This document shows, one piece after another, positions 1 through 40,128 of a stretch of 40,128 bases of DNA; the stretch's first letter is position 1; each line of letters begins with the position of its first letter. The DNA comes from a virus. Under the pieces are notes generated by a model, which saw only the letters and a list, made by a program, of their open reading frames with translations, was not told the DNA's origin and did not search any database. Made by a program: the position numbers and the translations under genes. The DNA lies in the IMG/VR virus record IMGVR_UViG_3300008267_000118, positions 1-40,128 of that record, one strand, 5' to 3'.

Positions 1-48
1 TGGCTGTAGCGAGCGGCAGCCGTGCCGGGCTCGTCCTCATTGGAGTAG
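1..48. repeat. 48-base terminal repeat, left copy (contig overlap)
   Basis: Bases 1-48 are identical to bases 40081-40128. The repeat lies inside the portal coding sequence, and joining the two ends restores one uninterrupted reading frame. This indicates an assembly overlap of a circular or terminally redundant genome rather than a true end repeat. Confidence 0.95.
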
Positions 49-92
49 GGGTTAGCTTGGCGATCAACGCTGCCAGTCAGGTTCAGTTCCAT
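1..92 (-). CDS. portal (head-tail connector), N-terminal part across the contig junction
   Basis: These bases encode the first ~30 residues of the gp8-like portal. The gene starts at the ATG at 92-90 and reads off the left edge. It continues in frame at 40080 on the other end of the window; the joined product is 582 aa, close to T7 gp8. The N-terminus begins MELNLTGSVDRQ. The start lies 4 bases after the stop of the gp7.3-like gene, and an AGGGG stretch lies upstream. The rest of the protein is described under 38424..40128. Confidence 0.9.
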   Translation of the reverse strand, partial: MELNLTGSVDRQANPYSNEDEPGTAAARYS

Positions 93-96
93 TGAC

Positions 97-459
97 TCAA
101 ACCCCTGGAATGCTCAAACCACCAGTGCCACCTGCGACGTCTGTGCGCAGCTTTCGGCGGCCGATACCAGCCCGAATAGCCAGTTCGCCAGCGGCAGTTT
201 GACCAGCAGTGGCGCCAGGCACCCCGGTTGCCGCGGTCGGTGACTCGACGGCCGACATGGCGGCTGTTGCCACCTTCTCTGGGGCAGGGGGAGGGGTCGC
301 CATGGCGATAGTCCGCTGCTCTGCCTGTTGCGCCCGTTGAAAAGCCATCTGCTCTTCAAACTGGCGCCGCTGTTCTTCCATTTGCTGGCGCTGAAGCGCC
401 TCCTGCCGGGCAGATGCCCCGCTGTCACCACCACCGCCACCACCGCCACCACCGCACAT
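97..459 (-). CDS. T7 gp7.3-like virion/tail-assembly protein
   Basis: A 120-residue protein that begins MCGGG and has a tract of about nine glycines, then a Gln/Glu-rich predicted coiled coil (about residues 18-50), an Ala/Pro/Thr-rich linker and a basic C-terminus ending RRKLRTDVAGGTGGLSIPGV. That end resembles the GG-rich, basic tail of T7 gp7.3, which like this gene sits directly upstream of the portal. T7 gp7.3 is a small virion protein needed for tail assembly and adsorption; the role here is inferred from position and the C-terminal pattern. The start has an AGGAGG Shine-Dalgarno 9 bases upstream, inside the end of the preceding gene. The glycine tract is encoded by a trinucleotide-like repeat at about 422-453. 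Confidence 0.65.
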   Translation of the reverse strand: MCGGGGGGGGGDSGASARQEALQRQQMEEQRRQFEEQMAFQRAQQAEQRTIAMATPPPAPEKVATAAMSAVESPTAATGVPGATAGQTAAGELAIRAGIGRRKLRTDVAGGTGGLSIPGV

Positions 460-462
460 AGG

Positions 463-648
463 TCAAGCCTCCTCTTGTTGCTCAAGATAAACGGAGCGCA
501 ACATGCGCACCACGGACCGTTGGCCCACCATCATCCAGATCAGGCGGTCTGAATCATCGAGATCAGGGCACTTCTCTGGAAGCACTTCATCCAGTCGCTG
601 GAGAAGGGCCTCGTCAATGGGAGGCCAGGGTCGGTCGTCGTACATCAT
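463..648 (-). CDS. small hypothetical protein between endolysin-like peptidase and gp7.3-like gene
   Basis: A 61-residue acidic protein starting MMYDDRPWPPIDEALL, with no membrane segment or domain I recognise. Its ATG overlaps the TGA of the M15 peptidase gene (TGATG), which fits translational coupling. Its last codons carry the AGGAGG ribosome site of the next gene. A second ATG directly follows the first, so the start may be three bases later. Function unknown. Confidence 0.7.
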   Translation of the reverse strand: MMYDDRPWPPIDEALLQRLDEVLPEKCPDLDDSDRLIWMMVGQRSVVRMLRSVYLEQQEEA

Positions 649-1217
649 CAATAGTCCCAACGGATGCGTGGTCGGCCAGGGCGAATGCCGACGTGGATGA
701 ACCCCTTGGGCGCCCCATAGCCCAAGGAGTAGGGCCAGGCGCCATCGGCCCACTCTTGGAGGGTGTAGACAGACACGCCGTCGACGTAGAAATCCAGCGC
801 ACCCGTGTCAGGCGCGTCGTATAAGTGCTCCGAACGGCTGGCGCCACCAACCATGGCGTTGATCTTGGCAGGCCGATAACCGCTGGTGACGATGACAGGC
901 TTGTTGAAACGGTCCCTGGCCTTCTGGGCGAACTGACAGATCAGTGCGGCCGTGTCGCACTGGTGCTGCGCGACGAAGCGCCTGGACTCTGACTGCAGTG
1001 CGATCTCCCCATAGGTGATGTTCGGGGTGATCTTGTAAGAAAAAGCGGAACTTGGCTTGAACTGCCCTTGCTTTACGGGCGGATCTGACCGGTAAAGGTC
1101 CGCAAACGCCTTCAGCTGCTCTTCCGAGAGGTGCGATTGCAGCTGATTCCATGCTGCGATCTGATGGCTGAGGTTTTTGAAGTGCTTTGCAGCGTCAACC
1201 AGCTGAATTGCGGACAT
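648..1217 (-). CDS. M15-type zinc peptidase, probable endolysin
   Basis: A 189-residue protein with the M15 (D-Ala-D-Ala carboxypeptidase type) metal-site layout: SGYRP at 112-116, SEH with H131, an Asp in GALDF (D142), and FIHVGIRP with H175. Such enzymes cut peptide cross-links of peptidoglycan and often serve as phage endolysins. It stands in for the T7 gp3.5 amidase, which is absent. The first ~65 residues have no recognised fold. The ATG at 1217 has AAGGAG about 10 bases upstream. It lies in the late minus-strand run after TerL. Lysis is the likely role; a virion-associated wall-cutting role is possible. Confidence 0.85.
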   Translation of the reverse strand: MSAIQLVDAAKHFKNLSHQIAAWNQLQSHLSEEQLKAFADLYRSDPPVKQGQFKPSSAFSYKITPNITYGEIALQSESRRFVAQHQCDTAALICQFAQKARDRFNKPVIVTSGYRPAKINAMVGGASRSEHLYDAPDTGALDFYVDGVSVYTLQEWADGAWPYSLGYGAPKGFIHVGIRPGRPRIRWDY

Positions 1218-1455
1218 TGGTTACCGGCTCCTTCGGAAAGATTTGAACATTTGTGACCTGAAACGGCAACTCCTCCCACACGTCACAGCCCATTGCCACT
1301 TCCCACGCCATGTCTTCGGTTGGAGCGATGACAATGGTCTGGAACGACCCCTTTGCAACGGTGCCAGCGGGCCCGACAAAGGCCCCAGGCAGCCGAATGA
1401 CCCAGGCCCTAGGCCTGTTGGGTAGCTCGTTGGGGCATCCAGGTTCCTTTGCCAT
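1195..1455 (-). CDS. small hypothetical protein after TerL
   Basis: An 86-residue protein beginning MAKEPGCPNELPNRPRAW, chosen from the ATG at 1455. It overlaps the TerL 3' end by 47 bases and the M15 gene start by 23 bases. A longer frame upstream exists but lies wholly inside TerL. No domain recognised. The compact sequence with many aromatic and hydrophobic residues suggests a small globular protein. No clear ribosome site is seen, so translation probably depends on coupling to TerL. Confidence 0.6.
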   Translation of the reverse strand: MAKEPGCPNELPNRPRAWVIRLPGAFVGPAGTVAKGSFQTIVIAPTEDMAWEVAMGCDVWEELPFQVTNVQIFPKEPVTNVRNSAG

Positions 1456-3139
1456 TGGCTTTCGGAAGGTCAGTAAGAGCAATGCCAAGAAACTGCGCGT
1501 CAAGGGCCCCATCAAGGTTCCCCATGAAGGCATCCAACTCAAGATCCCAGAGTTCCGCCTTCCGTTCAGCGATGGCACGGTCTTTGTCGATTGCGAGGGA
1601 CTCGTTCCAATACTGAACGGCTCCGGCCAGGGCGTCTAGGCGGTCATCATGCTGAAGGCAGTTCTTCTCGACCGTGAGATGGGTGAGCTGATGGAACAGC
1701 TGGTAGCCCAGCTTGATCTCAGCTGCGTCTTCATCCCGGCCGCGGCTGTCTCCTTCGACGACAGAGCGGTTGACGATCAGTCGGTGCTGGTTGAGGACAG
1801 GCTCCAGGGCCGAAATGATGCGCCGTTCCTTCTGGATGTTTGACCGCACCGGCTCGATGGTGCAGGGGTGATGGACCTGCAGGTGTGGCTTGAGCAAGGA
1901 CTCAAGCATCCCTTGGCCGAACTGGTCCTCAAGCAGGATCAGATTGACGCTGTGTCGCTTGGCGGCTTTGGCCAGGCCCTCCAGGACGACGTCGGTGTAG
2001 CCCTCCCGGTAGGCGCCCACCTCCAGGACGAACAGGTTGCCGTTGAGATGGGCCACGATCGCGTAGGCCGTCTCGTCAGCACCACGACCGGAGGGGTCAA
2101 TGAACATGGCGCAGCCTTGGAAGGGCAGCCATTCGCCGTGGATATAGGCCGGGCGGTGGTAGTAGTCCCCGCTGAAGCCAACAGCTGGCAGGTCCGTGAT
2201 GCGGAACTCAGCGCCAGAGGACCACACCAGCTTCTCTGGGGCGTGATCACTGACTTCCATGACCATGAGATCCGACAGGCGCAGCGGGAACCGCTCCAGG
2301 TCGGAGAGCGACGTGTCCAGCTGGAACTGCAACGCAAAGGCTGACCGGCCGTAGCTGACCTCCCGCTCGAGAAGATCCATCTCTGAAAAGCGGCCCGGAT
2401 CAACCGGCTTGCCTTTCAGCTCAACGCAGCTCTCACGGACGACAGGTGCCAGCAGATCGCCGTATTTCTCCGGCTTATCGGGGTAACGAGCAGGCCAGAT
2501 CCGAGCAGTGAAGCCCTTGTGTAGCAGCTTGTTGTAGATCGATTCCTCGGTCTGAGGGGTGCCCAGGTACAGCACCTGCCCACCTGGCTTGAGGATGGCG
2601 TTGTATTCGCCAACAGCAGCCAGCAGCTTCTCCCGCATCCCGACAGACCACGACGTCGTCGGTGTCTCGATGTCGTCCGGGATGATCAGGTCAGCACGGG
2701 AGCCAGTGATCTGGCCGAAGATGCCAACCGACTTGACCGAAGGGCTCTTGTCTGGCCTGGCAGGACCCACGTCAAAGGCATTGACAGCTGACCGTTGCTC
2801 CTCGCGCCTGGGCTCCAGGCATTTGAGGATCGCCATGTCCCGGATCAGCTGCAGGCAGAAGGTCGTGAAGTTTTTAGCTTCTGCCCCGGAGGCCGAGTTG
2901 ACCATGATCTTCAGCTGCGGGTCCAGGCGCAGCTTCCACAGCACAAAGGCCGCGGCCATCCACGACTTACCTACTCCTCGGTAGCCCTCGATGATCCGCC
3001 GTTTGGGACCGTGCTGCATGTACTCAGCAATGTCCAGCTGGATTGGTGTTGGATCAGGCAGCTGGAGGTGCTTCCAGACGATGCAAAGGAAGTAGCGAAA
3101 ATCAGATGCAAAAGGCTCAGGAAGTTGCTCCCATTTCAT
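1409..3139 (-). CDS. terL: terminase large subunit (DNA maturase B, T7 gp19-like)
   Basis: A 576-residue packaging motor, close to T7 gp19 (586). The ATPase part has a Walker A-like GYRGVGKS at 52-59 and a Walker B LIIPDDIE at 151-158. The C-terminal nuclease part contains FIDPSGRGADET (Asp at 347-348 region) and later EDQFGQGMLESLL. It would dock on the portal, pump DNA into the prohead and cut concatemers. I chose the ATG at 3139; the open frame extends to a TTG at 3199 inside the previous gene, but that extension does not resemble the family. No strong Shine-Dalgarno is seen. TerS lies upstream on the same strand, separated by two tail-fibre-like genes. Confidence 0.95.
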   Translation of the reverse strand: MKWEQLPEPFASDFRYFLCIVWKHLQLPDPTPIQLDIAEYMQHGPKRRIIEGYRGVGKSWMAAAFVLWKLRLDPQLKIMVNSASGAEAKNFTTFCLQLIRDMAILKCLEPRREEQRSAVNAFDVGPARPDKSPSVKSVGIFGQITGSRADLIIPDDIETPTTSWSVGMREKLLAAVGEYNAILKPGGQVLYLGTPQTEESIYNKLLHKGFTARIWPARYPDKPEKYGDLLAPVVRESCVELKGKPVDPGRFSEMDLLEREVSYGRSAFALQFQLDTSLSDLERFPLRLSDLMVMEVSDHAPEKLVWSSGAEFRITDLPAVGFSGDYYHRPAYIHGEWLPFQGCAMFIDPSGRGADETAYAIVAHLNGNLFVLEVGAYREGYTDVVLEGLAKAAKRHSVNLILLEDQFGQGMLESLLKPHLQVHHPCTIEPVRSNIQKERRIISALEPVLNQHRLIVNRSVVEGDSRGRDEDAAEIKLGYQLFHQLTHLTVEKNCLQHDDRLDALAGAVQYWNESLAIDKDRAIAERKAELWDLELDAFMGNLDGALDAQFLGIALTDLPKANGKGTWMPQRATQQA

Positions 3140-3155
3140 GCTTGCAACAGCGCTA

Positions 3156-4142
3156 CTACGCCCACGGTCCCACGGAGGTGTTAGCACCAGCCACGCCAAT
3201 GGGCCAGATGGCGAAATGAGAGCCGGTTAAAGTGCTGTAGGCACCACCAGGGGAAGAGCTTAGCCGGTATTGAGGGATAAACGTACCGCCCGCGTTAATA
3301 CTTACCGTGCCAGACAGCCTGAAAACCCGAAGTTGTACTGTGTTAGAGGAGGCCGAGCCGATGTTAGCGTTGGCCGTGGAAGCAACAGTCACGCTCGCAG
3401 CGTTTAGTATCAGGGCAGGAAGGGTTACGTTACTGCCATTTGATGTACCGTTGTAAAAGATATTGTTTACAGTTGCTGTGCCCCCGAAGTTCACACCAAA
3501 CGTATGAGATGTCGTGCCTGAGGCCTTGCTCACGGCAAAGTTTAGCTCAAATGCGTAGACCGTATTGGCTGCAAGTGTGACGCCAACACCAAATAGGGAT
3601 TGGTCAGCGGTTGTATTAGCCCCAGTCAATCCGCTGTCGAGCCGGTAAAACATCATCGACGGCGACACGCCGCGGCCACCTGGCGTGGAATAGATCACCC
3701 TGCCGTCGTACTCAACGGCGCCAGCGGTTGCTGTCGTCAGGTTGGAGCCTGACTGCAGGGTCAGCGGGGATAGGGAGCTGGTGCCAGCTGCCAGGGTCAG
3801 GTTGCTGGTCAGCGTGCCACCCGTGAAGGCGCTGGGGGGCGCTGCCCAGCTGCCGTCTGCCCGCAAGAAGTTGGTGGTGCTACCGCCAGACGAAGGCGTC
3901 AAGCCAGCCAGAATGCTGGTGAACAGGGGCAGGGTGACATCGCCGCCGGTGCTCGACTCGAGCAGCCTGCTGCTGGCTGTGTAAGAAAGATCGGTGCCGC
4001 CCGAGCCAGTGCCAGCCGGGGCGTCAACCCACTCGGTGTCGTAGTTGAGATCGCTGGCCTTGGCCAGGATCTGATTTTCCAGCCCGCCAGGGGCAACCCC
4101 AGGAGACTTGTCCCCTTCGGGGGCTGGGATATACAGACTCAT
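3156..4142 (-). CDS. tail-fibre-like structural protein
   Basis: A 328-residue protein with an N-terminal linker of the kind seen in phage tail structural proteins (SDLNYDTEWVDAPAG at about 32-46; TTNFLRADGSWAAPP at about 87-101). A Gly/Ser/Thr/Asn-rich beta-type C-terminal half follows, which suits a receptor-contacting trimer. No enzymatic motif is seen. Its ATG shares bases with the stop of the upstream gene, and its end overlaps only a non-preferred extension of TerL. The location between TerS and TerL is unusual for a fibre gene. Confidence 0.75.
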   Translation of the reverse strand: MSLYIPAPEGDKSPGVAPGGLENQILAKASDLNYDTEWVDAPAGTGSGGTDLSYTASSRLLESSTGGDVTLPLFTSILAGLTPSSGGSTTNFLRADGSWAAPPSAFTGGTLTSNLTLAAGTSSLSPLTLQSGSNLTTATAGAVEYDGRVIYSTPGGRGVSPSMMFYRLDSGLTGANTTADQSLFGVGVTLAANTVYAFELNFAVSKASGTTSHTFGVNFGGTATVNNIFYNGTSNGSNVTLPALILNAASVTVASTANANIGSASSNTVQLRVFRLSGTVSINAGGTFIPQYRLSSSPGGAYSTLTGSHFAIWPIGVAGANTSVGPWA

Positions 4143-4840
4143 CAGACGAACTCAGTGACCTGAGCGGCGCCGTTTGCATTACTCCAGATGCCGTAGATCG
4201 CATTGGTGACGATCAGCTGCTGGTCCAGCAACAGGAACGACCCAGGCTGCATCTCCATGAAGGAGTTGGCAATCGTGGCTGGGTTGCTGAATGACAGATA
4301 CAGCTTGCTGCTCGACACGTTGCTGATCATGAGTCCATCGCGGTTGGCGTTGGATGCAAGGAGCAAGACGCTTGAGGCCGTGCCAGCCACCGACGTGGTG
4401 GTGGGAGTTCGTGCAGCAACTGTGGTGACGACAGGGACCGCTGACGCCCTGAGCTGGGTGTCGGTCAAGGGGCCAGACACAGGCACCGCCGAAGCCCGCA
4501 GCTGGGTATCGGTCAGCCCACCGGTCACAGGCACCGCTGTGGCCCGCAGCTGAGTATCGGTCAGCGGGCCAGACACGGGCAGTGCCGTTGCACGGAGCTG
4601 GGTGTCAGTCAGGGGGCCATCAACCGTGATGGAACCGCCGCCGTCATCAACCGACAGGGTGCCACCAGCATCGCTGACAGGCACCGGGGCAGCGTTGGTG
4701 TTGTTGACCGTGACGCTGGTAGGAACCGTGACGTTCGAGATCGTGACCGATCCACCGTCAAGGGTGACCGGAATCGACGCACCAGCTGGCCCAGTTACCT
4801 GTACAGGGCCTTCATTCGGGCCAGTGACATGGGTAGGCAT
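4142..4840 (-). CDS. repeat-containing tail-associated protein
   Basis: A 232-residue protein with a Val/Thr/Pro-rich beta-type N-terminus (1-74), four tandem 16-residue repeats of the form GPLTDTQLRATAVPVS at 75-138, and a C-terminal globular part (about 150-232). The DNA repeat unit is 48 bases. LTDTQLRA-type repeats occur in phage tail and fibre proteins and probably form a regular beta shaft. It starts 5 bases after TerS and is coupled (TGATG) to the next fibre-like gene, so the two may form one receptor-binding assembly. Precise role unknown. Confidence 0.7.
   Translation of the reverse strand: MPTHVTGPNEGPVQVTGPAGASIPVTLDGGSVTISNVTVPTSVTVNNTNAAPVPVSDAGGTLSVDDGGGSITVDGPLTDTQLRATALPVSGPLTDTQLRATAVPVTGGLTDTQLRASAVPVSGPLTDTQLRASAVPVVTTVAARTPTTTSVAGTASSVLLLASNANRDGLMISNVSSSKLYLSFSNPATIANSFMEMQPGSFLLLDQQLIVTNAIYGIWSNANGAAQVTEFV
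4427..4618 (-). repeat. four tandem 48-base coding repeats
   Basis: Four in-frame 48-base units encode residues 75-138 of the tail-associated protein. Units keep LTDTQLRA but vary at the flanking residues (ATALPVS, ATAVPVT, ASAVPVS, ASAVPVV), so copy number could change by slippage or recombination and alter shaft length. Confidence 0.9.
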
Positions 4841-4845
4841 GGGTA

Positions 4846-5085
4846 TCAGGCGACCCTGCGCCTTGGCATTTGTACCACCTTATCCAAATCAGGCACTGAA
4901 GCCACCAAATCTCCAAAGGGCGTGCCCTCGATGGGCTGTGCGCTGATCTGGTTGTCCTTGAGGAACTGCCGCAGGATGTTCAGTTCACCGGTGGTGATGG
5001 TGCCGTCTTCCATCTTCTGCTGCAACAGCAACGCCAGGCCCATGTGCAGGTCGGCCAGTTGTTCGTTGATGTCGTGAGCAGCCAT
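4846..5085 (-). CDS. terS: terminase small subunit (DNA maturase A, T7 gp18-like)
   Basis: A 79-residue protein. After an N-terminal helix (MAAHDINEQLADLHMGL) it shows the pattern LLQQKMEDGTITTGELNI and RQFLKDNQI, followed by a Pro-rich stretch and a hydrophobic, acidic segment (DLVASVPDLD). I recognise this as the T7-type small terminase family, which recognises packaging DNA and partners with TerL. T7 gp18 is 89 residues. I chose the ATG at 5085, which has GGAG about 9-10 bases upstream; an upstream ATG at 5160 would add an Arg-rich extension and looks spurious. Confidence 0.85.
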   Translation of the reverse strand: MAAHDINEQLADLHMGLALLLQQKMEDGTITTGELNILRQFLKDNQISAQPIEGTPFGDLVASVPDLDKVVQMPRRRVA

Positions 5086-5215
5086 GGAACGACGTCTCCG
5101 TCTTTCAATTCTGAGGGGCCTCGGCAAGAAGGCCCCCAGGTCAGTACCCACCACAGGCACCTACCCAACGACTGGTTCGGCGCAGCGTTGGACCAGCTCA
5201 CTGTAGGGCCATCCC

Positions 5216-5590
5216 TCACTCAAGGGATTCCTTGAATACCTGCCACATCCGCCCCTTGACCTGCTCTGACCCCACAGACGCCACAGCAGGGTTCAAAAGG
5301 TAGAAGAACGTCCCGTCGTGGGGATCCTTCCCCTTGGTCAGCAGAAGGGCCTTCCTGAGCCTTGTGAGGCTGCTGACGACGTGTGGCACTTGCATCCGCA
5401 GCCGCTCGGCCAGCTTCTCCGTCGTGACCGTGATCTTCCCCGTACGCCAGCTGGCGTAGGCCATCAACGCCCACAACACCGCCATGTCCCGTAGCTCCAG
5501 CCGACGCTCGGCAACCAGGTCAAGGCATCGGTCCATCTCCAGCAGGTGGGTCTTCACGAACTTGGCCTCGTCGTCCCATTTAGACTTCAC
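5216..5590 (-). CDS. winged-helix DNA-binding protein, RepL/MarR-like
   Basis: A 124-residue protein that starts at GTG 5590, with AGGAG exactly 7 bases upstream. Residues about 34-98 fit a winged helix: a first helix LRDMAVLWALMAYASW, TTEKLAERLRMQVPHVVSSL as a helix-turn-helix, and a wing ending in FFYLLNPAV. The wing followed by NP and a basic helix is the pattern seen in RepL-type plasmid replication proteins; MarR-like regulators share the fold. It is the first gene of the minus-strand run and abuts the origin-like region. It could be an initiator binding the heptamer array or dyads, or a regulator of the divergent units. I infer the fold with moderate confidence; the role is open. Confidence 0.7.
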   Translation of the reverse strand: MKSKWDDEAKFVKTHLLEMDRCLDLVAERRLELRDMAVLWALMAYASWRTGKITVTTEKLAERLRMQVPHVVSSLTRLRKALLLTKGKDPHDGTFFYLLNPAVASVGSEQVKGRMWQVFKESLE

Positions 5591-5592
5591 AA

Positions 5593-5605
5593 GTCAGCTC
5601 CTGAC
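5593..5605 (-). promoter_or_regulatory. hairpin overlapping the ribosome site of the winged-helix gene
   Basis: A perfect 5-bp stem (GTCAG/CTGAC) with a 3-base loop contains the AGGAG Shine-Dalgarno of the GTG-start gene at 5590. In the minus-strand transcript this could partly hide the ribosome site. The stem is short, so the effect may be weak. Confidence 0.45.
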
Positions 5606-5625
5606 TGACGCCCCTTCCTTGCTCC

Positions 5626-5680
5626 CCCCACTCGGCCATGCCCGACCCAGTGGGGAGAAGGGGTTTTACATGGCCGAGTG
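5626..5680. promoter_or_regulatory. 12-bp inverted repeat with an alternative overlapping hairpin
   Basis: CACTCGGCCATG at 5629-5640 is repeated as its exact reverse complement at 5669-5680, with a 28-base spacer. The left arm can instead pair through CCCCACT (5626-5632) with AGTGGGG (5649-5655), so the two stems exclude each other. It lies about 40 bases upstream of the winged-helix gene and could be an operator or an RNA switch for the late unit. Confidence 0.6.
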
Positions 5681-5821
5681 TAATCGCATTGCTGCTCTGG
5701 GGTAGGCCCCTCCCCTTCCTGACAGGCCCGTTCGAGAACTCTCTCTTTATCTCCAATAGGACGACCCAGGGGCCTGCCCTACTCAGCGGTAGACAGAAGC
5801 AGAGACCAGGTTCACCCAGGC

Positions 5822-5843
5822 AAAAAGGGCAGCTCGGCTGCCC
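5822..5843 (-). terminator. rho-independent terminator, minus strand, with no gene before it
   Basis: On the minus strand a GGGCAGC/GCTGCCC 7-bp perfect stem with a 3-base loop is followed by five T. No coding gene lies upstream of it on that strand before 6602. It would end a short transcript reading leftward from the heptamer region, or attenuate transcription into the late unit. Confidence 0.75.
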
Positions 5844-5932
5844 GCCACAGGCTCACCGCGTAGCCAGGAGCAAGTGCCGGTCCCCGACCGGCCGCAGCTC
5901 CCCTGCCAACGAACCAAACTTTCCCCACTCCC

Positions 5933-5941
5933 TGTGGATAA
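5933..5941 (-). promoter_or_regulatory. DnaA-box consensus
   Basis: The minus strand reads TTATCCACA, a perfect match to the E. coli DnaA-box consensus. It touches the heptamer array on its left side. A single 9-mer can occur by chance, but its position in the gene-free region beside repeats makes it a credible initiator site. Confidence 0.55.
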
Positions 5942-6000
5942 CAGCCAACAGCCATAAGACGGCTGCCGCCGGTCGTCTAACAGCCAACAGCCAGCAGCCA
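5939..6000 (+). repeat. ACAGCCA heptamer array (iteron-like)
   Basis: The 16-mer TAACAGCCAACAGCCA occurs at 5939-5954 and 5978-5993, perfectly repeated with a 39-base offset. Each copy holds two ACAGCCA heptamers, and the second is followed by a GCAGCCA variant, giving five related heptamers. AGACG/CGTCT arms (5957-5961, 5974-5978) flank the spacer between the two groups. Arrays like this next to a DnaA box are typical of iteron-type origins. Confidence 0.75.
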
Positions 6001-6152
6001 GTTGGCCCCTCCCTCACCCCGTCACGGGGCTTAAGAGGGTTCACCTAAGGCCATCCCCGTCACACCTGCGTCGTACTTGAGACGGCCGAGGCTGGTCACC
6101 TTTTTGGTCCGGAAAATGCGAGGGGCTTACGCCTATGGCGCCCCCGGCCACT

Positions 6153-6206
6153 ACCCCCCTGGGGGGTGCCTGCCGGCCCCCTACAGAGGCCCCAGGGGGT
6201 GCCTGC
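6153..6206. repeat. C/G-run palindrome and 12-bp direct repeat
   Basis: ACCCCCC and GGGGGGT form a perfect 7-bp inverted repeat around one T at 6153-6167. GGGGGTGCCTGC occurs at 6162-6173 and again at 6195-6206, 33 bases apart. Both lie in the gene-free region; role unknown. Confidence 0.6.
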
Positions 6207-6303
6207 TTGTCCAATGGACAGGGCCTGCCCCAGTGGACACCAGTCATGCCGAAGGGTCTGGTGGGTCTGCGTACCTGTGGCAAAGACAGGTGCGCAGGGC
6301 TGG

Positions 6304-6320
6304 CCAGGGCGTCGCCCTGG
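6304..6320. repeat. 7-bp perfect hairpin sharing a 13-mer with 6550-6562
   Basis: CCAGGGC and GCCCTGG pair around a GTC loop. The 13-mer GGCGTCGCCCTGG from this hairpin (6308-6320) is repeated exactly at 6550-6562, just before the first early gene. There is no T tract on either strand, so it is not a standard terminator. Confidence 0.55.
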
Positions 6321-6602
6321 TGGCCACCGGCAGGTGGGGTGGCAGGGGCTGGGCTGGGGTGGCCTGGGCTCTATTGATTGAGTCATAAGCCGCCCTGTGC
6401 CTGAACTGAGCCAGGGTCCAACCACGACGACCCCAAGCCAACCCCAGGACGTGAAGAGATGTGACAATCGAAACGCCGAGGGCCTGACCGGCCCACGGGT
6501 CACCAGATCTGGTGGATAGGGTGGAGGAGCTTCCAGCCCCAAGGCCGGAGGCGTCGCCCTGGGGCGCAATGCCCGGGGTGTGCCCACCACGCACCTAGAC
6601 AA

Positions 6603-6761
6603 ATGAACGTGACCGAACGGTCTCCCAAGGCGGAGATCATCGATGCAGCGTGCGAGCTGACTGATTACCAGTCGGAGCGCATCTGCGAGCTGGAGCAGCA
6701 GCAGGTGGCCCTGTGGGCCCTGGTGGCCGTGCTGGCTTCCCTTCTTCTGGTGGGGGTCTGA
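6603..6761 (+). CDS. small early membrane protein
   Basis: A 52-residue protein, the first gene of the early unit. It has an amphipathic N-terminal part with ELTDYQSERICELEQQQ and a C-terminal membrane segment (VALWALVAVLASLLLVGV). I believe similar helix-plus-anchor proteins are frequent in cyanophages, but no function is known to me. The stop overlaps the next start (TGATG). No Shine-Dalgarno is seen. Confidence 0.65.
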   Translation: MNVTERSPKAEIIDAACELTDYQSERICELEQQQVALWALVAVLASLLLVGV

Positions 6762-7036
6762 TGTACGCCATCCACCTGACAGAAGAGCAACTGCGTTTTG
6801 TGCACGCGGCATTGATCCAAGCGGCCAACCACAGCCGCTCAATGCAGGACGAGCACCTAACAAGGCATGAATGCCCCGACCTGCCCATGTCGGCCCGGTC
6901 CTTCTATTGGGACCGGTACCGGGCATGGGCCAAGGTCGAGCACCAGGCCATCGACCTGGCCAACCAGGTTGAAGGTGACCGGCGCTTCGGGATCGAGGCT
7001 TACCGGCTAACCGGCGGCAGCCTCATGACCGACTGA
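6761..7036 (+). CDS. early hypothetical protein
   Basis: A 91-residue protein starting MYAIHLTEEQLRFVHAAL, mostly helical by composition, with several His and Arg residues and no recognised domain. The ATG at 6761 overlaps the stop of the membrane protein gene, and a G-rich stretch lies just upstream. A longer in-frame extension from 6713 lies inside the upstream gene and was not used. Its early position suggests a host-takeover role, which is only inference. Confidence 0.7.
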   Translation: MYAIHLTEEQLRFVHAALIQAANHSRSMQDEHLTRHECPDLPMSARSFYWDRYRAWAKVEHQAIDLANQVEGDRRFGIEAYRLTGGSLMTD

Positions 7037-7049
7037 TGCCAGCACTGAG

Positions 7050-7068
7050 GGGAGCTTGCTCCCTTCTC
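7050..7068 (+). terminator. weak terminator-like hairpin between early genes
   Basis: GGGAG/CTCCC with a CTTG tetraloop (7050-7063) is followed by TTCTCT. The stem is short and the T tract interrupted, so it may cause only partial termination after the second early gene. Confidence 0.4.
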
Positions 7069-7105
7069 TGCTGCCCTCATGGCAGCCCATTACACGTTCC
7101 GAACC

Positions 7106-7606
7106 ATGACAACCAAAGAGAAAACAGAACAGCTCAGCCCGGCCGAACAGAACGGCAGGGGGTGGATTGAATCCATCGCCGCGGCCTATGAGGCCCACCA
7201 GTTCTGCGCCTCAGGGTTCCACACCCTGAGCCAGGCCGGCTGTGACCTCTCGAGGGAGGCCAGGGCCTGCCTGCGAGAGCACGGTTACGACGGCACCAAT
7301 CACGACGTGGTGACCGAATGGATTGAGGATGCGATGCGGGAGGCACCGTTGAGCGTTGAAATCAGAGAGGGGTGGAAGGGCCCCGGCGATGGTGCATCCC
7401 TAGACCCTGAGGAGTTCCGGGTGCTGCTCAGCACCGGCGGCCCTGCCTTGCGGATCAAGGGCGAACTCAACCACGGCGAGCCGTCCCGTTGCTGGCTTGA
7501 AATCCAGGACTGGGGCACGCCCTGGGTTCGGATGTTCAGCCAGCACGAATACGAGGTCAACGCCCTCCGCTGGTTTGCCGGCCTCTTCTATTACGGGGAG
7601 GGTTGA
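7106..7606 (+). CDS. early hypothetical protein, conserved-looking C-terminal domain
   Basis: A 166-residue protein from the ATG at 7106; an ATG at 7079 would add nine residues. The N-terminal part includes LSPAEQNGRGWIESIAA. The C-terminal part has EEFRVLLSTGGPALRIKGEL, then a segment with WLEIQDWGTPW and ALRWFAGLFYYGEG. I associate this C-terminal pattern with a family of phage hypothetical proteins of unknown function. No catalytic motif is evident. The composition indicates a soluble cytoplasmic protein. Confidence 0.75.
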   Translation: MTTKEKTEQLSPAEQNGRGWIESIAAAYEAHQFCASGFHTLSQAGCDLSREARACLREHGYDGTNHDVVTEWIEDAMREAPLSVEIREGWKGPGDGASLDPEEFRVLLSTGGPALRIKGELNHGEPSRCWLEIQDWGTPWVRMFSQHEYEVNALRWFAGLFYYGEG

Positions 7607-7610
7607 ACCG

Positions 7611-7748
7611 ATGCTGAGCCGTTCACTGCCGACGCTGGCCGTTGTGCTGGCGTCGTCCTTTCTATGGGCCCTTGCGATGCAGGAGCTAGCCCATCAGCCG
7701 GTGACCAGTACCGGCACGCAACCGACGCACCGGGCCCCGCAACAGTGA
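7611..7748 (+). CDS. tiny single-span membrane protein
   Basis: A 45-residue protein with an N-terminal hydrophobic segment (SLPTLAVVLASSFLWALAM) and a short polar tail. The ATG at 7611 has GGGGAGG about 9 bases upstream, the best evidence that it is translated. It follows the preceding stop by 4 bases. Function unknown. Confidence 0.6.
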   Translation: MLSRSLPTLAVVLASSFLWALAMQELAHQPVTSTGTQPTHRAPQQ

Positions 7749-7885
7749 GGCCTGGCCACGTCGTCCTGACTGCGCTGGTGATGGCTGCCCTCTGGGCGGC
7801 CACGCTGGCACCACTCATGCCCACCCACCACAGAGAACCAGACCATGACGCACTTCATTTACGCCCACGATCAGGGCACCGTTGA
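7745..7885 (+). CDS. possible second tiny membrane protein, GTG start
   Basis: A 46-residue frame whose GTG overlaps the TGA of the previous gene (GTGA). It begins MRPGHVVLTALVMAALWAAT with a hydrophobic span, and it runs 41 bases into the next gene in another frame. The coupled start and the second membrane segment are suggestive, but the long overlap and lack of a ribosome site leave it uncertain. Confidence 0.35.
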   Translation: MRPGHVVLTALVMAALWAATLAPLMPTHHREPDHDALHLRPRSGHR

Positions 7886-8060
7886 TTTCATTGACAGCCA
7901 CAACACCAAGGCAGGAGCGATGGCTCACGTCAACCGCTTAAAGGCTGAGTTCAACCGCCACCCCAGCTGGTTTGATTACGCCTGCCCCTGGTTTGAGATC
8001 AGTACCGTCCCTCCATACATGGAGACTTACACCTTCCCCGACATGTCGGGCATGGGTTAA
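7845..8060 (+). CDS. early hypothetical protein
   Basis: A 71-residue soluble protein, MTHFIYAHDQGTVDFIDSHN at its start, rich in aromatic and His residues (FDYACPWFEIS in the middle). No recognised domain. A purine stretch (AGAGAA) lies about 10 bases upstream. It ends just before a structured gene-free stretch at 8061-8225. Confidence 0.65.
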   Translation: MTHFIYAHDQGTVDFIDSHNTKAGAMAHVNRLKAEFNRHPSWFDYACPWFEISTVPPYMETYTFPDMSGMG

Positions 8061-8225
8061 CTAGCACCAGGGCCCCAGCGGTGGGGCCCACCCCACCCGC
8101 CGCCGCCCGGGCCCCGGCCCAGGGGTGGGGGGTGGGGGGTGGAGTGGACAGGCCCTGCATATATAGATGTGTCACGGGCATTGTCATTGCCTCCGTCATT
8201 GCCTCCATCCTTGTGACCGCCAGAC
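8061..8225 (+). other. structured gap: GC hairpin, G-rich tract, 12-bp tandem repeat
   Basis: GGGCCCC (8070-8076) pairs perfectly with GGGGCCC (8083-8089). A G-rich tract with runs of 4, 6 and 6 G lies at 8122-8139. An AT island CATATATAG lies at about 8159-8166, and GTCATTGCCTCC is repeated in tandem at 8183-8194 and 8195-8206. There is no T tract, so termination is not obvious. It could hold a promoter or an RNA-processing site for the following genes; nothing specific was recognised. Confidence 0.6.
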
Positions 8226-8408
8226 ATGAGAGCACCACACCAACTGTTGATTCAGGCAGCGGCACGCCTTGCTGCTGACGGACACGTCGACCTGTCTGCT
8301 GACATCAGGCAGCTAGCCAACAAGTGGACACCTGAATCTGAAAAGGACCTGATCTCCGGGTCATCACCCATCCAACTGCAACAAACCAATGACCCAAGGA
8401 CCGACTGA
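8226..8408 (+). CDS. small early hypothetical protein
   Basis: A 60-residue protein beginning MRAPHQLLIQAAARLAADGH, with two helix-prone segments and a polar C-terminus. No domain or ribosome site seen. It overlaps the next gene by 20 bases. It is supported mainly by position and typical composition. Confidence 0.5.
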   Translation: MRAPHQLLIQAAARLAADGHVDLSADIRQLANKWTPESEKDLISGSSPIQLQQTNDPRTD

Positions 8409-8550
8409 ACTGCAGCTGTGTCAGCTGTATCGAGACTGGTGGAAGGACAGCTATGGCACTACGCCCAATAGCCAGGCGACAGTGGTCGCCGCGGCCTTCG
8501 CCCGCCATGTGTTGAACACCTATGTGACGAAGCCTGCCACCGATGAGTGA
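8389..8550 (+). CDS. small early hypothetical protein
   Basis: A 53-residue protein with LYRDWWKDSYG, then NSQATVVAAAFARHVL. The Trp-rich motif followed by an alanine-rich helix looks like a real conserved small phage protein. Its ATG lies inside the end of the preceding gene, and its stop overlaps the next start (ATGAGTGA). Function unknown. Confidence 0.6.
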   Translation: MTQGPTELQLCQLYRDWWKDSYGTTPNSQATVVAAAFARHVLNTYVTKPATDE

Positions 8551-8836
8551 CACGCACGCAATGGCGCAGCTGCGCAGTGACCTGCTCACTGCCCTGTATG
8601 AGGCGACGCCTAGTCCGCTGAATCGTGACCAACTGATGGAACTGTGTCGCACCAGCTTCCTGACCAGGGACAGGACCTGGTTTGCCGACGCTGTCGTCGA
8701 GCAACTCAAGGTGCTGAACCATGCGTCGTTGATCCGTCCGTTCAACGGGGGGTTCATCCTGACGGACAGGGGGAAGAGGGACAGGCAGCAGGCCGCAAGA
8801 TTCATCAACAACAAGCAACCCAAGGGAGCAGCATGA
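8543..8836 (+). CDS. winged-helix-like small protein
   Basis: A 97-residue protein. Residues about 10-75 fit a small winged helix: LRSDLLTALYEATPSPLNRD, a helix pair, then LIRPFNGGFILTDRGKRD, where the GF-LTDRGK turn is typical of the wing. It may bind nucleic acid and regulate early or middle genes; this is a fold-level inference only. It is coupled to both neighbours by overlapping start and stop codons. Confidence 0.55.
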   Translation: MSDTHAMAQLRSDLLTALYEATPSPLNRDQLMELCRTSFLTRDRTWFADAVVEQLKVLNHASLIRPFNGGFILTDRGKRDRQQAARFINNKQPKGAA

Positions 8837-9108
8837 GCAGGATCCAAGAGTTCGACCAGCGTGCTGAGTCGATCACGCATGACAGGGCTGCCGACTACGG
8901 CGACCCACGGATCAGCTTTGATCGCATTGCCTTGATGTGGTCAGCCATCACGGGAGCGGACATCACCGCTCAACAGGTGGCGCACATGATGATTGCACTC
9001 AAGCTGGTCCGGTTACAGCACACCCCTGATCACCTTGATTCCTATGTCGACGTCGTCGGTTACGCCAGGTGCGGTGTCCTCTGCGGTCCTGCTGAAGTAC
9101 GGGGATGA
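8833..9108 (+). CDS. DUF6378-like protein
   Basis: A 91-residue protein with RAADYGDPRISFDRIALMWS, then ITAQQVAHMMIALKLVRLQH and DSYVDVVGYARCG. This order (YGDP-FxRIAxLW, helix with MMxxLKxxRL, D-DxxGYA) is the pattern I know as DUF6378, common in phages and possibly related to small all-alpha nucleotide-handling folds. Its biochemical role is not established to my knowledge. AAGGGAG lies 6 bases upstream of the ATG, and the start overlaps the previous stop (ATGA). Confidence 0.7.
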   Translation: MSRIQEFDQRAESITHDRAADYGDPRISFDRIALMWSAITGADITAQQVAHMMIALKLVRLQHTPDHLDSYVDVVGYARCGVLCGPAEVRG

Positions 9109-9124
9109 CCTAGTCGGTCGGTGC

Positions 9125-9304
9125 ATGGCTGCCTACTGGCAGGACAAGCAAGCACTGATCGACGACCGCTGTCGCATGGCAGCTGTGTTTGAGGTGATCT
9201 CCCAAGAGGTGAGGGCCTGGGCCCCTGACAAGGGACAGGCTCGCATCTGTTACCTGGCCATCAACGAGGTGGCTGACCGACTGATCCGTGACACCCAACC
9301 ATGA
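9125..9304 (+). CDS. small early hypothetical protein
   Basis: A 59-residue, probably all-helical protein starting MAAYWQDKQALIDDRCRMAA. The first in-frame ATG after the DUF6378-like gene is at 9125; no Shine-Dalgarno is visible. The stop overlaps the next ATG (ATGA). No recognised domain. Confidence 0.55.
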   Translation: MAAYWQDKQALIDDRCRMAAVFEVISQEVRAWAPDKGQARICYLAINEVADRLIRDTQP

Positions 9305-9459
9305 CCTACCAACCTGAGTGGAGAGAGCAGGACGAGGCACGCATGGCCCGTCTCGAGCGGCTGTATTTCCTTGATGGCCGTAAGCACCTACCTAATGGGC
9401 ACCCGTTGAAGGGCACCTACACCGGACTGCACCAGAAGTACCAGGAGCGGGGCTGGTGA
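9301..9459 (+). CDS. small hypothetical protein with LYFLDGR motif
   Basis: A 52-residue protein: a charged helix (DEARMARLERLYFLDGR) followed by HPLKGTYTGLHQKYQERGW. This pattern looks like a short conserved cyanophage family of unknown function. It is coupled at both ends: ATGA with the previous gene and GTGA with the next. A promoter-like sequence overlaps it at 9394-9408. Confidence 0.65.
   Translation: MTYQPEWREQDEARMARLERLYFLDGRKHLPNGHPLKGTYTGLHQKYQERGW
9394..9408 (+). promoter_or_regulatory. possible phage RNA polymerase promoter (Syn5-like match)
   Basis: The 15-mer AATGGGCACCCGTTG matches the Syn5 cyanophage RNA polymerase promoter, as I recall it, at 12 of 15 positions with an exact 11-base core. 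It lies on the coding strand about 600 bases before the RNA polymerase gene. It sits inside a small gene, and no second copy was found in obvious promoter positions, so it may be chance. Confidence 0.25.
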
Positions 9460-9713
9460 ACAGGGGAACCGACCATCGGTTCGCCTTGCACTGGGCCGAA
9501 GGCCAGGCACCCAACCTGGGCGAAGGCGTCAGTCGCACGAGCAAGGAAGCAGCCGGGCTATGGGAGGTGCATGTTTACTTTGCATCTGCCAAGCCGATGA
9601 AGGAATGGATCAGGGCGATGAACCACGGGCAAGCCCGCAAGTTTGCACGCAATCGCCACCCATCCGCAACATCAATCACCGTTATTGGAAAACGAAATGC
9701 CCCGATCATTTGA
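9456..9713 (+). CDS. early hypothetical protein, GTG start
   Basis: An 85-residue basic protein starting at GTG 9456 with AGGAG 8 bases upstream, which fixes the start. It contains LWEVHVYFASAKPMKEWIRA and a basic C-terminus (ARKFARNRHPS). A nucleic-acid-binding role is conceivable but not shown. It overlaps the next gene by 17 bases. Confidence 0.65.
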   Translation: MNRGTDHRFALHWAEGQAPNLGEGVSRTSKEAAGLWEVHVYFASAKPMKEWIRAMNHGQARKFARNRHPSATSITVIGKRNAPII

Positions 9714-10020
9714 CCCAACCGAAAACGTTTACAACCTGAAGGTCGCACCTCCAACCAAGGAAGACAGTGACGACAAGGGTTATGTGTTGTACTTCAAGCC
9801 AGGCCATGGCTGGTTCTCTGGCTACTGGCAGAAGCCATACATCGATGGCGTAACGCACTGGACCTACCTGCCAGAAAGCCCGCCAGCACTGCCCGATCCC
9901 GACATCACTCGTGATGCTGCGTTCGAGAAGTGGACTGCGTCGTTCCCCGATAAGTTCAGCGAGCCAGCTACTGCATTGATCCGCCTTGGTTGGAACGCTG
10001 GTTGGAAACGTGCGGTCTGA
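9697..10020 (+). CDS. DUF551-like hypothetical protein
   Basis: A 107-residue protein from the ATG at 9697. YVLYFKPGHGWFSGYWQKP followed by GVTHWTYLPESPPALP resembles the DUF551 pattern (aromatic strands ending in VTHW-LPE-PP). A C-terminal AFEKW and IRLGWNAGWKRA resembles another short module common in phage early proteins. Function unknown. Its end overlaps the RNA polymerase start. Confidence 0.6.
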   Translation: MPRSFDPTENVYNLKVAPPTKEDSDDKGYVLYFKPGHGWFSGYWQKPYIDGVTHWTYLPESPPALPDPDITRDAAFEKWTASFPDKFSEPATALIRLGWNAGWKRAV

Positions 10021-12409
10021 GCAGGATCAGATTGAGCTGGAACGTGAGATGTTCCAACTTGGTGCCGACCGTCGTCAGCTCATGGGTAACAGGCGCAAGT
10101 TATTGCGCATGGAATCCTTATCTGACTACGGCGATGCACTTGTGCAGCTTGGCGTTGAACGCTTGACCCAAGCAATCAGGCATCATCGCAATCAAATCAA
10201 GGCAGGCAAGGCAGGCATCACCTATGCAGGCCTGAATCCCTTGACCCAGATGGCGCCGCACAAGATTGCTGCCTGCGCCCTGCGCGTGGTCGTCGACCAG
10301 ATCAGTTCGACGTGTCGCCTCTCTGCCCTTGCGCATGAGGTGGCCGAGAAGCTGTGGGTTGAGACGATGCTGGCCAGGGCCAGCCGATGGGAACGGCAGA
10401 ACCACAAGCGTGTGCGTGGTCGCTTCAGCCACAAGGTGCGTGACATCCACCGGATGCGCGGTACCGAGGTGTGGTCAGCCAAGGAGCGTGCTGCAACAGG
10501 CGCGTTCCTGGTCTGCTTGATCGCCAAGGAGACAGGTCTGATCGTGGTGAGAAAGGAAAGGGTTGGCTTGCGCACCCCTTTTATGGTGCGTGCCACGCCT
10601 GAGTGCCTTGCCTTTGTCAGCAAGGTGCATGAGACAGGCATGTTGCTGTGCCCTTTCTCGCTGCCGATGGTGGTGCCACCCAGGCCGTGGTCGTCACCGC
10701 TCGAGGGTGGGTACCTGACTGACATCCCCAACAACTGGCTGCTGAAGGATGGAGCAGAGCTGGTAGCGCAGCATTGCAAGGGCGACGAGCCCTTCATCCA
10801 AGCCGCCAACCTCCAGCAGGGGGTGGCATGGCAGGTCAACAGCTGGATGCTGCAGCAGGTGGAGCACGCATGGGACAAGAGCATTGCCATCGGCAACCTC
10901 ATGCCCCGTGAAGGGTGGACTGTTCCGCCCTACCCCAAGCACCTGCCAGAGGATCACCCTGATGTGACCCAATGGAAGTTCAACGCCCGCCAGATCCACG
11001 AGAAGAACGACAAGACCAAGAACCGACGCATCGCCACAGCCAAACAGCTATGGATTGCACGGCGCCTGGTCGACGAGCCCGAGCTGTACTTCCCCATGCA
11101 GCTGGACTTCAGGGGAAGGTATTACTACCGACCCCCGTTCCTCAACCCACAGGCCAATGACATCGGCCGGTCGCTGTTGCAGTTCAGCAAGGGCAAACCG
11201 ATCACCGATGAACGCCAAGCCGAATGGTTGTGGGTGCATGGCGCCAACCTCTATGGACACAGCAAGCTGAGCTGGTCGGCACGCCTTGCCTGGGCACACC
11301 AGAACAAGGAAGCCATCTGCCGATCAGGCATGGACCCTTGGCAGAACACTGAGTTCTGGACCAAGGCCGACGACACCTGGCAGTTCCTTGCCTTCTGTCG
11401 TGCCGCCTATGAGTACGTCACGCATCGACACCACTTCGTGTGTCAGCTGCCTGTCGTCCTGGACTGCACCTGCTCTGGCATCCAGCACTACTCAGCCCTG
11501 CTCCGCAACGAGCACATGGCTGAGCTGGTCAACCTGATGCCAAGCGACAAGCCGCAGGACATCTACTCCCGTGTCTTGATGGCTGTGCTCGAGCGGGTGC
11601 GTAGCGATGCAGCCAACGGTGACAAGGCCGAGCAGCTACATGCCAGGTCATGGCTGGAGTTGCAGCCTGACCGGTCACTGACCAAGGCGGTCGTCATGAC
11701 CACGCCCTACTCAGCCACCAGGCAGGCGATCTTCCAGCACTGCCAACGGTGGGCTTTCGAGCGGACCCTTGAGTTGTATGGCACCGACGGGTGGTGCTTC
11801 AAGCGTGGCGCCATTGCTGCCATGCACTACATGACCACCATCCTGAGCAGGGAGACAGCCAAGATCATTGGCCCCGCCAAGCACGCAATGCACTGGTTCA
11901 AAAGACTGGGCAAGCTGGCTGGCGAACACGACATCTCCCTTCAGTGGACGTCGCCATCAGGGCTGCTGGTCAACCAGTCCTATGTCGACATGCGGGGGGT
12001 GCAGATCGTGCTGCATCACCTGTCGCCGGTGCGGATGACCTTCAGGTCCAACCACCAACCCAGTGGCTTGAGCCCCATGCGCATGGGCAATGGGCTCAGC
12101 CCCAACGTCATCCACTCCATGGATGCCAGCCACATGGCGCTGTCGACCATCGACGCCTTTGCCAATGGCGTCACCAATCTTGGCGGGATCCACGACTGCT
12201 TTGCCACGACGCCCGCTGAGATGGGGCAGGTACGCGATTCAGTTCGCAACGCCTTTGCCTCCATGTACTCCGAGGACTGGCTCACTGCCATAGCCTCGGA
12301 TCTCCTGGCCCAGATCCCAGAGGACCTGCGCCAGGCGCTACCCAAGCTGCCCGCCCTTGGTGGGTTTGACATCAACACCGTCCGTCACGCGACGTACTTC
12401 ATCACCTGA
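10010..12409 (+). CDS. T7-like single-subunit RNA polymerase
   Basis: About 799 residues from the GTG at 10010, shorter than T7 RNAP (883). Catalytic residues align: D485 in DCTCSGIQHYSAL (T7 D537), R555 and K559 in RSLTKAVVM (R627, K631), Y567 in PYSATRQA (Y639), and D729 in GGIHDCFATT (D812). GLSPNVIHSMDASHM matches the conserved segment before motif C. It should transcribe middle and late genes from phage promoters. The frame extends to a TTG at 9986 and no strong ribosome site is visible, so the start could differ by a few residues. It begins within the preceding gene; the SSB gene follows after 2 bases. Confidence 0.97.
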   Translation: MRSEQDQIELEREMFQLGADRRQLMGNRRKLLRMESLSDYGDALVQLGVERLTQAIRHHRNQIKAGKAGITYAGLNPLTQMAPHKIAACALRVVVDQISSTCRLSALAHEVAEKLWVETMLARASRWERQNHKRVRGRFSHKVRDIHRMRGTEVWSAKERAATGAFLVCLIAKETGLIVVRKERVGLRTPFMVRATPECLAFVSKVHETGMLLCPFSLPMVVPPRPWSSPLEGGYLTDIPNNWLLKDGAELVAQHCKGDEPFIQAANLQQGVAWQVNSWMLQQVEHAWDKSIAIGNLMPREGWTVPPYPKHLPEDHPDVTQWKFNARQIHEKNDKTKNRRIATAKQLWIARRLVDEPELYFPMQLDFRGRYYYRPPFLNPQANDIGRSLLQFSKGKPITDERQAEWLWVHGANLYGHSKLSWSARLAWAHQNKEAICRSGMDPWQNTEFWTKADDTWQFLAFCRAAYEYVTHRHHFVCQLPVVLDCTCSGIQHYSALLRNEHMAELVNLMPSDKPQDIYSRVLMAVLERVRSDAANGDKAEQLHARSWLELQPDRSLTKAVVMTTPYSATRQAIFQHCQRWAFERTLELYGTDGWCFKRGAIAAMHYMTTILSRETAKIIGPAKHAMHWFKRLGKLAGEHDISLQWTSPSGLLVNQSYVDMRGVQIVLHHLSPVRMTFRSNHQPSGLSPMRMGNGLSPNVIHSMDASHMALSTIDAFANGVTNLGGIHDCFATTPAEMGQVRDSVRNAFASMYSEDWLTAIASDLLAQIPEDLRQALPKLPALGGFDINTVRHATYFIT

Positions 12410-12411
12410 AC

Positions 12412-13044
12412 ATGAACTACACCTTTGTCGACAAGATCAAGCTGACCACGCCTGTCGCTCGCTTCCAGTATCCGAAGCTGATCGAACCTGAAACCAAGTT
12501 CAACCCTGAGGGTGTCTACAAGGTGACAGCTGCCATCGATGCAGCTGATGCGGCCGCCATCTCCGATGCCCTTGATGATCTGCTCAACCGGCACAAGGCA
12601 TCGCTCAAGGCGCAAGATCCAGGCAAGAAGGACTGGAAGCTGGTGCAACCACCCTTCGGGTTCGAGGAAGTGGACGGCAAGCCTTGCTTCCTGGTGAAAC
12701 CCAAAATGAAAGCCAAGGGCATTGACCGCGACGGTCGTGCATGGACTGCAGCCCCTGCTCTCTTTGATGCCAAGGGTCAACCTGTCCGTGACCGTGAAAC
12801 CCTGCGTGGCATGTGGGGTGGCACCGTCGGCCGCGTGTCCTTTGAAGCCTGCCCCTTCTATCAAGCGGCATTGGGTGCCGGCATTACCCTCAGGCTCAGG
12901 GCTGTCCAGATCATCAGCCTGGTAGAGGGTGGTGGCAATGCCGAGAGCTTCGGGTTCGAGGAGAGCGACGGCTGGACCAGTTCCACTGAAGCCACGCCGT
13001 TCGACAGCACGGGCAGCATCCCGGAGATCGATTCGGACTTCTGA
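12412..13044 (+). CDS. single-stranded DNA-binding protein, T7 gp2.5-like
   Basis: A 210-residue protein with gp2.5-like features: an N-terminal beta segment (FVDKIKLTTPVARFQYPKL), KFNPEGVYKVTAAID, a basic middle segment (KPKMKAKGIDRDGRAW), and an acidic C-terminus ending IPEIDSDF with a terminal Phe, as in T7 gp2.5. In T7 the acidic tail contacts the phage DNA polymerase and helicase. Keeping the tail without a phage polymerase suggests it contacts the helicase or host proteins. It lies between RNA polymerase and endonuclease I, as in other T7-like phages. Confidence 0.92.
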   Translation: MNYTFVDKIKLTTPVARFQYPKLIEPETKFNPEGVYKVTAAIDAADAAAISDALDDLLNRHKASLKAQDPGKKDWKLVQPPFGFEEVDGKPCFLVKPKMKAKGIDRDGRAWTAAPALFDAKGQPVRDRETLRGMWGGTVGRVSFEACPFYQAALGAGITLRLRAVQIISLVEGGGNAESFGFEESDGWTSSTEATPFDSTGSIPEIDSDF

Positions 13045-13417
13045 GTTCCGCTCCAAGTTTGAGGCTGGCGTCGCAGCTGGCCTCACCCTGCGGGGCCTGG
13101 ACTACGACTACGAAACCCAGGCCCTGCCCTACGTCATCCACGCCAGCTACACCCCTGACTTCATCCTGCCCAATGGGGTGATGGTGGAGACCAAGGGCCT
13201 GCTGACGCCTGAAGACAGGCGCAAGATGGTTGCCGTCAAGGCAGCCCACCCTGACAAGGACATCAGGCTCTGCTTCATGCGGGCTGACGCCAAGCTTTCT
13301 CGTCGACCTGGTGCCCTGGCCTACTGGCAGTGGGCAGAGCGCCACGGCTTTCTCTGGTGCGAAGGCCACATACCCACCACCTGGTACGCCAATGCCGTCC
13401 AAGTTCCTAAAGCATGA
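13031..13417 (+). CDS. endonuclease I (Holliday-junction resolvase), T7 gp3-like
   Basis: A ~128-residue nuclease with all four T7 gp3 active-site positions: Glu in FRSKFEAGV (E20), Asp in YTPDF (D55), Glu and Lys in VETKG (E65, K67). It resolves branched DNA and in T7 degrades host DNA. No standard start lies near the family start. Choices are an ATT at 13031, with GGAGA 5 bases upstream and overlapping the SSB stop, or an ATG at 12938 that would add a basic extension inside SSB. I chose ATT because it gives the family's usual N-terminus; the start is uncertain. It overlaps the helicase start by 26 bases. Confidence 0.85.
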   Translation: MRTSEFRSKFEAGVAAGLTLRGLDYDYETQALPYVIHASYTPDFILPNGVMVETKGLLTPEDRRKMVAVKAAHPDKDIRLCFMRADAKLSRRPGALAYWQWAERHGFLWCEGHIPTTWYANAVQVPKA

Positions 13418-15002
13418 GGCCTGCCCTCAGTGCAACAGCAAGAACAACCTGGCCAGATACGACGACGGCCACGCCACCTGCTTTGGCTGTGGCTACCAAG
13501 AACAACCACCCAAAGGGGAGAAGCTGCGACCCATCGAACCAATGCCACCACCCACCACACCATTGCTTGACTTCATCACCGTCAAGCCATTGGACAAGCG
13601 GGGCATCCTCGAAGAAACCTGCAAGCTGTTCGGCTACGGCTACTCCAGTCACAACGGACAGCCTGTCCAGGTCGCTGCCTACCGGGACCAACACGGCAAG
13701 GTGGTTGCCCAGCATGTCCGCAGTGCAGACAAGCGGTTCCGCTGGCTAGGTGACACCAGCAACATGCAGCTATGGGGTCAACACCTCTGGAGGCAGGGGA
13801 TCGGTGCCAGCGGTGGAGCCTTTGTCGTTGTCACCGAGGGCGAGATCGACGCCCTGTCGGTCAGCCAGGTGCAAGGCAACCGCTATCCCGTGGTGTCCCT
13901 TCCCAATGGTGCGCAGTCAGCCAAGAAATACCTGGCTGCCAACGCACCATGGCTGTCGCAGTTTCAGCGCATCGTGCTCTGCTTTGACAGCGACGAGCCC
14001 GGGGAGAAGGCAGCTGCTGAAGCGTTGACCGTCCTGCCCCTGGGCAAAGTGGCCATCTGCCGGCTGCCACGCAAGGACGCCAACGAAATGCTGGTGGCAG
14101 GTGAAGGCGACCAGCTGCGTGACCTGCTCTGGAAGGCCACGCCATCCAGGCCTGACGGCATCGTCAATGCCGGCGAGCTATGGGATGAACTGGTCAAGCC
14201 AGGTGCGACAGCTATCTGCCAATACCCCTGGCCACAACTGAACGCCATGACCCGTGGCTTCAGGAAGGGAGAGATGACCACCATCTGCGCAGGCAGTGGC
14301 GTGGGCAAGTCGTCCGTCTGCCGCGAGGTGGCTCACCACTTCCTCAGGCAGGGACTGCGCGTCGGCTACATCGCCCTGGAGGAGAGCATCAAGCGCACCA
14401 TGCAGGGCATCGTCGGCATTGAACTCGGCAAGCCCATCCACCTGGACTCAGGCCTCGTCACCGAGGACGAACTGCGTGATGGCTTTGATCGGGTGTTCGG
14501 TTCTGGTCGCTGCTTTCTGTACGACCACTTCGGCTCCATGGATCCCGACCACCTAATCAACAAGATCAGGTACCTGGCTGATGCAGAACAGGCTGACGTC
14601 GTCGTGCTTGATCACCTCACCATTGTCATCAGTGGACTCACTGATCTCGATGAGAGGCGGGCCATCGATGTCACCTGCACCAAGCTCCGTCAGGTCGTCG
14701 AGCAGACCGGTATCGGCTTGATCCTGGTGTCCCACCTCAAGCGACCGGAAGGCCGCGGCCATGAGGAAGGGGCCCAGACATCTCTCTCTCAGCTGCGTGG
14801 CAGCCACGCCATCGCCCAGCTCAGCGACCTTTGCATTGGTGCTGAACGCAACCAGCAGGGTGACATCGCTGAACGCAACGAGCTGCAGCTGCGGGTCTTG
14901 AAGAACCGCTTCTCAGGGCAGACCGGGCCCTGCGACAAGCTGCTCTACGACCAGGAGACAGGTCGACTGGTCATTCCCATGTCTCACTACTTCGGTTCCT
15001 AA
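13392..15002 (+). CDS. primase-helicase, T7 gp4-like
   Basis: A 536-residue bifunctional protein. The N-terminal zinc motif has C11, C14, C30 and C33 (CPQC, CFGC). The Toprim-type primase part has VVTEGEIDALSVSQ and VLCFDSDEPGEKA. The RecA-type helicase part has Walker A GSGVGKSS at 301-308, Walker B VVLDHLT and a later SHLKRPEGRGHEEGAQ-type sensor region. It unwinds the fork and makes primers. The chain ends at RLVIPMSHYFGS, without the long acidic tail that T7 gp4 uses to bind its DNA polymerase. The ATG at 13392 overlaps endonuclease I. Confidence 0.95.
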   Translation: MPSKFLKHEACPQCNSKNNLARYDDGHATCFGCGYQEQPPKGEKLRPIEPMPPPTTPLLDFITVKPLDKRGILEETCKLFGYGYSSHNGQPVQVAAYRDQHGKVVAQHVRSADKRFRWLGDTSNMQLWGQHLWRQGIGASGGAFVVVTEGEIDALSVSQVQGNRYPVVSLPNGAQSAKKYLAANAPWLSQFQRIVLCFDSDEPGEKAAAEALTVLPLGKVAICRLPRKDANEMLVAGEGDQLRDLLWKATPSRPDGIVNAGELWDELVKPGATAICQYPWPQLNAMTRGFRKGEMTTICAGSGVGKSSVCREVAHHFLRQGLRVGYIALEESIKRTMQGIVGIELGKPIHLDSGLVTEDELRDGFDRVFGSGRCFLYDHFGSMDPDHLINKIRYLADAEQADVVVLDHLTIVISGLTDLDERRAIDVTCTKLRQVVEQTGIGLILVSHLKRPEGRGHEEGAQTSLSQLRGSHAIAQLSDLCIGAERNQQGDIAERNELQLRVLKNRFSGQTGPCDKLLYDQETGRLVIPMSHYFGS

Positions 15003-15012
15003 CCCACCACCC

Positions 15013-15240
15013 ATGAACTGCCCAAGCTGTGACGGCGCCTTGATGCGCGTCGTCTTCACACGCATGACATCTGGCGAGTCCATCGTCCGGCGACGTAAGT
15101 GCAGGATCTGCGATTACGGCTGGTACACGGTGGAACTACCCATCCCCAACCACGCCGTCATCCACACCAAGAACGCCGTGACCAACGTGTCAGGCCTCAA
15201 CCTCCACAAGGACTACAAGAACATCACCTTCCAACCATGA
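15013..15240 (+). CDS. NrdR-like zinc-ribbon protein
   Basis: A 75-residue protein with MNCPSC near the start and a second pair CRIC at about 33-36, preceded by SGESIVRRRKC and followed by YTVEL. This is the zinc-ribbon pattern of NrdR (CPxC, IRRRR-C-xC, YT-E), but the ATP-cone is missing, so it is not a complete NrdR. It may bind DNA or RNA. It occupies the slot where T7 has its DNA polymerase and is coupled to thyX by ATGA. Confidence 0.7.
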   Translation: MNCPSCDGALMRVVFTRMTSGESIVRRRKCRICDYGWYTVELPIPNHAVIHTKNAVTNVSGLNLHKDYKNITFQP

Positions 15241-15866
15241 CCGTCTCCTTCGTTCACTGCACGCCAGACGCTGAAGGCTTGATCGTCGACATGGCCCGGG
15301 TCAGCAACCCAGCCAACCAAGGCAAGCCAGCCACTGCGCCACGACTCATCTCCTATCTCATCAAGCACAAGCATTGGTCTCCATTTGAGATGGCAGGCCT
15401 GTGCCTCAAGATCGAAACCGAACGGGACATCTCAGCCCAGATCATCCGACACCGGTCGTTCTCCTTCCAAGAGTTCAGCACCAGGTACGCAGCGACCGTG
15501 ATCGCCGAGTGCCCACTCCAACGCTTCCAAGATCCAACCAATAGGCAGAACAGCCTCGACGCTGTCGACGACGTCAGTCAGCAGTATTGGTCGGAACGCA
15601 CTGCCTCCGTCATCGCTGACAGCTGGCGCCTGTACGACGAGCTGTTGCGCAATGGCATGGCAAAGGAGACAGCACGTCGCATCCTGCCCCTCTGCACCCC
15701 CACCACCATGTACATGCACGGGACCCTGCGCTCCTGGATCCACTACCTCGAGATCCGTTGCTCAGCTGAGACGCAGTTGGAGCACAGGCAGGTTGCCGAG
15801 TCATGCAAGGCAATCTTTGTTGCCAAGTTCCCTGCCATCTCCACCGCCCTGAACTGGACCGTCTGA
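15237..15866 (+). CDS. thyX: flavin-dependent thymidylate synthase ThyX
   Basis: A 209-residue ThyX. The signature RHRSFSFQEFSTRY is at 71-84, fitting RHRxxSxxExSxRY, and HWSPFEM lies about 20 residues before it. The C-terminal part carries ETARRILPL and the HYLEIRCSAETQLEHR segment that supplies substrate-binding Arg residues. It methylates dUMP to dTMP with methylene-tetrahydrofolate, FAD and NADPH, raising the thymidine supply for replication. The size is in the normal range. It sits inside the replication module directly before the exonuclease. Confidence 0.95.
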   Translation: MTVSFVHCTPDAEGLIVDMARVSNPANQGKPATAPRLISYLIKHKHWSPFEMAGLCLKIETERDISAQIIRHRSFSFQEFSTRYAATVIAECPLQRFQDPTNRQNSLDAVDDVSQQYWSERTASVIADSWRLYDELLRNGMAKETARRILPLCTPTTMYMHGTLRSWIHYLEIRCSAETQLEHRQVAESCKAIFVAKFPAISTALNWTV

Positions 15867-15867
15867 C

Positions 15868-16623
15868 ATGACTCTTCTGATCGACGCTGACTGGCTGATC
15901 TACTCAGCCTGTGCTGCCTGTGAGACCGACATCCGTTGGGATGAATGGATCAACACCCTTCACCTCGAGCAGGCTGACGTCAAGGACTACATCTCCTCCC
16001 GTCTGTCCTACTGGCGTGACATCACCGGCCACAAGGAAGTGGTGATGTGCCTGTCGGACTACCCCACCTTCCGGCATGAGATCCACAAGGAGTACAAGGC
16101 CAACCGCATCGGCAAGCGCAAGCCCCTTGGCCTCCGTGACATCCGCCTTTGGGTCGAGCAGTCCTATGCCACTCGCACCTGCATTGGCCTGGAAGCCGAC
16201 GACGTCATGGGTGTGCTGGCCACCGGTGGCTACTACCACGACCCGATCATCGTCAGCATCGACAAGGACATGCGCACCCTTCCTTGCCAACTACTGGCTG
16301 GCGACGAGGTGGTGACCATCCACCTCGCTGATGCCAACCGGACCTGGATGCAGCAGGCCCTGACCGGTGATGCCACCGATAACTACCAGGGGCTGAAGGG
16401 GTTTGGACCCGTCACTGCTGCCAAGGCCTTGGCTGACGCTACAACCCTCCCTGAACTCTGGGACAAGGTCACTGCTGCCTACAAAAAAGGAGGACGCGCC
16501 TACCAAGACGCACTGCTCAACGCACGCCTGGCTCGCATCCTCCGTCATGGCGATTACGACTTCGCCTCTGGCGACATCCGCCTGTGGGACCCAGGCGTCG
16601 ATCCCTCTATGAAGGTGGCTTGA
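15868..16623 (+). CDS. 5'-3' exonuclease, T7 gp6-like
   Basis: A 251-residue FEN/PIN-type nuclease. Acidic metal-binding motifs appear in order: LLIDADW (residues 3-9), LEADDVMG, VSIDKDM and TGDATDNYQGLKGFGP, the last with the helix-hairpin-helix type segment. In T7 this enzyme removes primers and degrades host DNA to nucleotides. It is the last plus-strand gene. Its 3' end overlaps the opposing minus-strand gene by 17 bases. Confidence 0.93.
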   Translation: MTLLIDADWLIYSACAACETDIRWDEWINTLHLEQADVKDYISSRLSYWRDITGHKEVVMCLSDYPTFRHEIHKEYKANRIGKRKPLGLRDIRLWVEQSYATRTCIGLEADDVMGVLATGGYYHDPIIVSIDKDMRTLPCQLLAGDEVVTIHLADANRTWMQQALTGDATDNYQGLKGFGPVTAAKALADATTLPELWDKVTAAYKKGGRAYQDALLNARLARILRHGDYDFASGDIRLWDPGVDPSMKVA

Positions 16624-16771
16624 CCCCCAGGTCCTGGTACATCGCATTGATGCGGGTGTCCCTGCTCACAGGAACGCCCGCTTGGATGTCCTGCTTGGCG
16701 TCACGCATGGCATCCATGGCATTGGTCATCCCCTTGCCCAGGCCAGCGCCGACGCCACCTGCGTTCATCAT
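16607..16771 (-). CDS. tiny hypothetical protein at the convergent end
   Basis: A 54-residue frame starting MMNAGGVGAGLGKGMTNAMD, Gly/Ala/Met-rich then polar, ending YQDLGVKPPS. It is the last gene of the minus-strand run and overlaps the exonuclease tail in opposite direction. Composition is plausible for a small virion or membrane-associated peptide; a weak GAGGTG lies about 14 bases upstream. Function unknown. Confidence 0.5.
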   Translation of the reverse strand: MMNAGGVGAGLGKGMTNAMDAMRDAKQDIQAGVPVSRDTRINAMYQDLGVKPPS

Positions 16772-16787
16772 CGTTGGGCTACACACC

Positions 16788-16946
16788 TCAGCCCCTCCGC
16801 TTGCGAGACATGCCTGCCTCGCTCAATGCAATGGCCAATGCCTGCCGAGGATTCTTTACGACAGGGCCGCCCTTGCCGCTATGAAGTTCGCCCTTCTTGT
16901 ACTCGCGCAGCACCTTGCCAACCTTCTTCTCACCCTTGCCTTTCAT
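16788..16946 (-). CDS. DUF6496-like small basic protein
   Basis: A 52-residue protein starting MKGKGEKKVGKVLREYKKGE, with LHSGKGG and NPRQALAIALSEAG. This is the pattern I recognise as DUF6496, a short basic family frequent in phages, often near late genes. Its role is unknown. The ATG overlaps the stop of the preceding gene (ATGA), which supports both. Confidence 0.8.
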   Translation of the reverse strand: MKGKGEKKVGKVLREYKKGELHSGKGGPVVKNPRQALAIALSEAGMSRKRRG

Positions 16947-17128
16947 TGCTTGGCCCTCTTTGAGATGACGCCTGCCAGGATCTCGACGACCCGGTAGAGC
17001 CTCACGATAAGGCGGCTGTACTTGTCCAGCTGTTGGTTGTCCTTCGGCGTAGGGGTCATGTTCACCCAGACCACAGCGGCCCCGTGAATGGCCACGGCCA
17101 AGGCGACATAGTCAGCAACCCGATCCAT
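16943..17128 (-). CDS. small membrane protein (TPTPKDN type)
   Basis: A 61-residue protein with an N-terminal hydrophobic segment (DYVALAVAIHGAAVVWV), then NMTPTPKDNQQLDKYSRL and a basic C-terminal helix (VVEILAGVISKRAKQ). I recall this TPTPKD pattern from small phage proteins of unknown function. A holin or pore-related role is possible because it follows a second membrane protein after the tail genes. I chose the ATG at 17128; the frame also extends to a TTG at 17173. Confidence 0.65.
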   Translation of the reverse strand: MDRVADYVALAVAIHGAAVVWVNMTPTPKDNQQLDKYSRLIVRLYRVVEILAGVISKRAKQ

Positions 17129-17169
17129 TGCACTCAAGGAGATGGACAACACCAGCCTGCCAGCTGTCG

Positions 17170-17424
17170 TCAAGACTGGCCGTCGGTACGCACCTCGATC
17201 TTGCTGACCCGCTGCTCCAAGCTGTTCAGCCTGCCAAATGTCTCCTTGCGGTCTGCCTTGATGTCGACGTGCAGCTGCTCCAGGCGGCTGGCCACGTTAT
17301 CGACGCTGGCGGCCAATCGAATCACGGCATCCCTGCCTTCCCTTGATCGACCACCCAGGCTGCCAACACCCATCGCACCAACGGTGATGGCTGCGCCGAC
17401 GACGGCAGCAAGGACTTCAACCAT
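17170..17424 (-). CDS. membrane-anchored coiled-coil protein, holin candidate
   Basis: An 84-residue protein. An N-terminal hydrophobic segment (VLAAVVGAAITVGAMGVGSL) is followed by a charged helical region (about 30-80) with heptad-like spacing (ASVDNVASRLEQLHVDIKAD, LEQRVSKIEVRT). One span plus a cytoplasmic helix resembles some class II-like holins or spanin-like proteins. It lies after the fibre genes, where T7 has its holin gp17.5. The assignment rests on position and topology only. It follows the terminator at 17461-17488. Confidence 0.55.
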   Translation of the reverse strand: MVEVLAAVVGAAITVGAMGVGSLGGRSREGRDAVIRLAASVDNVASRLEQLHVDIKADRKETFGRLNSLEQRVSKIEVRTDGQS

Positions 17425-17460
17425 GGACCCGTCGGCTTCTACCCGGCCAGCCTACCGACC

Positions 17461-17488
17461 AAGAAAAAGGGGAGCCATCAGCTCCCCT
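17461..17488 (-). terminator. rho-independent terminator after the fibre cluster
   Basis: On the minus strand AGGGGAGC and GCTCCCCT form an 8-bp perfect stem with a 5-base loop, followed by TTTTCTT. The TGA of the 45-residue gene lies in the loop, so a ribosome reaching the stop would cover the stem. Confidence 0.85.
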
Positions 17489-17615
17489 GTCCTCTTGTTT
17501 TCTTCCGCCCATGGTTGGGCTTGGATCGTTTCCCTTGGCCCTGCCTGGTCAGTTTGGGTGGCCCTTGTTTGTGGGATACCCGGCCAAGCGATCCGGTCTT
17601 TGCTTTGACTGCCAT
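17478..17615 (-). CDS. 45-residue basic cyanophage-type protein
   Basis: It begins MAVKAKTGSLGRVSHKQGPP and ends in GRKKTRGQGS; the whole chain is strongly basic with no hydrophobic core. I associate this K-T-LGRV-HK ... TRQG ... RGQG pattern with short conserved cyanophage proteins of unknown function, so it is also a hint about the host. Its start overlaps the previous stop (TGATG), and its stop lies in the loop of the terminator. It may bind nucleic acid, by composition only. Confidence 0.75.
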   Translation of the reverse strand: MAVKAKTGSLGRVSHKQGPPKLTRQGQGKRSKPNHGRKKTRGQGS

Positions 17616-17848
17616 CAGCTCAACCCGAACAGCTCTTTCAATTCCGCCACAGTCAGCCCAGCGGCCTCGAGCTTCTGCTCAGTTGTAAGTACCGGGGCAG
17701 GTTCGGGCTCGGGCGCAGGCTCGGGCATGTTGCCAGTAGCGACCCACTCCAGATAGGCGGCGTAGTCGGTGTTGGCGGGGTCGGGTGGGATGAAGGCGTT
17801 ATCCGCGAGGCGGAGGATGGTGTCGCCGGTGGTGAGTTGGTAGGTCAT
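17615..17848 (-). CDS. tail-fibre accessory / assembly-type protein
   Basis: A 77-residue protein with FIPPDPANTDYAAYLEWVAT near the start, a Pro/Glu linker (PEPAPEPEPAP) and a C-terminal helix (LTTEQKLEAAGLTVAELKEL). The IPxDPxNxDYxxYLxW motif is frequent in short proteins beside phage tail fibres, some acting as assembly factors. The position, 2 bases after the large fibre protein, agrees. Exact role not shown. Confidence 0.65.
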   Translation of the reverse strand: MTYQLTTGDTILRLADNAFIPPDPANTDYAAYLEWVATGNMPEPAPEPEPAPVLTTEQKLEAAGLTVAELKELFGLS

Positions 17849-17850
17849 GG

Positions 17851-18909
17851 TTACAGCTCTGCAGAGGCGGTGTAATGAATGGCGTGAGCACTATTTGCCG
17901 GGCTCATCGCGCTGTTGCTACAGAACAGCCGAAACCCTCGCGTACCTACACTGGCCACTCCAGCATTACCTACGTTTGAGTTTGTGCTGAGATTGTACAG
18001 AACACCAGTCGCACCATTTAACGGGGAGTAGATGGTAACTGTAGGTGTTGCCCTTTTCTGCTGTTGATATTGGGAAGAGCCGTAGTTATAAAAGTCCCCA
18101 ACATTTATGTTCACATAAAACAGGCAGCTGGCAGTGTTTCCAGTGGTGCCTACAGCAACGCCATCAAAGGAAGTCTCAAAATACCTCTGACACAACGCCA
18201 GCTCCTGCCCGTAGCTCCTGCACTCAAACGGGGTGGCGACGGTGCCCGGTTCAAACTGCACTTGCGCCAGGTCGAACGTGTAAGTGGTGTTGAGTGGCAC
18301 CATAAAGGTTATGCCAACATAGTGGTTTGTGCCGACGGTCTTTCCGCTGATAGACGCGAGAGACACTGTGTAGGTGTACTTTGTCCAGGTTGAACTGAGC
18401 ACCACGTTTGATGCCAATGTATATGCAACCTGTGTTGACCCACCTGATCCAAAGGTCTGGGTGGCAAAAATGTTTGGCAAAGTACCAGTACCCTTGGCAT
18501 AAAAGCTAAGAGTTGCCGTTTGCCCGGCTAGGGTACGAACATCTTCAATTCGCTGTTCAATCCAGCAGTTACCAGCGGTTTGGCCACTGGCTGCAGAAGT
18601 GATTTGCCAGCGTTGAAAAAATGTTGGCTCACCCGGTACGTCGGTTTGGCCTGGGGTAAAGGCTTGTTGGCCAAGAGACCCTGCGCCGCCTGTGCCGCTT
18701 GAATTAGCAACCCAGCGATCTGCCCAATAGTAATTGGTAATAGGCGCTACCCAAGTTGCAGTCGATGTGCCCCTTTGCCAGATGTCAAAGTTGCCATTGA
18801 TGATGCGGTTCCTGGCGCCAGAGATCGGGCCGCCGTTGATGGAGCTGAGGGTGGCTGCGGTGCCGGTGTTGGATGGGCCGGCGAGGTTGGTTACGTTGAG
18901 TGTGCTCAT
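17851..18909 (-). CDS. receptor-binding tail-fibre protein, jelly-roll type
   Basis: A 352-residue protein. It has NRIINGNFDIWQRGTS (about 34-49), then YYWADRWVANSSG, a beta-rich body with FFQRWQITSAASGQTAGN, and ELALCQRYFETSF (about 235-247). This combination is typical of phage and prophage fibre or carbohydrate-binding proteins in which a jelly-roll domain binds surface glycans. It probably contributes to host recognition together with the neighbouring fibre proteins. No enzymatic motif seen. Confidence 0.75.
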   Translation of the reverse strand: MSTLNVTNLAGPSNTGTAATLSSINGGPISGARNRIINGNFDIWQRGTSTATWVAPITNYYWADRWVANSSGTGGAGSLGQQAFTPGQTDVPGEPTFFQRWQITSAASGQTAGNCWIEQRIEDVRTLAGQTATLSFYAKGTGTLPNIFATQTFGSGGSTQVAYTLASNVVLSSTWTKYTYTVSLASISGKTVGTNHYVGITFMVPLNTTYTFDLAQVQFEPGTVATPFECRSYGQELALCQRYFETSFDGVAVGTTGNTASCLFYVNINVGDFYNYGSSQYQQQKRATPTVTIYSPLNGATGVLYNLSTNSNVGNAGVASVGTRGFRLFCSNSAMSPANSAHAIHYTASAEL

Positions 18910-18911
18910 GA

Positions 18912-19544
18912 TCAGCCCTCCAGAAGCAAATTGATGTTGCCACCGTCAAAGGTGTCGGTGCCGTTGACGGTCGTGATGCGGACGCGATCCAGGGTGCCGG
19001 AGAGGGTTTTGGAGCCTCCGCTATAAGAGGCAGCATTGGCACTATGCGGACCGAGTGTTCCGGATTCGCACCAAGTATTGCTTCCAGTTAATAGAATACT
19101 TACAACACCGGAATAAAGAGTTGCGGCCGCCTGTGCGCCAGAGGCTGACACGCGGAAGCTGGTTGAATTGTAGTCAGTTGCGCCAGGGCCGCCAAAAGAA
19201 GCAGAGCCAGCATATGTTGAAGTGGCATCAATGCCAGAATTCGTTCCTAATTGAATTGCAAAAGGCGATAATCCGCTTCCACTCACCCCGCTAAACATCA
19301 CCGTCACACGCTTCACCCAGCTCGGAATTCCGGTGAAGTCGATTGCGGTGCCGCTGGTGCTGTTCTGAGCGGTGGCGAGCACCATGCGGCCATTAACCCA
19401 GCTCAGATTGCCCGCGCCATCGGTGCCGAGGATGTTGCCAGCTGAGCCATTCCCAGTCGGTAACACCAGCGTGTTGTTTGCCCCTACGGCAGGGCTGTCG
19501 ATCTCGGTGTAGCCGGAGGTGGAGCCGTTAAGTCTGAGGGTCAT
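18912..19544 (-). CDS. tail-fibre-like protein
   Basis: A 210-residue beta-type protein. The N-terminus has MTLRLNGSTSGYTEIDSPAV and an LVLPTGNGSAGNILGTDGAG linker, usual in fibre shafts; the C-terminal ~150 residues are Gly/Ser/Thr-rich with SWVKRVTVMFSGVSGSG, resembling small receptor-contact domains. The ATG overlaps the preceding stop. Likely one of a set of alternative or stacked fibre tips. Confidence 0.7.
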   Translation of the reverse strand: MTLRLNGSTSGYTEIDSPAVGANNTLVLPTGNGSAGNILGTDGAGNLSWVNGRMVLATAQNSTSGTAIDFTGIPSWVKRVTVMFSGVSGSGLSPFAIQLGTNSGIDATSTYAGSASFGGPGATDYNSTSFRVSASGAQAAATLYSGVVSILLTGSNTWCESGTLGPHSANAASYSGGSKTLSGTLDRVRITTVNGTDTFDGGNINLLLEG

Positions 19545-19954
19545 TGGTTCACCTCCAGGGCGGTCTTGATTTCATCAGGGGTAGACGCCATTTCAATCAC
19601 GTCTTGGATCAGGGCGTACTTCTCGCGGATGGCCTGACGAGCCTCCTCCGCTGCAGCTGCGTCAGCTCCGGGGATCTGTTTCATGATCACCTCGTCAAAG
19701 GGCTTGAACTCCTCGGCACGTTGTTGGCGGCGAAGGTCGTGCCCCAGGGCCTTGCACTTGTCTAGGTCGTGGTCGATGCAGCAGTCACCCATCACCCACG
19801 CATTGCGGAAGTAGCGGTCGGTGGGAATGTCAGCTTCATCAACGATTTCGTAGGTCACGCCCTCGGGGACATCCTTCAGGGCTAGCTCAACGGACTCGGC
19901 GGGGATGATCACCGCGACGCCGCCTTCAGGAGTTGGGTAGATGATTCGTTTCAT
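19541..19954 (-). CDS. tail-fibre-associated protein (MKRIIYPTPEGG family)
   Basis: A 137-residue protein from the ATG at 19954: MKRIIYPTPEGGVAVIIPA, then YEIVDEADIPTDRYFRNAW, a Cys-containing middle (GDCCIDHDLDKC) and a helical C-terminus. I know this N-terminal pattern from proteins encoded next to tail fibres in many phages; an assembly or chaperone function is often supposed. An upstream extension to 20029 lies in the previous gene and was not used. Confidence 0.7.
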   Translation of the reverse strand: MKRIIYPTPEGGVAVIIPAESVELALKDVPEGVTYEIVDEADIPTDRYFRNAWVMGDCCIDHDLDKCKALGHDLRRQQRAEEFKPFDEVIMKQIPGADAAAAEEARQAIREKYALIQDVIEMASTPDEIKTALEVNQ

Positions 19955-19958
19955 GGTG

Positions 19959-20432
19959 TTAGCGGAAGATGGCGACGTGAACGTATTGCTGATCTTCGGA
20001 CGCTGTACTACTCGAGAACGTAGTAGCAACTCTTACGGCAGTGGTTGTAGGCGCAGCGGCAGCCGGAGCACTAAATACTCTGCTTGTGTTTCCGGTGATG
20101 TTTAGATTACACGCTCCGCAGACTGCATAGTTTGCATCCGCCAACGCCGTCGTAAAGTTCACCGTATAGTCCCCCACGCCGTTATCCGTAATACTGCTCA
20201 CGTTGTAGCTACCGCGAATAGCCACGGTGCCAGTGCCGTTGAAGTTCACCCAGGCTTTGCAAAGGCCGCTTTGTTCGGCACTACCCATCTTGTCAATGGT
20301 GACAGCGTTAGACGCCAGCTTGGCGTTCGTAACAGCAGCCGTTGCTAGATCAGCCTCGTTAACGCAGCCGTTCTCAAGGCCGCCGACGCTGATGCCACTG
20401 ATCGTTCCTGAACCGTTGATTGAGATAGGCAT
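19959..20432 (-). CDS. tail-fibre tip or accessory protein
   Basis: A 157-residue protein beginning MPISINGSGTISGISVGGL, followed by DLATAAVTNAKLASNAVTID and a beta-rich C-terminal domain. The ING-GTI-GIS-GGL start and the AVT-AKLA shaft motif are common in cyanophage fibre proteins. It starts 3 bases after the gp17-like fibre, so it probably works with it in adsorption. Confidence 0.7.
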   Translation of the reverse strand: MPISINGSGTISGISVGGLENGCVNEADLATAAVTNAKLASNAVTIDKMGSAEQSGLCKAWVNFNGTGTVAIRGSYNVSSITDNGVGDYTVNFTTALADANYAVCGACNLNITGNTSRVFSAPAAAAPTTTAVRVATTFSSSTASEDQQYVHVAIFR

Positions 20433-20435
20433 GAG

Positions 20436-21713
20436 TTACACCACCACCCAGGTAGAGCCAGAAGGAACCGTGACTACGACACCTGTGCCGATAGTAACGG
20501 GCCCAGCTGAAATCGCATTGCGGCCAGCAGTGATCGTGTAGTTCTGCGTGATCTGCTGGTCGTTCTCCATGAAGACGCGATCAGCGCCACCACCAGTTGC
20601 GCCACCACCGAGAGATCCCCAGCCCGCACCAGAGAATCCTTCGTACCCACCCAGCGAAGAGTTGTACCGGACCATCCCAAGGGAGCCGGTTGGTCGCTGG
20701 CCTGTCGTGCCAACTGGCAGCACAGTCGCCGACGTGGTGCCAAAGGTGACGTCACCAGTGAAGGTGCCGCCTGTCTTGGGCATGGCAGCATTGGCCAAGT
20801 CCCATGCCGTCTTCACGCTGTTAGGCGTAGCAGCGGTGGTAGTGCTGGTCGAACTGACGCTGTCGACAATCAGGCCGGTGGCCAGCTTGCTGAAGGTGAC
20901 TGATCCGTTGCTCAGCTTGTCGTTGTTGACGACGCCACTGTCAATCGTCCAACTGCTACCGGAGCCGCCAACAACGATGTCGCCCTTGTCCCCGTCGCCC
21001 ACCCCACTTGCAACGATGGCGTCTGCATAAGCCTTGGTGACCGCATCGCCAGATGTAGTGGGCGCACCGAGGTTGGTGATCTTGTTGCCGCCCATGGCCA
21101 ACGGGCCACTCATGGTGTCGCCCGCCTTGGCAACCTTTAGGGCGTCGCCGGTGTCGACGTAACCCTTGGTCGCTGCATCAGTCGACGTGGTCGGGGTGCC
21201 CAGGCCCGTGACCTTGTTATTGCCCATGGCCAACGGGCCACTCATCGCGTCGCCCGCCTTGGCAACCTTCAGCGCATCCTGAACGTCGACGTAGTTCTTG
21301 GTGGCTGCATCCTGCGGCTGAGTGGGATCAGCGACGCTGGTGATACGACGCCCGCCTGCACTGATCAGGCCAGTGGCTGGGTCGACAAAGACGCCAGCCT
21401 TCTGGTTGTCATCCAGCTCCTGCTCCAGGTACAGGTGCTGCAGGTTGCTGGCATCCAGGTCGGCCGCGACCAACGTTGACCCATCCGTGAAATCAACCAG
21501 CAGCGAAGCGGCCGGCGTGATGCGACGCACCTCCACTCGAAGGCCTGCACCAGGCGCAGGAGTGACCTGCACCGTGGTGTCGTTGACGTAGGTGTAGGCC
21601 GTGTCGACGTAGTTGACGTAGACCTTGACGTGCTCCTTGCGGATGTACGGAAAGCCAATGGCGAACTGAGTCGTTGACCCGTTACCCGTGTAGACGTTGT
21701 AGGAGTAGGCCAT
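20436..21713 (-). CDS. tail fibre, T7 gp17-like N-terminus
   Basis: A 425-residue protein. Residues 1-~135 match the T7 gp17 tail-attachment domain (YNVYTGNGSTTQFAIGFPYI, VDTAYTYVNDTTVQV, LDASNLQHLYLEQELDDNQ). A coiled shaft follows with two similar blocks (DALKVAKAGDAMSGPLAMG, then DALKVAKAGDTMSGPLAMG), and a beta-rich tip ends in VTVPSGSTWVVV. It attaches fibres to the tail tube junction. It is shorter than T7 gp17 (553), and the downstream fibre genes may supply further receptor domains. Its start overlaps the gp16-like stop. Confidence 0.92.
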   Translation of the reverse strand: MAYSYNVYTGNGSTTQFAIGFPYIRKEHVKVYVNYVDTAYTYVNDTTVQVTPAPGAGLRVEVRRITPAASLLVDFTDGSTLVAADLDASNLQHLYLEQELDDNQKAGVFVDPATGLISAGGRRITSVADPTQPQDAATKNYVDVQDALKVAKAGDAMSGPLAMGNNKVTGLGTPTTSTDAATKGYVDTGDALKVAKAGDTMSGPLAMGGNKITNLGAPTTSGDAVTKAYADAIVASGVGDGDKGDIVVGGSGSSWTIDSGVVNNDKLSNGSVTFSKLATGLIVDSVSSTSTTTAATPNSVKTAWDLANAAMPKTGGTFTGDVTFGTTSATVLPVGTTGQRPTGSLGMVRYNSSLGGYEGFSGAGWGSLGGGATGGGADRVFMENDQQITQNYTITAGRNAISAGPVTIGTGVVVTVPSGSTWVVV

Positions 21714-24700
21714 CAGCGGAAGCTCTCAACAAAGGGGCGGACGCCAAGGGCGGCATCGACCTGGTTGCGGATGCGAGTCGACTCGATTTCCTCGACCATC
21801 CTCGCAAGGCCAGGCTCAGTGGCAAGAAACTCTTTCATGATGAATGGCTTGTAGTAGTTGATCTCTCGGTTGACCTGAACGGCCCTGGCGCTTTCGGTAG
21901 CCCGGCTGGGTTCGGGGACGGGCAGCTCCCAGTAGGGCGAACCGGGTGCAAACAACGCGGTCAGGGATCCGTGCATCGTGGCCTGACGACCGGGCGGGAT
22001 GTACTGGCTGGTGATCGTGGCCAGCTTGTTGAGCTGCTCGTATGACAGCTTGAAGTTGGGCACCTTGAACTCATTAGCGCTCCAGACCAGGAACGACGTA
22101 CCGCGGCCCGACAGCTTGGCCAGTTCGTTGTCGACAGGGTCCGTCGACCCCATGCGGGTGGGGCTGATGGCCGTGGGGCTGAAGCCCTGCACCAGACCCT
22201 TGAGCCAAGGCTGGTCGGGTGGTATGAACTGCGTGCCCCATACCTGGTCGACCGTGATCGGCATCCCGGTCAGCGGGTGCAGTCGTGGTTCCAGTTGAGA
22301 CGACAGACCAGGGATCTGATTGGCGTATCGCTGGGCCAGCTCATGGAAGAAGCCGAAGCCCATCGGCAGGCTGGACTGCTGGATCACGCGCTCGAAGGGA
22401 TCAGCGCCCTTCCTGACGTTGCGGAAGATGGCAGGCAAAAAGCCGGACAGCCGCTGCTGGATCATTGCCGAGAACGGATTGATCTTGTTCTGCTCAGGGA
22501 CAAAGCTCTTATCGACGGCGTCGGTGACAGCGCCGAAGATCTCGCCGATGCCGGAGTACATGTCCTTGGTGAACTGGCTGACGCCAACCACCCGGACAGC
22601 TTCTGCTGCCGTCAGCGCCAAGCTGCCGGCCAGTGCCTCCCGATCCTCGACGGGCATGGAGTTGGCCAGGCTCATGTAGGTGCCCACTGCCGCAAAGATG
22701 TTGCTGACGGTGTCGAACGCTTGCAGGTCCCACCAGCGGCTGAACTCACCAGTGGCTGGGTTCTTGAAGCGGATCGAGAAGGGCTGGACCCCCTCGTTGC
22801 GCATCTTCTCCCGGACCCTGCTGTTGTACGAACCGACGCCCGACAGTTCGACGTAGCCGCTGGTCGCCATCATCACGGCAGCAGTCACGGTCATGTAGCC
22901 AATGGCGATCTCGCCCATTGCCCGCTCACGGGTGAAGACGTCCTCGCTGTTGATGTCACGCCAGAAGGTGTCGACAAAGGGAGCAGCAAAACCGCTGGCC
23001 CGCATGGCTGCCTTGACGATGTTGGTCGGGCCACGGTTGAAGGCTTGGATCATGCCCAGCACAGGCACCCTGGACACAGCGTCCTGATACAGCTTGGGCG
23101 CAAGGCTGACCGTCTTGGCCATGCCCATGCCTGCCTTGGTCCACTTGTCTGGCTCGCCATTCATCCACTCGATGGCCTTGGCGTTGATCTGGGCGACGTC
23201 GGTCACGCCTTCCTGCTTGGCCTTCCGCACGCCGTACTCGTAGGTGCGGGGCTGGAAGTTGACGTCCAGGTCATCGGTGAAGTTGATCCAGTCCATGGCC
23301 GTCTTGGCATGGATGCCAGTCAGCGCACCATCCTTGATGGCCTTGCCGTTGATGATCACGTCCCGCCACGACGCCTCGATCTGTTCGTCCACGACCTTGG
23401 ACGCCTCGTTCCATGCAGCATCGCCGGTCATGCCGCGGCCTTCTGCCTTCTCCAGTTCGATGTCCATCCGTCGTGCCCACTCCGTGCTGGGCCCAACGAT
23501 GGAAGCGAAGAAGGTGTCGAGCGAGCCGGACACCCGGCCAGACACGTTGAGTGCCCGCCAGATGAAGCGGGTGGCAATTGCCTCCATGCCCTTGGTCTCT
23601 GGGTTCAGATACCAGGGGTTGTCCATGGTGTTGCGAACGTCATGGGTTTCAGCGAACTCGCTGCCGTCCAGGCGCAGCTGCTCCACCTCGTCCAGCCCCC
23701 TCTGCGCCAACTCCATCGAGCTGGCGCCCAGGTTGCCGAGGTTCTCTCCAACCTTGAAGGACTCGCCGACCAGGCGCCAAGCATTGGACAGGTTGCTGGC
23801 GTACTTCATGTACATCTGCATGTCCAAGCCAGCGCGACGCAGTGACTGGTATGCAGCCTTGTGGTTGCCGCTGGTGGCCTGGACGCCTGCATTGGCCAGT
23901 GCCGGGATGGCCTGCGCCAGGGGCAGCGTCGCGGCACGGTAGGCAGAGCCGCCAAGCATCTTGAGCCAGGTCTTGGGCGACCACAGCAGTGCTGCCCGAT
24001 AGGCCTGCAGAATCATCTCCTGGTTCATACGGCCTGCGTCGACGCCACGCACGGTCGATGCAAACTTGGCGGCAAAGCCAGGCGACTGCCGGCCAGCAAT
24101 CACGGCCTCGACCGCGACCCGAGTCATGCCTTCCGACTCTGGCGTCAGATTGCCAGCCTCGATGTCAGCCCTAATCTCGGGATCGATCTTCTCCAGCAGG
24201 GTGTTGGCCGGATCCGCCAGCTCGGTGGCGACGGTCTCGTCGACAGTCTCAGGGGGCAGGGGCACGTCAGGCTGCACAGCAGCGTCGCTTCCGACGATGC
24301 GGTTGGCGGTGTTGGCGTCGTAGATGACGACCTCCGACATGGATCCACCTGCTGCTGCACCTTTCTGCTCGAACATGGGGTTAAAGCGGATGCCGTCGTA
24401 CCCCTGGCTGATTGCCCATTCACGCAGCATTGCGCCTTGCCGCTGGGTCAGGAACCGTTCGCCATCAAAGACTTCGGCGGGCCGGCCGATCCCAATCTCC
24501 TTGAGGAAATCGTTGACCCTCTTGTCCATGGCCACCAGGTCGAGGATGCGCACGTCACGGGGCGTGTCGCCATACAGGGCGGTATCGCCATAAGCGCCCG
24601 CATAGCTTTCGCTTTCAGTGAAGTAGACGCCACGCCCGAGCAGGTCGCTACCAGGGCCCGACTCCTTGAAGCCGTTGTCGAGGATGGATTCCGCCGACTC

Positions 24701-27700
24701 CCTGGTGGTCCCGTGGTGCAGGACAGTGCCGGTCGGCAGCTCCAGCATCGTTGGGTCGTAGTTATGCCGAATCTGCATAACGCGCAGACGTTGACCATCC
24801 TTCCGACTGGCCGTCATCAATGCGTTGTCCAGCTTGGTCTGATCCTCCAGGCCAGCCCATAGCCGTTGCATTGCCTCGGCCCGGTCGGCCTCGTCGACCG
24901 ACTGTTGCCACTGCAACGCAGTCATGGCATTGCCAGCAGCGAGGTGGTCACGATGGATCACTGTTGCCGCCAAGGCGATCAGGTCTTCCTGGCTGCGGAC
25001 GTCGCCACGACGAGCTGCCTCCAGCCGGTCGACGGTCAGCCCAACCTCCATGTTGCTGCGACGCAACTGGTCGATGGCCGCGTTGATGACGACCTTGTCG
25101 CTGAAGCTGCGGATGCCCGTTGCCTGAGCACGGCTGCGCAGCATCTCGCCCAGGGCTCTGTTGCCAGCAATCAGTTCGGTCGGTGCATTGGAGATGTAGG
25201 ACTTGCTGCCAGATGGGCTGGACAGACGACGGACGTCGCTCTGCTGCATCTGGGTCAGCTCCTCCAGGGTCATCTCCCCGTTCTCCAGGGCACCCATGTT
25301 CTGCTCCACCCGGCGAGCAAACTCCTCGGGGTCGGGTGGATCAATGGCGAACTGCACCTCTGGCTGGCCGGTAGCGCCAAGGACGGGGCCACGCCCAGCA
25401 ATCTCGCCAGCAGCTGCACGCTCGAAGACATCGTCCCAGGTCTGGAAGCCAGCGCCCTTGATGGCGTTGACGACCTGGTCGAGCATCTTCTTGATCTTCT
25501 CGAAACCCTTGGCCGGAGCAGGGCCAAGGCCACGGGCGTAGCCAGAGAAGGCTTCGGCCGTTGCTTCCTTCAGGTTGATCGTCCCATCCAGAAACTTGGT
25601 GCGAGAAGCAGGGCTGGACTTGGCGGCCAATGCGCGGATCTTGTCCTCGCCAAGGGCCAGGGCCTTTTGCTCCTGCTCGGTCAGGAACCAACGCTGCAGA
25701 CGGTGGAACGATTCGTGGAAGGTGGATGCGATCTGGCGAGCAAACGACACGGGCCGGTCGTAAGACACCATCGCAATGGTGATCAGGTCATCGGCCATGG
25801 TCCGCCCACCTCGGAACATGGCGCGTGGGCTGGCGGGGGTGCCGACAGGAACGCCATAGGCCGCGGCCTGCGACGGCCCATACACCTCATTGATGCGCTC
25901 AACCAACTGCAGGTTGGTGTCACCGCCTGCCACCTTGCGAGCAATGGACTCCAGGTACCGCTGCTGTTCAACGGGGATCTTGACCTGGCCGGTGTAGCCC
26001 TCGCCGACCGTGCCACCCGCTGGTTCAACCTGGGTCCACCCACGCAGATTGGGCAGTTCAGCCGCGAACTGGCTTCCTCCAAAGCCCATGTCGCGCACCT
26101 GCAGAGTGCCGGGCTGGCTGGTCCGGGCCATGTCCTTAATGGATGGCTTGACCACCAGGGCGCCGTACCGGGCGACGTCGTCCGGGTTCAGGCCGCTCTG
26201 TTCCAGCCAGTCCCTGTACTTCTGGTGCGCCTTGCTCTTCTTGCCAGTGACATCACCCGCAAGGATGAACGCAACCTTGTCGATGTCGGTCGCGAACTGA
26301 AGCTCGAACCCCTTCTCTCCGTACTTGTAGCGAGGCTTGGCCCCAGCCAGCTCGGGCGGCAGCGCATAGGTGCGAGGAGCAGCAGCCATCTCCTCTGCTG
26401 TCGGAGGAGTGATGCCACGCTTGCCCAGCCATTCCCGCATCTGGCCAGCCAGTTCGGTATTGCCAGCCGCTTCTGCTGCCTCGAGACGACGCAGCATGTC
26501 GGAGATCTCGCGGTTCTGCCGCTCGACCCGCTCCTTCTCCTGCTTGCTGGCCAGGGTCACCTTCTCGCCAATGGGAGTTGGGTTGCCCTCGGGCTCCGGC
26601 ATCTCCAGCATGGGCTGCTCGACAGCAGCAGGTGCTTCGGCAGGTGCTTCGGCAGGTGCTTCTGCCTGCTTGGCGGCAGGTGCAGCAGGCGCCTCCAGTG
26701 GCAGCCTGGGCCCCTGGATCTCTTCTGCAATCGCATCCCGTAGGCGTTGCAGGTTGGCTTGCACCAGTTGATTGGCTGCTGCAGCGGCGCCCTTGCCCTC
26801 AGGCACGGCAGCCGCCAGTTCATTCAGGATGTCCCGGACTGCGCCCTCATACCCGGCCACCCGGTTGAACGTGGCGACGGCGTCGGCTGCTGCCTTCCTG
26901 GCAGCCATGCTGCCTTCCACATTGATGACGTTGCCAGCACCCTCCAGGTATTGGGTGTTCCGGGCCCGGGATGCAGCCGCCAACGCACGCACCTCTTCGC
27001 CCAGCAGGCGGAAGGCAGCAGTGCGGACCTCAATCAGCTGCATCACATTGGTCTGCTTGTTCCACTCCTCCATGCCGGGAAGCGTGGGACCGCTGGTTTC
27101 GTTGATGCGGGTGTCTGCGTACTGCGCCTCCTGCATCGCCTGGGCGATCTTGTCGGCACTCCAGTTGCCCTTGATTGCCTGCTTGGCCACCTCGCTGACG
27201 ACTGCCTCGTCGGCGACGACACTGCCCAGTGCAACGCCCTTATTGATTGGCAGCTCGCCAGCAACGGTCTTGTCGAATAGCCATTGCGGCAGACGAGACA
27301 GGGCCAGGCCTTCGCCAGCCTTCTGCCCGCTGATGCTGATGCGCTGCTGACGCAGGTCGTCGGGGCCCATGCCCGTGTCACGGAAGATCTTGGCTGCGTC
27401 GATGGACGTGCCCTTGTCGTCGGCGATGTTCTGCAGGGCGCCAATGGTCCGGGCTTCCTTGGCCGTCGGCACGTCCAGCATCTGGACATTGACGACAGGT
27501 GCCCCAGCTCGCTTGGCCAGCTCCAGTCGGTTGTGGCCGTTCACCACATAGATGCGACCAGCAGGGCCCAGCTCGCCGTTGACGTCACGCCATGCACTGA
27601 CGACGCCAGCCAGTTGGTACGAGAAGACTTCCTCGTCGACCAGTGAGCCGCTGCGGCCTGTCTTGCTGAGCCGGCCCTCCTCTTTGTACTGAAGGACCTG

Positions 27701-29272
27701 GGGCGCGGTGAACATCTCGGCGGTCGGCACCGCCATCACCTGGGTGTAGCCAGGCTGCTGCATCCCGGGCAGCTCACCTTCCTGCAGGGTGGGCGCCGTT
27801 GGTGCAGTCCAGGTCTCGCGGGCCACCTCTGCCTGCAGTCCCTTGGTACTCAGGTCCAGCTCGTCGACAGCCTGGGCGTACTTCGCCATGGCCGACCCTT
27901 CGCCCCATGGATCAGGAATGGAAGTGGCGCCAGGGATGGCTTCGATGTCGACAGTCCGCTCTGATGCAGGGGGCGGTTCGACCTGGACCAGCTCTTGCTT
28001 GGGGACAGGGGCAGCAGGAGCAGCAGGGGCCTGGGGCTCGCCACGGCGAACGCCGCCGCCCAGTTCAAAGACGTCCAGTGGCTGCTGGATCTCTACGCCT
28101 GTCGTCTCCCACATCCGGGGAGTGCGTCCAGCCAGGGCCTCTTGTGCCTGCTGCGCAGCACCACCCTTTTGCCGACCAGTCACTCGGGTCGTGGGAGGAG
28201 TGACGCCTGGGGGGAGCGCCGGCTTGTTGGGCTCAATGACAGCCTGCGGTGCCACGGCAGCAGTAGGCGGTGGCGTGGGTGCCGTCGATGCCTTGGCAAC
28301 CTGCTCGGCCTGGGCCACTTGGATCATGCGATCCAGCACTTCGGCCACCTTTGCCTTGGTTGCACCAGCCAGGGCGCCAAGGCCCCGGAATCCAGTACCG
28401 ATGGCCCCGCCCAGCGGTACCGACCACACCAGGTCGTTCAGTGCAGCCTTTGTCCGCTGCTGTTGGACGGTGTCATTGGGGTCAGAACGCAGCGCATCAA
28501 TGACCACCCCCTCGAATGGGGTGCCCTTTGTTGCCTTGTAGAGCTTGTCGGTGAGGCTTTCCTCTCCACGCTTCTCCCAGAAATAGGTGGCGACGGCACT
28601 GGGGACTGCACCTTCGACAGCTTCCTGAGCAAACCGACCAGCCACGCGACCAGGCAGACCTGTCGCTTTGATCTTGGTGACGGCCTCTTCGGCACCCTGC
28701 ACTAGGCGGCTGATGCCAGGGGTCTTGCTGATGCCCTGGGTCATCGGGGAGATGGCGCCCTTGGTGCCCAGAAAAACGGGAATGAACGACAGGATGTCGC
28801 CCGTCGTCCGCTCAATGTCATTGGCAGGCTTGATGGTGACGGGCACCTGCTTCTCTGCAGCCAGCATCCGCCGCCCTTCTGCTGCAGCCTGCTTGCCATC
28901 AGGCGTGAAGAACTGCCCCGACAGGATTTCCTGTGTAGTGGGCAGAGTTGCTGCTGTCTGGGCGCCTGCCTGCAGTACCCGCTGACCTGCATAGCCAAGG
29001 GTTCGACCAGCAGAAAGCACTGGCTCTGCCACTGGGGCTGGCAGTCCTGCCCTTACGCCACGCTCCCAAGCTGCACCAAAGTCCTGGCCACGCATTGCGG
29101 CCTGCACGCCTGACACCAAACCACCAACGACGCCACCGAATTGCGGCGGGGTCTTCTGTTGTGGCTGTGGTTGGGGTTTGCGCTCTGTCGGCTGCTGCCC
29201 CATGCCCTTGGCTGGTACATAGACCAGGCGCTCGCGGCCAGTTTCCGGGTCTTTGATCAGCTCAACAGGCAT
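21713..29272 (-). CDS. giant internal core protein (gp16 position) with polyvalent effector domains
   Basis: A 2,519-residue protein at the place of T7 gp16 (1,318), which is ejected into the host to form the DNA-transfer channel. Segments seen: a ParB/Srx-like region about 520-650 with VVNGHNRLELAKRAG and NIADDKG; a Pro/Ala/Glu linker at 856-892; an HExxH motif (HESFH, 1186-1190) with a Glu in TAEAF at about 1240; an ADP-ribosyltransferase-like region about 1510-1655 with LHHGT, GRGVYFTESESYAGAYGD and SEVVIYDAN (H, Y, E); and a helical, weakly hydrophobic C-terminal half with WDLQAFDTVSNIFAAVG. The T7-type transglycosylase motif was not seen. Effector roles are inferred from motifs. Confidence 0.9.
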   Translation of the reverse strand: MPVELIKDPETGRERLVYVPAKGMGQQPTERKPQPQPQQKTPPQFGGVVGGLVSGVQAAMRGQDFGAAWERGVRAGLPAPVAEPVLSAGRTLGYAGQRVLQAGAQTAATLPTTQEILSGQFFTPDGKQAAAEGRRMLAAEKQVPVTIKPANDIERTTGDILSFIPVFLGTKGAISPMTQGISKTPGISRLVQGAEEAVTKIKATGLPGRVAGRFAQEAVEGAVPSAVATYFWEKRGEESLTDKLYKATKGTPFEGVVIDALRSDPNDTVQQQRTKAALNDLVWSVPLGGAIGTGFRGLGALAGATKAKVAEVLDRMIQVAQAEQVAKASTAPTPPPTAAVAPQAVIEPNKPALPPGVTPPTTRVTGRQKGGAAQQAQEALAGRTPRMWETTGVEIQQPLDVFELGGGVRRGEPQAPAAPAAPVPKQELVQVEPPPASERTVDIEAIPGATSIPDPWGEGSAMAKYAQAVDELDLSTKGLQAEVARETWTAPTAPTLQEGELPGMQQPGYTQVMAVPTAEMFTAPQVLQYKEEGRLSKTGRSGSLVDEEVFSYQLAGVVSAWRDVNGELGPAGRIYVVNGHNRLELAKRAGAPVVNVQMLDVPTAKEARTIGALQNIADDKGTSIDAAKIFRDTGMGPDDLRQQRISISGQKAGEGLALSRLPQWLFDKTVAGELPINKGVALGSVVADEAVVSEVAKQAIKGNWSADKIAQAMQEAQYADTRINETSGPTLPGMEEWNKQTNVMQLIEVRTAAFRLLGEEVRALAAASRARNTQYLEGAGNVINVEGSMAARKAAADAVATFNRVAGYEGAVRDILNELAAAVPEGKGAAAAANQLVQANLQRLRDAIAEEIQGPRLPLEAPAAPAAKQAEAPAEAPAEAPAAVEQPMLEMPEPEGNPTPIGEKVTLASKQEKERVERQNREISDMLRRLEAAEAAGNTELAGQMREWLGKRGITPPTAEEMAAAPRTYALPPELAGAKPRYKYGEKGFELQFATDIDKVAFILAGDVTGKKSKAHQKYRDWLEQSGLNPDDVARYGALVVKPSIKDMARTSQPGTLQVRDMGFGGSQFAAELPNLRGWTQVEPAGGTVGEGYTGQVKIPVEQQRYLESIARKVAGGDTNLQLVERINEVYGPSQAAAYGVPVGTPASPRAMFRGGRTMADDLITIAMVSYDRPVSFARQIASTFHESFHRLQRWFLTEQEQKALALGEDKIRALAAKSSPASRTKFLDGTINLKEATAEAFSGYARGLGPAPAKGFEKIKKMLDQVVNAIKGAGFQTWDDVFERAAAGEIAGRGPVLGATGQPEVQFAIDPPDPEEFARRVEQNMGALENGEMTLEELTQMQQSDVRRLSSPSGSKSYISNAPTELIAGNRALGEMLRSRAQATGIRSFSDKVVINAAIDQLRRSNMEVGLTVDRLEAARRGDVRSQEDLIALAATVIHRDHLAAGNAMTALQWQQSVDEADRAEAMQRLWAGLEDQTKLDNALMTASRKDGQRLRVMQIRHNYDPTMLELPTGTVLHHGTTRESAESILDNGFKESGPGSDLLGRGVYFTESESYAGAYGDTALYGDTPRDVRILDLVAMDKRVNDFLKEIGIGRPAEVFDGERFLTQRQGAMLREWAISQGYDGIRFNPMFEQKGAAAGGSMSEVVIYDANTANRIVGSDAAVQPDVPLPPETVDETVATELADPANTLLEKIDPEIRADIEAGNLTPESEGMTRVAVEAVIAGRQSPGFAAKFASTVRGVDAGRMNQEMILQAYRAALLWSPKTWLKMLGGSAYRAATLPLAQAIPALANAGVQATSGNHKAAYQSLRRAGLDMQMYMKYASNLSNAWRLVGESFKVGENLGNLGASSMELAQRGLDEVEQLRLDGSEFAETHDVRNTMDNPWYLNPETKGMEAIATRFIWRALNVSGRVSGSLDTFFASIVGPSTEWARRMDIELEKAEGRGMTGDAAWNEASKVVDEQIEASWRDVIINGKAIKDGALTGIHAKTAMDWINFTDDLDVNFQPRTYEYGVRKAKQEGVTDVAQINAKAIEWMNGEPDKWTKAGMGMAKTVSLAPKLYQDAVSRVPVLGMIQAFNRGPTNIVKAAMRASGFAAPFVDTFWRDINSEDVFTRERAMGEIAIGYMTVTAAVMMATSGYVELSGVGSYNSRVREKMRNEGVQPFSIRFKNPATGEFSRWWDLQAFDTVSNIFAAVGTYMSLANSMPVEDREALAGSLALTAAEAVRVVGVSQFTKDMYSGIGEIFGAVTDAVDKSFVPEQNKINPFSAMIQQRLSGFLPAIFRNVRKGADPFERVIQQSSLPMGFGFFHELAQRYANQIPGLSSQLEPRLHPLTGMPITVDQVWGTQFIPPDQPWLKGLVQGFSPTAISPTRMGSTDPVDNELAKLSGRGTSFLVWSANEFKVPNFKLSYEQLNKLATITSQYIPPGRQATMHGSLTALFAPGSPYWELPVPEPSRATESARAVQVNREINYYKPFIMKEFLATEPGLARMVEEIESTRIRNQVDAALGVRPFVESFR

Positions 29273-29309
29273 GGGTCAGACAGCGATGGACTCAGTTTGG
29301 CGTGATGCG

Positions 29310-31973
29310 TCAGGGACGGCCCTTTTGATTCGGGTCAAGGGAGAACCTGATCCGACCAGTGCCTCTGGACAATGACCCATACAAGGCCTTGAAAGCCGTA
29401 GGCGAAAGGTCAAGGACCCGATCTCTTGGCTTGCTCTTGGTGCCGCCCATTTGACCTGTGTCGTTGACCCACACGCGGATGGTTTTACCCGTGTCCAAGT
29501 CCTCAACCCGGAGCCACTTGCTGCGGTATTTATCGAACAGCCCCCACTGGATAGCCGCGGTCATCTTGTTGCCAGTAAAAATTTCACCATTGGCGGTCCG
29601 CCCACCAAGGACGCCATCGCTTCCACCGCCACCGGCGTAGTAGGTGACGACGCCAGTCATGCCACCACCGGTCCTGGGCCTGGTTGCAGCGGCTGCTGAA
29701 GGGGTCAGCAGTGAACCCATCGCAGCAAGCACAGGGTTTCCACCGCCTTGCTGCTGTCGTGGCTGGGCGCTCGACAACTTGAGGCTGTTGTCCAGTGCCT
29801 TGATGCGCTGCAGCAGCGTCGGATCAATGTCTTCGATCAAGCCGTGCTGCTTGATTTGCATGATTAAGGCCTCCGACGTCTGCAGTCGATTGGGACCTGT
29901 CGTCAATGCACGCAGCAGGGTGCGCATCTGCGGGCTGGGTTGGCCTCCGTCGGCCATTGCACTCACCTCTCGCAGCAGCGTGTCCCGATCAAACAAGGGA
30001 CGGGTTCGGGCCTGGGCCTTGAGCTGAGTCGCCTTGTCGGGGGCGATGTTGTCGCGGCTGGCCCAGCCGGTGCTGCCTTTGACCAGCTCGTCCAGGCTCT
30101 TGTAAGCCTGCTGCTGTGGGCCACGGGGGCGCTCACGCAAGCCGAAGTTGCGGCCCTTGAAGGCTTCCTCAATTGCCTTGATTGGATCCTTGCCATCCTT
30201 CAGCGCCTGAGCGGCAGCATTGCGGCCGACTGCATCCATCTGCTGCTCGGCATTCACCAATGCGTTCAGCTCAAACCCAGTGATCTGCTGGCCGCCATAG
30301 GAATCAGGACTGCCTGAAATCTTCTTCCATTCATCCAGCCGCTGCTTAATCTGCGCCTGCCACGCATCGCGATAGCCCTCAACCGTCTTGTTGTCCAAGT
30401 TGGCCAGGGTGACCGATTGCGACTTAAAGAACGAATCAGAAACTGCACCGCTTTGAATGTCCTGATTCAGCTGGGCCTGTAGCTGCTGTCTGGCCTGTGG
30501 ATCTTGCACTGCCCGCTGGTACTGCGTGGCGTACCACATCTCCCTATTGCGCTGCTGAGGCTCTGTATATGCAGCAGTCAGCTGATCTTCCCTTGCTTTC
30601 ACTTGAGCCAATTGAGCCGCTTGTTGCTCTGGGTCCTTTACCGTTTGCAGAATCTGCTGACGTGCAGCAGTCGCTCCATCGCGGATGGCGGTTGGGTCGT
30701 TCGCCGCCGAGTCGGGCATGTACTGCATGGCCAGGGCCTGGCCCCCAACTCGACCGGCGACCTCGTCAGCCTGGCGCTGCTGGGCATCCGCTTGCAACAC
30801 CGCTGTCTGCAGCTTGCCCTCCAGCCTGTCGTAATTCCCCTCTCCGCCAAGCACATTGATAAGCCTCAGGCTTTCATTGGTCTTGCCATCAGTCGTTACC
30901 CGCTCCTTTGCCGGGCCAGTCATCAACTGACGCAGCGGCCACAGGGCGTCGGTCACGTTTACTGGGCTGCCAGGGTTTTGCTTGGCCCATGCCGCAACAG
31001 AGTCGGAATACCTGTCGAGCAAGCCATCGCGCAATTTATTTGCTTGCTCTGTTGGCAGCCCCCTCTCATAGGCTGAATCCAACGCAGTTTGCAAATAGCG
31101 AGCGACGTCGCTGTCCGACATCGTCCCTGACATCTTGCCTGCCGCAGCGGCATCAATGGCTTGCGAACTGGCCGCCACATACCTTTCGACCTTGTAGTTA
31201 ATGTTCTCCTTTTCATGTTGCACCAACGCTGCGTTTCTGGCGCTAGCCATCAATGCTGCGTGCTTGCTGTAAACGCGAGCCGAGACACCACCCTCTGGCA
31301 TCAACAGCGATTCGACGAGCCCTCTGTATTCAGGCGAATCGGGCTCAAGCGAAGCCGTGGCAACCTCTCGTCCATCCGCATAGGTGTAGGTCCGCCGATC
31401 AGCAATACGACGAGCCAGATCCGCCGCGTTGTTCATGACGGCGGCATCTTGCGATGCCTCGTTGACGTAGCCCAACATCCCGGGATGTCGTGATGTCATG
31501 TACGTCAGCAAGCGACCGGCCCTGGCATCGCCATTCGCCACGGCCCGTTCGAGCATCCGCTTGGTGTCCATCAGCCCCCGGCTGGGACCAAAGCCAGATT
31601 CGTAGTCGGCGATGAACTGCTTGGCTTCCTGCTGTCGCTGCTCGTCTAGGTCCTTCTGTTGCTGTAGGTAGCTGCTGCCCAGTTGCTGCAGCACCGGATT
31701 GAATTGGCCCAGGGCCGCGGCCAGCTTCGCCATGTCCTGGCTGGCAGCTGGCAGTTCAGGCGGAGCAAAAGTGCGAACAGGCCCACCGAGGGTTGGCGCC
31801 CCTACCTGCTGAAACGTGCTGACAGGTGCGGCTTGTGGCTGCAGCGTCGGGACACTGAGCGACTGCTGGGCCAGGGCCCCGCCTGTCGCCATTTGTTCGG
31901 CGCCACCCAAACGCCGCTGCGACGTAGCGCGACCCGTTTCGCCGTAGGTCTGACCGGTAGAGAGCTTGGCCAT
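29310..31973 (-). CDS. internal core protein (gp15 position) with C-terminal RlpA-like domain
   Basis: An 887-residue protein, longer than T7 gp15 (747). Most of it is helical and Gln/Ala-rich, as expected for an ejected core protein. The last ~114 residues (774-887) look like an RlpA-type double-psi beta-barrel: GVVTYYAGGG, RTANGEIFTGNKMTAA, VWVNDTG and RVLDLSPTAFKALYG. RlpA-type domains can be lytic transglycosylases; the Asp in VNDTG (about 838) corresponds to the conserved acidic residue. It may locally open peptidoglycan during DNA entry, a task done in T7 by gp16. Confidence 0.85.
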   Translation of the reverse strand: MAKLSTGQTYGETGRATSQRRLGGAEQMATGGALAQQSLSVPTLQPQAAPVSTFQQVGAPTLGGPVRTFAPPELPAASQDMAKLAAALGQFNPVLQQLGSSYLQQQKDLDEQRQQEAKQFIADYESGFGPSRGLMDTKRMLERAVANGDARAGRLLTYMTSRHPGMLGYVNEASQDAAVMNNAADLARRIADRRTYTYADGREVATASLEPDSPEYRGLVESLLMPEGGVSARVYSKHAALMASARNAALVQHEKENINYKVERYVAASSQAIDAAAAGKMSGTMSDSDVARYLQTALDSAYERGLPTEQANKLRDGLLDRYSDSVAAWAKQNPGSPVNVTDALWPLRQLMTGPAKERVTTDGKTNESLRLINVLGGEGNYDRLEGKLQTAVLQADAQQRQADEVAGRVGGQALAMQYMPDSAANDPTAIRDGATAARQQILQTVKDPEQQAAQLAQVKAREDQLTAAYTEPQQRNREMWYATQYQRAVQDPQARQQLQAQLNQDIQSGAVSDSFFKSQSVTLANLDNKTVEGYRDAWQAQIKQRLDEWKKISGSPDSYGGQQITGFELNALVNAEQQMDAVGRNAAAQALKDGKDPIKAIEEAFKGRNFGLRERPRGPQQQAYKSLDELVKGSTGWASRDNIAPDKATQLKAQARTRPLFDRDTLLREVSAMADGGQPSPQMRTLLRALTTGPNRLQTSEALIMQIKQHGLIEDIDPTLLQRIKALDNSLKLSSAQPRQQQGGGNPVLAAMGSLLTPSAAAATRPRTGGGMTGVVTYYAGGGGSDGVLGGRTANGEIFTGNKMTAAIQWGLFDKYRSKWLRVEDLDTGKTIRVWVNDTGQMGGTKSKPRDRVLDLSPTAFKALYGSLSRGTGRIRFSLDPNQKGRP

Positions 31974-31976
31974 GGG

Positions 31977-32735
31977 TTAGTACGCGGGTCCGTAGTAGCC
32001 AGCTTTGGGTGCCACGCCAGCAGCCTTTGCGACTGGGCCCAGCGTCATGGGCTTTGGCTCCGCATCCTTCAGCTTGTTCATTGTCGACGCAGCACTCATG
32101 CCTGTCTGCACTCCTCCCACCACAGCGGCGGCACCCTGAAGCAGGTATGGCGCAGAACTGGGCGCCGGGGCATAGATCGGCTCCAGCGGATCCAGGATCG
32201 GCTGCATCAAGTACGGCTGCTGACTGGCCAGCCTGCTGCCCCTGGTCGCTGCTGCGCCAACCTTTTGCTGCTGCGTCTGCGCTGTCGTGAACGCCAGGTT
32301 GCGTTCGGCCGCATAGTCAAACGAAGCCTGCTGCCTGTAGTAGTCAGCAATCAACGCATCGACTGACTGGCCAAGACGACCTGTCGCCCGGATTTCCCCT
32401 CGGGCTTCTTGTGCCGCAAGCGCTGCCTTGCGTTGTTGCTGGGCCGTAGCCTCCTGCTCCTGCATCAACCGCAGGTTGAGCTGGGCGATGTCGTTGGCAT
32501 AGGCGGTGTCGGCCAGCAGGCGGTTCTGCTCCATCACCGACGCCTGCTGCTGTTGCTTCAGCTGTTCAAAGCCACGGGCCGAGGAGGCCTGCATCTGCTG
32601 AAAGCGATAGGCCTGTTCGGCCTGGGCGTTCTGTTGTGCCGTGTTGGCTCGCGCCTGCTGATACGAAGCAACGCCTTGAGCGATGCCAAGGCCAGCAGAC
32701 AAGACGCCAAGCGTGATTGATACGGGTTCACACAT
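31977..32735 (-). CDS. internal core protein, T7 gp14-like
   Basis: A 252-residue protein: MCEPVSITLGVLSAGLGIAQ with an N-terminal hydrophobic stretch, then a long Gln/Ala-rich helical region (about 25-150) and a Pro/Gly-rich C-terminus. T7 gp14 (196 residues) has the same layout and forms the outer-membrane pore of the ejected channel. The start overlaps the gp13-like stop by 8 bases, and the gp15-like gene follows after 3 bases. Confidence 0.8.
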   Translation of the reverse strand: MCEPVSITLGVLSAGLGIAQGVASYQQARANTAQQNAQAEQAYRFQQMQASSARGFEQLKQQQQASVMEQNRLLADTAYANDIAQLNLRLMQEQEATAQQQRKAALAAQEARGEIRATGRLGQSVDALIADYYRQQASFDYAAERNLAFTTAQTQQQKVGAAATRGSRLASQQPYLMQPILDPLEPIYAPAPSSAPYLLQGAAAVVGGVQTGMSAASTMNKLKDAEPKPMTLGPVAKAAGVAPKAGYYGPAY

Positions 32736-33237
32736 GACTCATCCTCACGAACTCCAAAAACGACCTTCCCTCTGCTCCATAGTTTGGATGCTCGGCGATA
32801 AAGGTAAAGCCCATCCACCGAAGCCATTTGACGTGGACCACGTTTCGGGCGTCGGCACAGTTGAACAGCACCTGGTAGCGCTCCCCCACCTTCGCCAAGT
32901 ATCCCTTGGCTTCACGCAGAAAACGCAACCGGTTGGCTGGGTCGTCGACCATCTCGTCGGTGCCCAGCAGCCAGATCCGGCCAACGCCTTCCTCCTGTGG
33001 TACGACGCCCCACATGCCCATGGGCTGGCCAAGACGGCTGACCATGGTCATGCAGGGGGCGGACTTGAAGAAGCAGTACATCAATGCCTCGGCAGGGGTC
33101 TGCCCACAACCAGCACGGACCTCGTCGGCGTCCTCCTGCCGCATGTTGTTGGCGACAGGCAGGATGTCCTTCACCACAGACCGCCTGGCGTGTGGCCTTA
33201 CATCCGTCCCGCCCTGGTGTGATACCACCCTTCCCAT
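32728..33237 (-). CDS. gp13-like internal virion protein, GNAT-type
   Basis: A 169-residue protein. The central part has MWGVVPQEEGVGRIWLLGTD, then RYQVLFNCADARNVVHVKWL and RWMGFTFIAEHPNYG. This order resembles the acetyltransferase-like fold used by cyanophage proteins at the gp13 locus. In T7 gp13 is needed for core assembly. I see no proof of acetyl-CoA binding. The ATG at 33237 overlaps the tubular B gene by 40 bases and lacks a ribosome site, so the true start may be an internal GTG. Confidence 0.75.
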   Translation of the reverse strand: MGRVVSHQGGTDVRPHARRSVVKDILPVANNMRQEDADEVRAGCGQTPAEALMYCFFKSAPCMTMVSRLGQPMGMWGVVPQEEGVGRIWLLGTDEMVDDPANRLRFLREAKGYLAKVGERYQVLFNCADARNVVHVKWLRWMGFTFIAEHPNYGAEGRSFLEFVRMSHV

Positions 33238-35627
33238 TCAGCTGATTGCAATCTGCAGGGTAGGGCGCTGCTGCTTGTGATCTGAATCTTGGCGTCGATG
33301 TTCTGGGTCATGACTGGCACCCTGAACTTGCTGTTGCGCAGTCCGATCTCTCCAAGGCTGATCTCTGCGTCGCCAGGCTCGATGCCGTTGTACGGATAGG
33401 TGTAGGTCGTCCTGCCTCGTGGGGTGACCTTCAGTTCAAAGTGCGACGTCTGGTCGAAGATCATCGTCCAAGTGCGTAGCTGCAACTTGGGCCCTGCCAC
33501 CACGGCCAGGCCACCGCCTGGGGGCTGCTCCTTCAAGTATTGGGTGCTGAACTCGTAGAGCATGTCGTACAGCTCGCCCACATAGAACTTGGCAGCAGTC
33601 AAGTTCCCGCGAACGACCAGGGTGCCATTGCCACCTGCTCCGCCAGTCAAGGTTTGGCTGATGGGTACAACAAGTTGGCCGTGCTGCAAACTGTTACCTG
33701 CGAATGACCGGCCCACAACGACCATCGTGCTGTCAGCGGCGATGGGATAGGGCAGTGTGATGGTGCTCTGGACGTCAAGGCCTGCCGGATTGGTCAAAGC
33801 CACGGAGCAGGTGGCTTCAGTAATTTTGCGATCCAGCAGGATCTCGACGGTGGTGCCTGTATCGACGTTCTCCGGCCGCAGGATCGACTTCTCCATGTAG
33901 ACGCCATCGTTGTACTGGACGACCAGGTACAACTCGCTGTCGACCATGCTTGCGCCAAGGATGGACTTGGCGCCCTTGACCTCCCAGTAGGACCAGGACG
34001 ACTGCAACTTGGTGTCCTGTTGAAACAGGAACTTGTACAGGTAGATCCGCTTGGGCTGGTCTTTGCTGATCAGCAGAATGCTTTCCTCTGACGCGGAAGC
34101 AATCAGGGTCGACAAGTTGCCAGGGACAAACCTGGGCACTGATGCCGTCACCTCTTCCGACAGGGGGACTGGGCCGCTGGCATCTGGCAGGAAAAACTCC
34201 CGCAAACCAGAGAAGTCACCCTTAGGCACAGAGAAGTAGATCGTTCGGCCAACACCAACTGGGTCGACCTCAGCCAGCATTTCAAACGTGGTGACAGGCG
34301 TAATTGTCGCCGTCTTTGGCGTTAAAGACGTGCCGATATTTGAACCTGAATCCAGCCGAAACTGACCGTGGCGACTGAAAAGCAGTAGCACATTGGCAAA
34401 CGCCAGGCTGCTGACCAGGAAGTTAATTTGTCGACCACCTGTCGTCAGGTCAATTGGATCGCTATCAACGACCGTCTGCACGGTTTCAGGCCAGAAGCGG
34501 TCGTAGCTATCGGCCGCTGACATGATGACGTTTTCATCAGCCAGCAGCGCCAATCTGTTGCGAAACAAGTTGACGTTTTGAATCTTGCTGCCGACAAATG
34601 TTGGCTCTGGTGCTGTGGCGGCATCTCCGGCGACGCGAGCCGACCAATCAAACTGCTTAAAGACAAAGGTGCCGTCGTCATTGCGGACGAGCACATGCGG
34701 CATTGTTGCCGGGTCAAACTTATAAACGATGCCAGGCGCTACCGTTTCCTTCCAGACGCCATGGCCGGTGCCACTGCCTGCGTTGGTGACAAACTTGACG
34801 TAATAATCGTCAGCCCTGGTTGCGGCAGAGCCCTGTATTTTAACGATGAAGCCGTGCTCGGCTCTAATTGGAAGGTCCGACAGCCCATCGACAACACCTT
34901 TGATCGCGACAATCATGTCGCCACTGCGACTATCAAGGGTTGAAAGCGTGTAGTCACCGCCGTCGTTCTTGGCGATCATTACATTGCTTTCGTAGCTGGT
35001 CACAGTCCAGCCAGCCCCAAGTGCGGACGACAGGCTGCTGGCAAGCGCAGCTGCAATAGTGACGACGTCAGGCGTTGCGCCGCCAGAGTTAGCCGTCGTG
35101 TGCGTGACGGTCGTGCTATTAACCTTGATGGTGTAAGTCGTGGCGTAATCAGCCGACTTAACAAACACCATCGATTTGGTGCCCCAGGTCGGCGACAGGT
35201 CGCCGGACCCAGTAAGCATTGAAACCGTCTTTTCCCGATTCACGATGAACGTGTAGTCGGCAATTGAGGCAACCCTGAAGATGTTGCTTGGCTCTCCTGC
35301 GATGTCCAGATAGCCAACACCATTGGGTGTCGTTACTGTCTTGGCGCTGCCGTCCAGGCCAAACACCTTGATGGCGTTGTCCTGGATCAGCACCATGTAC
35401 CGGATGGTTGCATCACGGTCGACGATGGTCGTGAACGGACGCCCAGCCCCAGCCGATCCGCTGAATAGTTTGCCGATGTTGTAGCAGGGCGGCCGCTTCT
35501 TTAGCCCCTCCACCGGGGACGACATGCAGTTGACGACCTGCTCAGCCTGTGAGGCCAGGCGCAGCGCAGCAGGCTGCTGGCTGACCCCATTGATCAGGTT
35601 GGGGATGGAGCTGCTTACAAGTGGCAT
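33198..35627 (-). CDS. tail tubular protein B, T7 gp12-like (nozzle)
   Basis: An 809-residue protein, close to T7 gp12 (794). The N-terminus MPLVSSSIPNLINGVSQQPA and LASQAEQVVNCMSSPVEGL followed by RPPCYNIG is the usual family start. FRNRLALLADENVIMSAADSYDRFW-type text near residue 350 and WSYWEVKGAKSI near 535 also agree. It forms the tail nozzle below the gate protein. The start is 3 bases after the tubular A stop. Confidence 0.95.
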   Translation of the reverse strand: MPLVSSSIPNLINGVSQQPAALRLASQAEQVVNCMSSPVEGLKKRPPCYNIGKLFSGSAGAGRPFTTIVDRDATIRYMVLIQDNAIKVFGLDGSAKTVTTPNGVGYLDIAGEPSNIFRVASIADYTFIVNREKTVSMLTGSGDLSPTWGTKSMVFVKSADYATTYTIKVNSTTVTHTTANSGGATPDVVTIAAALASSLSSALGAGWTVTSYESNVMIAKNDGGDYTLSTLDSRSGDMIVAIKGVVDGLSDLPIRAEHGFIVKIQGSAATRADDYYVKFVTNAGSGTGHGVWKETVAPGIVYKFDPATMPHVLVRNDDGTFVFKQFDWSARVAGDAATAPEPTFVGSKIQNVNLFRNRLALLADENVIMSAADSYDRFWPETVQTVVDSDPIDLTTGGRQINFLVSSLAFANVLLLFSRHGQFRLDSGSNIGTSLTPKTATITPVTTFEMLAEVDPVGVGRTIYFSVPKGDFSGLREFFLPDASGPVPLSEEVTASVPRFVPGNLSTLIASASEESILLISKDQPKRIYLYKFLFQQDTKLQSSWSYWEVKGAKSILGASMVDSELYLVVQYNDGVYMEKSILRPENVDTGTTVEILLDRKITEATCSVALTNPAGLDVQSTITLPYPIAADSTMVVVGRSFAGNSLQHGQLVVPISQTLTGGAGGNGTLVVRGNLTAAKFYVGELYDMLYEFSTQYLKEQPPGGGLAVVAGPKLQLRTWTMIFDQTSHFELKVTPRGRTTYTYPYNGIEPGDAEISLGEIGLRNSKFRVPVMTQNIDAKIQITSSSALPCRLQSAEWEGWYHTRAGRM

Positions 35628-35630
35628 GGC

Positions 35631-36239
35631 TCAACGCTGCAGGGCCCGGCTGGGCATGTAGGTCATGAATACACCGGTGTGGTTCGGGTTGCCACGCAGC
35701 ATGTTGGTCTGGCTGACGTTGCCTTCTTCTTCCATGAAGAGAGCCCTGGCTTCGGCCTCTGCGGTGATGTTGATCTTGCTGAGGTCTGCGCTGCCGAGGA
35801 TTGCTTCCTGTAGGTGCCGGCCAGCCTTGATGGTGATGTACTGCCGAGCGTGCTCAGGCAGCTCCTCCCACTCCAGGAAGTAGGTGACGTCAGCCTTGAA
35901 GGCGTCTGTGAACTGGTACGTCTTGGAGCGACGGTCGTAGAGCCTGTCGCCACGCTGCACGACGTCCAGCGATGGGTAGTTGTAGGGGTCGACCACGACA
36001 CGACTGACGTTGGAGCCCACTGGCACCTCTTGCGTCACTGCGTCGGGCAGCATTTCCCGCTCGTAGTCAGTGTTGAACGACCAGCCGTCCACCTGGACCT
36101 TGCGGCTGATGTCGTTGAGCATGTCCTGAGCCTGCTGCGCCAGTCCGAACTGGCCGTTGAGGCTGTTGACGGGCGCCTCGCCCATCATCTGGAGGACGCG
36201 GTTGACCGCTTCCAGGAAGGTGGTGCGAGCAAGTGCCAT
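35631..36239 (-). CDS. tail tubular protein A, T7 gp11-like (gatekeeper)
   Basis: A 202-residue protein, near T7 gp11 (196): TTFLEAVNRVLQMMGEAPVN at the start, QAQDMLNDISRKVQVDGWSF, and RLYDRRSKTYQF later. This protein joins the portal to the nozzle and carries the fibre-binding surface. It follows the capsid gene and a terminator-like hairpin, in the same place as T7 gene 11. No strong ribosome site is visible. Confidence 0.94.
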   Translation of the reverse strand: MALARTTFLEAVNRVLQMMGEAPVNSLNGQFGLAQQAQDMLNDISRKVQVDGWSFNTDYEREMLPDAVTQEVPVGSNVSRVVVDPYNYPSLDVVQRGDRLYDRRSKTYQFTDAFKADVTYFLEWEELPEHARQYITIKAGRHLQEAILGSADLSKINITAEAEARALFMEEEGNVSQTNMLRGNPNHTGVFMTYMPSRALQR

Positions 36240-36260
36240 GGGTCAGCTCAGAAAGGGGAA

Positions 36261-36278
36261 GGGGCCCCGTAGGGCCCC
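36261..36278 (-). terminator. terminator-like hairpin after the capsid gene
   Basis: GGGGCCC and GGGCCCC pair around TACG on the minus strand, followed by TTCCCCTTTCT. The T tract is broken, so termination may be partial. It is at the position of T7 Tphi, which lowers transcription after gene 10. Confidence 0.6.
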
Positions 36279-36289
36279 ATTGAAACCGC

Positions 36290-37273
36290 TCAGCTGGTAG
36301 CGGTGTAGATCTCCACGGCGCAGTCAGGGCGCAGGATGTTGGTGCCGAGGGCCATGGAGGCAACCATGAAGGTGCCTTGCCAGAGGGCATGGACGTCGGA
36401 ACCGGTCTGCTCCATCTTGAGATCCATCAGCTTCACGGTGCCGACGGCTTGCTTGTTGAAGGCAAGGGCGACGGAGTCGGTGAAGTTGGCGGAGTAGTCG
36501 TTCTGCTCACCGCTGGCCGCAGAGCGGTTGGTGGTGGGCAGGTGGTTCGACTTCAGGATGGTGATGCCAGCCACGCGCAGCACGGTGCCGTCGGCATAAG
36601 CGCCAGCACCGCCCCAATCGCGGTTGATCACATCGGTGGTCTGGACGAGCTTGTAGTACTCAGCGGGAGCGAGCACGCAGTAGCGGTCGTTCTCGGGGAG
36701 GTTGTTCTCGTCCATCTTCTGGGCTGCACTGAAGAGCGCAGTGGCCAGCTGAGCACCAGTGATTGCAGCCTTGGAGGTGGCCACGATCTTGATGCGGGTA
36801 CCACCGGGCAGATCGGTGTTGAAGTTGGTGGCGGTGCGAGCAGCCTTGGCCACCATGGCCGCAATGTTGCGGTCAAAGGTGTACGCCAGAGCGTTGCCCA
36901 TCTCGGTGGAGTAGGGCGCCCGAACGTCGTAGTGGTTCTTGGCTTCGTCGATGTCAGCAATGAAGACGTTGCTGGTCAGCTTGTCGTCGATCTTGATGAC
37001 AGCTTCAGCGTGCTTCACGCGGCTACCAATCAGCATGGTGCCAGGCGTGTGGTACGCAGCACTGTTGAGGCCGATGATCGGGAAGGATGCACTCTTGCCG
37101 GACGAAATGGTGCGAACGGTGTGCAGGGGCTCGAAGATGGTGGCCTTACGGAAGGCGGTCAGCACCTCGCCGGCAAAGACCTGGAGGAACAGGTTGTTGT
37201 CCTGTGCCCAAGAGCCGTCAGTGGTCGTGTTGACGACGCCAAGACGAGAGGCGTCAAAGTTGGGGGCGGCCAT
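36290..37273 (-). CDS. major capsid protein, T7 gp10-like
   Basis: A 327-residue capsid protein of the HK97 fold family used by T7-like phages. Typical features: WAQDNNLFLQVFAGEVLTAF near the start, FEPLHTVRTISSGKSASFP, ADIDEAKNHYDVRAPYSTEM and DRYCVLAPAEYY. The ATG has AGGAGA about 8 bases upstream, the strongest ribosome site among the head genes. It stands alone between two terminators, which fits high separate expression. No frameshift site for a longer 10B form was seen. Confidence 0.96.
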   Translation of the reverse strand: MAAPNFDASRLGVVNTTTDGSWAQDNNLFLQVFAGEVLTAFRKATIFEPLHTVRTISSGKSASFPIIGLNSAAYHTPGTMLIGSRVKHAEAVIKIDDKLTSNVFIADIDEAKNHYDVRAPYSTEMGNALAYTFDRNIAAMVAKAARTATNFNTDLPGGTRIKIVATSKAAITGAQLATALFSAAQKMDENNLPENDRYCVLAPAEYYKLVQTTDVINRDWGGAGAYADGTVLRVAGITILKSNHLPTTNRSAASGEQNDYSANFTDSVALAFNKQAVGTVKLMDLKMEQTGSDVHALWQGTFMVASMALGTNILRPDCAVEIYTATS

Positions 37274-37404
37274 TGCTTGTCTCCTAGAGAAGTTGGGCGG
37301 ATTTCCCCGACCTCCATCTCCCTTTCACTCAGGGTGTCCTCCGCAGAGGGCCGTCGCTTCCGTGAGCGGGTCTAGGTAGTGGAAGTGTAGACACACTGTG
37401 GACC
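37274..37404 (-). promoter_or_regulatory. capsid gene leader, probable late promoter region
   Basis: These 131 bases lie between a strong terminator and the capsid start, so a promoter for the capsid gene must lie here if the terminator works. I could not recognise a phage promoter consensus. The AGGAGA ribosome site is at the downstream end. Confidence 0.45.
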
Positions 37405-37434
37405 AAAGAAAAAGCCCCCCTGGTCAAGGGGGGC
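37405..37434 (-). terminator. rho-independent terminator between scaffold and capsid genes
   Basis: On the minus strand GCCCCCC and GGGGGGC form a 7-bp perfect stem with loop TTGACCA, followed by TTTTTCTTT. It lies 17 bases after the scaffold stop. T7 has a promoter but no terminator at this position. Confidence 0.92.
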
Positions 37435-37451
37435 ATCGGGTCCCTCTGCAA

Positions 37452-38291
37452 TCAGAAAATAGAGCTTCTGGAAAGCTTGTCCTGAATCTTCCGTCTGTAT
37501 GCAGGATCCTCGTGGTAGCGAGGGTCTTGCATAGCAGTCACCAGCTGAGCAGTGGACTCGAACTTGTCGACATCACCCTTGGGGGCACGGCCACCCAGCA
37601 GCTTGGGTTCACGACCAGCAGTGCCGGCGTACTTGGCGTGCAGGCCAGAAATAGCCATCCGCACGGCAGACATGCTGCTGTTGCCGGTGACGATCTCATT
37701 GAAGCCCTTGATCTCCTCTGCGCTGAGGTTCTCGGCCGCCCACTGCAGCATCTCGGCGTAGCCCTTCTCGCCGCCGTACTCGGTCTTAATGGAGTTGATC
37801 TCCTTGACCGTGAGAGCAGTGTCTTGGGCCGCCTTGTACTGCAAGCCAGACAGGTAGGCGTCGACCATGTCGCGACCGAAGCCAGCCTCTTGCAGCTGGT
37901 CGTAGTCCTCGCTGGTCAACTCACCCGTCTGTTGCCAGCGGGTGTTCATATCCGAGAAGTCGATGCCCGTCTCCTCGAGACGAGAGCCGATGAACTCGCC
38001 GTAGATCTCCTTGGCATTGCCGGGCTGGGGCTCTTTGGCCTCGTCAGGCTCGTCCTCGACCTCCTCGACGTCGTCGTCAGCTTCTGTTGCCGAGCCTTGG
38101 CTCAGCTTGCGCTGGGCTTCCTGGTATGCCTTCTCCAGTTCCTCGACGGACTTGTACTTGCCGGCCAGGAGCTGTTGTTCACCTTGTTCTTCTGCTTGCT
38201 CTTCGCCCTGCTGGAGGGCTTGGAGCATTTGTTCATTGTCTGCGGAAAGGGCTGGGGTCGACTGCTCTGTGATGGTGATGGCGTCAGGCAT
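37452..38291 (-). CDS. scaffolding protein, T7 gp9-like
   Basis: A 279-residue, strongly acidic protein. A Glu/Gln-rich N-terminal half (DDDVEEVEDEPDEAKEPQPG) is followed by a helical middle and a C-terminus with STAQLVTAMQDPRYHEDPAY and KLSRSSIF, typical of gp9 proteins, whose C-terminus binds the capsid protein. It guides prohead assembly and then leaves. It sits between portal and capsid, as expected. Confidence 0.92.
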   Translation of the reverse strand: MPDAITITEQSTPALSADNEQMLQALQQGEEQAEEQGEQQLLAGKYKSVEELEKAYQEAQRKLSQGSATEADDDVEEVEDEPDEAKEPQPGNAKEIYGEFIGSRLEETGIDFSDMNTRWQQTGELTSEDYDQLQEAGFGRDMVDAYLSGLQYKAAQDTALTVKEINSIKTEYGGEKGYAEMLQWAAENLSAEEIKGFNEIVTGNSSMSAVRMAISGLHAKYAGTAGREPKLLGGRAPKGDVDKFESTAQLVTAMQDPRYHEDPAYRRKIQDKLSRSSIF

Positions 38292-38299
38292 GGAAGCGT

Positions 38300-38533
38300 T
38301 CAGCGGATGGTGATGGAACCGTCTTCGTCGGTTTCAACGACAGGAGTGGGAGCAGGCTCGGAGGCGGCCTTGGCGTCCACCTGACCGATCACGATCTCCT
38401 CAGTGGGGCCTTGCTCGGGAACGTCAGCCAGTGGGCCCTGCAGGGAGACCGGGCTGGGATTGGGCTGCGGGGAGGGCATTGGGCACTGCTCCTGGGGCTG
38501 TTGGGTCACTTCCTTCTGGGAATTGCGGGCCAT
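38300..38533 (-). CDS. small Pro/Gln-rich protein overlapping the portal end
   Basis: A 77-residue, low-complexity, acidic protein ending TPVVETDEDGSITIR. The ATG at 38533 has AGGAG 7 bases upstream, good evidence of translation even though the first 110 bases overlap the portal gene in another frame. It ends 8 bases before the scaffold gene. It may be a small head-assembly factor; no family recognised. Confidence 0.65.
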   Translation of the reverse strand: MARNSQKEVTQQPQEQCPMPSPQPNPSPVSLQGPLADVPEQGPTEEIVIGQVDAKAASEPAPTPVVETDEDGSITIR

Positions 38534-40128
38534 AAGGGGCTCCTGGTTCGGTGTAGTTGGCGGCCACTTGTCCCATTGCTGGAGACTTGAGACCGGTCAT
38601 GATCAGTTCACGCTGCATGTCTTGCTGACGCAAGTCATTGGCAGCCTGAGTTTCCTGATCCAACTGCTCCTGGGTCTTCACCAAGTTAGTGGTGTCGATG
38701 GACTCAGCCGCTGCAAGTCTGCGGAGAGCTTCATCCAGGTTCAAATACTTCTGCGCAATCTCAGGGCCAAGGGTCTGGGTAGCAGTGGTAATGAACTGCA
38801 CCAGCTTGTTGCGATCATCGCCGCGGCCAATGGCTTCCAGGCCAGTCACGGGCTTGGGATTGACCAGTGGCTGGCCACCTTGGCCCTTCGGGAAGGGGGC
38901 CAGCTTGCGCTGCTTGCGCAGGATGTGCATCAACCGACGGACCAGGGGCAGCTGTAGCTCCTGGGTGAGGATGCTGTACAGGCCTCCGATGCCTGCCTCC
39001 AGCTCCTGTGACATGTAGCGGATCTCTTCCGCGGTCACTCTTTCACCGGGGCGCTGGATGGCGGTGTTCAGCAGGAAAGCGAACTGCAGTCGACCCTCGA
39101 TCCGGTCGATGGTGTTCTGTGCAATGCCCAGATCCTGTGCCTTCTGGCTCTGGATGACGGTGACGTCGTTCGCATTGCCTTGGACGATGGCACCGTTGGG
39201 TGCATTGGCCAGGGTCCGGGGGCGCGTGGTGCCGTTGGGGTTGACCAGGAACAGGATCTTGGCAGCGGCAGCGGCGCCTTCCAGCACCGACTGGTACAGC
39301 GATTCAAGGGCCAGCAGGTCGCCGTAATACTCCTCGATGTACGAACGCCCGTACTCTTCGCCATCCACGCGGTTAAAGCGCAGGGGGATCCAAGGCGACA
39401 CGTCCTTGTCGCACATGCCGTGGGTGCCAGGGACTTCCTTGCCCTTTACCTCTTGCCACCAGTGGCACTTGTCGTTCTCGAACTCGACGTGGGTGACGAT
39501 GCGCACGGTCTTCTTGGACGACCGTCCCGTGTACTCGTCAGCGTCTTCCTCCTCGTCGATCTCTTCGTACAGAGCAGGGGGCAGGGCGTCTGGATAGACC
39601 TCTTCCTCGACCAGGATCTCCACCACGTTGCCGATGGGATCCCGGCACACCACGAACTGGTTGAAGTGGATGACCCGGAGACCCTCTTCGCCGACGTAGA
39701 GCAGGATATTGCCGCCCACCAGCAGGTGCTTGAAGGCTTCGTGCATGGCGGCACGACCACCTGCGGTCTCAAAAACGGACATGACCGCCCGCTCCACCTT
39801 GACCAAGGCGGTGTCCAGCTCTGTCTTGATCTCTGGCCCGGCCTCTGCGACACGCAGGGCCAGGTCATCGATCTCGAGCTTGAAGAAGCTGGAGTTAGGG
39901 GGGAACAGGCTGATCAGCAGCTTGCTGGCCAGGTAGTTCACCCCCCTGGCGCCCAGGGATTGGTAAGGGGTCTTGAGTCGACCCCTGTCGTTGAAGCCTG
40001 CGTCGGGAATCAGGCCAGGGATGGTGACCTTGCTGCAATCCCGGGCCCGCTCGAGGAAGGCATCACGGTTGCTGACCAGCTGGCTGTAGCGAGCGGCAGC
40101 CGTGCCGGGCTCGTCCTCATTGGAGTAG
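38424..40128 (-). CDS. portal (head-tail connector), T7 gp8-like, main part
   Basis: This carries most of the portal; the first ~30 residues are at 92..1 after circular joining, for a total of 582 aa (T7 gp8 has 536). Family features include RDRGRLKTPYQS-like text near residue 62-72, GARGVNYLASKLLISLFPPN, AMHEAFKHLLVGGNILLYV, a Glu-rich loop, EYYGDLLALESLYQSVLEG and RVTAEEIRYMSQELEAGIGG. It forms the ring through which DNA enters and leaves the capsid. The C-terminal tail is Pro/Gly-rich (PALPAAQSQPGLPAGPTG). The terminal 48 bases of the window duplicate bases 1-48. Confidence 0.95.
   Translation of the reverse strand, partial: YSNEDEPGTAAARYSQLVSNRDAFLERARDCSKVTIPGLIPDAGFNDRGRLKTPYQSLGARGVNYLASKLLISLFPPNSSFFKLEIDDLALRVAEAGPEIKTELDTALVKVERAVMSVFETAGGRAAMHEAFKHLLVGGNILLYVGEEGLRVIHFNQFVVCRDPIGNVVEILVEEEVYPDALPPALYEEIDEEEDADEYTGRSSKKTVRIVTHVEFENDKCHWWQEVKGKEVPGTHGMCDKDVSPWIPLRFNRVDGEEYGRSYIEEYYGDLLALESLYQSVLEGAAAAAKILFLVNPNGTTRPRTLANAPNGAIVQGNANDVTVIQSQKAQDLGIAQNTIDRIEGRLQFAFLLNTAIQRPGERVTAEEIRYMSQELEAGIGGLYSILTQELQLPLVRRLMHILRKQRKLAPFPKGQGGQPLVNPKPVTGLEAIGRGDDRNKLVQFITTATQTLGPEIAQKYLNLDEALRRLAAAESIDTTNLVKTQEQLDQETQAANDLRQQDMQRELIMTGLKSPAMGQVAANYTEPGAPYGPQFPEGSDPTAPGAVPNALPAAQSQPGLPAGPTG
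40081..40128. repeat. 48-base terminal repeat, right copy (contig overlap)
   Basis: Identical to bases 1-48. Removing one copy gives a circle of 40,080 bases with the portal gene intact. Confidence 0.95.

Follow-up and report, generated by a model that had tools for sequence, protein, structure and literature searches.

How does a T7-like phage copy its genome if it carries no DNA polymerase of its own? Phage T7 provides the textbook four-protein replisome, and the DNA analysed here (the window, a viral contig of 40,128 bases taken at its full length) holds a T7-like replication module from which the polymerase appears to be missing. Its preliminary description referred to a reported cyanopodovirus lineage lacking the gene, and correctly so: the lineage is MPP-C, the Prochlorococcus phages P-SCSP1a-u and P-SCSP2, described in 2022 as having no DNA polymerase (PMC9860041), and the window groups with it. 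The basic finding, a T7-like phage without a DNA polymerase, is thus already known, and the question of how such phages replicate was raised at the same time (PMC9860041).

The replication module and its gene 5 slot

Bases 1-48 of the window recur as bases 40081-40128, which closes the genome at 40,080 bp. The linear record splits the portal ORF between its two ends, and across the 1/40080 junction the parts form a single in-frame ORF of 589 aa, so that nothing is missing there; the genome is complete by circular overlap, as had been proposed. The window is a complete T7-like virus, probably one that infects picocyanobacteria. Its GC content of 60% points, on base composition, to a host that is itself GC-rich, Synechococcus or Cyanobium for example; a search of bacterial genomes for close relatives of the window, made for host assignment, found only distant ones. 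The features that concern the argument are these:

38424..40080, minus strand: portal protein, C-terminal part (PHROG 449); the ORF runs over the circular junction to position 113
9697..10020, plus strand: 107-aa early protein with a weak DUF551 match, directly upstream of the RNA polymerase gene, which it overlaps
9986..12409, plus strand: T7-type single-subunit RNA polymerase (PHROG 414, E 1.7e-181; PF00940); start codon uncertain
12412..13044, plus strand: gp2.5-like single-stranded DNA-binding protein, SSB (PHROG 112, E 6.8e-29)
12929..13417 (ORF), plus strand: endonuclease I, gp3-like (PF05367, E 9e-32, residues 31-157); the true start is probably near 13000
13392..15002, plus strand: gp4-type primase-helicase (PHROG 239, E 1.6e-183), primase and helicase domains complete
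15003..15867, plus strand: the gene 5 (DNA polymerase) slot of T7-like phages, polymerase-free in every frame
15013..15240, plus strand: 75-aa Zn-ribbon protein, NrdR N-terminal-like (PF22811, E 2.3e-9), without an ATP-cone domain
15237..15866, plus strand: FAD-dependent thymidylate synthase ThyX (PF02511, E 2.9e-42), with the RHRX7S motif
15868..16623, plus strand: gp6-type 5'-3' exonuclease (PHROG 107, E 5.6e-61; PF02739, PF01367)

The Pfam and PHROG matches bear out the earlier statement that RNA polymerase, SSB, endonuclease I, primase-helicase, ThyX and exonuclease are all present and intact; the primase-helicase has all four Zn-ribbon cysteines, the Toprim acids and Walker A in place.

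The minus strand carries the virion and packaging genes, a full set with portal, scaffold, MCP, tail tubes and terminase; the whole late module is inverted with respect to the replication block (17851-39941 and 1-5590). The same inversion is found in the related contigs L088 and L093 and, independently, in L022 and L025; other members of the clade defined below are collinear. Several features of these and the early genes deserve record. Residues 1512-1654 of the giant internal virion protein (21713-29272, minus strand) match PARP/ADP-ribosyltransferase weakly (E 4.9e-5, below the curated cut-off); such a domain, if real, would be injected with the protein. The gp15-like internal virion protein (29310-31973, minus strand) bears, towards the C-terminus, a DPBB lytic transglycosylase domain, and the tail-fibre gene contains, at 21018-21281, two tandem 132-nt copies that are 74% identical. 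Beside the small terminase gene lies a winged-helix protein (5216-5590, minus strand) weakly resembling RepL, HTH_36 and DnaD_N and present in 3 of 21 long relatives. The early region encodes a DUF6378 protein (8833-9108), whose PHROG label of phosphofructokinase is doubtful, and a small early ORF ends in a 24-nt overlapping palindrome (8027-8060).

The preliminary description asserted that the window encodes no family-A or other DNA polymerase, and proposed profile searches of the translated frames as a check. These have been run. A six-frame search of the window with PF00476 (family A), PF00136 (family B) and PF07733 (Pol III alpha) gave no match, with positive controls, and neither the sizeable annotated ORFs nor any remaining ORF of at least 100 aa matched a polymerase in Pfam or PHROGs. 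The assertion is upheld. The interval between helicase and exonuclease measures 866 nt in the window; polymerase-bearing relatives have at least 1991 nt there. Five other IMG/VR contigs of the window's cluster (one of them 99-100% identical at the helicase) repeat a slot of 865-866 nt, and the missing polymerase is therefore not an assembly deletion.

The polymerase-less clade and its helicase tail

IMG/VR was scanned with proteins of the window and of P-SCSP2, a locus being required to have both helicase and exonuclease (some contigs give two loci). The scans yielded 161 polymerase-less loci; gene-presence counts below refer to the 160 other than the window. A search of whole records for family-A polymerase was negative in all 27 clade records and positive in 9/9 polymerase-bearing controls. 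In a helicase tree from which the tail columns had been left out, every polymerase-less row falls in one clade (SH-aLRT 100) with a single change of state, and the exonuclease tree agrees, its polymerase-less rows, P-SCSP1 and P-SCSP2 among them, forming one clade. The RNA polymerase and portal trees look split, yet do not reject one clade (AU p 0.57 and 0.51, respectively), and spread of a polymerase-less helicase-exonuclease cassette between two phage backbones was rejected for want of support; in the MCP tree the P-SCSP2 branch stays apart from the window. The simplest reading of these trees is a single loss of the family-A polymerase, dating to the common ancestor of a large clade. No other lineage with gp4 and without polymerase was found among 187 further T7-like loci checked. 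(One clade member, the 60,395-base contig L122, carries two genes for the major capsid protein, with 86% and 35% identity to that of the window, and is a chimera or two joined phages.)

The Zn-ribbon protein and ThyX do occupy the gene 5 slot, as first described; as a replacement for gene 5 they fail. Across the clade the slot ranges from -3 to 1,342 nt, and there is practically none in 78/78 loci on the P-SCSP2 side and 18/83 on the window side. ThyX is present in only 10 of the 160 other loci and the Zn-ribbon protein in 52. Neither can be a polymerase substitute when most clade members do without them and empty slots exist: the slot is a landing site and these two genes are its passengers. 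A different distribution marks the 107-aa DUF551-like protein (9697-10020), which accompanies 20 of 21 long window-side polymerase-less loci, was not found in polymerase-bearing ones and is a candidate early host-takeover factor.

The loss of the polymerase has a counterpart in the protein that would have bound it. T7 gp4 holds gp5 by its acidic C-terminal tails, which dock on basic patches of the polymerase; a gp4 shortened by 17 residues gives a processivity of about 5 kb instead of 17 (PMC12593628). The window's helicase ends in ...TGRLVIPMSHYFGS, without an acidic, Phe-ended tail. A terminal Phe is present in 1 of the 161 clade helicases, and the median number of acidic residues is zero; of the 80 helicases from polymerase-bearing relatives, 77 have the Phe, and there the median past the TGRL strand is six. 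Further T7-like groups (pelagiphage, P-SSP7, T7) have the terminal Phe in 161/169 helicases, and over all polymerase-bearing T7-like loci the count is 238/249; it is lacking in a separate set of 8 polymerase-bearing loci, divergent at about 31-35% helicase identity.

Clade helicases stop some 10 residues past the TGRL strand, as VVPMSHYFGT or VYENxFGxL. This new end is not decaying sequence, because it is itself conserved: over 44 rows, the frequencies in P-[ML]-S-x-Y-F-G are P 0.98, S 0.91, Y 0.98, F 1.00 and G 0.91. In an AlphaFold model built from 35 sequences (pLDDT 84) both the primase and the helicase domain are complete, and the chain ends just past the last hairpin; the model's best match is T7 gp4 (5ikn_G, TM 0.82 by target length). 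A single-sequence model (pLDDT 37) was discarded. As read from these alignments, the clade's primase-helicase has lost the T7-type gp5-docking tail, a loss that is apparently unreported, as far as the literature shows. It is specific to the helicase, since the SSB tails are kept: the window's SSB retains its acidic tail, ending ...EIDSDF, and the C-terminal residue in polymerase-less loci is F in 133/138 and W in 5/138. Loss of the tail and loss of the polymerase coincide on one branch only, and constitute one evolutionary event. Because the clade is a single lineage, this is one coincidence of two losses, without independent replicates.

Which polymerase extends the primers

Primers need an enzyme to extend them. 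Prochlorococcus MED4 is the host on which MPP-C relatives were isolated and in which they replicate (PMC9860041). For both reasons a host enzyme is the likely source. We consider it probable that this is a T7-like module whose polymerase was lost once, in the clade ancestor, and in which phage proteins prepare the fork for a host polymerase, most likely Pol III, to do the synthesis. The phage RNA polymerase would still be able to start replication by transcription; the gp4-type primase-helicase would open the fork and make primers, the gp2.5-like SSB would cover single strands, and the 5'-3' exonuclease would remove primers and recombine ends. Nucleotide addition would fall to the host, most likely to its replicative Pol III holoenzyme. 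Two things make us favour this enzyme over Pol I: copying a whole genome calls for processivity, and the phage has kept a 5'-3' exonuclease of its own.

The preliminary description had the phage primosome hand over to the host replicative polymerase. The absence of a polymerase, the completeness of the genome and the grouping with MPP-C are confirmed; a simple swap of the host enzyme into the T7 helicase-polymerase contact is unlikely, because the docking tail is lost. That a host polymerase takes over is the best inference available; which host polymerase it is, and by what route it would be recruited, are the least certain points. With the helicase tail gone, coupling would not be through the T7 contact, in which that tail sits in a basic patch of the polymerase. 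The fork might instead be coupled through the acidic aromatic tail that the SSB has kept, or through the new P-[ML]-S-x-Y-F-G terminus of the helicase, or coupling might be loose. A search of the phage replication proteins for a bacterial clamp-binding motif produced no convincing one; QLRVL in the helicase was rejected, being a core strand that is probably buried.

Recruitment of host DNA polymerase I, with the phage helicase unwinding, would replace the lost gene with an enzyme of its own family (Pol I, like T7 gp5, is family A), and it was the first option proposed for the MPP-C phages (PMC9860041). Pol I is a low-processivity repair enzyme with a 5'-3' nuclease of its own, yet the phage exonuclease is kept in 160/160 other clade loci, a count that is partly built in, the presence of the exonuclease having been used to call the slot. 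Moreover, the helicase tail suited to a gp5-like partner was lost rather than kept, and we regard recruitment of Pol I as rather unlikely.

That the phage encodes a polymerase too divergent to be recognised, the third option in the same paper (PMC9860041), draws on the several window ORFs without a family. It is very improbable: profile and position assign the large ORFs to RNA polymerase, helicase or virion proteins, none of the six-frame ORFs of at least 100 aa matches a polymerase, the slot is empty throughout the P-SCSP2 side and in the 18 window-side loci already counted, and there is no early gene beyond the shared T7 set that runs clade-wide. Supply by a co-infecting phage, which would make this virus partly a satellite, has in its favour that polymerase-bearing T7-like phages occur in similar habitats; it can hardly be credited when MED4 served for isolating and growing the P-SCSP phages (PMC9860041) and the window has a complete virion and packaging gene set. 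Loss of the gene in assembly, through a missing segment or a wrong closure, comes to mind for any metagenome contig and is of negligible probability, being in practice refuted by the unbroken portal gene at the junction, by the slot repeated in five other contigs and by relatives, cultured and sequenced isolates among them, that lack the polymerase too.

Synthesis by a host polymerase, most likely Pol III, at a fork prepared by phage proteins accordingly stands as the preferred reading, and a second group, which may or may not share the clade's ancestral loss, bears comparison with it. Synechococcus phage S-SRP02 (MW822601; 63.4% GC) has been listed with a DNA polymerase I (PMC8790148). The gene so labelled (22389-23129 of MW822601) encodes a 246-aa gp6-type 5'-3' exonuclease only, and neither a family-A polymerase nor a DnaB/gp4-type helicase was found in S-SRP02 and eight related contigs. 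Like the window, S-SRP02 has a T7-like RNA polymerase, SSB and exonuclease, no family-A polymerase and an NrdR-like Zn-ribbon near the same place; unlike the window, it is without gp4 helicase and has RusA in place of endonuclease I. Its SSB, like that of most of the eight related contigs, ends in EIPF, much as bacterial SSBs do. (A Pfam match of E 0.0065 over 32 residues was too little to take its 'Pol III beta subunit' for a clamp.)

More tentatively, and as a possibility rather than an expectation, the clade's T7-type primase-helicase may have been re-tooled for the bacterial replicative polymerase, shedding its tail and gaining a new C-terminal motif after the single loss of gp5. This would make a hybrid phage-host replisome the property of a large aquatic phage clade, and the S-SRP02 group, with no polymerase, no helicase and a bacterial-like SSB end, would have gone further in leaving replication to the host. 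A natural T7-type replisome without polymerase or helicase tail would reveal which of the replisome's contacts can be dispensed with and in what way a T7 helicase might be joined to a bacterial polymerase, and the helicase tail comparison makes a concrete prediction that is testable with cultured relatives. There is also a practical consequence: a large clade escapes surveys based on polymerase genes, and in such phages a gene labelled 'DNA polymerase I' is in some cases an exonuclease.

Comparison with known phages

The closest named phages are P-SCSP1 and P-SCSP2, with 59% and 52% identity to the window in the helicase and 51% and 55% in the exonuclease; the RNA polymerase is 48% identical to that of P-SCSP1a. 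MPP-C phages share with the window the lack of a DNA polymerase, the order of RNA polymerase, SSB, primase-helicase and exonuclease, and membership of one helicase clade whose helicases have no acidic tail. As published, MPP-C genomes are 37.3-37.9 kb and carry no auxiliary metabolic genes, thyX being counted among these (PMC9860041). The window differs in its 60% GC, its 40.1 kb and its inverted late module, and its slot holds ThyX and the Zn-ribbon protein where the helicase and exonuclease genes of P-SCSP1a overlap by 4 nt. Since a genome of 40,080 bp with ThyX at 15237-15866 breaches the published description, the window is placed not in MPP-C as published but in a sister branch, a new GC-rich one, of the same helicase clade.

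Roseobacter phage CRP-125 and Pseudomonas phage LUZ100 are T7-like and, like the window, have ThyX between helicase and exonuclease. Unlike the window, they have a family-A polymerase directly after a helicase with an acidic, Phe-ended tail, and their ThyX is only 22-28% identical, for which reason ThyX was rejected as proof of inheritance from such an arrangement. With the Autographiviridae the window has in common its own T7-type RNA polymerase and T7-like late proteins; the one-strand T7 gene order is broken by the late module on the minus strand. Set against the T7 module 1-2.5-3-4-5-6 itself, the window has the same genes in the same order minus gene 5, and both sides of one contact have gone: the C-terminal docking tail of gp4 and the gp5 on which it would dock.
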